Of a DNA stretch of 64,000 nucleotides, positions 1 through 64,000 are shown in pieces; position 1 is the stretch's first letter, and each line of letters starts with the position of its first letter. The position numbers and the translations under genes were made by a program. The stretch spans positions 30,947,712-31,011,711 of the forward strand of contig JAAONU010000004.1 of the NCBI GenBank assembly GCA_012932295.1. The letters are read 5' to 3'. The notes below the pieces were generated by a model. It had not been told where the DNA came from. It saw only the letters and a list, made by a program, of their open reading frames with translations, and made no database searches. Origin of the DNA: Cyclina sinensis (taxonomy: Eukaryota; Mollusca; Bivalvia; Venerida; Veneridae).

Positions 1-988
1 GTCTGTACAATATACCATTTCTCTATTAAACCCACAAAAATTCGGAATATTTCAGGCCGCACTACTGTACTGAACGCAAACCTGGGAGATGTAAATAAAG
101 GTTTAAGATGTTAGCATTTAGAGAACAGATTGCGGTTTAACATTTTTACAGCAATATTCTCTATAAAACTCTAGTTCTACGCTCGCCTTGTAAACTTCTC
201 ACATATATATATATTTTTAAGATCCTGTAAAATCTAGATATCTGTATTTTTAACGATCTTTTAAAATGTAACATCCTGTAATGAATGAAAATTTGGTTTA
301 GTTAAATGCATTTCATGTGATACAATTATTTTTATTATTTTTACATTATATATTATTTTATCATAACATGTGCACATCCAATCTTTCACTCAAAAGCAAG
401 GTAACACGTTTATAACTGTCTTAATTTACTTTCACATATTATCTTATTTTTCACTTAAATGCAACAAATTAGATATCAAAAAAAAAATCAGCCCTTGACC
501 TTTGCAGGTCTCATGTATAGATGTGATTCCATCCTGGAAGATTGGCAAAAGCAACAGTCTTAGCGCTTATGATTTCGTTAAAGTACACCCTTTTGGAAAC
601 GTAAAGTCTGACCACTGCGGAAGTATATGCTTAACCCATTGCTTTACTAACGTCAACAAAATTAGACATAGGCAAACAGCACAGACCCAGATCAGACGCC
701 GCAATATATATGCGGCGTCTGATCTGGGTCTACACTGTTTGCATTAAGGACTTTCTTCCCTAAATAGGATGTAATTGTAGCAGAAATCCTTTTAATTGAA
801 AATGGACTCGTCCAACTAACAAGGATTGAAAAATCCATTGAGGATAAATTTGGTTAAATATTTTGATTTTGCTCGGAAGCACACATAGAGCATTTCTATC
901 AAAAACTTTCTATGTCTGTTATAAAAGACATATTCGATTTCTTCCATGTCGTATTTTCACACGCCGATGCGAAAACATGACAGATCAG
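1..988. other. Left-edge non-coding stretch
   Basis: No convincing gene. The only open stretch (about 502-747, plus strand) has no ATG at its start and runs into the hairpin element at 672-742. A pyrimidine tract ending in cag precedes it at about 490-508, so a terminal exon of an outside gene cannot be ruled out, but nothing in the translation is recognisable. Confidence 0.5.
672..742. repeat. Hairpin element with 32-bp arms
   Basis: The arms 672-703 and 711-742 are inverted copies with a 20-bp perfect core (684-703 against 711-730), three mismatches further out and a 7-base ATATATA loop. I recall similar hairpins dispersed in bivalve genomes. Most likely a very small non-autonomous element. 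No protein role. Confidence 0.75.
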
Positions 989-2568
989 TTTTTTAGCTCA
1001 CCTGAGCCTTTGGCTCATGTATTCAAACCACATCTCCTCTGAAACCTCTTGGCCAAATTTGATGAAACTTACCTGGGATGTTCCTTGCATGAAGCTCTTC
1101 CAAAGTTTTTCAAAGAATTCAATTCCATCAAGAACTCTGGTTGCTACGGCAACTTAAAGGAAAAACTTTGAAAATCTTCTTGTCTGAAACCACAAGGCTC
1201 TGAGCCTAAAGATTTGGTATGTAGCATTGTCTAGTGGACCTCTATCAAGTTTGTTCAAATTATGCCCCTGGGGTCAAATTTGGTCCCACCCCAGGGGTCA
1301 ATGTATTTTACATTGGCTTATTAGTGAAACTTTAAAAATCTTCTTGTCTGAAACCACAAGGCCCTGAGCCTTAAGATTTAGTATGTAGCATTGTCCTGTA
1401 AACCTCCAACAAGTTTGTTGAAATTATGCCCCTGGGATCAAATTTGGCCCCGCCCCAGGGGTCAACTTATTTAACATAGTGAAACTTTAAAAATCTTCTT
1501 GTCTGAAACCACAAGGCCCTGAGCCTTAAGATTTGGTATGTAGCACTGTCGTGTAGACCTCTATCAAGTTTGTTCAAATTATACCCCTGGGGTCAAATTT
1601 CGTCCCTACCAGGGGGTCAATGGACTTTACATAGGCTTATATAGTAAAACTTTAAAAATCTTCTATTCTGAAACCACAAGGCCCTGAGATCTAAGAGTTG
1701 GTATGTAGCATTGTCTTGTGGACCTCTACCAAGTTTGTTCAATTATGCCCCTGGGGTCAAATTTGGTCCCGCCCCGGGGGTCAACTTATTTTACTTATTG
1801 AAAATCTTCTTGTCTGAAACCACAAGGACCTGAGCCTTAAGATTTGGTATGTAGCATTGTCTAGTGGACCTCTACCAACTTTGTTCAAATTATGCCTCTG
1901 GGGTCAAATTTGGCCTGCCCCAGGGGTTAGTTGATTTTTACATAGGCTTATATAGTGAAACTTTAAAAATCTTCTTGTCTGAAACCAAAAGGTCCTGAGC
2001 CTTAAGATTTGGTACGTAGCATTGTCGTATGGCCCTCTACCAAGTTTGTTCAAATTATGCCTATGGGTTTAAATTTGGCCCCTACGCCGGGGTCATTTTA
2101 TTTTACATAGGCTTATATAGTAAAACTTTAAAAATCTTCTATTCTAAAACCACAAGGCCCTGAGATCTAAGATTTGGTATGAAACAAGCTTTATCAAGCT
2201 TTTTCGAATTATTAGATTAGGTTAAAAGTCACCGAGGCTAAAAATAGGTTTATATACTGTACCTCATAGAACCTTCATTTAAAGACCAATATCATTGATA
2301 TTCGGTATATAGGATCCTTGCATGGACCTCTACCCATGGGTAGGGTTTTAGGTCACTGGATCAAGGTCAAGGTCACCATAGCTTATGATAGATATTTCTA
2401 CTTTCTGTCATAGAGCCTTTATTTATTGACTGATATTTTACATATTTACATATTTATATTTACATTACTTACATATTTTCAATTAAAACATGAAATACTG
2501 CTTAACTGCAAACCTACAGCCAAAATACTCAGGTGAGCGATCTAGGGCCATCATGGCCCTCTTGTTTT
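989..2568 (+). repeat. Dispersed repeat, AGCTCACCTG family, with internal tandem units
   Basis: It starts with TTTTTTAGCTCACCTGAGCC and ends with CAGGTGAGCGATCTAGGGCC...CCCTCTTGTTTT. The inside is made of diverged units of about 160-170 bp, each holding the phrases AATCTTCTTGTCTGAAACCA, GATTTGGTATGTAGCATTGT and TGCCCCTGGGGTCAAATTTG. Other copies lie at 15291-15936, 16314-16532, 16533-17940 (reverse) and 25800-27585 (reverse, decayed). I see no coding capacity. Probably a non-autonomous transposon of bivalve type. Confidence 0.7.
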
Positions 2569-4348
2569 CATATTCGCTCTATTAGACGAAGCACGATATT
2601 GCCAAATCAGCTATCATACTGTTAAGATCGTGGGGAGAAAGAAACATAAATACACAAACTTAGCTAGTAGAGTAGCAAGCCTTATTTCCCTTTCACTAAT
2701 AAACAGGTTCTTGAACAGGCCATAGCAACCATTAAAGTTATACAAGTGTTTAAAATGACCGAAATGAATGATAATCAAAATGAATCGGACTGAAAACACA
2801 GCGAATATTATGTCAATCAGATAAAGACATCCTTACTTATAAGACGGCCATAGATATAGACTTACCTTTCAGAATAATTGTCAATTTTAATTATGACTGC
2901 TCCAGGAATAAAATATTTCATCATTTTCAGGAGTGACATTGTTTTGTCAATAAGCATTTTGCAGGAACAATGTTGTTAACGTTTGTTTATCTAAGGAAAA
3001 ACATCAATGCAAACTGAAATATTTGAAATATTTAGTGTCTTTTTAATCTCTAAAAAAAACAAAATGACCCCTAGTTGTTTGACAAGAATCGTATCACGTT
3101 TGCGCCAACTAATTACCAAGAACTCGCACACAGTCATTCAAAGCAAAATATTCAGTTATTAAACGCAAGCAACTGGCATGCTGTTTGCTTTTTTCGATGG
3201 TATTTTGTCATTGTTTTAAACATCTGAACGTCTATAAATATTCTAGAAGATGTTAAAAGTTAGATTTCACACTTGCTTTGTCAGATCCAGCAAAACAGAA
3301 GACAAAGCAAGCAGCAATTTTGTTAGCTAGAAATCAAAGGCTGTAATTCTACATTATTTTCTCGAGGAATGCTTCTTTCAAATTATTATTTAATAACAAC
3401 AGTAGAAATAAAGGTTTGCTGATCATTTTTCAATTGTTTTGGTATTTATTAGCATTAAATGTAAGTAACGGTTCTGTTCTCCAAAGCTGAAAAAACATAC
3501 TAAAAGAACTGCTTAAGAATAACTGGCAAATTATCGAAACATTTAGTTGGTAGGCCTACATACATGACAGTTTAGCAACATTATCGTAAAACAGCGATTA
3601 GATCAAAGTGATTCTTATGAATATTGTTAATAAAAAGAATGTACATTATAAAACAATTTATTCTCAAAACATAAACACACAGACAAATGAAACAAACTGA
3701 ATAAATATCACTCCATTCAGATAGAACACACAGATGGAACACATATAAAGAATATAAGAATGGTATGGAAGATTTTCGTTTCACGTGTGGCAAATTGCAC
3801 TACAGAAATGACATAAGTAAAGCAAATTACTTATAATGTCTGTCGCTTTAATTTCTATTATACATTAATGTGTTCAAATATCTATTTTAACACTATATAT
3901 AAATATATGAAAAGATTTACAATTCCGCATTATTTTCTCGAGAACTGATTTTTTCAGTCCAGCGTTTCTTAAGAGTATCATTAAAAATAAACACTGACAT
4001 TAAAGGCCCAGTTTCTCTGAAATAGACAACATGTACTAAAATAACAATACATGTAGTTCCATATGTGTTATTATTCTTCTTCTAAACGGCATTCCCATTT
4101 TTCAAACTGCTAAATACAATCACTTATCTACAAATCTACAGGAAACACTTACGGTTTCGCTTGATGATACATCAACAAAATGCAAATTAGTCACGGTCAC
4201 GTGGGTAGTCACGAGACCATAGATGGATCGAAATTTCTTACAGGCATAAGGAATAACCAGTTTCTGTTATAAATTTAGATGCTCATCAAAGGAAAAGTTA
4301 TAACAGATATGTAATTAATGTTATTTTTGTATGTCTTCAAGTGCTTTT
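2569..4348. other. Intergenic DNA downstream of cystine-knot gene 1
   Basis: AT-rich sequence with no supported exon, repeat or RNA gene. Short minus-strand open frames at 2614-2799 and 3581-3793 show no family signature and no splice context. The latter is rich in hydrophobic residues only because of base composition. Confidence 0.5.
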
Positions 4349-7069
4349 TTAATAAAGAACACGTTTACACGAACAATATCCAGGCAGTAGAAACTGATCA
4401 AATACCATGGTTTTGGCGACTGTGTCGTAGACAAGAAATGTTAGTGTCACATACTCTAGTGCGCAGATACCATCACAATCTGCAACCGTCCTGAAAATAA
4501 TGACACTATTTTAATCAAATATCAACAACAACAACGACTGCCTACATGTATTTAAATAAAACGTAGTATTGACAAAATTGAAAGGAATTAGTGTATAAAT
4601 CATTGAGATTAAATCGAGCGCTTCTATAGCTATTCTTTAATATCGGTTGGCAACAGATCGGCTTTCATCGCTAGATTTGCACTCAAACGTAGTTTATGAT
4701 TGCTGGAAATACATACGATATCAGGCAGAAAGCATGTGGTATAAACTGGTACAATGGTGGATTAGCCCCTGACATATGTACAATAGCTCTTTCTTGCCCA
4801 TCTATGTTGATCAAACTTGTGTTGATGTAAGTCTCATGGTTCCTAAAATAAACAGAAATATAGACTTTAACACTAATTTCTCCTTTATATTGAAATAAAT
4901 TAAGCTTTACTCAATAAATTAAGCTTTACTCAATAAATTAAGCGTTACTAAACAGCTTTTCTTACTTTACAAATCCTTTCATAACATATTTGTGGATCAG
5001 AATTATCTTTATTAATATGACTGGCACAATATGGGAAAATTTGAAAGAAATCAGGCTTGGAAACCTTAAAACCTCGTTGCATTGTATTTTCAAAGGCCTC
5101 TGATTAAATGTGTCGACAACTGGCACTCCGTTGGAAATTGATAAAGGGCAAATATCTGAACAATGAAGTTTGGTGCAAGGATTACAATATAAACATGTAG
5201 GAATATTGCCAAGCAATAAAAGTCCCCTACCGGAAAGGGCATTGTCACATTAAATAGAACCAAAATTTAAATATTGACAATAAGTTAACTGAAATCAATT
5301 GTTTGTTTTAATGATAAATGAAGGTATATTTTATACAACAGATAATCAAAAAATCACATGCCTATTAAGTGGGTGTAAGGTTATAAATAAAATATTCACA
5401 TTTAATACAAATAATATCTCAATTTTTCAATACAAAGAACAGACTTATAAATGCACCTTGCTGTGTGATCTGTAAGATTTGACTAAAACTGTATAGGTTC
5501 TGTGTAAGTTAAAAAGTAACTGGAAAGAATAAACTATTTGCTTTATGTTCTAAGTAAAAAGGGGCAAACGTTTTCAATATAAGGAAAGTTATGGAAAGCA
5601 TTATTTAAACTAAAAATAACACCAATAAAATTTGTATAAAGTCTCAATCAAATGCACGAAAAGATTCCAGAAATATTCAATGTAGATTTGTGGAAAATAT
5701 TTGATGTGAAAAAGGGGGATAACTTTGTGAAATCGAAGGTCAGAGTCATGGGACAGGGCATGTGAACTGTTCTTTTGAATATCAAAACATGTAGCATGTT
5801 TAAAATGGATAACTATGGGGCTTCAAAAGTATATCACCATTATTGCAATATTTCAAATCTATTTGTTGCCATAGCAACCACGTTTTTCAAAAAGGAACAA
5901 AATAAGATGACGTGCCTAATCTCCATATTACCATCTATCCATGTTTCAAGTTTCATGAAAATATTCCTAGAACTTTTTGAAATATCACAGGATCCATTTT
6001 TGCGCACGGACGGAGGGTAAACCTATAGTCCCCTCCGGTGAACCGGTAGGGGACTAAAAAGATGTACAAAAGTCTGTGTTAAGCTGTGAAACATAGTTCT
6101 TGCAGATAAACATTTTCAAAATAAACACTTATAATCTGCTAACTTTGTAGTCTATTTACCTAGAAAAGAATTTCAATCAAAATTGTCTTGCCAGGTATCT
6201 AGTACTGATGCATTCGCTTACTAAAAACAACGGACTACATACAAAATTACAAACTGTTTAGATATAATTTTAAGGTTTGTTAAGTTTTTTATGTGTATCC
6301 AATTTCATACACAAGGTCATTAAATATTTCTAATTTCTATGTCAATATAATCACGAATCAAATTAGCCACAGTAATACGTATTTTTGTTCTAAATTATAG
6401 CTTACGTGACGCAACACGAATCACCGTCTCCTTGTAACCCCATTATATCATTTACATTTTTGACACCTTCCTCTTGTAAATATGTGTATCTACTGTGGTT
6501 AAACTTTTCTTGATGAAGACTGTATTGGTCCTTTGTCAAAAGCACTCCCGGAAACGTTGTTTTCACGTAGGATGGACTGAAATGAATATTCGTTATAAAC
6601 AGCGTACTTATTGCAAGCATATGCATTTTATAATGCTTAAAACGGAACACCACAGAAATTTCAATAATATCTTTAACAAATAGGGTATTTCGTCTATTTT
6701 AAAGAAAAAGATAGGCTGATTAAATTTGCATATAAAGTCAGAAATATATATCGAACATTTTTTTAGTTATATCAGATATTTTACGAAATCATATATATCA
6801 TTGGCTCTGAATCGGAGAGATACCTTGATGTCTTTCATGTTAATATTGCACGGCATTTAAAAATCATAAATAATTATGTATACTACTAATTCTACTATAT
6901 TAATAATCCCTTACCTGTATTTTTCACACCACTTTTCGTTACAAATCGTGTATTCCACAACATTTTTGTCTACATATTGCTCATTTCTAGCCCGGATATC
7001 AAAACCTGGGCTTATTCTATTACACACACACAGAATAAGTAGAGTTCTGATGATTAAACCGAGATCCAT
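4349..7069 (-). CDS. Secreted cystine-knot-like protein, gene 1 of the cluster
   Basis: Four coding exons on the minus strand: 6915-7069, 6406-6576, 4717-4842 and 4349-4490 (stop TAA 4349-4351). All three introns are phase 2 with GT/AG ends. They total 594 nt, or 197 aa. Exon 1 starts MDLGLIIRTLLILCVCN, a signal peptide, and ends with the pair in ICNEKWCEKY. Exon 2 has FPGVLLTKDQ and ends GDGDSCCV. Exon 3 has YINTSLINIDGQ and YQFIPHAFC. Exon 4 has ADCDGICALE and ends PGYCSCKRVLY. Nine cysteines match genes 2 and 3. A secreted ligand with a cystine knot is inferred; the ending resembles the P-S-C-C-x-C end of Spatzle-type ligands, and IL-17 is an alternative. The start is the only ATG that gives a signal peptide in frame. 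A 16.5-kb transposon sits 475 bp upstream of the ATG. Confidence 0.82.
4891..4946. repeat. Short tandem repeat, about 21 bp x 2.5
   Basis: AATAAATTAAGCTTTACTC is repeated in tandem in intron 2 of cystine-knot gene 1, just upstream of exon 3 in the direction of transcription. Confidence 0.75.
5221..6055. repeat. MITE-like element with AGTCCCCTACCGG inverted ends
   Basis: AGTCCCCTACCGG at 5221-5233 is matched by its reverse complement at 6043-6055, giving an 835-bp unit inside intron 2 of cystine-knot gene 1. A GCGCACGGACGGAGGG stretch near the right end is typical of dispersed mollusc repeats as I remember them. An open frame at 5775-6020 lies inside the repeat and is not a gene. Confidence 0.6.
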
Positions 7070-7537
7070 GTCGTCAGATAATAACTATCTATCGTAGTTA
7101 CTATTGCCTTAGAGGCGTTCGCATAAAACTGGTTTTATTTTAGTAATAATTTACTGGTTTAAATCATTTTCTAAAATTCTTAGTAACGTTACAATGATTT
7201 TATCATCAAACTGCATTTTGATAATAAATGTTCGACTGTAAAAATGCAAGTTACTTCTGTTTCAAGGTCACTGCTGTTCAGATACGTCAACAAAGTTGAC
7301 CCTTTAGTTATTCAATTGTATATTTCCTGCGTAAACAAGAAATAGATCAGGATATTTATTTCCTTCCCCTGCCTTTCCGCTTTGTTCTGCCATTTGACAT
7401 GCATATAATACATGTTTAAGTAAGTAACATAAGTTCAATAAATAAAACGCCAGACACGATTAGCCGATAACTCACTTGCAAATAATAAATGTATAAAACG
7501 CCGAAAGGATAAAAGTAACACTATTATATTTACATTA

Positions 7538-7543
7538 TGAACG
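7538..7543. other. Target-site duplication, left copy (TGAACG)
   Basis: The six bases directly outside the left end of the 16.5-kb transposon. The same six bases sit directly outside the right end at 24079-24084, in the same orientation. Confidence 0.88.
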
Positions 7544-7661
7544 TATGGAAGCCCTGGAGGGACATTTAAAATTAAATATGAACTGTAAATTATTAAAACT
7601 TATAACTTGAATCTTAAAAATTAAAATTTAGTTATTAATACTTAAATATTAGAAATACGGT
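7544..7661 (+). repeat. Left terminal inverted repeat of the 16.5-kb transposon
   Basis: 118 bp, with no mismatch to the reverse complement of 23961-24078. It begins TATGGAAGCCCTGGAGGG and continues as AT-rich sequence built from ATCTTAAAAATTAAAA-like phrases. Just inside it, GCGGCAAACGGCCATTA (7679-7695) resembles a block just inside the right terminus. Confidence 0.93.
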
Positions 7662-8568
7662 AAAGCTATACATAAAAAGCGGCAAACGGCCATTAGTATA
7701 TACGCAGTGATGGCCAGCGGCAGTGATGAAAACGAATTCAAGGTAAGGTAAACTACACATAGGCCCAATTCTACTGACAAAATGAGACACAGCAGACAAT
7801 TTGAGACTCATTGCCGAAAAAAAATATTTGCACGAGATCGATCTGAGTAATTTCTCGGACGGTTTTCATGAAAATGCCTCGGGTTAGGACGGGACCCTGA
7901 CATACCAGTAAACTATTTAGGTTCGTTTATCAGGTTTGCGAGAATGGTGGTAATGATAATGATAAAGATGATCATGATGATTATTGTTACTTGCATTACC
8001 TCCCCAATTGCTATTACGCCATTATTTTATAAAAAAAAGAAAAAAAAAAGAAAACGAAATTTTCAAGCATTTTAATCAGAAACGTATGAAATAATTTGAT
8101 TTGTTTAACCAGGGCAGTAATTTAGGCCCTGGTTTATCACTGATTTCGTTCCAGCTGTAGTAAAAAAAAATCTTAGCATTATTCCATGAAGTTTTGGCTC
8201 TTGAAAACATTACTTATATTTGGATAATTGTATATTTCGGATACCTATAATATATTATAGCAGTATATTTACATAGTACCCGGAGCTATAGATTAAACTT
8301 TGATCTTTCCGTACCGGAAAACCGGTACGATGATAAAAGAGTTACTTCCCTTTTTATCAGTGTGCCATTTGTAAATTATGAAGACAACAAGGTATATTCT
8401 AGTCTCACGTTGCTTATTTCAAGTTCATATTCAAATCCATTGCAGGTCTAAATAGTCGGACGAGGTATAATCCAACATAATAATCTGTATTTAACGTCGG
8501 CAAGGTACAATTAACAAACATAAGCTCATACCAGCTTTTGAACCGACCGCACTGATGTTGGCGGGTAT

Positions 8569-9081
8569 CCAGTCATTACCTGATTACTCCCCCTGGACGT
8601 TACACATCTGGTCTGGACATTACTCCCTCTAAGACTAGTCTTACACCTCCCAATATATAATTGTACAGTTTTGTAAGGTGTGATTTATCAAAAACTAAGG
8701 GTGTGAAAACACTCCTTTAATTATGTTTGTTAATCACATCAGTCAATTAATCAGTTATTTAAGTAGATCAAAAGCCAGATGCATAAGGAAAATTTTAGAG
8801 CAATTATTACGAGAGGGACTAATAAACTTAAGTAATCATATATATATATTACAGTCAGTTTGTTATTAAAAACATAAATCTTAAAGTTTGATATTATTAA
8901 ATCCGTTTACTCTCACCAACTCACATGCATGACAATTTTATACACATAGTCAATCCTTTTATAAAGTGTGCCTCATTAAAGGTGTGATCACACCTGACTA
9001 ATTATATCTTAGGAGATGTAATGACTAGTCTTGGAGGGAGTAATGACCAGAGGTGTAACGTCCAGGGGGAGTAACGACTGG
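8569..9081. mobile_element. MITE-like element with long inverted repeats, in kinase intron 1
   Basis: About 80 bp at the left (CCAGTCATTACCTGATTACT...) is an inexact reverse complement of 9007-9081 (...CAGGGGGAGTAACGACTGG). Shared phrases include TACTCCCCCTGGACGTTACA and AGACTAGTC. No ORF. ATGTTGGCG occurs just before the left end and again a few bases after the right end, which may be trace of a target duplication. Confidence 0.65.
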
Positions 9082-9289
9082 AAACCATGTTGGCGTATGG
9101 TGGTCTCACTCATTCGCCTCCAGATCCGAAGGTGGAGCGATTTTATACGGTGACATTTTAAGTGTGTCCACCTTAAAGGCTGAACAAATGAAAATATCAG
9201 ATCTATAAAATCGGTTCAACTCTTTAATCATGATTAATAAGGCTAACTGATAGTCCTTCATTTAAAGACTTGGCACATTTAAAGTTTTA

Positions 9290-9535
9290 TTTTTATGTTT
9301 TACGTTTATCGGAAAATGCAAAGACATTCAAGCGGATTTGACCAGTGCAAAAATTATCTTCAAATCTGCTATATATGTCTGAATTATTTGGACTAACTGT
9401 GACAGGAAATCGGAGAAAACCCACCTGCCCGATCTGGTGACCACCTGACCATCTCACATCCTGCCCATGAAGAGAATCAAAGCCGGACCGCATTGGTGAG
9501 AAGCAAGTGTGCTAACCACTACGCCAATCGGTCAT
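9290..9535 (-). repeat. tRNA-derived SINE, minus strand
   Basis: On the minus strand, GACCGATTGGCGTAGTGGTT followed by AGCAC resembles a tRNA A box, and GGCTTTGATTC sits where the B box belongs. The body continues to about 9290. A real tRNA gene is unlikely: the stem pairings and 3' end do not hold. Confidence 0.6.
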
Positions 9536-9954
9536 TTTTATGCAGTTTTGACTGTCAGACTTAGGGCAAAGACTTAGAATACACTATGTCATTCTTCGGG
9601 TCTGTTTCTTATGGAGAGGTCTTTTTTACCAAAATGAACCTAGTTGTGTCTAGTTAACAGTGCGATCAGTTTTTGGTTAACTTATAAAGGGCTAGACTTC
9701 CTAACAGCTCTGTCTTATTTTCTCTTTAAAGAAGATAAAATTATGAAAAAAATAAGCTATTAACCAACAATTTTGACAGAGTTTTGATTGAGTTATGGAT
9801 TTTTTAGGATGATGAAAAAAATTGAAATTAGTTGCAGACCTTGTAACAGATCACTATATGAAGTCTTCAAAATTTTACAAAACACAAAATACCTGTAATC
9901 ATGTAAAAATGGCTTTTTGCTATTTGCATGTAAACACATCACTAATAGTATTGA

Positions 9955-10175
9955 TTTCATGACTGATATTAAAATTCAATCTTAAATATCAAAACTTAAA
10001 TCTTAATTATCAATAATAAATAATTATTGATAAATAGTTAAAATTATAATCTTAATAATTAAAACTTAAATCTTAATTATAAATGATAAATAATTATTGA
10101 TTAATAGTTAAAAATAAAATGTTTAATCTTAAATATAAATTATAAATTCTTAAATATTAATGTTAGATATTTAAT
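9955..10175. repeat. AT-rich block of TTAAATCTTAAAT-type units (left)
   Basis: Repeated phrases such as AAAACTTAAATCTTAATTAT and AATAATTATTGATAAATAG, the first twice and the second twice with changes. The style matches the inner part of the terminal repeats (AACTTGAATCTTAAAAATTA) and the second block at 21826-22030. It lies in intron 1 of the kinase gene. Confidence 0.5.
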
Positions 10176-10604
10176 CATTGAAAATTAGTAGTCATTATTT
10201 TAATACTGGTATTGACAGGTGATCCAAGGGATATTAGACACTGAATTCAGGTGATCCTTCAAACGAAAGTCCAGCAATGAGTATTATGATAGTCATTGAA
10301 TTGTACAGACTACAGTTGTTTCATACATTCACAAGATTTTGTCCTGATTTATCAATTCTCTGCTTTGACCTACTAATTAAGGGGTACTAGTCGTTTCTAG
10401 TAGAGGACATTGATAAGTAGCGGATTTTCAGTTCAAATCAATGTAAAAAAATGTTATAGTGGCCATAACTTTGCTATTACCATGCAATTTTTGTTTTACT
10501 TGGTCACAAAATCCTTCTGGCAAGACTTCAAAGCTGACCAGTCTTATTGTGACATTGACTCGCATGGAGTCATGACATTTATTCAAATGAAGTCCTGGTT
10601 AGTT

Positions 10605-11510
10605 ACGGTACTTTTTAGCTCGACTATTCGAAGAATATGGAGAGCTATCCTACTCACCCCGGCGTCGGTGTCGGCGTTGGTTAAAGTTTTTTACAAAGTC
10701 CAATAACTTGAAAACTACTTTAGATATTCCTTTCAAACTTCATATACTTATTTTCTATTCCTCCAACAAGTGACATAACTCTGTCGATTGTAATATCAGA
10801 GTTACGCCTCTTTTTGACTTAAATTCAGGTTAAAGTTTTAGCCTGTATTTCATATTCCCCAAATCAATGATGATACCCTTTTGGAAACTTCACACATGGG
10901 TTGTGTTAGTGGTGAAGGTCATTGTGTAAGGTCAGATAACTCTTACCAATCCTGTTTTCCACATTTATCTCCCTTTTTGACTTAGAAAATTTCAGATTTA
11001 TTCAATTATTGCTTGTTTAAGATTTCAAACATCTTGCAAGTCCATCAAGATATTGCTTTGATACTTTGCATACATGTTTACCATTATCACCTTAACCTGA
11101 ATACAAGAGTAGATAACTCTGGCCTGCATTTTGACCAAATTATGCCCCTTTTTCGACTTAGAATAAAATGTTAAAGTTTTTTAACATTTCAAATATTTTG
11201 CAAGTCCTTCAAGATATTGCTTTGATACTTTGCATACATGTTTACCATCATGACCTTAACCTGTATACAAGAGTAGATAACTCTGTCCTGCATTTTGACC
11301 AAATTATGCCCCTTTTTCGACTTAGAATAAAATGTTAAAGTTTTTGAACATTTCAAATATCTTTCAAGTCCTTCAAGATATTGCATTCATACTTTCCGTA
11401 CATGTTTACCATCATGGCCTTAACCCGTATACTAGAGTAGATAACTGTCAAAATTATGCCCCTTTTTCAACTTAGTCTTTTATCATACTATCATACAGCT
11501 CTTGTGGAAT
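10605..11510 (+). repeat. Dispersed repeat starting TTTTTAGCTCGACTATTCG, with about 180-bp tandem units
   Basis: It begins with TTTTTAGCTCGACTATTCG and holds GGCGTCGGTGTCGGCGTTGG, a phrase I associate with a common mollusc repeat. Inside, CATTTCAAATATTTTGCAAG and CATACATGTTTACCATCATG recur in three to four diverged tandem units. It lies in kinase intron 1. No coding capacity. Confidence 0.6.
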
Positions 11511-12983
11511 GTAGATGGAGAAAATATTGTTATCCAAATCCCAGAAACTATAATTTTCTATTGCACTTGTACAATACAGAAAAGACTTCATTGATTTAAA
11601 TATTATTGAGTATAATAGACCTAATCACCTTTAAAAATATGTATTTCAGAAATCTGAATCAAGGGAAGAAAGATTGAAAGAAGTCCAGTCTTTAGTTGAT
11701 TCCATTCAACGTGAACAGAAGGGAGCTGGGGTAACAAAGAGAATGGTAATAATTTTAATAATAATGACAGCTACATATACAGGAAAATCTATACTAGCAG
11801 CTTGCTTGGCTAATGTTAAGCTACTAGGCCGTTAGGGTGCTAATTGCTATCTTTAGGCCTCCAGGCTTTTAGACTGCTAGGCTGCTAACTTCATGTACAA
11901 TCGCCTTAAGTCTAGACTTATGATTATAAGAACATAATATATAGTTTGTCAGTTTAAGCATAAGTAATGTTTATATTTATATTTCAGGAAATGCGAAGTG
12001 CCTCCAAGAAGATTAAGCTTGGGAGGGGCCAAAGGAGGGAGTACAAAATCAGAATTGGGTGGGAGAATTACAGGAGAGATAAATACAGGCTGGTTACTAA
12101 AGCCAAAGGTGGTGAAACTAGAGAAATTCCCTTCAGCATTGGAGAAGATCTGACAGTGAAAATGATTAAGGATAAAGCAATTGACTTCTTTTTCCCAGAT
12201 GGGAAAAACATTCACGGCAGTGTAGAACAGTTCGAATTCATGCTGGTCTCTACCTCAGGAGATGAATTGAAAAACATGGATTCAACAATTCATGAGTATT
12301 TAAAAGCTCGTGGTATATTCGCAAGCCAGTGCCATTTGTACCTAAGATCTAAGAAAATTGAGCAATTGAACTTTTCAGTAAATGGTAAACCAGTCAACAA
12401 GGTAGACAATCAAATACACATAAAATACTCCAAGCTCAAAAGATCATTATATTCCAGTGACGCTTCGGAAGTGTTGTGTAATACATGGACAAGTTGCAAA
12501 AATATATCCGGTTCTCCAGAAACAGAGTATGATGTGTTTGAAGATGGATATTCAGTGGTTGGGATTTCTGTAAATAATATTGTCTATTTAGAAAGAGATG
12601 AAACTAATGGAATAAACTTGTTGCAGGTGCCTACATGTGAAAATTCAATCCTAAATGGTCCAGATGAAATATTTGGATTTGAAACTGATGACACTGAACA
12701 TTTGGTCATTGGGGCGATTTCATTGGTCCACAACAACAACTGCTTCTACAGGTGGGAGAGAAATGGAGAATTATACAGACAGGGTTTAAATTGTTGTGTA
12801 ATCAAAGTAAGGGATTCAGGAAAGTACAGAGTAACAGTGCAAAAAACAGATTCATCAATTCTGGGTATATCTGATACTGTGGAAATTGATGTTGTACTAG
12901 TTGATAATGACAAAATGTGTGTGCCACCATCGAGAAATGAACAGTCTACCATAGTCACAGGAAAATCAGCAGGAAAATATACC

Positions 12984-13854
12984 CAGGATGTGACAGTTGG
13001 ACAGTCTACCGTGGTCACAGGAGAGTTAACCCAGGGTATGGAAGTTGGACAGTCAACCTAAGGCACGGGAAGATCTACTCAGGGTATGGAAGTTGGACAG
13101 TCTACCATAGTCACAGGAGAGTCTGCCCCAGTTATGGCAGTTGGACAGTCTACTGTAGGCATAGGAGAGTCTACCCAGGGTATGGAAGTTGGACAGTATA
13201 CCGTAGTCATAGGAGAGTCTGCCTCAGTAATGGCAGTTGGACAGTGTACCGTAGGTACAGGAGAGTTAACCCAGGGTATGGAAGTTGGACAGTCAACCGA
13301 AGGCACGGGAAGATCTACTCAGGGTATGGAAGTTGGACAGTCTACCATAGTCACAGGAGAGTCTGCCCCAGTTATGGCAGTTGGACAGTCTACTGTAGGC
13401 ATAGGAGAGTCTACCCAGGGTATGGAAGTTGGACAGTATACCGTAGTCATAGGAGAGTCTGCCTCAGTAATGGCAGTTGGACAGTGTACCATAGGTACAG
13501 GAGAGTTAACCCAGGGTATGGAAGTTGGACAGTCAACCGAAGGCACGGGAAGATCTACTCAGGGTATGAAAGTTGGACAGTCTACCATAGTCACAGGAGA
13601 GTCTGCCCCAGTTATGGCAGTTGGACAGTCTACTGTAGGCATAGGAGAGTCTACCCAGGGTATGGAAGTTGAACAGTCTACCATAGTCATAGGAGAGTCT
13701 GCCCCAGTAATGGCAGTTGGACAGTCTACCGTAGGTACAGGAGAGTTAACCCAGGGTATGGAAGTTGGACAGTCTACCGAAGGCACAGGAGAGTCCGCCC
13801 CAGTTATGGCAGTTGGACAGTCTACCGTAGGCACAGGAAAGTCTACCCAGGGTA
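12984..13854 (+). repeat. Coding minisatellite: 48-bp unit in a 240-bp higher-order repeat
   Basis: 18 units of 16 codons of the form M-E/A-V-G-Q-S-T-x3-G-E-S-x3. Units are ordered in blocks of five (240 bp): 13081-13320, 13321-13560 and 13561-13800 are near-identical in sequence. The frame is kept throughout except for one G-to-T change (GAA to TAA) at 13059. The 48-bp period makes several other frames look open, which explains the shadow frames here. Confidence 0.93.
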
Positions 13855-14825
13855 TAAGAGATGAACAACCTTCCTTACTATTAGAAAAATCTGACCCACT
13901 CATTAAAGGTGAATCATCTGGATCAATCTCAGTAAAGTCTGCCCCGGACAAATTAGACATAGTTGTTGAAGGAGTTGTTGAAATAAGGCCGTCTCAATTG
14001 AAGTATACAGAAAAGATTAACAACGGTGCATTTGGAATTGTATATAAAGCAGTTTGGAATGAAACAACAGTAGCAGTAAAGAAGATACCAGTGAAAAGAA
14101 TGAAGAAATCGAAGCATTTACTTGAAAGGGAACTGAAGGTGAATGGCAGTATTAGGCACCCTAGTATTGTTTTGTTTTTGGGATATTATGTAGCAAATAA
14201 CGAAGTTCAGTTGGTAACAGAATATATGAATGGACCAAACCTTGAACAAGTTCTCTTTGAGGAAAGTGAACTTGATTTCCCTTTGAATAAAAGGATATCC
14301 ACAGGATATCAGATATGTTCAGCTGTGTCCTACCTGCATTCGAGAATCCCCGTGATCTTGCATCGGGACATTAAACCTGAAAATGTTGTCTTGTCGAAAT
14401 GTCTGTCTGTTGCCAAGCTTTGTGATATGGGACTGTCGAAGTTCAAGTCTTTTACAACTGTCATCACTACCATGGCAGGTGGGACACAGCCAGGTACGGC
14501 AGCATACAAAGCCCCGGAAGTTTTTCTGTACAACTCGTCGGCTTCCTTAGCTTCAGATGTGTGGAGCTTATCAGCCACATTAGTGGAACTGCTTACGGAT
14601 GAGGTTATCTGGGAAAATTCCAACGACACAGACAGTTCTTTGGAGGAGTATATATTTACATCGATGAAACATGAGGAACGACCTGATGGCCTCAAATGTC
14701 TTGAAAGAAAAGATATACCCATACAAATTAAGGAAGTTGTATCCACTGGTTTGGAGTACAGAGTATCTGCTAGACCGGCCGCAGTGAAAATCTGTCAGCA
14801 ATTTAGAGAAATGTTGCGAGATTAA

Positions 14826-15290
14826 AACATAATGTTTGCTTGTAGTGACCATGTAAGTGAATATAAAGATGATGTGTGTTTTAAAGAGGCACAATAATCC
14901 TCTACATCTGTACATGGTGTATAAAGAACACATAGTTCTTCATAGTGCTAAGTGCTTAAAGAAATATTTGAAAAAAGAAAAAATGTGTTTCTTGTGCTCT
15001 GTTAATTATATTCTGTATAACATATGTTTTCTCTAAGGTAATTTCTTTTAAAAGTTTACTTAGATCCTTTAATGCTATATAGTTTCCTTTGAGTTGATTA
15101 CTGAGTACCAAAAAATACATCGATACTTTCTCAGAACATAATTCATCATATTACTTGATATAAGACAATATGTTATGTTGTTTGTTTGTTTTGGGGTTAT
15201 TTCCTTCATATTTAACCATGCATTTATTATGACCATTTATCCATTGGTTTCCATCTGTCTGGTCATTGTAGTGTGTAAAAGTGACTCCGA
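14826..15290. other. 3' flank of the kinase gene
   Basis: Probable 3' untranslated and downstream sequence, AT-rich. I see no clear AATAAA close to the stop, and no other gene. Confidence 0.4.
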
Positions 15291-15936
15291 TTTTTAGCTC
15301 ACCTGTCACAAAGTGACAAGGTGAGCTTTTGTGATGGTATGATGTCCGTTGTCCGTCCGTCGTCAACTTTTTCTTTAAACAACATCTCCTCTGAATCCAC
15401 TGGGCCAATTCTATTAAAACTTCACACGAATGTTCCTGGCAATGTCCTCTACCAAAGTTTTTCAAAAAATTCCATTCTATGAAGAACTCTGGTTGCCATG
15501 GCAACCAAAAGGAAAAACTTTAAAAATCTTCTTCTATAGAACCATAAGGTCTAGAGCTTAGATATTTTGCATGTAGCATTGTCTAGTGGAGCTCTACCAA
15601 AGTTGTTCAAATCATGACCCCCGGGGTCAAATTGGCCCCGCCCTAGGGCTTATTAGTTTTATACAATGAAATCTTTAAAAATCTTCTTCTGCAGAACCAC
15701 AAGGCCCAGAGCTTAAATATTTGGCATGAAGCATCATCTAGTACACTTTGGCTGGCCTTTGTACCCAGGTTTAACGGTTGATCTCAACATTCAATTTTTT
15801 CACACATTGTTGGTCTCTCTTTCCACTTTAAATGTTTGAATCATCAGACAAAATGAAACTTTGATTACCTTTCTGCAATTCTTCAGGACTACTTGACAGG
15901 TGAGCGACCCAGGGTCCTCAGGACCCTCTTGTTTTT
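15291..15936 (+). repeat. AGCTCACCTG-family repeat, plus orientation
   Basis: It starts TTTTTAGCTCACCTGTCACA, immediately forms a hairpin (CACCTGTCACAAAGTGACAAGGTG), and ends GGTGAGCGACCCAGGGTCCT...CCTCTTGTTTTTC. It shares internal units with 989-2568. Confidence 0.7.
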
Positions 15937-16313
15937 CATATCTGGCATGTGGTGCACTTACTCAAGTACTCTTTGAATTACCAGAATTGAGACATATTTT
16001 ACCATATGTACTCAATTTCTTAATCATTGCTTCATGGTGCTTGTTTTGTATCTATAATTACTAGTAATAGTTCACATCATATTTGTACACATTTTGTTTT
16101 TATATGTTATCAAAAGTGCTCGAAAGTAATTGTTTGCTTTTAAACGTAATTTTGTTATTGAAACATCTTTTTCACTTTGAAAGAAAAGTAGATGCGCCAA
16201 TATGTTGTAATGGTTTAGTGGTGTTACACCTATGATCAGAAGCATTATTTTATATCGCAAAATATACAATTAGTATTTTACTTGATTTTGTTATAAAATA
16301 AAGTTAATTCCCT

Positions 16314-16532
16314 TTTTAGCTCACCTGAGCACGAAGTGTTCAATGTGAGCTTTTGTGATCACCTGTTGTCCATTGTGGATCTGTCGTCAACTTCTTTTCA
16401 TTCAAACGAATTCTTCTAAACCGCTAGGCTAAATTTAATAAAACTTGGCAGGGATGTTCCTTGATTCAAACTCTAACTTTGTTCAAATAGTTCCGGTCTG
16501 TTGCATATCTAGGTCACAGGGGCCAATAATAT
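16314..16532 (+). repeat. Fragment of an AGCTCACCTG-family repeat
   Basis: It opens TTTTTAGCTCACCTGAGCAC and lacks most of the internal units, ending where an oppositely oriented copy begins. Confidence 0.55.
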
Positions 16533-17940
16533 AAACAAGAGGGCCAAGATGACCCTGTATCGCTCACCTGAGATCAACTGGCCTGATGAAATTAATTAAA
16601 TTTCAATTCAATCCAATAAGTACTTACTGAAATATATCCATTCTAATTCAAAATAAATGGAGGTAAGTCCATATAATATCAGACCAGAGTTATCAATCCT
16701 GATTGTATGAGTGAACCTGAAGACATTCATGAAATTTCAACCCGGTCAAATTAGTAGTTGCTGACATATATTCATTTGATGTAAACATAAAGGGGGGTAA
16801 CTTGTAACAATTAAACTAGGTAGAAGTCAAATAGACAATACTTCAAACTAAATAAATAACTAAGTTCTACATCTTATGGCATCAGAGAAGAATATCTTAG
16901 GAAGTTTTTTCTCATAAGAGCTTATGTAAGATCAAGTGACCTCTGGGGCAGGGTCAATTTGGGCTTGAGGTAAGGATTTTACAAAATCTGGTAGATGATG
17001 CTTCATACCCAATACCTGCGCCATATGCATTGTGGTTTATTTTAAAAAAAAAACTGAAGATATTTTACAATGTGCAAACGTGACCCATGGGACGGGGTCA
17101 ATATTGACCCAGGGGTCATGGTATAAACAAATATGGTAGAGGTTTGCCAGATAATAGCTCTTGCCAAGTATCTAAGCTCTAGGCTCTCTGGTTCATTTTT
17201 AGGAAAATTTTGAAGATTTTCCAAATTAACAACAAAGTGAACCCCGGGGTGGGTCAGTTTCGACCCAGGGGATATGATTTGAACAAACTTCGTAGAGGTC
17301 CACTAGACAATGCTACACACCAAATATCTAAGCTCTAGGTCTTGTGGTTTCTGACAAGAAGATTTTTAAAAATTTTCTTATATAAGTCTATATGAAATCA
17401 AGTGACCCCTGGGGCGGAGCCAATATTAGCCCCAGGGTCATCATTTGAACACACTTGGTAGAAGTCCGCTAGACAATGCTACACACCAAATATCTAAGCT
17501 CAAGGTCTTGTGGTTTCTGACAAGAAGATTTTTAAAAAATTTTCTTATACAAGTCTATATGAAATCAAGTGACCCCTAGGGCGGAGCGATATTAACCCCA
17601 GGGTCATCATTTGAACAAACTTGGTAGAGGTCCACTAGACAATGCTACACACCAAATATCTAAGCTCTAGGTCTTGTGATTTCTGACAAGAAGATTTTTA
17701 AAGTTTTTCCTTTTGGTTGCCATGGCAACCAGAGTTCTGCATGGAATGGAAGTCTTTGAATAAATTTTGTAGAACTTCAAGCAAGGAACATTTCTGCGAA
17801 GTTTTGTTGAAATTGGCCTGGTTGTTTAGGAGAATATGTTCTTTAAACAAAAGTTTAAGCACGCACGCCTGGATGCACGCAACGACGACAGACGACGGAC
17901 ATAGCTCACCTTGTCACTATGTGACAGGTGAGCTAAAAAC
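16533..17940 (-). repeat. AGCTCACCTG-family repeat, reverse orientation
   Basis: It starts ACAAGAGGGCCAAGATGACC and CGCTCACCTGAG, and ends CACCTTGTCACTATGTGACA followed by GGTGAGCTAAAAAC, so it is the reverse complement of the 15291 type. Three tandem units of about 180 bp carry AATGCTACACACCAAATATC and GACAAGAAGATTTTTAAA. Confidence 0.7.
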
Positions 17941-18077
17941 ATAAAAATTTTCTTATCAGAAACCGTAATGCCAAGAGCTTAGATATTTGGTATGTAGAAT
18001 CGCGTAGTGGACCTCTACCTGTTTGTTCAGGTGGTGCCCCTGGGTCAAAATGGGCCGCGCCGTGGGAGTATAATATA

Positions 18078-19607
18078 CTGAACCAAAAAAGAAACTTTCG
18101 CCAAGTTTGAATGTAGATATGTTGGTACAGTTTCAATCCTTTTGGCTGAAAGCTTACATTTTTGTAAAATAATGTATTGTGGTTCTTTTAAAATCGTCAT
18201 TTTGGAGGAAAGGATCAGATTGATTGTTGGATTTTAAATTAAAATAAGGTAGGGGTCGTTTCTAAAGTTAACAATCAGTAGCGTGTGTGACCGCCGTGTG
18301 CGATGCTGACTGCCTGACAGCGACGTCGCATTGAGAGCAAAAGTTTGTTAATTTCAGCCTGTGGAATATTATTCCATTCTTCAATCAATGCTGCTCGAAG
18401 GTCGTTGACGTTGTTTGGAGGGTTCGGACGTCGACGTACGCGTCTATCCAGATTATCCCAAAGATATTCAGTAGGGTTCAAATCCGGACTTTTTGAGGGC
18501 CAGTCGTCGATGAAATCAACGTTATGATTTTGTAAATACTGTATATTGACACGAGCAACATGGGATGTGGCATTATCCTGTTGTAACGTCGTTATTACGT
18601 TATGGGTCTGAAGCAGAGGGATAACATGAGGGCTTAAAATGTCTTCCCTGTATTTTTGGGCATTTAAATTGCCATCAATAACGACGAGCGGGGTTCGATA
18701 CCCGTAGGCAATACCGCCCCACACAATAACTGAGCCCCCACCTCCAAAACGATCCCGTTGCAGTACGCAGCAGTCGGCATAACGTTCATTCCTGCGTCGG
18801 TATAATCGTACACGGCCATCAGCTCAAGACAATGCAAACCTTGACTCATCAGTAAAAAGAATTGTCCGCCAACGCTGTCTTGTCCAGTTTATGTGTCCAA
18901 GGGCCCATTGCTCTCTATTATTGCGATGGCGGCGCGTCAAAACCGAGCCGACGTACGGACGACGTCCGTGCAAACGGCTCTCGGCTAAACGATTCCGTAC
19001 TGTCTGGGCGGAAATACGGTTGTTGTGAGTACCGGGGGTAACAGCAGCTGTAGCTGTCGCTGTTCGAAAGCGATCGCGCAGGTGCTGGTTCAAGATATAC
19101 CGGTCTTGGGCTCGAGACGTTACGCGCGGTCTACCGCTCCGCGGCAAGTCCCTTGTACTCCCGGTCTGTGCAAATCGCCGCCGAAGGCTTCGGATTGATT
19201 GCACGGATGCACCAACACGAGCTGCAACATCCGCAGTTGTGCACCCAGCTTCAAGCATGCCCAAGGCCCTCTGACGTAAATTTTCGGGAATTCTTGGCAT
19301 TGAAATTTCAATACAAAACTTCAATTAAAAACGTTTTTCGATTTTTTTCTACAGCTTTACGACTATAGCAATATTTTGGTAAAGACAAATATGCACCACG
19401 TGGAGCGGATATGCCCATCCCTTACGCGCACGTAAAACTCGAATTTTACGTTGAAAAAACATATCGGGCTTTTATACGGGGATTAGCTGACCGATTTTGC
19501 AAACAAAACGAGTTTTACAAGCTACTACATGTATATATGTGTGTACATCTAAGTGGTACCCTTGAACAAATGGCTCATACTTTGCGAAAGTTTCTTTTTT
19601 GGTTCAG
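18078..19607 (-). mobile_element. Tc1/mariner-type transposon (1,530 bp)
   Basis: The ends CTGAACCAAAAAAGAAACTT (18078 inward) and AAGTTTCTTTTTTGGTTCAG (ending 19607) are exact inverses over about 24 bp and inexact to about 30 bp. TA flanks both ends (18076-18077 and 19608-19609), as expected for this superfamily. It encodes one transposase on the minus strand, broken by a single stop, and is nested inside another repeat inside the 16.5-kb transposon. Confidence 0.9.
18275..19300 (-). pseudogene. Tc1-type transposase, one in-frame stop
   Basis: Minus-strand frame of 342 codons from the ATG of MPRIPENLRQRALGMLEAGC to the stop at 18275. The N-terminal half has two helix-turn-helix regions (TTADVAARVGASVQSIRSLR and the SAQTVRNRLAESRL area). 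The catalytic acids are D in ILFTDESRF, D in LQQDNATSH and E in LNPTEYLWDN, the DD34E type of Tc1. One TGA (18824-18826) follows SRFALS; it sits where an arginine CGA codon would be reasonable, so a CpG-to-TpG change is likely. The frame is otherwise unbroken, so it is a recently dead copy. Confidence 0.88.
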
Positions 19608-20430
19608 TATAGATTTATTTTTCTTTGACCAAAAATAACTTTTATCTTTATTTCAGGATTGCCCGTAGTCGACCCTTATCACTTAGAGGTTAGCGGATCA
19701 AAGGTCAAGGTCACCGTGACCTTGAAGGTAAAATTGGTTATTTTCAATAACTGGAGTACCGTTTGACCTGCAGCCTTGAAACTTAAAATGATTATTGAAC
19801 CCTATTATTCCAAGGTCAAATGTCAAGGTCAACATGAATTTAACTTTAAATACAGTTTAAGTCAACAGTTTGAATACTAAGTCAACAGTTTGAATACAAA
19901 TTTTTTAAGGGGTCGTTAGGTCAAAAGTCAATGTCACCGTGACCTTGAAGGTGAAAAATGGCATTTTATCAATAACTGGAGTTTGACCAGCAGCCTTAAA
20001 ACTTCAGATAGTTGTTCACCATATTGTCAAACATTTTTTCAAGGTCAAACGTCAAGTTCACCGTGACCTTAAAAGTGAAATATGGCTTTTTCTCAATAAC
20101 AGTACTGTTTGACCTGCAGCCTTAAACCTTCACATAGTTGTTCACCATGTTGACCCCCATTTTTTTCAAGGTCACAATGTCGATGTGGATATTCCTTCAT
20201 AGTTTGCTGTGGTCTCTCATAGCTAAGATTCGTTCATGAAATACAGAAAGTTCAAATAACTACGCTAAAGTACATATAAAGCTTGGAGTGCGCGTTATTG
20301 GACTGCGTTTATAAAATCGTCAGTTCATGTGCACTCCAAATCGTAGTTTCACGGCCGTGATAATATAATGAGATATGAAATGAAAATTACAAAGGATGAT
20401 AGTTTCAGTACATGTATTTCCAATCAAGAG

Positions 20431-21699
20431 TTAAAGTGTATCTAACTCAAGTTGTACTTGTTCATATGCATGCATTAATTCTTCATACAAGTCCAAGGCA
20501 TTATGTGCATTCAAAGGCATCTGAAGACCTGGTTTGAGAATATGAGCCAACTCGGAAAAAGTATCACTGCAAATTTCCTTCGGCTGGGCGTAAAGTTCTT
20601 GGCAAATGGAAACATCTTCCATATTGACCGGAACTCCATAATTTCTGGAACCAAACAGCTCCGGGACATTGAATAATACATCTGGTTTGCCAGTACAAGC
20701 CAGTGTATTTTTCTGTTGTCTTACTTGGTGTAAATTCCAATGTATAGCAATGCGATCAAGTTCAACTTGAAGTACACCCGATACACAAAAGCGTAAGCAT
20801 TCTACATGCATTGGGTTCGAACCATCAAATCGACCCAGATCTCTCAAATCCTTCAATTTGTTTATCCACCAGCCAATGCAGTGTTGTTTCAGATATCCCC
20901 ACCATCGTTCTATTCGTTGATTTGTTGTGCTTTTACCGTACATAAAACTTTTCAAGCCTGCCATGGAATCTTGTTGGGTTTGCCTAAAGAAAGGTTGGAG
21001 AAAACTGATGTTGACATTTTCTGTACCTCTATCGGCTCGTACTATACGTGGGACAAACTTGTGAGCTGCTACTGTGTCGAGATAATACTTTGCAATTACC
21101 CTTGGATTATTGTTGGTTGACGCAACTTCTAACCACATCACTCTGCGGCTGTACCCGTCCATCGCACCGTGTATGCATAAACCGAATCGTTTCAATTTGT
21201 CATACCCGTCGATATGCCAACAGAAATTTGGACCTGGAACAAGATATTTACGTCTTTTTAGTTTATGCCCTTTCCTCAACTGCACGCCATCTAGGTCAAT
21301 CTCTCTTAACAAAAGCATCACAACATTTCTTTTAACTTTGAAGTGATAGTCATTTTGTAGACGCTTCCACATGCTTCGATACCCTAAACCTTCCGCACTA
21401 AATTTAAGTTCATTTCGTAACGTTACTTTTATGATTTCTATTGGGGTATACATGAGACCACGGCGTCGTAGGTTGTTAATGCGAAGCAATCGTTTCAATT
21501 GTCTAAGCCCAATGCGTATATTATGTCGACAAAAAAGAAGTAAAACTATTTCTGCATATTTGAAGCCGGCATAGAAGTACCCTTTAATCAGTTCTAGTCT
21601 GTTATTTTCATCCAGTAAAGGTAATGGTGATGGTACAACTGATGAGACATGACCAACTTCTGTTAGCATAAGAAAAGTTATCACCATTATTACTGCCAT
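20431..21699 (-). CDS. DDE integrase-type transposase of the 16.5-kb transposon
   Basis: Intact 422-aa minus-strand frame. Residues about 30-80 are helical and DNA-binding-like (RQLKRLLRINNLRRRG). The YRSMWKRLQNDYHFKVKRN stretch resembles the HTH_21 region that precedes the catalytic core in IS3-type enzymes. The core has WHIDGYDKL (D164), RADRGTEN (D223) and NQRIERWWGYL (E264), a D-D-40-E arrangement of the retroviral-integrase fold. The start is chosen at the ATG 9 bases inside a splice acceptor (TTTGTTTCAG, exon from 21709); the frame is open further upstream only through intron. The first 20 residues are oddly hydrophobic. It converges on the kinase gene and would be transcribed from the right terminus. 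Role: cutting and joining the element's own ends. Confidence 0.85.
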   Translation of the reverse strand: MAVIMVITFLMLTEVGHVSSVVPSPLPLLDENNRLELIKGYFYAGFKYAEIVLLLFCRHNIRIGLRQLKRLLRINNLRRRGLMYTPIEIIKVTLRNELKFSAEGLGYRSMWKRLQNDYHFKVKRNVVMLLLREIDLDGVQLRKGHKLKRRKYLVPGPNFCWHIDGYDKLKRFGLCIHGAMDGYSRRVMWLEVASTNNNPRVIAKYYLDTVAAHKFVPRIVRADRGTENVNISFLQPFFRQTQQDSMAGLKSFMYGKSTTNQRIERWWGYLKQHCIGWWINKLKDLRDLGRFDGSNPMHVECLRFCVSGVLQVELDRIAIHWNLHQVRQQKNTLACTGKPDVLFNVPELFGSRNYGVPVNMEDVSICQELYAQPKEICSDTFSELAHILKPGLQMPLNAHNALDLYEELMHAYEQVQLELDTL

Positions 21700-21825
21700 A
21701 TTCAAATCCCTGAAACAAAAAGAAATAGTACAATAGAATAAAATATTATCAGTGCGTAGTATCAGTTTTTCTTTGAAACATTTTATATATTTTATATTAT
21801 ATCGTTTTCTCCAAAATCTTAACAA

Positions 21826-22030
21826 TTAAATATGAAAAATGAAATATTAAATTTTATATTTAAAATGTTATATGCAAATTCAAAAAAACTTTGTAATTAA
21901 GAATGAAATATTATCTGTAATTTCTAAAATGTTAATAATTAAATCTTAAATATAAAATGTTAAATATAATTTCTAAAAACTTAATATTTAAAGATTAAAT
22001 CTTAAATGTAAAATATTTAAGATAACGACA
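21826..22030. repeat. AT-rich block of TTAAATCTTAAAT-type units (right)
   Basis: Repeats of AATTAAATCTTAAATATAAAA and TTTCTAAAAACTTAATATTT style, like the block at 9955-10175 and the inner TIRs. It lies in the predicted 5' intron of the transposase gene. Confidence 0.45.
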
Positions 22031-22168
22031 ATGGGTCCAGCGACTTTTACATATATTTTTCTTCAAAATGCCATATTTTATTATGAATGCAAAGTAAATA
22101 AAAGTATACATTTTCTGAAAGGGTATGAAGGGAGAAATCTATTTAACACTGTAAAGTCTTGTTTACTA

Positions 22169-22899
22169 CAGTAAAACCTGTCTGTAACAACATCGACTGG
22201 GCCCGACACCTAATGTAATAGACAGGTTGTAATACGGCGGTTATGCCAATTCTTAACTAAAATCTTTACTCTTCTGAACCTTGAATCTTATTTTGATATG
22301 TACCGGGAAGATTTTAATACTATTAAAATTGATGCCATACTGTATAATAATGATTATAAAGTGAAACCTGTCTCTAACAACACCTCTGTGTAAAAATAAC
22401 CTCTTACTAACAACATAACATTTCGGTCCCTTAGAAGAAATTGTCATCATAACTAAACCTGTGTCTTACAACACCCTGTCTTAACGGGACTGTACTGTAC
22501 GTTATTTTATTTTATCATCTATCATAAAAGCATATTTTTGTTTCATTCAACCTTAATCATACTTGTTTTCCTTTTAAAATATTTACCCTCCACAGATTAC
22601 ACTTAAAAGTATTTTTTATCTATGCTGTATTTTATTAATCGGAATATTAAAAAGTGATAAAACCAATGGATCAAATAACAAGGAATAATATTTTCTGGCA
22701 GTATGTATATGTACAAAATACTGTATTGAAATTTATTGTTGTAAATTTTATCAAATAACAAATAACAATATTTCATCATGATGTTATGTAAACCATGATT
22801 TGAGTGTACTTAAGTACTTTTCACTTGACTTGACTTTAACAACCTTAAAATGCGGTCCCAATTTACACAAATCAGTGTTGGTAGAGACAGGTTTTACTG
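22169..22899. mobile_element. MITE with CAGTAAAACCTGTC ends
   Basis: The left end CAGTAAAACCTGTC and right end GACAGGTTTTACTG are exact inverses, flanked by TA on both sides (22167-22168 and 22900-22901). The sequence inside repeats AACCTGTCT and TAACAACAC phrases. No transposase. The ends recall TA-inserting families such as Tc1/ISL2EU-type MITEs. Confidence 0.78.
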
Positions 22900-23287
22900 T
22901 ATTTTACCAAAAATATGTGAAATTATTCATGATTATTAAATCCTGAAACATGATACACATTTGATATTATTAGTTTAAAATTTGATGAAGGTTTTGAATA
23001 CCGGTATGTCCATACAAAATGTCATATGAATCATATTGCAAATTTAATTAATTTATGTCAACACTTTCATAACATTGAATAAGTAGGGAGATAATTGCAT
23101 TATAGTTAGCATTTTCCTTGAATGGATTATTATAATTGTATTATTATCCCAAACAACACTTAACAGTTGTTGTTGAATAATTGCTCAACTTAATTGTTGT
23201 TATGGACATGTTCAATTAAGTGTGAAAATCATCATTGGGACTGAAAAGTTCTAGTGAAGTTTGACACAGATTTTCTTAATAATTCTT

Positions 23288-23580
23288 CATTCAACTTAGC
23301 TCAGTAGGTAGATCATTAGGTCTTTGGATCTCGGGGTCGTGAGTTCGATCCCTGGACGAGGCACATGCATTCCCGTGAAGATTTGGTTGATGAATGATTG
23401 CGTGTTATACTATTCTTCCTTCACCGCTGTTTCAAATGATTCATGTGGAGAAGTTGGCAGTTACTTGCGGGGACGCAGGGTTACTACTGGTTGAGAATCC
23501 AGGAACACTCAGGTGATTGCCCTCCTGTAAATGACTGAAATAACGTTAAAAACGGGCGTTGAACCCGAAAACAACAGCAA
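23288..23580 (+). repeat. tRNA-derived SINE, plus strand
   Basis: CTTAGCTCAGTAGGTAGATC is a good A-box head and GTGAGTTCGATCCCTGG a good B box, as in a tRNA gene. A 200-bp body follows, ending AACGTTAAAAACGGGCGTTG and AACCCGAAAAC, an ending common to mollusc SINEs as I remember them. Not a functional tRNA gene because the 3' acceptor half is missing. Confidence 0.8.
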
Positions 23581-23874
23581 TAATTCAAAGTTTTCATTCG
23601 ATTTCGTACCCACATCCGGTATATATCCTGGTCAAGAAAAATCAATGGCTCATAAAATTAATTCAAGAGAAGATATCATAACATTGAGGAAAACTTCACT
23701 AGGATAATGAAAGGGCTTTCAAACGCCAACTTTATGCGAATTGACGAATTGTAGCATAACGGACCACTGTATACGGCCAACATTTACACAGCAGACAAAA
23801 CTTTCTAGTGTTAAATAGAAACTTCCAGAAAATGTATACTAGTACTTTTGATGAACCGCAAGACCCAATTTTAC

Positions 23875-23945
23875 CTGTAAGTTATGTTCTCTGTGATGCC
23901 AATGGTGCAACTTGTCGTGTCCTGCAGTAATGGCTCGTTGCCGCC
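23875..23945 (-). other. Putative 5' untranslated exon of the transposase gene
   Basis: On the minus strand, the block GGCGGCAACGAGCCATTAC sits just inside the right terminal repeat and is followed by a strong donor, ACAG then GTAAAA (exon end 23875). No ATG occurs between. Splicing to the acceptor at 21709 would place the transposase ATG as the first one. The start point of this exon is a guess. Confidence 0.4.
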
Positions 23946-23960
23946 GTTTAGTGTTGTTTA

Positions 23961-24078
23961 ACCGTATTTCTAATATTTAAGTATTAATAACTAAATTTTA
24001 ATTTTTAAGATTCAAGTTATAAGTTTTAATAATTTACAGTTCATATTTAATTTTAAATGTCCCTCCAGGGCTTCCATA
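23961..24078 (-). repeat. Right terminal inverted repeat of the 16.5-kb transposon
   Basis: Exact reverse complement of 7544-7661 over 118 bp. It ends CCAGGGCTTCCATA and is followed directly by TGAACG. Confidence 0.93.
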
Positions 24079-24084
24079 TGAACG
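24079..24084. other. Target-site duplication, right copy (TGAACG)
   Basis: Six bases identical to 7538-7543, directly outside the right terminus. Confidence 0.88.
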
Positions 24085-25404
24085 CGTATTACAAAACCTT
24101 AAAACTTATTCTCATGTCCAAATCTGAATGAAATCAGTCTCCTAATATGGCGTGTAAAGCGTTGCAAAATTTGATTTTTGTCATTTGCATTTGATAATAC
24201 ATTCATTTGTATTGTTTATTCTTACGTTTATATTGCATATTCATCATTTGTATTGTATAATTCTCTATTTGTGTTGTATCCTGTGCATTTATGTTCTATT
24301 TCTGTTATTTGTATTTAATGTCTTCTATTTATATTGTAAACGGTTCCATTTATATTGTAGTTAGGTCATTTGTTTTCTAAAACTGATACGTGTGAATTCA
24401 ATACGCGATACCAATTTATGTTCTTCAGTTGCATGATGGATTTGTTTTAATTCTCTGCATGGGCGCAGCCATATTGCTCTTTCTCAACCAATAAAATCCA
24501 TGGACACAAAATAAACAAACAAATCCCAGAGTTCCGTTATACAATATAAATATGTCCACAAACAAGACTGAACACAAATGTAAAAGTATACAATACAAAG
24601 AAGCAAATATACAATACAAACTGACAGATTATGGAACATAAATGGGAAGTATACAATACAAATTAGATACAACAATTCAAATGGATATTATAAAATACAA
24701 AATTGAATTTATAGAACACAAAAAAAAATCAAATACAAATACAAATTATACAATATAAATAGGAAAATATTGAACACAAATGAAACGATATAGAATATAA
24801 ATTGACATTATACAATACAAATCAAAATTATAGAATAGAAATAAAGACATTATCAAATAAAATAATAAATTCATAAAGTATACCATACAAATACCAAAAT
24901 CGAATATTGCAACGCATTACACGCCATATCCTAACAAATATATTTATATCTATTATATTTTTGCATTGACAAACATTGTCCAAAAGAATATCACCTATTT
25001 TCATTATCAAAAATAATTGACCATATATTTCAGTACATCATGAACTTTTTAATTATTTTCAATAGAGAACAATTCTTACGAAAACGTATTATAGGTAAAC
25101 TTCTATTTGATTCCAGTAGTATGACAGGTTGATTAATTTTCCAACATACTTTTGATCCCATTCTGTGTCCCTCAACACCTCATAAAACTTACTTCATCAC
25201 TTAGCCGTTCATTATGACAAGCACATCAATTCATTGGTGGGTATTTAATGTAAAAAAAAATCAAAACTGTTTAGGAAATAGAACAAATGCACTAAATCGT
25301 ACACAGAGGGTACAGTTAGATATTCATTAATGCTACAAATAAATTAATAGGATGAATTTGTTCTTGTTTAAACATAAATCCAGCAGTGTATTCCATGTTC
25401 ATTA
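24085..25404. other. Intergenic DNA with ACAATACAAAT-rich sequence
   Basis: No gene. From about 24170 to 24880, simple phrases such as TTTGTATTGTATA and its reverse, TATACAATACAAAT, recur on both strands, making the region partly self-complementary. The open frames here at 24425-24675 are by-products of that composition. Confidence 0.45.
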
Positions 25405-28400
25405 TCAATTTCTCTTGCATGAGCAATAGCTTGGTATTAACACTTGATCAAAAAACACAGAGCGGCCGTCAAACACAAGAACAGTCCTAACACTTTCTTC
25501 CAAGACACATATCCCGTCGCATTCGCCAACGTCTCTGAAATGTATAGAAAATATACCCAAGAGCTTTGTAACGGGTTCGCATACACACAATACAGTCAAA
25601 CCCTTTGAAATGCATTCAAAGGAAAATGATGCACATTCTGAAATATACTAAACAAAATGACGCACCCTCTGAAATATATTCAATAAAATGACATACTCTC
25701 TGGAACTTAAAAAAAGGAAAATGACGTACTCTGAAATTATTAAGTAAAATGACGCAAACTTAAAAATACGATGACGTACCGTCTGGTATGTATTCAATAC
25801 TTAGAGGGTCAAGATGACTCTTAATCGCTTACCTGTATCCCATTGGTCAAGTTTCACAATTTTAATTGTGTAAGTTTATTTTGTATTCAGTGGTTTGTAA
25901 AAATATTAAAGTTTTGAAAACACAATCATGCAAACATGGCAAATATGCTTATTTGGGCGCCTGTACCTTTGGAACCCATGATGTGATCAGGCTAGTTCAG
26001 GAAAAGAAAGGAGATGTAATGTTTATAAATGTGTTAATATGAATCGAATGCAAGCAAAAACTATTATGTAAGGAAGAAAAAGAAAATAACCCCTGTGACC
26101 TTGACCCCAGCGATCTATTTTGAACCCTGGTGATTTTGACTCTGACTCCAGTGAATGGTAGAGGTTCATAAAAAGTGTCTATAAAGCTAAAAGATCTAAA
26201 AGATCTGTCAATAAATAAAGGCTCTTTGACAGAAAGCAGAAAATGTTTTACATGTATTACATGTATTAACCATCATGACCTTGACATTGACTCTGTGACC
26301 TCAATCTCCACCCAAGGGTAGAGGTCCATTCGTAGAACCTTCATACCAATTATCTAAGATATTGGTCAATAAATGAAGACTCTATGAGGTAAAAAACCAT
26401 TTTAAGCCATGATGACTTTGACTCCAGCTAATGGTATAGGTACATTAAGGTATGCAAAATGATGCCTAATACCAAATATCTTAAATATCAGTCAATAAAT
26501 AAAGGCTCCGTAACAAAAAAGTATTTCTCTATTATTAGTTCCGGTGATCTTGATCCTAGTGATCTCAAACTCCATCCAAGGATAAAGGTCCTCACATGTT
26601 ACCTTCATACCATATATCTAAGAAATCGGTCAAGAAATGAAGACTCTATTAGTAGAAGTAGGAAAATCTATTTTAAGCCTTGGTGACCTTGACTTGACCC
26701 CAGAAAATAGCAGAGTTTCATTCCAGTTGCCTATATACCAAATATCTAAGAAATTGGACATTGATAAAGATTACATGACGAAAAATTAAACAGTGTGTGT
26801 TTAGCCTTGGTGACCCAAGGAGCCCAGCCAATTTTGACGCCAGGGTCAAGATTTGAACAAATTTGGTAGAGGTCACTAGGCCATGTTACACACATGTCTT
26901 TATACTAAGCCTTCTGATTTCTGACTAGATTTTTTTAAAAAGTATTTCCTATGCAAGTCTTTTGAAAAAATCAGGCAACCCCTGAAGTGGGGTCATTTTA
27001 ACACCAGAAGCATAGTTTGAATAATCTGTGTAGAGGTCCTCTAGATGATGTCCCATGCAAAATATCTAAGCTCTAGGCCTTGTGATGAAATAGGAATAGT
27101 TTTAAAAGTTTTCCGTAAATATCGGTACGCCCATTTAAAATCAAGTGACCCACAGGGCGGGGCCATTAATGACCCCAGTAGCATAATTTCAGATATCTTT
27201 GTAGAGGTTTTCTTGGTGAACCTTTATGGCAAATATCGATCTACAGGTCGTATTAGTTTCAGACAAGAAGGTTTTTGAAGTTCCATGTAATTATAAGCAT
27301 ATTTAAAATCATGTTGCAGGGGGAAACTTTGATTCTTGAGTCATGATTTGGATAAACTTGGTAAAGGTCCATTAGACGATGATACATACAAAATATCTTA
27401 GCTTTAGGTCTCTTGGTTACGGAGAAGAATATTTTTTTTAAGTTCTCACTTATAAAATTTATTTAAGCTCCTGTGACCGAAATCTGCAATGGACTAGAAC
27501 CATTTGAACAACTTTGATGGCAAATTTATATAATTTCTTTGAAGTAATTATTGACGACGGACGCCGACGGACGCTTAAAAAGACACTCTAACATATTTTA
27601 ACGTACCCTCTGAAAAGCATTCAGTAGAAAAATGATGTACCATCTGAAATGTATGCTATTAGATAACGTACCCTCTGAAATGCATTCAAAAGAAAAATGA
27701 TGTACCATCTGAAATGTATGCTATTAGACAACGTACCCTCTGAAATGCATTCAAAAGAAAAATGATGTACTATCTGAAATGTATGCTATTAGATAACGTA
27801 CCCTCTGAAATGAATTCAACACAAAATGACGTTTCATCTGAAATGTATGCTATTAGATAACGTACCCTCTGAAATGTATTTAATAAAATGACGTTTCCTC
27901 TGAAATGTATGCTATTAGAAAACGTACCCTCTGACATGTATTTAATAAAATGACGTTCCCTCTGAAATGTTATGATGTACCCAATGAAATGTATTCAATA
28001 AAATGACATACTCTGAAATGTAGCCAAAGGAAAATGACAATGACCAGTGACTAGACATCATAAACATAAATGACAAATGACCAGTGACTAGACATCATAA
28101 ACATAAATGACAAATGACCAGTGACTAGACATCATAAACATAAATGACAATGACCAGTGACTAGACATCATAAACATAAATGACAAATGACCATTGCTAA
28201 TGCTATTTTTAAGTGGGAATTTGATGAACAGTAGCTTGTATGTTTTAAAGGTTGACCAAGCATTATATAAGACAATAGATTTACATATTTTACCTAAAAA
28301 GTTAAGCAATGACGTGCCTCGTCGTGCTTTACAGCATATGAATTTATAATTGACTTGAAGATTACCATGTTACTTACATACATTCAGCTTGTGTTATAAA

Positions 28401-29612
28401 CTGATAACGTGGTTTCCCTGTGCCGATTAAATGTACGACGTTTCGTCTCTGACCATACACATTTCTCAAAGTATAGTTGATGTGTGACACTTGTTTTCTG
28501 TAAAGACAATCCATTCTTTATCCGCGGACGTCGGCCAAACAAACGTTCTATATTTGTCACGAAGAAATACTTTCAAAGGTTTCTTCTATTGCAAACTTAA
28601 AAACTGTTTGTAATTGCAGTAGAGTTTCCCGGTTATATTACTTAAATTTGTGTATAATTGCATAGTCTGTAACTCGCGGTACACATTCCCAGTAACTACA
28701 AAAAATACCATTCTCATGATTATTATGAGCTAAGGGAAGTAACTCTTCGTCCAATGATATTCCGCATTACCAATGAATTACGTTGTCATAACGTCATACA
28801 GGGTTTTTTGTTACTTGAAATAGACGCTTTTCTCCGCTTGAAGTTTTAACATGTCCAAGACCACGCTACTGAAGTCCTTCGAAATCCAATAAAAGTACTT
28901 CATTAAGTATTTCAAGTATGAACATTTTGCACCCAAAATTTCTACGGTCGATGAAAGAGTTGAAACGGAATGGATCGAGCATCAGTTTCAGACGGTGATA
29001 CAATTAACAAGCAAATTCGTTGACTTGTTATTCCCCGCCGAATGATACAAAATCATTAGAATGAAGCTGTATTATAGACCTTTTATGTACATCTTTGATC
29101 TTGCAATTTGAGTGACAAATCAGTTTGGTATATTTATCTATAATGATAGAATGCTCATAAACACTGAAATACGCCAAGCAGAAATAGATATTATAGTAGA
29201 TGACGTCATTTTGAGAGATATGATGTCAATACATTATTATGACGTTGTGTAATGCCGTTGCTTCATTCATTAAAAACATTACTCAGAATTACAATTAATG
29301 TAGTGAGGCTTGCAGTTTATGCTGATAATATAATTTATTGAATCCATTTAGACCGGGAATGAACATATATTTACTCTGATTTATTTTGCAAAAACAATGA
29401 AAATAAAAGACAATTGTATAAGTTTGAAAGAAATAAAGAAACATACCACTACCCCCCCCCCCCCCCCCCCCCCCACTTTTAAAGATTTTCTCTGTTAAAA
29501 AGACACACAAAAGCACTCCTTTATTCACAGAAATAATCACGAAACGTACATCATTAATAAATAAATATGATGTTAATATCTCTGTTTTGTCCATTCTATC
29601 CCCATTTGCTAT

Positions 29613-29651
<39 letters not shown>

Positions 29652-32600
29652 AAATAGGGAGAGAAAACGAAATGCCAAAGAAGTTGCTTCACTGTTTTTT
29701 CCTCTTTTTATTTTCATTTTTTCATTCATTCTCAAAAAGCTGCGAAACAACGGTAACAATTTTTTGTCTAAAATATTGTTTTAAAAAGTAACACAGGGCC
29801 ATAACTCAACTGTTCATGAGGGGATTTCGATGGAATTTAACATGCATCTGTTCTCATCGACATATACACTAGCATAGTTTCATTAAAATCTAACAGAACA
29901 GTTCTAAGATGGCTCTGTGCAGACATTTTCCAGTACAACATGTTTATTTGAAAATAACAAAGGGTAATAACTCAACAAGATCTAAGACTTCCGGACGAAA
30001 GGCCACCTTTAAAATGAAATCTCAGAATTACGAATTTCATTTCTTAATTACGATATGCTATTTTGTAGAACCGAAATAAATTCGGAATAAAGAATCGTAT
30101 TTTTACTATTTTAGAAATGTGGTCAATGTCACTTGAAGGGTTTTGTATTATTAAGTATATTACTGAAAATAGTATTATCATTGAAAAAGATTGGCTGCCT
30201 GAAACTTAAGTGCTACAACGAAACATATCTTTTTAAATATATTATTGTTGTCACATTTAACAGGCATGAAACAAACGTGACGCAAGTTTTGAAATTAAAT
30301 TATCAAACAAATTAGTCGCAGCTGCACTAAATGATGCAATTTCGTTTGTAAAACTAGTGTGATATAACAAGAGTCAAATACAAATGTATTTCCAAAGTAT
30401 TAAATACCACTGTTGGTAAACGTTAAAGAATTTTGCGAAACCTAAGTTTCGCTGCCAGAATTAACGTTACTAAAGGTTTTCATTAAACGTTTCTTAATCA
30501 AACTTACGTGACGCAACACGAATCACCGTCTCCTTTGGAACCAACAATATGTTCAATATCTTTCACACCTTCATTGTAGAGAATCAGGTCCCTATCTAGG
30601 TTAAATATCATCTGTGTCACTAGGAATTGAAATTTTGTTAAAAACAATCCTGGATACCTGGCTTCAACTTCAGAGAAACTGAAAACAAATAAAAGTAGTT
30701 CTTACATTAGTGTGATATGGCCATTGGTTTTAAGTAACTTTTAACACCTTGAAATAGACGAGAAAAACCACAAGGACTCGGTGTCGGGTAAAACTGGAAA
30801 GGCTCAGGTCAACATACACGGTATCCCTTCGCTACCTCACTTCGACCTTTACCTGTGTTCGACCGGCCCCGGAAAATACCTAAAACACGCACAGAACGCG
30901 ATATTTCCGGTCACGCGCGCGGTTTTTGTTGACGGAAGTGAACAGAAACGTCAACAAATTAAAAATAATCAGAAATGGAAATCCGCACGGTAAAAATTTG
31001 TCTTTATTGTCCAAAACAATGTATTTCAGTCCATTTTTACTATTCCCAAAATTTCACTTTTCAAAAACATGTTTTCACCCCAAAACTTCTAATGATAACT
31101 GTGTCTGCTGCGTCTGACATGTTTTACATATTACCAGGGCCCACCATGAACTGTTATTGATTTTCTTGTAGTATACTGCAGATAATAAACTGCGCTTCAG
31201 TAACACCACTGTTGTTATTAACGTTGGAACATTTTTAAGGCAGAAAATTTAGGTTTTATGTTATTAGGACCTTCTCTCAGACCCTGGTTTGTTTTATTTC
31301 AGAGGAAAGAAGTTGTCAGAGGCCCTTACAGGACTTATGACTATGACAGTTTAAGTAAAGCATACATTGCTGTGAAAGAGTGCAAGTTGTCTGTCAGGAA
31401 AGCATCTGTCACATATGGAGTACCAAAGACAACACTTTTAGACAGACTAAGTGGCAGAATTGACATTGATGTTGTGAAACCTGGCACTTCCCCTCTCTTT
31501 TCTCAAGAGCAAGAGGCCCTTCTAGCAAGGCATTTGCAGACCATGTCTGAAGTGGGATATGGCTACAGCCGCCAGGAAACAATTAACCTGGCATCAGACT
31601 ATGCAGACAGTCTTGGCCTCAGGGACCGGGCATATCCACTCACAGACCGATGGCTATACAAATTCCTTAGTCGTTGGCCAGAGTTAAATGTTAAAAAACC
31701 TAGGAGTTTGGAGGTAGCAAGAGCTAAATGCGCAACTAGGGAGGCTGTTGATACTTACTTTGACTCTCTAAATAACATTCTAGTAAAGTACTATCTCATA
31801 GCAAAGCCTCATTTGATCTACAATATTGATTAAAAGGGGTTGAGTACAGAGCATACACCACCAAAGATCATATCTGGGAAGTTCTACAAAACACAGGCTG
31901 TCACCTCTGGAAAGTCCAGGACTGTAACTATGACAGGCTGTGTAAATGGCATTGGTCAGCAGGTTCCCCCTTTTTTTGTCTTTCCGGGAGCAAGAATGGT
32001 AGATTCTCTGATGGAAGGAGTCTCTCCTGGAGCTAGTGGTACAATGTCTCCTACTGGTTGGTCAAACTCAGAGGTTTTTTCTTCATACATGAAAGACCAT
32101 CTGCTGAAATATCTACCTCCTAGATGTCCAGAAGAACCTGTCCTCATATTCTATGATGGACATAAAAACCATGCTTCTCTTGGTCTTATTGAATGCGCAA
32201 GATCAGAGAATATCATCCTGTCTGTTTTGCCACCCCATTGTAGTAATCTCCTGCAGCCATTGGATGTGAGCTGTTTTGGACCCCTTGAAGTTGGTTGTAA
32301 TGCTGCTGTGCATAACTACATGCGGGAGTCAGGTGGGCGTCTTGTCACTCGGTATGTTGTTGCCCATTTAGCCTGTAAGGTCTACACTGCCACTCTTACT
32401 CCATCAAACATTCAGTCAGCATTCAGGAGGACTAGGATATACCCGTTTAACCCCAGAGTAATCTCTGACCATCAGGTAGCTCCTTCTACATCATTCCAGA
32501 AGGATTCTGATGCAGATCCAGAGTCTTCCAACTCACTTCCCTTTGCTGCAAAACGTTTCCTTCTTGAACGAGGGGGAAAAATTCTAGAAAATGTACAGAA

Positions 32601-35600
32601 GGCCACCAAAAGTAGAAACACCCTAAGCAAAGTTATTGGGGGTAAAGCAATTACTGAAGAAGATGTAGTTGCGAAGATTAAATCTCACACAGAGCAGTAT
32701 GGGCCAAACAAGAAATCTTTAAACAAAGAATCAAACAAAAAAAGACAAGGACTTTCCCCAAAGCCAAGTACATCAGGCATTGCTAAAAAACCTAGAAAAA
32801 TTCTTGCCCCAGTTGAAAACATAGAGAGGTACTGGAATCTGAAAAGAGTGTTGTATGTAGAAGGTTTTCACCAGACACAAGTAAAAGTCCCTATGTAATA
32901 ATTGTTTTCTGGGGCCAGTGTGATCAGTGTAAAGACTGGATACACTTTTCATTCTGTACCAATGTTAAAGTTCTCAGGAGGGGAGACACTTTCTTGTGTC
33001 CCACCTGTGAAAAACTGTAACTGACCCATTGACACACAAAAACACAACTGTAAATAAGTTAAACTGTTTAAAAAGTTAAGTTTGTTTGTTAAAAACTGTT
33101 TTACAGTGAATACCTAACATGAACTGTTCTAGACTACTAACTTTTTGTGTGAAGTGTAGAGAAATGTGCATGTGACCTCATTTACTGTACTACGGTCGAA
33201 GCCATGTTGGATTCCTACGCCATGCTGTCTTTCAGGTAACACGTTTCATCGCCTTGGTTAACGAGCCTCTGAAGGTATGACATACGACTAATAGTGTCTT
33301 TAAAATCAAAATGCATTATATTTTCACTAGCAGGTCGCTTATTTACAAATGTTGTCTTTGTTATATGCGGTTCTTGGTTAATGTCTTAAGCGGTCGAACT
33401 GAGGTAGCACTGGGATATATATAGAAGTGGATACCAGAAGTCATTTTAAGTGCTGTTTCTAGGCATCAATCTCACGGGTTGCATGCACACCTGGAACCAA
33501 GAAATCAGGTCTTTCGACCATGGTTCCCGTCATCAAAATCTGGACTGAACGCACAGTAACATAAAATGGAAAGATGAAGTGGTTTACCTTGTACAATTAC
33601 ATAGTACATGTATATGTGGTTATCGTCACTTTCAGACATTCAAATGATTACCTGCACAGAGTACATATGGAAAAGACGATAGAATTCTGTTTCAAATGCA
33701 TTTGATTAACAACAAAAAAGAGAGAGATCGCGTTCTTTAAAATTTGACCATGTAACAAATACTTCATCATCATTTACAACGTAGATCCTGTTTTTAAGAG
33801 AAATATGTAAAGTCTGCACTAGAAACTGAGGTTTTCTTTACCAAAAGAATGTTTTACATCTGTTAAAAAACATGACGCTTCTAAAGATGTTACATAAGTA
33901 CACGGCATAAAACATAGTTTATCACGGAAGTTTATCACGAACATTTATTTCACTCAGATACCTGAGAATTCACCGAAAAGCTAAAAACAAACATTCTTGT
34001 AAAACACAGAACGCAGGATAATTAACACAGACACAAACATATCCCGAAACATGAGTTACAAAATGGTCTGTTTGATTTTTACTTCATGCAAATGTTAGAC
34101 CTTATTCAAATAGTACCAAGAAAAACGATAAAATAAATAGCCTGCTTACTTTGTGGTTACTTTCACCTTCTGTAAAGAAGAAGAAAGAAAAAAATATCAA
34201 CAATACCTTTCGTGATTCAAATTGATACAGCTAAATAATATAGAAATGTCAACATCAGCAAGAAAATATATTCCTGCTCGTTCTGGATTTTGGAATGTTC
34301 GACATAATGTTTTTTTCTGTGTCAGATAATCGGTACAACTACACTTTTATATAATAATTTAAAGTTTTCGTGTTTTTCTGGATTACTTGAGTGAAGTTGC
34401 GTGTTATGTGATTGAATTAATCACAGAAGTTTTACCAGTGTAAACAAGTTGGAGGAATTCGTAGATAATTTTAGGTATATGTAGAAAAAAACCAACGGGA
34501 ATGCAACGCCGTTTTCCGGCACCTTCCGTAAACACTATTTTATGTATGATCTTAAACGGAAAACGGTCCATGTGCTAAGCATAATGTCTGTACTCAATAA
34601 ATGCATCGAAATCTAATGCAATTCTTGTCGTTTAATCCTCCTAGCGATTTTTAAATTGCTACCGTGACGCTTTGTCGAAGACAGCTAATTACTGTTACCC
34701 AACGACACATACTATATACGGTCTCTTGTCCTTTACCAAATTTTCGGCGCGGGGACTACATTTGGTGCATTTCGTCCCTTTAAACCTTTTTGAAGTTGTT
34801 AGAAAAAGGACTTTTTGTTGTTGTTTGTTTACCTACATGTACGCTGTCTGTAAATAAATAAAGGGAAGTTACTGTGTAGATAAGTGAATGGGGTGCACTT
34901 TGGGGGAAAAAGTAGTACGGCACAGTAAAAATTATATTTTGTAGATTTCACTAGTGGCTTATAAGAATATTATCTACTGTTATATTACAGTTTAACACTG
35001 AAAAGTATTAAATAAAATTGCTGTAAACATTTTATACAATGGCGCAAAATAGTATCTCTGTTTACTTGATGTAAATAAATGACCGGAAGATTGCGCTATA
35101 GCCCGTCTTGTTTTAATTGCATGGTAAGAAATATATACGGTCGGAGGCTAAACCAGTCGTCACAAAAAGGTCGCATCAATGTACAAATGTAGGAGGATAA
35201 AATATCTACACTTATTTGAAATATTATTGTTTACGTTCTTGGTACAGTATGTTAATGTTAAAACAATTTTTGTTCATATATGGCTGCAGAAAAGCACAAA
35301 CTGTGGCAATATTTATGAGATAAGCCAAAAACCAAAGTATCTGAAATAGATGTAGAAAGAAAAATCCTCTAAGACAAAGATCAATAAAAATAATACTTTG
35401 ATGAAAAATTTAGTTTGTTGCATGTTATACTGCATTTATCTGGAATTGTGCTCTGGGATGGTACAGCAAATTGAACGATTTTGAGTAAAAACATAAATAA
35501 TAAATGTAGTGTTTGTTGAGATTGAAGGAGAAATATTGCTTGTTTATCATTATGTTGGTTTAATGTCTCTTTACTTTGTAAGTGTTTGAATATTAAATAT

Positions 35601-36494
35601 GAAAATTTGTTCATAAACCTCACGTGTTGAGTGTGATAATCTTCAATATGAGATCATCATCATCATCGTCGTCGTCTCCATCATTATCATCATCGTCATC
35701 ATCATCACCACCACCATCATCATCGTCGTCGTCATCATCATCACAATGATGCATTTCTTAATTAAATGATGATCAGTGAAATCTAGGTTAGATATCAAAT
35801 GAAAAGATCAAACGATTTATACCACAATTTATCAATATCATCTTAATATTAAGTATTTATTTCCGGTATAAATTAGAATGCATTCAAATTAGTGTACTAT
35901 CAATCTGACGTTATAACTTTTAAACGAAGAAGGTTTTTTTTTTGCAACTTCTGCTTTAGATTTCTGAATTTATAAAATTTATCTGATTCTATGACGGCAT
36001 TGTGTTCATTGAGCGAGAAAGAATACTCAAGTCTTGTTTGAAAGTTTTTCATAATATACTAAGAAATTTTTTTTATCTTAACTCTTCACTATGAACAGAA
36101 ATTCTAATGTATTGTAGAAATTCTACTTCATCTGAGAAACAAAAACCTAGTACCATTATAAAGATTACCTTATAAGATCAAACAGAGTTGTATTATCTAC
36201 TATTCCTGCGAAAGAACGACAGTTAGTTAACGTGTCCCCTCTCTTAAACTCTCGGATGTACCGGAGAAGTTATTTCAGAATATATAGTAGAAATAAAAAG
36301 TTGCTGATTTACTAGACTTACCTGTATCTGTCACACCACACTTCAGTACAATCATTGCTCAGCCCTATCTCAGTTTGAGCTTTCTCTTCAACGGTAATCT
36401 TGTCTGAACCAATCAGATCTTTGTAAGACACACGTAACAAAGTGACGAAACAAATAAAAACCGTTACGTAACAAAGAACTGTTGTAAATTGCAT
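25405..36494 (-). CDS. Secreted cystine-knot-like protein, gene 2 of the cluster
   Basis: Four coding exons on the minus strand: 36322-36494, 30508-30678, 28378-28497 and 25405-25534. All introns are phase 2 with GT/AG ends; total 594 nt, 197 aa, the same length as gene 1. Exon 1 starts MQFTTVLCYVTVFICFVTLL, a signal peptide, and holds CTEVWC. Exon 2 is exactly the size of gene 1 exon 2 (171 nt), with YPGLFLTKFQ and GDGDSCCV. Exon 3 has INYTLRNVYGQ and YQFITQAEC. Exon 4 has GECDGICVLE and ends PSYCSCKRN. The nine cysteines are conserved. The gene spans 11 kb because intron 1 holds a 2.6-kb pogo-like element and intron 3 holds minisatellites and a decayed dispersed repeat. Function as for gene 1: a likely secreted ligand, family not certain. 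Confidence 0.82.
25590..25799. repeat. Diverged tandem repeat, CCCTCTGAAATATATTCAA units (left part)
   Basis: About six diverged units of 30-35 bp with the phrases CTCTGAAAT and AAAATGACG. The same units resume at 27597, after the inserted repeat. It lies in intron 3 of gene 2. Confidence 0.6.
25800..27585 (-). repeat. Decayed AGCTCACCTG-family repeat, reverse orientation
   Basis: It opens AGAGGGTCAAGATGACTCTT and CGCTTACCTGTATCCC, and ends GACGACGGACGCCGACGGAC. Internal phrases such as CAAATATCTAAG and GGTAGAGGTC recur. It interrupts the CTCTGAAATG tandem array, so it inserted after the array formed. No coding capacity. Confidence 0.6.
27597..28030. repeat. Tandem repeat, about 65-bp unit x 6
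   Basis: CGTACCCTCTGAAATG recurs at 27602, 27667, 27732, 27797, 27861 and 27923. Each unit has two half-units with CTCTGAAATG and ATCTGAAATGTATGCTATTA. It lies in intron 3 of gene 2. Confidence 0.88.
28034..28195. repeat. Tandem repeat, 37-bp unit x 4
   Basis: CCAGTGACTAGACATCATAA recurs at 28044, 28081, 28118 and 28154, with a partial fifth copy at 28191. It lies in intron 3 of gene 2, next to the 65-bp array. Confidence 0.92.
29452..29474. repeat. Poly-C tract (23 bases)
   Basis: An unbroken run of C, liable to length error in assembly. It lies in intron 2 of gene 2. Confidence 0.95.
29617..29648. repeat. (AT)n microsatellite
   Basis: About 16 AT dinucleotides in intron 2 of gene 2. Confidence 0.95.
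30824..33415 (+). mobile_element. pogo/Jerky-like DNA transposon in intron 1 of gene 2
   Basis: The left end TCCCTTCGCTACCTCACTTC and right end (reverse complement TCCCAGTGCTACCTCAGTTC) match at 20 of 24 positions, with TA on both outer sides (30822-30823 and 33416-33417). The span of 2,592 bp holds one transposase gene in the same direction. The transposon is antisense to the host gene. Confidence 0.72.
30975..32898 (+). pseudogene. pogo/Jerky-type DDE transposase, interrupted
   Basis: Two exons: 30975-30989 (MEIRT, donor GTAAAA) and 31303-32898 (after TTTATTTCAG), both phase 0, 537 codons. The N-terminal part has a Psq-like helix-turn-helix (LSVRKASVTYGVPKTTLLDR) and a CENP-B-like DNA-binding region (SPLFSQEQEALLARHL). 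The DDE core follows, with YNID, FPGARMVD, IFYDGHKNH and LLQPLDVSCFGPL. One TAA (31831-31833) directly after YNID replaces the glutamate codon expected in this family motif (GAA to TAA). Past the stop at 32898, another frame continues with CDQCKDWIHFSFC and LCPTC (to about 33019), the PHD-finger-like tail seen in relatives, so a frameshift near 32860-32880 probably cut it off. Dead copy with two lesions. Confidence 0.82.
33416..36321. other. Intron 1 of gene 2, right part
   Basis: No further exon or identifiable element seen, apart from an ATC/GTC microsatellite at 35653-35748. Short open frames (34672-34857, 35381-35623) have no support. Confidence 0.45.
35653..35748. repeat. (ATC)n / (GTC)n microsatellite
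   Basis: A mixed trinucleotide tract of ATC, GTC and ACC over about 96 bases. Confidence 0.92.
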
Positions 36495-38946
36495 ATTTTC
36501 AGTACGCTACAAAGCATTAAAATCTGAATGTAGGAATGACAATCTAGAAATATGCTCCAGTCAATAATTCACTTACCATACTAAGAGTATTTTTCACATG
36601 TCTTAAGTAGCACACAATCGCCGTTTGAATTGCTTCCTGTTTGAATCTCATTAATATTCTTGCTTAAACTATCTTGTCTTCTGTTCGAATTATTATTATA
36701 GTATTATACCAATGCTTTTTTTCTTCTTCAATAAATTGAGAATTTTTATGATACATTCTCTCACATGCCATGATACAAAGACAGTATAAGGCACTTTAAC
36801 TAGATTTTAACTAGATGAGTTTCAAGATATGACAAGTATTAACTTTAAACCTCACAAGATTTAATGAGTCTGTAATGTTAAGAAGAACACTTGGCTAAGT
36901 CTTAGTCTGATCATAAAAACGACAACAATTTACTTTGTAATTTTTCACAGTATGAAGCCCTAAAGGTTATTGACAAAACAAACAAAAAGCACAGCCAATA
37001 GTGAAAACTAACCACTGAAATGTAATTAAAAACGTGGTACCAGTTTACCCCACCTACTTCATGTTGAGTGAATGACATCATAGTTTCAACGCTTCTGATT
37101 AATCAGTATAAAATATATCGCCTAATGTTTGAACGTCATTAATCTTCAAGTGTAAACTATATCATATAATATTAGATTTTCATTAATGAATCAATGTAAA
37201 ATATATCGCATAATGTTTGAATGTCATTTATGTACTAGTGCAAACTGTTCGAGTTTCATGAATGAATGTATAAATTATATGTCCTACTCTGTTTGTTCTT
37301 CATTTCAAAACTACACAACTCTAAGTACAGAAATAAGCTGTCATCAATATGAGATGTATTGTCTTTAGATCTTGCTTATTTGGATATGTGAATTCAAGGT
37401 TTAGATTATCACTTGTATACGTTAACATGGTCAGACTGGACATTACTGATAACCGTCTACTTGAGTACAAATCTATAGACATTGAAGCCAGACTCTTTTT
37501 TTGCCCGTGAACAACCTGCGATATAAGATATTCTGAGAATAAAACTGTAGATTTTGAATCGTAAGTCAGCATTTACAGAGACATAATGGAAGACATGAGA
37601 AGTTTGTGGACGATTTTTAAAAAAGAAAGTGGACTCATGGTTCAAATGCAGTTCAATTCAGATTCCAAGCTGCAATAGATGGAAGTAAATGATGAAATTA
37701 ACTATGATAAAATATCTAGACTGGTGCTCAGAGTTGCATGCAAGCAATCCTCAAGATATTAAACAAGAGGTATGAGATATATTGAGATAACACATTGAAA
37801 GTAAGCAAAACAATAGGATGATCTTTTTCAGAAAACCCACGCAAAGGAAACACATGAACTAACAGACTTAAAAAAACTACTATACAACAACCAATTCATT
37901 AAAGCACTCTGACAGGAAAATCTGAACCCGAAGCATCTCCGAACAACACGTCAGTCTTCGACAATTGCGAGACACCAGCACGGGCTCCTGCAGCCTACAA
38001 ATAATACACTAATAGCAATAGCATTTTACTTCCAAAGATTCTTACTGGCTCTAGCGAAAACAACACATGGACACGAACCAAAGGAAAATTCAAGATAAGA
38101 TAAAAAGTAATAAAAAAGACAAAACCCCACACATCAGAAAATGAATAGGATATAAAACGAAAATTACCCACATAATTATAAATATGTGTATTTTGAAACA
38201 CAGGATATTATAAATTCTTCTATCAGCTGTTTGAATTTTATTTATAACGTAATAGTGTAAACAACATACACGGAACTTTTGCATATTTTTTCTAATTTTG
38301 GCTTTAATTTTTAGCGAAGACAATAAAAATTAATACAGTAGCTGATAATTTAAGCACTTAAAACCGAAACAGTGCGGTGTATTTCTTGCAGTAGCTCGAT
38401 ATTTTATGACGAAAAAAATTGCATTTAAAATTATCTTGAAAGGGTGAGTTTAAGTCTGACATGCCTTAACTTTGCAATTTCATTAGAAAGTAAACCAATG
38501 TGACCAGTGTAGCAGCCAGATCAGTCTCATATATGTTTGTACATTGCTACGACTTTTTTTGCGACGACTGGTTTTGTGGTACGACTCCCTTGCAATCACT
38601 GTGACCATGCCAGACTTTTGTTCATATCTAGACAAAATCAATCTTATATCAGTTCGTGACTTGACGGCGACACATGGGCGACTGTTTGCCGTAAAATTCG
38701 TCAATAAACTTGCGGCTCGTTAAAAACAAATAGTGATTTGTGGTCGGTGACGCCGTTCAAAGGTAACAATTACGTTACATATAGCTCAACATTTGTTTTA
38801 TTTCTCATAAAGTGGTAAAGACTTTTGTAGTTGTGACTTTTGTAACGAATAGATACCTAGGCCACTGCATCTGTTATCGGCATTTTCAATGTAAAAGCAG
38901 AACGCAAATACATCTTGGATTGATATATGTCCACAGTTAGGAGACT
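36495..38946. other. Intergenic DNA upstream of gene 2
   Basis: It holds the promoter of gene 2 by position, but I see no defined motif. No gene is supported. Open frames at 37186-37645 and 37995-38704 lack splice context or family signature. Confidence 0.45.
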
Positions 38947-38950
38947 ATAT

Positions 38951-39763
38951 TGTGGTGCCCGGACCCCTGCCTTAGTTATATTAGGGCTCTCCGCTGCACC
39001 ACATTAACTAGGGTTCGTTTTACACGGCCCCAGTGTGGGAATTTATGAGGAAACAACAAAGAAACGCTCTTGTGAAAAGATACTCTTTATGTCAGTCATG
39101 AACATTTTAAATTATAAATAAATGTATCAAGTATTAACTATTATTCTGTTATCTATATGTAAGTTGACCGAAATGGTTGACCAATAACCAAGTTTGGTTA
39201 AACAGACGACACAGACCGAATCCGGTAGTAACCCAATCTGGTAATGACTAAATCTGGTACAGTACCAGATTTGGTATCAATCCAAACTCTATAGAAACAA
39301 ACAAATCTACACTGGAATTAAAGTGGAAAACCTAACAAAAACATGTTGTTAACCTGATTTCTGTCCATTTTCTTGTTCTTAGTTCTTAACTTATCGGTAA
39401 CTTATCAAGTACTTCCATAGAGGAAACTTGTCGAGCTGATCATAATACCTGGAACGCTCTGTATTTATATTAGCCTGTTATGACGTCATCGCACGCACTA
39501 TTCAAGATGGCGGACGATGGACGGCAAGCAGATTCTGGTCAACTTACAAGCATGATTACATGAAAATAAATGTATGACAGCATCCAGTATAAAATTGTAA
39601 ACGTATTTATGGACAAGAACTATCAGAAAATCGTAACGTTAGAAATTACAAAGTATTATTAATGGAGATATGGACCAAACAATATGGTACTTAAAATGTT
39701 CGTACCCAAAGTCGTAATACAGTCAAATTTTATAAAGACGGAACTAGAAGCCTGGGCACCGCA
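38951..39763 (-). repeat. 3' LTR of the Gypsy element
   Basis: 813 bp, same length as the right LTR. I see single-base differences at about 39247, 39355 and 39504. Confidence 0.92.
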
Positions 39764-39778
39764 TTACCCCCACCTTTC
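39764..39778 (-). promoter_or_regulatory. Polypurine tract of the Gypsy element
   Basis: Read on the minus strand, AAAGGTGGGGGTAA directly precedes the 3' LTR. A purine run at this place primes plus-strand DNA synthesis in LTR elements. Confidence 0.75.
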
Positions 39779-40165
39779 ACGAATCGGTCCCCGATTTGGA
39801 ACAGTAGTAAGTATTATTTTTTTTAAGTATTAAAGGCACCCCACTTAAATTAAGTGAATTTCAGTAAATGTTCTTAATTGAAATTTAATTAACTCTACAC
39901 AAGGAGGAAAATAATATCTTACTAAATGTACATGTATATGTTAAAATTTATATATGAACATCCTTTATAACATATAACCATTGAACATTAACAGATATAA
40001 TGTCTCATAACTTTAAAAGGCAACATTTCAACACACATCGCAATATACAATTTTAACTTACATATAACTGTGTATACACCATAATACATCATATCTCAAA
40101 ATATGCATCAAACAACACATATATCAGTGTCTGTTTACAGTGAGTTTCATAAAGCAGTAAAGTCA

Positions 40166-43100
40166 TATATCGTCGGCTTAATATCAAAACCTCGTATACA
40201 GCCAATTTTCCGAAAATCACTTTTTGATACCGCGGGAAGTTATTCATACTAGCGCATATTCTGTCAAATCCTCGTACACCTGTGCCAATGACAAATAATA
40301 AAAGAAGCCACATGTTGAATTCTCGTACCTTGATTGGTCCCATTTTATTAAGATCAAAACATCGTATATCACCAGTTTCTGCTTTGAAGTTGACGAGTTG
40401 TTGTAATCTGTGATTTTTTGGAATTTTTCAAAATACTTAAGTGGCTTTGGATCAATAATGAGAGGTAAGAATACTTTATTTTCTAACAGCATTTGAAATA
40501 TATATGATATAGTGTGTCTGTAGAGAATAATATGCATCATTTTCAATAATTAATGGAAAGCAATTTTACATCAGTTCAGCATTTTTGAAAACTGACTATA
40601 AAACAATGAATTAAGCTCTAATTCTAAATATCATTAAAATATCTATGCTTTGTTAAGATGGTTTATATCAAACCAACCTACTACCAGGGATATTTTTAAG
40701 TAAACACAAGTTAAAATGACAGTTTCAAAGTTTGTGTACGAAATACGAGGTTTTGACATTTAAAAAATGGTAATATTAAGTTGCAGGGAATGTATACGAT
40801 ATTTTGATAAAATAATATAACTGATAAAATAGTCTTTACGAACGTTTTTGTAAACAATTTTCTTTAGATTTTAGGATCCCCGTCGATCTTATGAAGGAGT
40901 ATTCAGTATAATATATTGACGTTTTCCATAAGTCCGTTTGTCTAGCCGCATTTGTCCGGACTATTTTGCGAAAATTGTTAGAGATAATGACTATGACTAG
41001 ATAATAAGTAGGGGAAATGAACTACTTGAAAAACCATAATTTTTTATTGTTGCTGTTGTTTTATTACCATCCTCCTTTCATTTATTTAAAATATATCCGG
41101 AACTATAGTCTTAATCTCTTCAAAAGATTACATGAAACTTGAAATACAAATAATAAACACCTAGGATAAATGCAGTGAACAAGAACCATAACCCTTACCA
41201 TCTCTAGTGTTTGTTTTTTTTATTTTATCCCTAAATTTATGTGTATATTTTTGCTAAACTATAATATACAGATGTCGGATTCGGATTCGTCATTGTCAGA
41301 ATTTCTTGCAGAATGAACATGCCACACTTGCAAAGAGAAGGCAAAAGACCACCTGACTTTAGAGTATCAATTACTTCCCGGGGACAGAGTTTTTCTTATC
41401 CTCAAATAAGGATATATGGTTGTACTGTTGGGGATGCAGACTGTGCTTCCATTTGAAATGTGCTTTTGAACTTTCTGAAGACATAACCGAGGAAGGTTCT
41501 TGCTAGAAAAAAGTTAAGTGACGAAAATAACAATAAACAAAGCTACCAGATATTTGAAAACAATGTATGAGAATAGACAAATAATAATGAAAGGGTTTTA
41601 ATAGAGACAACAAGAACGGAAAAAATAGATTTTGCAGGTGAATTTAGAAGAACGCTTATCGAAAATGATGGCGATCTTAATCTAGGTGAATATTTAGAAC
41701 CTTTTGACAGTGAGCAAGCACAGGATGATAACGAACTTTCAAAGAACTTAGAAACATTTCAAACTGAAATCAACACTGTTTTCGATATTGATCGTTGTGC
41801 TGAAAGGTATCTAAACTGTGATCAAATATGTGTTCAGACTAGCAATGCTGATGATAGCAAAGAGCACAGAGAGCCTATTGAAGATAAGGCGGACAGAAAT
41901 ATAGATGAAGGTGAAAATGAAAATGATGGTATGTCTGACAGAATGTATGCTGAAGATTTTGATGACTCCGTAGCAGATCTAGATTATGATCAAAGAAAGG
42001 ATGATGACCCTGAATCATCTGAGGATGAAGAACCAATGACAGTAGAAATACAAATAGATCATGAGGAGATTATCAATGATGAGCTCTCAGTCAAAAGACA
42101 TAAACGTAAGTCATCATCGGAATGGATCAGATTGTTAGAATGGAAGGGGATAAGAACAAAAGTCTGAAGAAAGACCAAGATGGTAAATGGCGGTTAAATA
42201 TAGAAAAACAAAAGAGAGAAATGAAAGCTCGTGGTTGTTCAAAACAATGTGAAAGCTCAAAAATTAAATCTTGTGACAAAATTTCTGAGATAGAGAGAAA
42301 AGCAGTATTTCGAATGTTCTGGAAAGAGTTTAATTGGGATGAAAAGAAAATATATGTAACAAACTTGATTGCAGAGTCAGAAGTGAAGACAAAGAAGAAA
42401 AAATCGAGAAGAGACAGCGGCTAGTCGGAAGGGTAAAAAATACACTTATTTCCTGAGAGTTGGCGAAGAAAGATATCGTGTATGTAAAACTATGTTTCTG
42501 AACACGTTAGGAATTGGAAAAAAGACAGCTTACGGATGGAAACAGACAGAGACCAAGGAAGAAAGGTGGACACAGTCACAGCTCAAGAAAGACGAAGTTT
42601 CAAAACAGACAGAAAACACAGAAAATTTAAGTGAAATAGACAATTTTGAAAAAGTAGTGGACACAGAAGAACCTGCTCCTACTATTAGAACTTCGGTGGA
42701 GAGGATAGAGAGAACAGATAAACAGAAAAGGAGGAAAGATTAACCAAAGTCGGAAGTTCGAATCAACACACATGACTACCCTGAACTATTACCAAAAATG
42801 GAATCCCATTACTGCAGGTCGACAAGTTATTTACCTGTTTAAAAACAAAAAATGGTAACTTGTATGAATATTTCTCTGTGCATAGAACAAATTTTAATTT
42901 ACCAACGTATACTGTGGTATATCAAGCCATGGCATTTTGAACATGAAAATTTGTCTGTTTAAATATAATTTCTCTTTGTTCTTCAAACAGTAGTTTTCAG
43001 TTACATTTTGTATGTCTGAATCTTAGGTTATTGTTTTGCATAAGATAAAGAAAGTAAATCTTTTAATTGTGATTTCAATTATCTATTAAATATAGAATGT

Positions 43101-43454
43101 TTATACTAGTTTACTGTTGTTGGTCAAATAATGTACAAAATGGAATTTAACAGTTATATGCGTGTAAACGATCCAATTAATATTATTAATTATTGTGCAA
43201 AAGGTCGTATCTGATTTAAACAATGGAAAAAATCTACCAAATGTTCGTATATTACACAACTTCATTATAACAATAAAATAGCATGTTAAAACACGAAAAA
43301 CAACATTTGAAATGATATATTATGATATTTTATCTCTTTCGTAAAAGTTTCGAACCAATTTTTCAAAAAGTGTTTTTTGTGGCAAAATAAATGTTTCTCC
43401 TGTAAAAAATGAAAAAGTGTCGGTACGAGGTTTTGACATTAAGCCGACGATATA
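40166..43454 (+). mobile_element. DNA transposon nested in the Gypsy element (3.3 kb)
   Basis: The left end TATATCGTCGGCTTAATATC and the reverse complement of the right end TATATCGTCGGCTTAATGTC agree over 31 bp with one mismatch, continuing into AAAACCTCGTA. TAAAGTCA lies before the left end and TAAAGTAC after the right end, which suggests an 8-bp target duplication with two changes. Superfamily unknown. It holds a decayed gene at 41273-42743. Confidence 0.78.
41273..42743 (+). pseudogene. Decayed transposon protein of unknown family
   Basis: Open segments in shifting frames: a start at 41273 (MSDSDSSLSEFLAE, then stop), an acidic segment about 41641-42167, then 42122-42424 and 42430-42743. 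The middle has CSKQCESSKIKSCDKISEIE and FRMFWKEFNW; the later part has KYTYFLRVGEERYRVCKTMF and LNTLGIGKKTAYGW. This order (Cys-rich, FW, VCKxMFLNTL) matches a protein type I remember from insect and mollusc transposons, but I cannot name the superfamily. At least two frameshifts and one stop. No DDE core remains in view. Confidence 0.6.
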
Positions 43455-44123
43455 TAAAGTACAGCCTGATCTACCTATAGTCACTAGCAGTTAATTATCA
43501 CTTTATTATTTTTTTTATTTTCTTAAATTTTTTTTAAGTGTTAAACTGAGCTAGTTTTATGTTATAATAGGATTGTTTATCAATTTCAGCACAAACTAGC
43601 TACATGTAAGGCACAAAATGCAGTGTTGACTATTAATCACTGATTGTAAGTATATGTTAAGATAACATAAGTGTCAATCTGATTCACTGTTTCTGTAATG
43701 GCACTTAATTTACAGCAATTATTTAAACAGTAATTGTTCAATATGTTCACTAAACATTAAATGAACTGAATATTTAACACTACTGTCTGTGCGATGCACT
43801 AATACTTTTTGGAAAAAAAAAAATTTCAATGGTCCGTTACAGTACATTAATCACTCTTACATTGTTAGAATTTACATTGAATTTTATTGCCTTTAATATG
43901 GTTCTTATAATTAAAATGTACATTGTCACTTCAGATAACTGTAAATTTTAGCCATCTTTGCAGTTGCTGTTCGAAGTATTCTTTGGTTTTATACAAATCT
44001 GCATTTTTCTTAATTCCAATTATCAAGAAAATTCCTTTTATCTTAAAATATTCCAGTTATCGTAATTTTTCCAATTTCTTTTATTCAAATGGTATTGCTT
44101 TTTCTATTATAGAATTGATGTTT

Positions 44124-45535
44124 TTAAACATTTTCTTTTAAACATAATCTTTTATCTGTACACTGCTTTTCTAATTTTGACATTCCAAAGAATCTTGCCT
44201 CCAATTGCAGTGCGGCCAGACTTCTCCTGTCAGATGGTAATAAATCCCGAGAAGGATGAGACACTCCTTGTTGCTCGTATCGCAAGTAGTTTAGAATGTA
44301 TTGGAACATGTGGCCATCTCTGTCAATAAAATATTCAGATCCGTTCTTGATTGCCTTCATCAGGATAGAATTTACAGTCCTTTTCAAGGTAAGGTATTTT
44401 ACTCCTCCAGCATTTAGTGTGACAATTTCTTTTCTATCTTTCTCTGTTTGTTCCTTCCCTTGTTTCTCTTCTTTCTTATTTCTAATTCTTTCTTTCAGCT
44501 CTTTTGACTCTTTGTCTTTCTTTATTCTTTCTAATTCCTGTTTCTCTTTCTCTTCTTTTTCTTTTCTTAGTTTCTCCTCCAACTCTTTTGCTTCCTTCTT
44601 TTCCTTTTCTCTTTCTAACCTTATTCTCTCCTCTTTCTCTTTTCTCATTCTCTCTTCTGTTTCTTTGGCTTCTTTCTCTTTCTTTTCAGTTTCTAATTTT
44701 TCTCTTTCCTCTTTCTCTTTCCTCATTTTCTCCTTTAACTCTTCTGCTTCCCTTTCTTTTCTTTCCTTTTCTAATTTGTCTTTCTCTTCCTTTTCTTTTC
44801 TCAATTTTTCTTTCAACTCTTCTGCTTCCTTCTCTTTCTTTTCTCTTTCTATTCTTAGTCTCTCATTTTCTTTTCTCTTTTTCTCCTCTGTTTCTTTTGC
44901 TTCTTTCTCTTTCCTTTCTTTCTCTAATCTTTCTTTCTGCTCTTTCTCCTTGTCTCCTCTACATGTACTCTTTCTTGCTCTATCCTTTCCCTATCTTCAC
45001 GTTCTTTTTGAATTATTTGTTCATGTGTTGGCTCCTCTAGTTGAACATCATCCTCCTGATCACGTAGATCTCTCACTGCTGTAACATCTTCACACTCACT
45101 GAAGGATGAGCTACTACTTGATCTGGAGCTGGCCGATGAACTGGAACTACTTGATCGCTCCCTTCTTCTCTTATTTTCCCGTTCACTGTCTCTTGTTTCA
45201 AATCGTCCCCTCTTTCTGGATGTTATTATTTCTGGTCTTGTTTGTACTCTTATAATATTTGTTCTTTTGTCTAAAATTAGATCTGGAATCTTTTTCTTAA
45301 ATTGTTCCATTACTTTATTAGTAGCTTCCCCTCTCTCTCCTGTAGCCTGAACAAATCTTATGTAACATTCTTTCTTGTCATGGCAGGTGTTACTCTGCGG
45401 TGTGTTTCGGTGGTAGACACGACAACAGTACCTGCATTTCCAAGTCACTCCTGAGTGCTGCTCCAATATGTGACTGTAGCAACGGCTCCTTGTGGTGAAG
45501 GCAATATCTCCAAAAATCATGCACTCGAATGGTTT
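44124..45535 (-). pseudogene. Extra ORF of the Gypsy element: Cys/His-rich region, SR-rich segment, coiled coil, C-terminal BTB/T1 domain
   Basis: Two minus-strand frames with one shift. From acceptor TTTGTCTTCAG (exon from 45535) the first frame (ATG at 45520, stop at 44924) has Cys/His pairs in WKCRYCCRVYHR and CHDKKEC, a Ser/Arg segment (RRRERSSSSSSSASSRSSSS) and an acidic tail. The second frame, open from about 44990 to 44124, has a Glu/Lys-rich coiled coil of 26-residue repeats (78 bp each; RKEKEE every 26), then VTLNAGGVKYLTLKRTV and YFIDRDGHMFQYILNYLRY, a BTB/T1 (KCTD-like) fold. It is on the same strand as gag-pol and sits where env would be. It could be a captured host gene or a retrogene that inserted later. 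The frameshift lies in purine-rich repeats, so an assembly error is possible. Confidence 0.72.
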
Positions 45536-45949
45536 CTGAAGACAAACAGAAATGTTCTAAGTACTTACTCTCTGTATCTTGATGGCAATACATTCATACA
45601 CTTTGTCTACACTTTATTGTTCGTAAACTTTTTGTTAGATAGTGTCTATAGATAGTAGATCCCTTTCAAGGATTTAAAAGATTTAAATTTTACAGTTACA
45701 GACATATAGTTGTAACAGATATTTTAATCACTGTCACTGGCACAGTATGTGCTAATTCATATTAACTATACATTTTCATTTAATAAAAAAAAACTTTCAG
45801 ACTGAATGATTGATAAAATGAAGATAGACATGTTTCATGTACCTTCATAACATTTGTAGCAACAGTTAACAACAATAACAATAACAATAAAACTTTAACA
45901 GCATAAACTGTTGTGAATTTATACGTGTGTGGTATTTGAACCAATTCTG

Positions 45950-47165
45950 TTAATTTATGTATGCTTTCAACTTATCATGATGAACGACTCGTGGTCGTTC
46001 CCTCTGACTGCCTTTTATGCGATACAAGATGTTACTGACCTTTTCTGTAATTTCGTAGGGACCTTTCCATGGCCGCATCAGTTTCGCACTTTTACCGACT
46101 TTCCTCTGTGGGTTATAGTACCACACAGAATCACCAACTTCATAAGATATCTGATTTGCATTTAAGTCATAGTTTTTTTTCATAACATCACTTGCAAATT
46201 TTAATTTCTTCCTAGCAAATGAATGAATTTTGCATAGCTTTTCCTCTTACATAATCACTTGCATACCTGCTTTCTTTTTCAGGATTGTTTAATTCAGGTT
46301 CTCCTATTAGCAAGTCAAGGGGTAGACGCATATTTGATCCAAAGATCATAGAGTATGGTGTGACACCTGTGGCGCGATGTACAGCAGAATGGTGTGCCAT
46401 CATGCAGAAAGGTACATATTCATCCCAATCATCACCATTATCAGAAACAAATGCAGTTAGCATATTTAGGACACTTTTATTTGCTCTTTCTACAAATCCT
46501 GCCCCTTGTGGCCTAAAAGCTGTGTTTCTTGTCTTTTTAATGCCAAAAAGTTGACAAAGTTCTTTAAAAAGACTGGACTCGAACTGAGGACCTTGATCTG
46601 TGTGTATACATAAAGGTATTCCAAACCTTTGAAAGAGATTAGATATGAGAGCATCTGCTACTACTCTGGTTTCTATATTGGGTAAGGGAATAGCCTCGGT
46701 CCATTTGGAGAAATAATCTGTAACAACCATTAAATACAAATTGTTTCTCTTTGTTTTACCTAGTGGTCCTACAAAATCTACCCCAATTCTTTCCCACCTT
46801 TCACCTGTAACAAACTGCTTCATGTGAGCCTTTTGCCTTGGCTTAGCCGGTTTTCTGGAGGCACAAACTGTACATTTTCTAACCCAATTTTCAATGTCTT
46901 TTCTTAAACCATACCAGAAAAATCTTTGTCGAACCCTAAAAGTTGTTTTCTTCACACCTAAATGAGCTGATGTAGGTGTATTATGTAACTGTGTTAAAAC
47001 CTGTTTAACAAGGACCTTAGGGAGAATGATTTGATATTCTACTGAGTCTCCTATGTCACTTTCCCATTTTCTGTAAAGTATATCTTGCTTGATTAGCAGT
47101 GATTCCCACCTGTACCAGTAATACTTTAATTCTGCAGTATATTTAGACACAGCATTCCAGTCTGG
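45950..47165 (-). pseudogene. Gypsy integrase region, downstream of an in-frame stop
   Basis: In the same frame as pol but after TAG 47166-47168. It has the H-H-C-C zinc region (HLGVKKTTF to VRKCTVCASR), then catalytic D in GVDFVGP, D in HTDQGPQFES and E in GAGFVERANK. The frame ends at 46212; the last part resumes in another frame at 46183-45950 with GDSVWYYNPQRKVGKS and KGPYEITEKVSNILYRIKG, the GPY/F-like C-terminal module. So one stop and one frameshift (near 46220-46260) break the integrase of this copy. Confidence 0.88.
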
Positions 47166-50100
47166 CTAACTTCCTACTGTCACCCATTCTATTACTTGAC
47201 CTATGACTGAATCTTCTCTTTGCAACTTAGCTAAGAGCTCTAAACTTAATTCAGGTGTATCATTGTCACTGTTATCTGCTGGGCCTTGTGTGTGTTTTGT
47301 ACTGTTATCTGTATGTTTGGTGCTTGTTGGTGAGTTATCAAGGTTTGTGTGTGAGCTGTCTGAATCATTGTGCAGAACATTACTATCTGTACAGGATGGA
47401 CCTGGTATACATTCAGGTGAAGAGTTCTTGTCAGACTTTGCAGACCTGACCCCAATAGAACTAGTCACCTTTTCACTGTTTTTACCTCTTTCATTACACT
47501 TGACCAATACCTTACTCTCTGTCTTATGGTCACTACTAGTCAGCAAAGGGCTGTCCCTTTCAACTGTTGCGCCAGACATTATTTGACTGACCACCATGCA
47601 ACAATTTGTGGACACCTCATGACCATTGTTCTTGTTGGTATTCTGTATTGTAACTAAGTCTACATTGTTATGTCTGTCTACACACTCTCTAACACAGAAT
47701 TTGGTATTACTGTCTCTGCCAGTCAGAATTAACAAAATCAGGCTGAAAGCGACTGTTACAAAAGCTGGAACCTGGGTAATTACCACTAGTAACAGGACTA
47801 AGTTCAATATTACTTTAATATCGCTGACTCCCCCCTCAGTGTTTACTGAACCTATGTTTTTACTCTGTTTGTTTTCAATGACAGGACATACTGAAAATGT
47901 TTCAGGACCTGACACCTTTTCGCTGCCATTTTGAACCTGTTTAGTTTCAACACGTTCACAGTATGAACATTTACTGTCATAACAGGGACGACGGCTTAAT
48001 GCGTCAGCATTACCATGTAATTTGCCTGGTCTGTGTACAATTTCATGGTCATAATTTTCTAAAATGCTAACCCAGCGACATAACTGACCTTCTAGCTGTT
48101 TAAAATTTGTGAGCCATCTGAGACTTGCATGATCTGTGCGGATTGTGAATTTCCTTCCATACAGATAATGATGGAAGTGTTTTATGGCAGTTACGACTGC
48201 AAGTAGCTCTCGTCGCGTTACACAGTAGTTGCGTTCGGATCTTGAAAAACACTTAGAAAAATATGCAATTACTTTTTCTTCCCCATTCTGTACTTGATGG
48301 AGCACAGCACCCATACTTAAATTACTTGCATCTGTGTCCAGTATGAAATAATCATTCTGGGTTGGGAAAGCTAGTATAGGGCTTGTAATCAAAGCAGTCT
48401 TTAAAGTTTGAAATGCTTCTTCGCATTCAATTGTCCAAACAAATTTCTTATCTTTTTCTGCTAAAGTGTGCAATGGCTTGGCTATAGCTGAAAACTGATA
48501 AATATATTTCCTGTAAAATGATACAAGTCCAAGGAAACTCTTAACATCTTTGACATTTCTTGGTGTGGGCCATTCTTTGACACTTTTTACCTTCTCTGGA
48601 CATGTGGAAGTCCCTTCCTCACTAACTACGTGTCCCAAAAATGTGACTTGTTTTTGAAAGAAATGACAATTTCTAGGGTTTAACTTTAAATTTGCTTGCT
48701 TCAGTCTTTGTAAAGCCTCTTCAAGATTTTGTAGTGTATTTTTGAAAGTTTTGGCAAACAAAATTATATCGTCCAGATACAGAACCAGGGTTTTCCAGAT
48801 CAAACCCTTGAAGACCATCTGTACTAGTCGTGTAAATACACTCGGACTATTTGACAAGCCAAATGCTAACTTTTTAAACTGCCACTGTTGGCCACCTTGA
48901 AGACTGAATGCTGTTTTAGGTCGGCTCTCCTTATCAATATCAACTTGCCAAAAACCTTTGGACAAATCACAAGTACAAAACCATTTAGAACCTGATAGAG
49001 CATCTAAGTTATCTTCGATCCTAGGAAGTGGTTGGTACTCTTTAATAGTAACCTCATTTAGTTTGCGAAAGTCACAACAGAAACGAACAGATTTGTCAGG
49101 TTTAGTGACCATAAGAATTGGGGATAACCAGGGTGAACAAGCTGGTTCGATTATCCCATCTTCGGCCATTTTCTTTATTTCATTTTCTGCAACTTCCCGT
49201 TTTGCCAGTGGTATTCTGTATGGATATGTTTTGATTGGTGGACTGTTACCAGTATCGATGTGGTGTTCTACTAACTGTGTGTGACCTATATCCCTATCAT
49301 TTTTAGAGAAAACATCTTGATATTTAACCAAAACTTGCCCAAGTTTAACCTTTTCTTCCTCATTTAAATGAATAGAGGACCTATCAAAAAGATCATTTAG
49401 ATGTGCTGGCACTTCAGTATCAATGGGGCTTACTACATTCACTTGGCTACGACTGGTACTAAATTCCTTGATTGAACTGTTTTCATGAAATGTTATAGAT
49501 TCTAATGTTGCCGCGACAGTATCCTTGTAAACTTTGCAAGGTTCTGAATTGAAATTAGCAATTCTAATGGGGAAATTACCTGTATTTGGATCTACTAAAG
49601 TGTTTGCTACAAGTAAACCAGACTTTTCTATAAAACTGGTATTTGCCTCTATTATAGCTGAACTGTTTTTGTCAACATTGTCTAAAGGCTTACCCTCTAC
49701 AATTATTTCAGTTTCTGGAGGAACCTCTATTGTCTCAGACACTGCTATTCTACAACATGTCTTTTCAGTTTCATTCTTGTGCATGTAGCATGGTATCTTA
49801 TCTCCTCTTAATGTTATATACTTTTTACTGAATATGATGTCACACTGATTTTTTAACAGAAAATCTACACCAAGTATACCACCTTGTTGTATTTCAGCAA
49901 TTAAAAATGTATGTACTATGCTGTGTCTGCCTATTTTTATTGAAATTTCAGTTTTCCCCAGAAATGGAGATAACTCCCCTGTAACTGATACAAGTGAAGT
50001 TTGAACAGGATATATTACAGGTCTGTCAGAATATGGCAGTCTCTCAATTGTCTCTTTGTTTAAAATGCTAACATTAGCTCCACTGTCTACTAACATTGAC

Positions 50101-50168
50101 ACATGGTTACCAAATAAAAACGCTGACAAAAAGTAGCCATGCTCAGATCCTAAATTGTTTAGTGCCAC
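47166..50168 (-). CDS. Gypsy Pol: protease, reverse transcriptase, RNase H and a hydrophobic insert
   Basis: A 1000-codon minus-strand frame that begins at the end of gag, overlapping it by 10 nt in the -1 frame; probably made as Gag-Pol by frameshifting, so the start given is only the frame limit. Protease: LVDSGANVSIL near residue 28. RT: RFCCDFRKLNEVTIKEY, then YLDDIILFA (YLDD at 48768-48779). RNase H: ILDTDASNLSMGAVLHQ and RTDHASLRWL. After NADALSRR come about 284 residues not usual here: Cys-containing and polar, with a 33-residue hydrophobic stretch (residues about 774-806, 47751-47849), then a Ser/Thr/Asn/Lys-rich spacer up to the TAG that separates integrase. The stop codon would be a lysine codon with one change (AAG to TAG), but read-through cannot be excluded. 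Confidence 0.92.
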   Translation of the reverse strand: MALNNLGSEHGYFLSAFLFGNHVSMLVDSGANVSILNKETIERLPYSDRPVIYPVQTSLVSVTGELSPFLGKTEISIKIGRHSIVHTFLIAEIQQGGILGVDFLLKNQCDIIFSKKYITLRGDKIPCYMHKNETEKTCCRIAVSETIEVPPETEIIVEGKPLDNVDKNSSAIIEANTSFIEKSGLLVANTLVDPNTGNFPIRIANFNSEPCKVYKDTVAATLESITFHENSSIKEFSTSRSQVNVVSPIDTEVPAHLNDLFDRSSIHLNEEEKVKLGQVLVKYQDVFSKNDRDIGHTQLVEHHIDTGNSPPIKTYPYRIPLAKREVAENEIKKMAEDGIIEPACSPWLSPILMVTKPDKSVRFCCDFRKLNEVTIKEYQPLPRIEDNLDALSGSKWFCTCDLSKGFWQVDIDKESRPKTAFSLQGGQQWQFKKLAFGLSNSPSVFTRLVQMVFKGLIWKTLVLYLDDIILFAKTFKNTLQNLEEALQRLKQANLKLNPRNCHFFQKQVTFLGHVVSEEGTSTCPEKVKSVKEWPTPRNVKDVKSFLGLVSFYRKYIYQFSAIAKPLHTLAEKDKKFVWTIECEEAFQTLKTALITSPILAFPTQNDYFILDTDASNLSMGAVLHQVQNGEEKVIAYFSKCFSRSERNYCVTRRELLAVVTAIKHFHHYLYGRKFTIRTDHASLRWLTNFKQLEGQLCRWVSILENYDHEIVHRPGKLHGNADALSRRPCYDSKCSYCERVETKQVQNGSEKVSGPETFSVCPVIENKQSKNIGSVNTEGGVSDIKVILNLVLLLVVITQVPAFVTVAFSLILLILTGRDSNTKFCVRECVDRHNNVDLVTIQNTNKNNGHEVSTNCCMVVSQIMSGATVERDSPLLTSSDHKTESKVLVKCNERGKNSEKVTSSIGVRSAKSDKNSSPECIPGPSCTDSNVLHNDSDSSHTNLDNSPTSTKHTDNSTKHTQGPADNSDNDTPELSLELLAKLQREDSVIGQVIEWVTVGS

Positions 50169-51406
50169 CTGGGACCTGCTTTTCCTGTCGAGCTGTGGCC
50201 CCTCCAGCTTGACATTGGTTCGTTTCCCCGACTGAAATTCTGATTTCTGTTGTTTGAACTTGATCTTGGTAGGTTTCTAAAGTGACTGGCATTTCTATTT
50301 TCATGATAACTTCGGTTGCGATTGAAATTCTGTCTAGTCATGCCACTACCATTTTCGGCTCTAGATTCACGGGCTTGGTATGGTCTATTTGATGGAGACT
50401 GAGGTGGGTTAGGTTTATTAGGAGGACTTTTATGTCTTATTTGTAAGGACATAGCTTGTGTAACTTTCTCTGAACCTTCCTGTACACCGCCTATCAGTCT
50501 ACTTCTTTGTCTGTCAGCAAACCTATGAGCTTCCATCCTGACTGCTATTTGTTCAGCCTCAGATATGCTCTTCGGGCTAACTTCTCTCAGTCTAAGTCTA
50601 ATGTCAGACTCATTTAGAGCGTCTATGAAACTGTCTACAGCTAGAGCATCTACAACGTCTGAACTCGCAGTTGGATATGCTTTTCTGGTCAACTTGCGAA
50701 TTGACTGGGCCAGTTCTGGGATTGACTCTCCCTTCCTCCTAATTCTAGTCTTAAGTTGTGTTCGAAATACCTCGGCCTTATTTTCAGAGCCAAATCTGCT
50801 CTTAAGTTTTGCAATGAGACTTGAGAAATCCCTTCTGTCAGTATTAGACAATTCCGTGAGAAGAGACCTAGCAGCACCTGTTAATGTACTAGCCAAATAA
50901 AGAGACTTTTCAGTATATGTCCACCCGTTAATTTCAGATGTTATCTCAAACTGTGTGAGAAAATCATGTAAATCTTCTTCTCCACTGAAGTTCTGTGGTT
51001 TCATTTTCAAACCTTGCCTTTTATCTAGAAATACCACATTATCCACAGAACCTGACTTAAAATTTTGACCAGTGTGATTGGTACTAATATTGTTTGGCCT
51101 TGATGATGTAATATGAACAGGGATTTGGGGATTACCAGGATGCTCCAAAGGAAAACTGTTTCTATTGTGATTAAAATTGACTTCATTATCTGGGTGTTCT
51201 AACTCCGACAACCGTGATCTAACTGACAGAAGCTCATTTTCTACTGAATCCAGTTTATTTTGTATGTTACTATTGACCCTTTGCAAAGTTTGACTTAAAT
51301 CTCCCATCTCCTTTACTAGATTTGACATTTGACTGCCCATAAAATTGTCTAATCTATCATCTCTAGAACAAGAAACATTTTGCTTTTCAGTAGATATATT
51401 GTTCAT
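50159..51406 (-). CDS. Gypsy Gag
   Basis: 415 aa from the ATG at 51406. Residues about 15-70 are coiled-coil-like (MGDLSQTLQRVNSNIQNKLD). The middle resembles retrotrans_gag (FSGEEDLHDFLTQFEITSEI, LYLASTLTGAARSLL). The C-terminus is Arg/Asn/Ser-rich (RQNFNRNRSYHENRN) and I see no CCHC zinc knuckle, so RNA binding is probably through the basic tail. The stop overlaps pol by 10 nt. The gene is intact, unlike pol. Confidence 0.9.
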   Translation of the reverse strand: MNNISTEKQNVSCSRDDRLDNFMGSQMSNLVKEMGDLSQTLQRVNSNIQNKLDSVENELLSVRSRLSELEHPDNEVNFNHNRNSFPLEHPGNPQIPVHITSSRPNNISTNHTGQNFKSGSVDNVVFLDKRQGLKMKPQNFSGEEDLHDFLTQFEITSEINGWTYTEKSLYLASTLTGAARSLLTELSNTDRRDFSSLIAKLKSRFGSENKAEVFRTQLKTRIRRKGESIPELAQSIRKLTRKAYPTASSDVVDALAVDSFIDALNESDIRLRLREVSPKSISEAEQIAVRMEAHRFADRQRSRLIGGVQEGSEKVTQAMSLQIRHKSPPNKPNPPQSPSNRPYQARESRAENGSGMTRQNFNRNRSYHENRNASHFRNLPRSSSNNRNQNFSRGNEPMSSWRGHSSTGKAGPRWH

Positions 51407-51501
51407 CAAAGAGTTTTGAGTGTCCTCAATATGAATTCCAGTGAATCAGGATTTTCCTGGTTCATAACAGAATAGCTATTATTGACATCTAAGTCAGCCA
51501 T
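51406..51501 (-). CDS. Short upstream ORF of the Gypsy element
   Basis: 31 codons (MADLDVNNSYSVMNQENPDS...) whose TGA overlaps the gag ATG as TGATG. That layout could allow termination-reinitiation, or it could be the original Gag N-terminus cut off by a frameshift. Nothing recognisable in the peptide. Confidence 0.4.
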   Translation of the reverse strand: MADLDVNNSYSVMNQENPDSLEFILRTLKTL

Positions 51502-51905
51502 ACTGTTACTTTGCAACAAAATAATTCTGTAAATTGAACTGTTTTCAGAGTAACTACTTCATAACACTAGAAATTGTTCAGTGCTGAAGATTGAATATAA
51601 GCCAATTGTAATATATGTTATTTTCTAAACATTTGTCACTTTAACTTCCCACAAGTGTTTACTCTTTCTCTTACATTATCTTTTCCAGGTTGTGAAGAAA
51701 TAAGTTTGATTAACAAGTTCATTCCAGTGTAGAAGCAACAGAACAGACAACAATAATAAACTACCTTATGAATAAACAATTATCTTGGTTCTATGTCTTG
51801 TAATGGAGATTTTCTGAACTATTTATCAATATTTGTTAATTTAATACAATTTTCATTAGTAATCATAATCTGAATAACTTGATAACTGTGATCTTGATAA
51901 CCGTA

Positions 51906-51923
51906 ATCCCACTTCTGACACCA
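51906..51923 (-). promoter_or_regulatory. Primer binding site of the Gypsy element
   Basis: Read on the minus strand, TGGTGTCAGAAGTGGGAT starts two bases inside the 5' LTR. TGG followed by TGTCAG fits the 3' end of a tRNA, most likely tRNA-Leu from memory of related elements. Confidence 0.8.
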
Positions 51924-51925
51924 GA

Positions 51926-52738
51926 TGTGGTGCCCGGACCCCTGCCTTAGTTATATTAGGGCTCTCCGCTGCACCACATTAACTAGGGTTCGTTTTACAC
52001 GGCCCCAGTGTGGGAATTTATGAGGAAACAACAAAGAAACGCTCTTGTGAAAAGATACTCTTTATGTCAGTCATGAACATTTTAAATTATAAATAAATGT
52101 ATCAAGTATTAACTATTATTCTGTTATCTATATGTAAGTTGACCGAAATGGTTGACCAATAACCAAGTTTGGTTAAACAGACGACACAGACCGAATCCGG
52201 TAGTAACCCAATCTGGTAATGACCAAATCTGGTACAGTACCAGATTTGGTATCAATCCAAACTCTATAGAAACAAACAAATCTACACTGGAATTAAAGTG
52301 GAAAACCTAACAAAAACATGTTGTTAACCTGGTTTCTGTCCATTTTCTTGTTCTTAGTTCTTAACTTATCGGTAACTTATCAAGTACTTCCATAGAGGAA
52401 ACTTGTCGAGCTGATCATAATACCTGGAACGCTCTGTATTTATATTAGCCTGTTATGACGTCATCGCACGCACTATTCAAGGTGGCGGACGATGGACGGC
52501 AAGCAGATTCTGGTCAACTTACAAGCATGATTACATGAAAATAAATGTATGACAGCATCCAGTATAAAATTGTAAACGTATTTATGGACAAGAACTATCA
52601 GAAAATCGTAACGTTAGAAATTACAAAGTATTATTAATGGAGATATGGACCAAACAATATGGTACTTAAAATGTTCGTACCCAAAGTCGTAATACAGTCA
52701 AATTTTATAAAGACGGAACTAGAAGCCTGGGCACCGCA
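51926..52738 (-). repeat. 5' LTR of the Gypsy element
   Basis: 813 bp, identical to 38951-39763 except for a few single-base changes seen by eye. It holds the promoter by position. Confidence 0.92.
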
Positions 52739-52742
52739 ATAT

Positions 52743-54810
52743 GACCTTTTTAATGAGTTTTCAGAAGAACTTTTACTTTCCAGTTAACCTTTATGACCTG
52801 TTCTATAAACAAATAAATACCAAAAGACCGAAAGTGAACTTTACTTCGGACTTTAATTTCATTTCGTAATTACAAGATATTTGACCGTTTCTGTATGTTA
52901 ACATTTCAAAGTAATGGAAACTCGTTTTAATAAAATAGTATAATTACGAAATTGTAATTCGCAGTTTACGAAATAATATATATTTTTTTTTTAAATGTTT
53001 CGTTGTAGCGATTAAATACTTCCTTTTTATGCTACCCCCTCCCACTCCCCCCCCCCCCCCCCCCCACCCACGGAGAGAGGGAAAATTGTTTTTGGTCTGT
53101 CTGTTTGTTTGTCACTTAACTTTAACCTTGATCATAACACGAAGTCCCTCCACCTACAGCCTCCAAACTTCACAGGTGCATGTACCTTGATCAGTTCTAC
53201 CCCCCAGACCCACTTAGAGGTCAAAGGGTTAAAGGTCAACGCCCCCGCATGGCGTTCATTCGAACGTCGCGCTTGTTCATTTTGTTTTAGATATATTATC
53301 TTAATTATAAGAATAACAGTGTTATTTTATTGTTGCAAATTTATATAGTCACAACTGAAAAAGTCGAATATGACTGTCTTGAGTATATCCCAAGATTACC
53401 TTCATTTTTTAAGAGTTTACAATAAGATATTACAAAGGTATTTGAAAACTGAAATTAATTAAGTGTTTGTGACGTAAGTACAGATTTAAAAAGAACCTGC
53501 AGTTTTATAAAATCAGAGAAAGTTGTCATTTGTCAAATACGAGTAATCAGATGTAAAAAACATGCATTATCTAATGAAGGGATCACTAATAAACTCGAGA
53601 CATTCTCCACTGTGGCCTAGTGATAACGCCACGGACTAGTTATTTTGGGCTCGCAGATTAGAGGACATGCACCTCCACTAAAACTACAAATAGTCTTTTT
53701 TGTGTGAGATGTAATACCTTCTTGCACTCAGCAAGACCAAGAACGAAGATTACTCCATAAGCGGATGTGTTCCTGTACTTTTTACATACTCTCCGTCAAA
53801 ATTTAAAGTCTCCTGGGGGTAGGGGGATAAAAAAGAAAATATAAATGTAAATACTATCTTCAAATTAACAAACGGACTAACGAGAAGACAAACAATACAG
53901 GATTATCAAAAAGGGCTTGCTAGAAACACAATATGATTAAATACACATTTAAAGAATATGATGTAACAATAGATTATAATTGTTCCTCATGAAAGAAGTA
54001 TTACGGTCTTGTATAAAATGTTACATGCATTTCATCTGTTTATGTTTCCTCGATGTTCTTTTTTTCAAACTATACTGAAGAAAAAAACTACTTAGCATAG
54101 ATTGGTAATAATTCAATACTGTTTGATAGTGCTGAAAGGTAACATTAAATAATAGATGTAGCATTTGTCCAAAAAAAAAAAAATTGGTAATTTTTAATTG
54201 AGACAATTTTATTTATAAAATACTCATCATAACACCCCAATGATCATGGTCTGGACTGTCCACTATTTAGTTTACACTTTTTCGAAAACACAACCTTTAT
54301 TTAAAAAATCTTATTTTCTAACCCTCAACAGATAGAACTTCTTTTTAGGCATCTGAAATAACATGTTTACACTGGCATCAGAATCTTCAAGGAAAAGAGA
54401 AGGCTTGTTCTCGATGTCGTTTCGCCACTCTGCATGCAAAATATCATTGCTCGTGATTAACAGCCTACCTCAGATGTCACAACACATATGCGTCCGTTAC
54501 TTTGTCGACTTAAGATAAGGTAGTTCAATGTATACCATAATTTCAGCCAATATTGTTTCTTCACTGAAGTCGAATGGTGTAAATAAAAAGAAGGAATACT
54601 GGCCTCCGTTTTAACACCTAACTCAAGGTTAGTTTTTTCACAATTCCACGACTATTTCTGTACACTATTTCTACATAATCATTACGCAATCAGCAGTTTC
54701 CATTCACTGGTCATATCGAAAAAGTCAATAAAGTGTCAATATTGTATGATTCTTGACCGTGATTGGCTCAAAGTCCTTACAGTTTACCATAAAGTCTTAT
54801 GGTAAACTCT
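52743..54810. other. Intergenic DNA between the Gypsy element and gene 3
   Basis: It holds a poly-C tract (53047-53065), a fragment of dispersed repeat at about 53084-53260 (CTTTAACCTTGATCATAACA, CAGCCTCCAAACTTCACAGG) and a tRNA-like SINE fragment at about 53605-53690 (CTGTGGCCTAGTGATAACGC). No gene supported. Confidence 0.5.
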
Positions 54811-55828
54811 TCATTTAGCTTTACAAGAACAATATCCAGGGACAATAAACTGGTCGAACTCGAACAACCCACTGCTTGGATTATAAACCAGTAGAGTATT
54901 GGTCACTGGTTCGACCGCACATATGCCATCACACGTTCCCCCTTCCCTGCAATTATGAAATATATAAATATCAATTTTGAAATAAAACTTTTTTACAATA
55001 CACAACGTGTATTCATAGTACTGGAAAAGTTAACCTATTTTGTCCACTTTTGTAGAAAGTTGTCACAGAAACTGCTAGAAAGAACTTTTCGACACCCTGT
55101 TTATTGGGAATGTGTGTATCATTTAAATATGATTGTTCATATTTTTCCCTGCATTTCGCTCTTTAAGGCACGTACTAATTAATCATGTATTTTAAGGGAA
55201 TACACAAGCAACTTCATCTACCTAAGAGTTATTGTAAATAAATACATATGCTTTCATTTTCATATATGATATTTAGATTTTACATTTAAGTCAGATGATG
55301 TCAACCTCAAAAATAGTATTACACATTAAACTGACTAATTCTAACAAGTATATTACATCATTTTATAAATTTTCCTGATTTAGAAGTGCATTTCATTTCT
55401 AGGAAAATAATATTAAGCATGATAAATTGACTCACAAACAAAACCCATGAGGAATGAACTGGTACTTTGGCGGCATATGAATAATATTCCTCGTTTCTCC
55501 ATATATATTTATCATCGTTCGGTTTGTGAACAGTTGTATATCACTGAAAAAAAGTTAAATATAGATACATTGGTCAAAGAATTCGTATTCAGATTTTTAC
55601 ACACAGGTTCGCTACAAACATATACCATTCTTGCGTCCTTGGCACATGCGAAATGAATATATTCTTTCAATCGTACGAGTATTATGTATTTCTTTTCAAA
55701 GGAATAGATTAAAGCACGGTTACCAAACCGGGTCAGGAATACAATTAAACAGAATGTCTAAGAAAAAATAACGTTCTTTCACCGACACACCATAAAAATT
55801 ACAAAACATCACTGTATGAATGTATACA

Positions 55829-55878
<50 letters not shown>

Positions 55879-57801
55879 AAGTGTTGAGATTAGTCTATAT
55901 ACATTTCGGGAAAATTTAGTTATTGAGTCAGAGATAAAAAAAATATAATGTGTTATTATAATCCGAACATTTAAAAATTCTAAAGTGAAACAAATCGAAA
56001 AACATTATAAAATGTCCGCATGAAATGCTTACGTAGGACAACAAGAATCCCCATCGCCCTCAAACCCGATGACGTTAGCACCTTGGCTGGCAAGGTACTT
56101 GTATCTTCTCAACTTGAACTTGATCTGTTTCAAAACAAGTTGATCTCTTGTGAAAAATATTCCAGGAAACCGTCTGATGATATACGTGTAGCTAAAAATA
56201 AAATACAAACAACAAATAGAAATCTCATGTCTTGCTAAAGTATTATATATGTAACAGGATATACATGTATAATAAGAAGTTATATACATTGATAATGAAT
56301 GAAAAATAAGTATCACAAAGAAATTAAAATACACTAAAATGATACCCTATTTATTCTTCATAAAATAACATGATATCTTCTAGAATGAACTAGATATATC
56401 CCCCAGCACATATCAAATTATATATATCCCCCAGCACATATCAAATTATATATATCCCTCAGCACGTATCAAATTATATATATCCCCCAGCACATATCAA
56501 ATTATATATATATATTCCTCAGCACATATCAAATTATATATATCCCTCAGCACATATCAAATTATATATATATATGTCCCTCAGCACATATCAAATTATA
56601 TATATACCCCAGCACATATCAAATTATATATATCCCTCAGCACAAAACAAATTATATATATCCCTTAGCACATATCAAATTATATATATCCCTCAGCACA
56701 TATCAAATTATATATATCCCTCAGCACATATCAAATTATATATATCCCCCAGCACATATCAAATTATATATATCCCCCAGCACATATCAAATTATATATA
56801 TCCCCCAGCACATATCAAATTATATGTATCCCTCAGCACATATCAAATTATTTGAAATTGATAACTAAGTACCGTAATACAGAAATGGCTCCTATAACCA
56901 TATAATAATTAAATAATTAAATAATTATTGGGCTACTTTGGTCTTAGGATAATAGTGTTCTGTAAGAGGTTAGATTAAACCTTTGCTTACAAACCACTTA
57001 GTCAGTTTTGATTTTTTTAAATAAGCTGACGTATTAATGTTTCGAAAATCTGATAAACTTTATTCTGGAAATGAAGAAGTATAATTTACAACACAACCCC
57101 ATTACTTAGAATAAGGAATGTTGAATGACGAAGAGATTAAAATTTATTAATGATGAACGAGATGTTGTACGTCCATCTATCTATCTGAGTTTATTTTTCG
57201 TCGGTACCGGTTGCCCATATGACCGACGACCCCTGCAGAGATTAGTTATTTTAGTTGTGGGGGATACTGCAAGATACAGAAGGCATCCCTTTCCAGAGAC
57301 ACCCCTGGTTCTTTTACATGCTCAGTGTACAGCACTGATACATAGGACCTCGGTTTAACGTCTCATCCGAAAGACAATTAGTGGAGGAGCGGGGTATCGA
57401 TCTCGGGACCCCTGGTTTACCAGCCCAGCGCGTTACCACTGGACCACTGATCCGCTCCTGTGTTCTACGTTATGTAGTTGTTAACTTATATCAGTCGTAC
57501 CTCAACCATAGAATGTCTTAAATTTGATCATAGTTGATGACTGATTTAGAGTCATTCAGTGTAACGCTATTACTATTAACTGTGAACATACTTTATGTTC
57601 GAAGTTGAATTCGGGCCACAAAAAATCAAGCTTTATCTAATCAATGACTTACCTGTATTTTCCACATGCTGACTCTGAGCAGAAATTGTTCGTGTCTGAT
57701 ATGATACCTTTCTCTGTGTATGGGACGCCAGTCTCATCGTATGTTCCATATACAGGACACAAAAGTAAAAATCCCAAAAGTGGACAATAAAATATAGCCA
57801 T
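54811..57801 (-). CDS. Secreted cystine-knot-like protein, gene 3 of the cluster
   Basis: Four coding exons on the minus strand: 57653-57801, 56033-56191, 55436-55543 and 54811-54946, phase-2 introns with GT/AG ends; 552 nt, 183 aa. The start is the ATG giving MAIFYCPLLGFLLLCPVYG, a signal peptide; two upstream in-frame ATGs (57834, 57840) would add a polar lead. Exon 1 ends FCSESACGKY, exon 2 has RFPGIFFTRDQ and GDGDSCCP, exon 3 has MINIYGETRNIIHM and YQFIPHGFC, and exon 4 has TCDGICAVEP and ends PGYCSCKAK. The nine cysteines align with genes 1 and 2. Exon 2 is four codons and exon 3 four to six codons shorter than in the other copies, without loss of frame. Intron 1 holds a 28-bp satellite and a SINE; intron 2 holds a 42-base poly-T tract. 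Confidence 0.82.
55832..55873. repeat. Poly-T tract (42 bases)
   Basis: Unbroken T run in intron 2 of gene 3. It reads as poly-A on the gene strand. Length is uncertain in any assembly. Confidence 0.95.
56396..56850. repeat. Tandem repeat, 28-bp unit, about 16-17 copies
   Basis: CAGCACATATCAAATTATAT recurs every 28 bases or so, with CCC/CCT variation before it and (TA)n length changes. It lies in intron 1 of gene 3. An open frame across it (56574-56855) merely translates the repeat. Confidence 0.95.
57178..57460 (-). repeat. tRNA-derived SINE, minus strand
   Basis: On the minus strand, AGTGGTCCAGTGGTAACGCG is an A-box-like head and CCGAGATCGATACCCCG the B-box region, followed by a body with TAAACCGAGGTCCTATGTAT. 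It lies in intron 1 of gene 3. Confidence 0.65.
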
Positions 57802-58804
57802 AATGTTCGGTTTAAGATGGCTGAAAATGTTCATCACCATTGTAGAAGGAACACTTAATCTTTATTGTAATCCTAATATTCTTCAGCAGTAAGAAGTATG
57901 TCGCCAGGTACAAAAACCAAAGATTCGTAACAAAACTGAATAAATAATATTTATTGTTACATAAGGTCCTGATTTTAAGTTAAGTTGTCCTCAAACATCA
58001 TTTTTGATTTGTCCGAATAGAAACCCTTTTAAAATAATGGTTAATATAGACTTTTTGTTTGCAACTCAGTAAATGAAATAACCAAAATGCTGTTTCTAAG
58101 TCAACAAACACAACAATTTCCTACTGCACGGTATCATAGTTGTAAACCCAAATCATCATAGTATTTTACTAATGTTTGACTCATATATACATTTATACGC
58201 CCAGTTTTACATGGGTTGATTTCAATAATTTCTACTTTATATATATCGTTTATCGGTTGACGTCACATTCATAGCGGATGTGCTATTTATAGCTTTTTAG
58301 GTAAAATATATGTAATTTCCCAAAAAAGATCAAATTACATCATAGATCTGATGAAATTAATAGTTGATTAGATCTGACACGTTTCAAAAAAAAAAAAAAA
58401 AAAGGAGGAAACCCTCACAACATAACAACCTGAAACATCTAGCTTAAGTTTCTCTTTTTGAATCTTTGAAGCATGTTGTAACGAATACTGATTACTCTAA
58501 AAAGACTCAAGCGTTCAAATTACTAACAGTTGTCTCTCTGTGCCCTTATTCAAATTGTTTCATACAGTTTGATATAAACAAGGAAAATGTATATGGTACG
58601 CTGTCCCTTAGTGCTAATATCTACATTGCATGATTATAAGTGATTCTTTTGGAATTTTATTTCTTTTTCATTCTTTTGGTTAAAACTGCACGTTAATGAT
58701 GATGATTAGAATTCCGGCAATTCATACAAAGAGTTTGTAAAATATTGGTTTAATGAAGTTACCAGTTAATTAGAAACAAGTCTGCATATACAACACTTTC
58801 TTAA

Positions 58805-59236
58805 AGGGGCTGTGCTCCAGATGACAAAAAAAAAAGAAAGTTTTCTTGTATTATAAATTTCTTGTAATATTTATGATTAATGCTTAAAAAATAACCTGCT
58901 GACAAAAAATAAGTCAAATAATTACATTATAAATTGATTTTTTTCTTTCAAAGTGCTATACCGTAACGCGACGGTATAACTCTATCGTATAAGATTTAAA
59001 GTAAATAATTGTAATATCACATGCAGCGATGGTGGTGACAGTAAAGGCGTTGGAAATATTTTGTTAACATGAGGGTCCAGAGTTCAAATCAGGCTGGAGC
59101 GGAAATATTTTTTTTATTCTATTTTGACTTTTATAATCAGTTTTGAAGTAAAATATTATGTTGTTATAATCTCACGGCATCTAAATATATAATTTATGAA
59201 AAAAAGATTTAATGTCAAATCTGGAGTACAGCCTCT
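58805..59236. mobile_element. TTAA-flanked MITE (432 bp)
   Basis: The left end AGGGGCTGTGCTCCAGA and the right end TCTGGAGTACAGCCTCT are near-exact inverses, each flanked outside by TTAA (58801-58804 and 59237-59240). TTAA targets point to Kolobok or piggyBac. The centre (about 59025-59110) has a tRNA-like B box (CAGAGTTCAAATCAGGCTGG), so it may carry a SINE fragment. Confidence 0.82.
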
Positions 59237-60099
59237 TTAAATCAAAACTATTTGTGATATTTGAAGAATGTCTGTCAATCGGAATTGTAACATGAAAACG
59301 TGGTTACCATCACTGAACGACAAAGCATTAACACTTGCTATTTATCTTAAGACAGCGACATTCATTTCCTGTATACACTACGTAAATTTTATAAGCAGAA
59401 GATGCCATAAACTTTACCATAAAATCTAAAATATTTATATTAAAACAAAATCATTACTGAAGCAAAAATGAAAGTATTTTGAAATTGTCACCATGGCGAA
59501 ACAGAGGTGCAAAAATAGAGAATTTATCAAAGTTTTGATTCTTGTTCACATTTAAAAGTGCTTACCGCTATATAGCATGCATAGGAAAAATGCAACTTCA
59601 TTATAAATGGTTGCAATAAGAGTACATAATAAGTTTTAAAGAGTTTTGGACAGGTTGTATGACCCAGTACTGACGGTTTTGAGCTTATGTTACCTAAACC
59701 ACTCAGCGAGTGTTATACAAGCTAACAACCTTTTATACCTATTTAGAATAATGAACTTAAGATCATTTAAAGTTGATTTGCTTTGTTTAAATAAATGTTT
59801 AAAGAGGGCCGTTTATTTGAATATTACACCCGTGTTTATTGATAATATAATATTCCGATTGTCCAATGAAAATCGATGTTGTTTTTTTTTGCCCTTCCTG
59901 TATACCATTGTCCTGCATTATGATTTCAAACTAATTCTTATTATTTCATTTTTTTCAATTTTCTATTTCAAAATATAAATATTATTTCTAACTAATTAAT
60001 TGACACAGTATACAATAAGTATATGTTTCAAAAGTCTAAATCTATATATTTTACTTCGATTGGGAAATAAGTTCTTGAAACTTATATAAATATTTAAAT

Positions 60100-60240
60100 C
60101 CCGCTCTCGATGACCGCATCTTGACAGTACGATTTCCAGAATGTCACTGTGGCTCTTACCTATCGTGGGAATCGAACCCGCGACCTTTGAATCGGATATC
60201 AGAGCTCTACCCGACCAACACACTTCCTGCACTGCATTAA
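60100..60240 (-). repeat. tRNA-derived SINE, minus strand
   Basis: On the minus strand, GTTGGTCGGGTAGAGCTCTG is the A-box head and CGGGTTCGATTCCCACGATA the B box. The body is short. Confidence 0.7.
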
Positions 60241-61924
60241 GAATATGCATTACCAAGGAAACTGATATCAAAGAGATATCAAAGAGAAAATCATAAATCG
60301 TCGTTTCGTAAATGCATTGATGTCCCATCTGTATTGAATACAAGTCAAGCTTTATAAAACTTTATTGCTATATACTTGAGTTCTGTCATTCACAGCACGA
60401 TCCTATTTACAATCTATCGTACGACTTCCTTTGGTATTTCCTTTATATTATATTTTACGATAAATAGCATAGTTTTATTGGCCATTTTAAATCATAACAT
60501 CGCACCATTTTAAACTAGACCAAGTTTAACAATGTTTTATTAATCAACGCTTTAGCTTAAAGTGATAAGCCTAAGTGTTTGTTGTAAGTAAATATCCAGC
60601 TACTATCAGCTGTCAAAAAGGGGACAGGATTCGCGTTTTTCTTATCGGACACTCGTATATTTTTGAGTAACTTTTGACATGAAGTGGCCTCAAATATTGA
60701 AAGAATGTAGCCTTCTTTATATCAAAATAGCTTTGCACTTACTATGTAAACAATAGTAAATATGCATAGTAAGTTGATTTACAAACAAAATATTTCATCA
60801 TCACAATGACGCGGTGAAAATCTTCAAACCTTACTTGCACTAAATTCTGATTTTCAACACCTGTTTAATCATTTGTCTTACAACACTATAAATAAGGTAT
60901 ACCTATTTTGAATTTTTTCTTTACTCAATGTTTTTGGACAAATGAGAAGATTTATTTTTATTATAAAATCATTTACTTGCCTTCGAATGCAATCCCTTCG
61001 AATGAAAACAATGTGTATATTCGTCTCATCATTCACTAGTTTTTATTAGTCAGTGATTAGTTGCAGTTTTATGTACATTAAATTGTTTAGCTGTTGGACA
61101 AATATATCTAAATGTTATATCTAAAACACGTGGTATACCTATCTAAAATATATTCAATGACAATCCTGCTAATTTCGAATCAAAATGCCCTTATACCTTT
61201 TGATTTGATGAACTTCTAACCCCTAGCTGTATTATCTAGTTTTCAAATAGTGTTTATAAACATCCATTAAAATAACTGTCTGTTTGACTCAATGAACTTT
61301 GTAAACTGAGCGGGGATTTTAATTCGTTGAATACGTTTACCCTAAGGTCATTGTATTTTTGCATAGTTTTCATGACTTCCTCTTTTTTTGTCACACAGAG
61401 GTCAGGTTTATGTCATGAATAATAAAAGACAAGAATAAAATCAATCTAAAACATAGTTGTTATATTAATAATATCATATTTATAAAGATTTGTTTATCAG
61501 TGATTTTTTGATTATTTCCTTGACTCAGCTTTGAACTTAAAAAGATCCAAATAATTTATGACCAATGGTCATTAGGATAATTCTGTGTTTCTTATGCTCG
61601 TTAGAATAATTGCAATTTTATTGCATGAATTTATTATAAACTAAATTAATGACATTGTTGTAAATATTGTTGATGGAAACTCGTTTCATTATTGTCATTG
61701 ACCAAAGGAGAATAAACTTGTATTGACTATTGCAGTAATCGCAATGTAATTTAAATGTAAGAAGCAGTAACTAATATCTGAGGCATATTTACAGTTTAGC
61801 CACATAGCTTATATTATTAAAAATAATATCAGTCCTAACTGTGAACTTGATATTTACAGGTCGGTATAAAAACATTTTCCTTTCTATATTAATTAGATTA
61901 GATTTACTGTCTAGATATTTCTAC

Positions 61925-61954
61925 GTCATCATCATCATCATCATCATCATCATT
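61925..61954. repeat. (ATC)n microsatellite
   Basis: About nine ATC trinucleotides. Confidence 0.92.
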
Positions 61955-63193
61955 TACTTTTTTATTTTTATCATTTTCATCATTTTATAATTCATGTGCA
62001 TTTGTGAAAGTTTGATAAAAAGCAAACAAAAACGTTAAAATAAAGCCGCGAAAGAGATACACCATTATTTCAAATCTAACCATGGCAGTAAGAAAAAAAA
62101 ATCTTTTCCCGTACGTAAATATCTTTAACAGGAATATACCCGTAATTGTAATTCATTTACAATTCAATCATCATGAAGTTCTTTTTTTCATAAAAATATT
62201 TTAAAGATATATACGAATCAACCAAAATTTCCTGCAAACTGCAAGTTATAAACATTTCTTGAGTTTTTCCTAATGGTAAAGATGCCTACAATATTTTCAG
62301 CAACTTGCTAAGTACTTTCAATTCCGTTTAAGCTTAATTTGGTCTGAATTAAATGAAATGAATCCAGTGAGACAGATATCAACCATTGCTGATGAAATCT
62401 AACGATGATATTTAAATTCAATTTAAGGTTTGCGAAAGGCCATGAAACGAAACCGATAGATCTATGAAGAACTGTTATTTCTGGCAAGGCATCATATTGA
62501 TACATTACATCACCATCAACAGCCAAGGGGATCAGACGGCGAGTGAAAGAGAAAGAAAACAGCAACATTATATCGTTAAATGATGTAGGAAGATCGAAAT
62601 ACAAAAGTACATTTGAGTGATTTGTTGTCATTGCTCTTGCAAACTTCCCTAAGTCTGTCCTAAGTCAGATAGTTAGTAAAAAAACTTTGTACAAATATAT
62701 TAAAACACTATGAATTATGACGTGAACATCAATTTAAGGTTTTTGTTTTTCTTAGTAGTTGTGACTCTACCAAAGGAACATTATCAAACTAGGTATTTGC
62801 TTGAAATAACAACTAAAACAATAAACGTGTCATTGAAGGTAACGGTAGATAAACAGTCAAGTAAATACGAAGATTTTATGTCTGACAGTATGTTTATTAA
62901 CTTTATTTACATCTGTCTGTCCGCCATTTTGTGATAAATATTGGTAAGTTTGAACTTAAGGATGATCCCATACATTCTCTTTGCTCGAACAGCAAAGCGT
63001 CAAAACCACCGAATGGAGAGAGCAATTATTTAAATATTGTCAGATACTTTACTACACACGAATTCCAGATTTCTGTAAACGTCAAAACTAACACCTGAAG
63101 ATTTAAAACGCCTACATTAAATATCATGCACTGTTTGTTTCGTCGTCCATTTACCATCAGCATGAAGAGGAGGTACTTTCAGCTGCCTTTTGT

Positions 63194-64000
63194 TTAATAG
63201 ATACCTTTACATGAGCAATAGCCAGGGACATCGAATAAGTCGAATTTCAGCTGTTGTTCGGCATCAAGTGTCAGTAATGTCAAAATCTTTCTTTCTATTA
63301 CACACTGACCTGGACAACTACCAGTTGCTCTGCAATGAAAAAAACACACTTGTTTAAAAAATAACATAAAACTATAAATGCATTCCTATTTGAAGTACAT
63401 AAGAACACTTCTTTCATTCCTTTGTTCAATCATATATATTTCCGTCATATTCAGTCTTACAAGAAACATGATTTTATGCAGCCAGTCTGTCTAATTACTT
63501 CTCAGTCTCTCTAATGACTTCTTATACTTCTTATTGCAAATGCAATGTACTTATTTTCGAGAAAAACGATTAAGAAATAGTCAACAAAAACAGAAATAAG
63601 TTAGACACACGCAAATTCAACAAAGATAAGACATTTATAAGAGGAATTAATCAATTTATTACAATACATTTATAAGAGAGGTTAATCAATTTATTACAAT
63701 ACATTTATAAGAAAGGTTAATCAATTTATTACAATACATTTATAAGAGAGGTTAATCAATTTATTACAATACATTTGTAAGAGAGGTTAATCAATTTATT
63801 ACAATACATTTGTAAGAGAGGTTAATCAATTTATTACAATATATTTATAAGAAAGGTTAATCAATTTATTACAATACTTACTGACAGGATGCGTGAGGAA
63901 TATACTGAAAAGATGGGGATACTGCATCAGAAAGGTGCACAATGCTTGTACTAACACCAAATATATTAATCATTGTTGTGTTGGCTATATGTTGTACACG
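63194..64000 (-). CDS. Secreted cystine-knot-like protein, gene 4 of the cluster (partial)
   Basis: Only the last two coding exons are in the window: exon 3 from the window edge down to 63882 (donor GTAAGT), and exon 4 at 63194-63329 (stop TAA 63194-63196). The junction is phase 2, as in genes 1-3. Exon 3 reads TTMINIFGVSTSIVHL and FQYIPHASC; exon 4 reads TGSCPGQCVIERK and ends DVPGYCSCKGIY. The cysteines match the family, though the CDGIC motif is CPGQC here. This is the most diverged copy. Exons 1 and 2 should lie beyond position 64000. Intron 3 is mostly a 35-bp tandem array. Confidence 0.8.
63646..63880. repeat. Tandem repeat, 35-bp unit x 7, next to a splice donor
   Basis: GTTAATCAATTTATTACAAT recurs every 35 bases (63681, 63716, 63751, 63786, 63821, 63856), with TTATAAG/TTGTAAG and AGAG/AAAG variants. 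The last copy runs into the splice donor of gene 4 exon 3 at 63880-63881. Confidence 0.94.

Follow-up and report, generated by a model that had tools for sequence, protein, structure and literature searches.

Does the 16.5-kb segment between two inverted repeats in the genome of the bivalve Cyclina sinensis represent a single transposable element and, if so, does the protein kinase gene within it belong to that element or simply ride in it? The segment occupies positions 7538..24084 of the stretch of 64,000 nucleotides that was analysed (the window; Table 1). A sequence-only reading had described mismatch-free inverted repeats of 118 bp with an exact TGAACG on both sides, and this description is accurate: the two terminal inverted repeats (TIRs) differ at no position, make up a perfect inverted pair longer than any other in the window (the other pairs of at least 30 nt measure 51 and 30 nt) and are each flanked by the same hexamer.

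Table 1. Features of the element and their positions in the window.
Feature	Position	Strand	Remarks
Left target-site duplication	7538..7543	.	TGAACG
Left TIR, 118 bp	7544..7661	+	starts TATGGAAGCCCTGGAGGG
Kinase gene, predicted exon 1	7710..7742	+	first ATG 48 bp inside left TIR; GT donor next
Nested MITE-like repeat	8584..9074	.	in kinase intron 1
AT-rich array similar to inner TIR	9969..10188	.	~2.4 kb from left end; E as low as 3e-6; lowest E outside the element 0.019
Kinase gene, predicted exon 2	11650..11745	+	phase 0; AG/GT borders
Kinase gene, exon 3 (main)	11988..14825	+	
N-terminal domain, uncharacterised	12009..12371	+	GG..R and FFP.GK invariant in five aligned sequences
Middle, Ig-like region	12408..12893	+	Ig_2 matched weakly, below cutoff, and only in homologues P0122 and P0123
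Tandem array	12980..13855	+	48-bp/16-residue units; copy number differs between elements
In-frame TAA breaking the kinase frame	13059..13061	+	absent at this position from the other five TIR-complete copies
Protein kinase domain, TKL-like	14007..14801	+	VAVK, HRDIKPEN, DMG and APE present
Nested Tc1-like element	18074..19611	-	broken transposase; carried along
Transposase coding sequence, DDE	20431..21699	-	first ATG to stop; PF24764
Transposase gene, predicted 5' non-coding part	21700..23875	-	splice motifs only
AT-rich array similar to inner TIR	21819..22023	.	~2.1 kb from right end; E down to 9e-7
Nested MITE-like repeat	22167..22901	.	in transposase 5' intron
Right TIR, 118 bp	23961..24078	-	same sequence as left
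Right target-site duplication	24079..24084	.	TGAACG

The genome (903 Mb) was searched with 128 bases of the terminus, as the same reading had proposed. Fifteen places were found, 13 of them near-identical and resolving into six pairs plus one single end; the repeats were thus not seen alone as a separate short family, a pattern that had been named as evidence against the unit. Six elements of 13.5–16.9 kb (the window copy included) have both TIRs, a seventh copy of the family has lost one end, and kinase matches are present in the further copies. Each of the six TIR-complete copies ends in TATGG..CCATA and is bordered by a perfect 6-bp duplication, and all six duplications differ (CTGGTG, TTTATG, ACAGGG, GGGGAG and ATTTTA, equal on both sides, in the five copies outside the window). 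Pairwise identity among the six, over aligned bases, is 99.58–99.77%, and this covers the nested repeats wherever a copy has not lost them by deletion. Because near-identical copies each have perfect ends and a duplication of their own, the element is a real, recently mobile single unit, as had been claimed. TIR identity is no age clock in cut-and-paste elements and was rejected as a measure of age: recent movement rests instead on the identity between copies. Exact TAYGGAAGCCCTGGAGGG ends occur 77 times genome-wide, against none for a reversed-pattern control. A search of fetched DNA for an empty site, using joined flanks, gave only 68% matches across the C10 junction, too weak to indicate such a site.

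IS3EU (GingerRoot) elements are described, in the part of the source available, as having TA..TA termini, usually 6-bp duplications, and an IS3/IS481-like DDE transposase that has no HHCC motif (PMC10045372). The transposase of the window matches this description. Its frame (20431-21825, minus strand) is open, as the sequence-only reading had it, and matches PF24764 (2e-34) with a catalytic spacing of D-58-D-40-E; weak Pfam matches to rve and HTH_21 accompany it, and no zinc-domain family is among the four hits. Given the TATGG..CCATA ends, the 6-bp duplications and the PF24764 core, the element is almost certainly a complete copy of a low-copy transposon of the IS3EU/GingerRoot superfamily, to judge from its sequence. 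The transposase frame is open in all seven family copies, among which codon differences comprise nine replacements and no silent change. Splice motifs, present in 6/6 TIR-complete copies, predict a 5' intron of ~2165 bp; its acceptor precedes 21709, and its donor follows 23875 and so lies close to the right TIR. No known fold matched the predicted transposase structure at E<=0.001 (TnsB and MuA transposases ranked highest), and a search of viral contigs confirmed no relative. Among genome contigs, one 3.8-kb sponge-symbiont contig has a transposase relative, which was read as intron-split; its 3.8 kb hold no match to the kinase (partner) gene.

The partner gene is predicted, from splice motifs, to have three exons, of which the first is present in 6/6 TIR-complete copies. 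Its kinase domain matches PF00069 (8.3e-44) and keeps the TKL-like signature – the VAVK lysine, the HRD and DxG aspartates, and APE; among solved structures CTR1 scores best, followed by RAF kinases. Kinase homologues from further data sets (P0121–P0125) are 95 to 44% identical, and P0123 also has the N-terminal domain. Searches of Pfam with window exon 3 or with the N-terminal domain gave no match for that domain, and none of the 1886 candidates in a protein search with the N-terminal part reached E<=1e-3, though P0123 was later shown to have it. PDB profile hits to WD-40 proteins reached 6.6e-20; since no single stretch passes alone, these are taken as repeat artefacts. The predicted structure of the domain is too poor for use (mean pLDDT 44). 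It may also occur with HECT ligases. The Ig-like region is 42% identical to its counterpart in a diverged element (C1:38678894).

The large kinase gene that had been reported is therefore present, but it is not intact in the window, where an in-frame TAA interrupts the array. Exon 3 is open to its end in two of the seven family copies, the kinase being broken in the other five. In the codons compared outside the array, each departure from the majority codon (four stops included) is private to one copy, and so is the window's array stop among the six TIR-complete copies: these lesions therefore arose after insertion, and the kinase of the source element was probably open. Codon differences in the kinase parts amount to six replacements, five silent changes and four stops, and in both genes the differences within the present copies look neutral. 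Comparison with the diverged C16 element extends further: for the kinase and the N-terminal domain, third codon positions differ by 0.66-0.69 vs 0.29-0.44 for first and second positions. Across families the codon pattern is, on this comparison, that of purifying selection.

With 100 of the 287 transposase candidates scored, a transposase lies no more than 25 kb away from 22 of the 35 partner-gene loci (expected per locus, 0.0045), 20 of them in convergent orientation; outside the window's family the figures are 15 of 28, with 13 convergent. For kinase loci of at least 42% identity outside the family, 11 of 12 have a transposase within 25 kb (nine convergent) and the twelfth has an IS3EU end, so that none of the kinase hits of this grade was observed apart from an element; of the weaker kinases outside the family, 1/8 has a transposase within that distance. 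The 13 partner-gene loci for which no transposase was found within 25 kb comprise seven kinase-only hits (26-36%), five N-domain hits (on C4, C7 and C11, and two on C12) and the end-bearing C1:38678894.

The C16 element has an open partner frame of 1044 residues and an open transposase of 437 residues; its right end was not found in the 10.6 kb beyond the partner frame. Both ends, with partner-gene and transposase matches, are present in two elements of the sister TACGG family, at C14 24490519-24503714 (13.2 kb) and at C6 32117679-32127374 (9.7 kb), where the partner-gene match is confined to 57 residues of the N-domain, with no kinase hit, and the transposase match contains two stops. At C1:38678894 an IS3EU end accompanies the partner gene, and behind that end a different short ATG exon with a GT donor was read by eye. 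Some of the linked loci are interdependent: on C12 several have a transposase in common, and the pairs on C12 and C8 resemble duplicated regions. Among 29 paired elements, the eight of at least 9.7 kb match the kinase gene, whereas the 21 shorter ones do not. Kinase-less derivatives of 2.9-4.2 kb, from the sister TACGG family, account for 17/29 pairs vs 8/29 with the gene, which argues that elements of that family can do without the kinase in cis; the family also contains two ends that face each other as a 202-bp pair, along with further short derivatives.

The gene thus recurs in families between which it is only ~27-51% alike, with the same domain order wherever this was read and mostly convergent with the transposase. 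On these grounds this lineage has, with high probability, the kinase as a standing second gene. The sequence-only reading had called it cargo: the unit does carry it, but the term undersells a gene that recurs in diverged IS3EU families. A single capture of a host kinase gene between the ends, followed by carriage without benefit to the element, would accord with the broken kinases and the many kinase-less derivatives of the sister family; set against the gene's place beside transposases of such diverged families, its retained active-site residues, its codon pattern and lesions that postdate insertion, this is improbable. Equally improbable is that the kinase family is kept for the host, for instance in immune signalling, with IS3EU as its vehicle only. 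Many immune kinases are TKL-like, as this one is, and the N-domain, Ig-like region and repeat linker would suit a sensor-effector protein; yet all 12 kinase loci of at least 42% identity outside the window's family lie with a transposase or an IS3EU end, and a transposase accompanies just one of the eight weaker kinases.

For the element as a whole, the following scheme may be drawn. The DDE transposase would bind the 118-bp ends, excise the element and insert it through 6-bp staggered cuts, a cut-and-paste chemistry suggested by the superfamily. The two genes would begin just inside opposite TIRs, presumably from promoters in or near them, and run toward each other, the second encoding a conserved N-domain followed by an Ig-like region, a linker of tandem repeats and a TKL-like kinase that keeps its catalytic residues. 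Tentatively, the kinase may be a helper that the element maintains and whose target in trans is either the transposase or the chromatin or DNA-repair signalling of the host; such a helper would favour transposition or escape from silencing. Large DNA transposons with a conserved signalling gene of their own are little known in animals, and in the present genome several families show the kinase linked to a single lineage of transposases. Should phosphorylation serve transposition or escape, the intact and broken kinase copies beside open transposases offer a testable system, with the kinase-less derivatives of the sister family as natural controls.

Comparison with described systems (each source as far as available) places the element more closely. 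It resembles IS3EU elements in its TA..TA ends, 6-bp duplications and DDE class, and differs in its size (16-17 kb) and its spliced protein-kinase gene, a kinase not being described in the part of that source available (PMC10045372). No TET gene was detected here: between 14825 and 20431 the frames of at least 120 aa are those of the nested Tc1 element, a pair, and a single 122-aa frame that has no Pfam match, a survey in which short exons could be missed. The kinase is of PF00069 type, and alpha-kinases are a different kinase class. In fungal TET+ IS3EU elements an alpha-kinase gene lies opposite to the transposase (PMC12730594); these elements share with ours the ends (TAYGG..CCRTA), the 6-bp duplications and the opposite orientation of the kinase, and differ in having a TET/JBP dioxygenase between transposase and kinase. 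Styx of Zymoseptoria has an IS3EU-type transposase, was searched with 6-bp duplications, is large (7927 bp) and has extra genes, solo ends and broken copies mobilised in trans; it differs in its fungal host, its 36-bp TIR and its extra genes (GATA, CCHC, DUF3577), with no kinase named in the portion available (PMC10853768). The two-gene animal element with its conserved kinase is accordingly very likely a new variant of a known superfamily. More speculatively than the helper role itself, phosphorylation might be a functional requirement of IS3EU transposition, with two kinase folds in one role across kingdoms: animal lineages would have kept a eukaryotic-type kinase fused to a new N-domain specific to the element, and fungal lineages an alpha-kinase, a kinase of another class that likewise lies opposite to the transposase.

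Polinton/Maverick and Teratorn (PMC6431247) and Starship (PMC11623301) are likewise large units with genes beyond the transposase, but, in the parts of these sources available, have other enzymes and gene sets, whereas the element described here possesses two own genes, with no viral or replication genes detected. A relic of a Polinton/Maverick-like virus, for which the 16.5-kb size, 6-bp duplication, long TIRs and integrase-type enzyme might speak, was rejected as having a negligible chance of being correct: the ends and the PF24764 transposase are those of IS3EU, and in a Pfam scan of the nine frames of at least 120 aa that overlap 5000-28000, which could miss short-exon genes, none gave a credible match to polymerase B, capsid or packaging ATPase (two array/antisense frames had sub-threshold phage-family hits, E 0.06). 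A chance or assembly artefact, joining unrelated loci between fortuitous repeats, is no more credible and was rejected on the perfect 118-bp pair and the five further elements, which bring the near-identical insertions to six sites with six different perfect duplications.

Part of the element's length consists of nested repeats (the Tc1-like element, two MITE-like repeats and others). Since they are found in most copies, they appear to have inserted in an ancestor and to travel along; that they break the unit was rejected, most being common to several copies. The nested Tc1-like element measures 1.54 kb, and its end motifs are present in five of the six TIR-complete copies, having been lost from the C12 copy through a 3.5-kb deletion.

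The element occupies 16,535 bp of the window (7544-24078) and is bounded by perfect terminal inverted repeats (TIRs) of 118 bp, with TGAACG directly outside both ends: borders that the sequence-only reading had placed exactly to the base. These TIRs form the longest perfect inverted pair of the 64-kb window (only two others reach 30 nt, measuring 51 and 30 nt). Two convergent genes lie between them: a transposase, whose predicted non-coding first exon lies near the right TIR (judged from splice motifs), and a predicted kinase gene, the partner gene. The kinase protein comprises, from N- to C-terminus, an uncharacterised domain (N-domain), a weakly supported Ig-like region, a tandem array of 16-residue units and a protein-kinase domain.

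Features of the window element (window positions)
Feature	Positions	Strand	Details
Transposase open frame	20431-21825	-	PF24764 match 2e-34; triad D-58-D-40-E
Kinase gene exon 1 (predicted)	7710-7742	+	ATG 48 bp inside left TIR; GT/AG borders, phase 0
Kinase gene exon 2 (predicted)	11650-11745	+	GT/AG borders, phase 0
Kinase gene exon 3 (predicted)	11988-14825	+	GT/AG borders, phase 0
Single in-frame stop of kinase translation	13059-13061		TAA
AT-rich inner array	9969-10188		similar to TIR
AT-rich inner array	21819-22023		similar to TIR

The element had been taken for a recently mobile one, and a search of the genome (902.9 Mb, 154 contigs; window at C13:30947712-31011711) with its terminus (128-base query) bears this out: of 15 matches, 13 are near-identical and two are at 73-74%. 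The 13 ends make up six complete pairs (the window's included) and one single end; sequence was read at the other six family places and at the two diverged matches. The complete elements measure 13,518, 16,143, 16,535, 16,632, 16,800 and 16,877 bp, and all six have mismatch-free 118-bp TIRs and a perfect 6-bp duplication, different at each site (CTGGTG, ATTTTA, TGAACG, GGGGAG, TTTATG and ACAGGG); pairwise identity over aligned bases is 99.58-99.77%. The copy on contig C12 is a derivative, with deletions (one of 3.5 kb, nested Tc1 included) and a 1.1-kb insertion. In the seventh copy, on C14, the left end is missing its outer 97 bases; identity to the six complete copies is 99.30-99.49%.

All seven copies have an open transposase frame, and in two (C10 and C11:2.83 Mb) the kinase main exon can be read through without a break. 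Elsewhere the main exon carries one stop (the window copy), two stops (C11:41.9 Mb and C1, each), an internal deletion (C12) or a frame shift between N-domain and kinase (C14). The tandem array varies in length by 16-residue steps, without loss of the reading frame in the five copies read as far as the end of the kinase. Among the compared codons outside the array, departures from the majority codon are all private to single copies, four stops included, and the window's array stop is missing from all five other TIR-complete copies. Judged from these sequences, the family is a star-like burst out of one source, followed by decay, and the kinase of the source element was probably open. Replacement and silent differences among copies number 9/0 in the transposase and 6/5, plus four stops, in the kinase parts. 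Such differences look neutral in both genes and count against the kinase being needed in the present copies.

Genome searches returned 101 matches for the transposase (100 of 287 candidates scored), 27 for the N-terminal part (55 of 55) and 28 for the kinase domain (120 of 120); the exact end pattern TAYGGAAGCCCTGGAGGG occurs at 77 ends genome-wide, the reversed-pattern control at none. With 100 of the 287 transposase candidates scored, a transposase lies within 25 kb of 22 of the 35 partner-gene loci (20 of the 22 convergent), and without the seven family copies 15 of 28 loci are linked (13 convergent); the expectation, given 82 transposase loci, is 0.0045 transposase neighbours per locus. 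Outside this family, 11 of the 12 kinase loci of at least 42% identity have a transposase within 25 kb, nine of them convergent, and the twelfth (C1:38682009) lies behind an IS3EU end. These 11 are not all independent: between them they have 8 or 9 distinct transposase loci as neighbours, and two stretches on C12 and two on C8 look duplicated. At identities of 36% or less, one of eight kinase loci is linked (same scored candidates), and the unlinked ones look like ordinary host kinases. The sequence-only reading had called the gene cargo; it does lie inside the mobile unit, but it recurs beside diverged transposases and is probably more than cargo.

Five N-domain loci (C4, C7, C11 and two on C12) are unlinked among the 100 of 287 transposase candidates scored; the C7 locus also has a decayed kinase and both C12 loci the middle, Ig-like region, and all five may be decayed elements. 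The N-domain of a diverged element on C16, used as query, gave 19 matches and no new places, C12:40169296 and C12:41171173 being within 2.6 kb of listed ones. The stretches C12:40.17-40.21 and C12:41.17-41.21 Mb, ~1 Mb apart, share most of their N-domain, kinase and transposase matches and may be duplicates of one region that held several of these elements. At C1:65610132/C1:65634308 and C15:21933972/C15:21909850, an N-domain match (29%) is separated by ~23.8 kb from a convergent transposase match (49%), with no kinase match; these pairs possibly represent an IS3EU family that is larger still and has a different partner domain.

Partner-gene matches occur in several diverged families. At C16:34.41 Mb an open transposase frame of 437 residues (57% identical) converges with an open partner frame of 1044 residues, in which N-domain and middle region are followed by a tandem array of another kind and the kinase; one end was located (TACGGAAGCC), and a search for the second did not find it. 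At C14:24490519-24503714 (13,196 bp) both ends are present, along with an open transposase match (60%) and matches to N-domain and kinase. The 9,696-bp element at C6:32117679-32127374 is likewise bounded by two ends; its transposase match contains two stops, its N-domain match covers 57 residues, and the kinase-domain search gave no match there. At C1:38678894 an end is followed by a short first exon that has a GT donor, then by N-domain (45%), middle region (42%), another array and kinase (42%), the gene being decayed by stops. Between this family and C16, where silent sites are saturated, differences at third, first and second codon positions are 0.69, 0.44 and 0.29 in the kinase and 0.66, 0.38 and 0.42 in the N-domain; the transposase gives 0.59 (third) against 0.37 and 0.25, and the middle region a smaller contrast, 0.63 (third) against 0.53 and 0.42. 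This codon pattern marks selection at the protein level in kinase and N-domain, like that on the transposase, and less of it in the middle region. Across seven aligned sequences, the lysine, HRD and DxG residues of the kinase do not vary.

Related genes occur in other data sets. Among the 120 of 827 matches listed, the closest kinases are the protein records P0121 (95%), P0122 (72%), P0124 (67%), P0123 (55%; N-domain and middle region also present) and P0125 (44%); below these, identities are at most 42% and named records are general kinases. P0125, labelled as from a Sedimenticola metagenome-assembled genome, would be host DNA within a symbiont assembly. The transposase gives a similar ladder (97, 71 and 59%), and nothing ties its records to those of the kinase. 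Its closest named relatives come from bivalves (Mizuhopecten, Ruditapes, Mactra), pointing to a probable bivalve host; a hemichordate and a coral follow lower in the ranking. A contig of a sponge-symbiont assembly (L001) holds a PF24764 transposase relative whose frame looks interrupted by short introns; it is apparently sponge DNA inside a bacterial assembly.

Exact ends alone define 29 paired elements, with 19 ends unpaired. All eight pairs of at least 9.7 kb match both partner gene and transposase; none of the 21 shorter ones matches the partner gene. Of these, three measure 5.3-6.7 kb, fifteen measure 3.0-4.2 kb and match the transposase, two of 2.9 kb do not match it, and one spans 202 bp. 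Kinase-less derivatives of the sister family (TACGG-ended) have become more widespread than full elements, presumably with the help of proteins from intact copies; Styx is reported to show such mobilisation in trans (PMC10853768). One short element was read, on C28; it has 3,590 bp, a 310-residue transposase frame and the duplication CTAATC. Among the short sister-family derivatives are C3:18316088-18319672 and another 13 pairs of 3.4-4.2 kb; most of those scored have a shortened transposase match (query about 26-284) that still spans the catalytic triad, many with a 310-aa frame, and no pair has a kinase match. At C13:34550075-34550276 lies a MITE-like derivative, in which two facing IS3EU ends are only 202 bp apart.

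We favour the explanation that the kinase is a helper kept by the element, which would act in trans, either on the transposase or on signalling in host silencing or repair. The transposase would act on the 118-bp ends, and the AT-rich inner arrays might be further binding sites; since both genes start beside a TIR, the identical ends probably supply both promoters. The main rival explanations are a passive passenger and a gene kept for the host; the helper role draws only indirect support from the long-term conservation of the kinase, its tie to the transposase lineage and the occurrence in fungi of a kinase of another class, likewise opposite in orientation to the transposase. IS3EU elements, grouped with GingerRoot, are described as having TA..TA termini and usually 6-bp duplications (PMC10045372). 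Rust-fungus TET+ IS3EU elements are reported to have TAYGG..CCRTA ends and 6-bp duplications, and every TET+ IS3EU family an alpha-kinase gene opposite in orientation to the transposase (PMC12730594): the same orientation as here, but a different kinase class. Styx, an IS3EU-type element of 7.9 kb, carries three extra genes, none named as a kinase in the available part of PMC10853768, and the available part of PMC6431247 mentions neither kinase nor IS3EU. Our searches of open-licence papers brought up no description of an animal IS3EU element with a protein-kinase gene; a Repbase entry may exist.

Elsewhere in the window, a dispersed repeat with tandem units of ~160 bp occurs inside and outside the element (1022-2179, 15448-15686 and 17203-17847). 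By eye, 31222-32898 (+) looks like a pogo/jerky-type DDE transposase in two consecutive frames with a stop between, and 46212-51445 (-) like a gag-pol type retroelement with gag-like, protease/reverse transcriptase and integrase frames.
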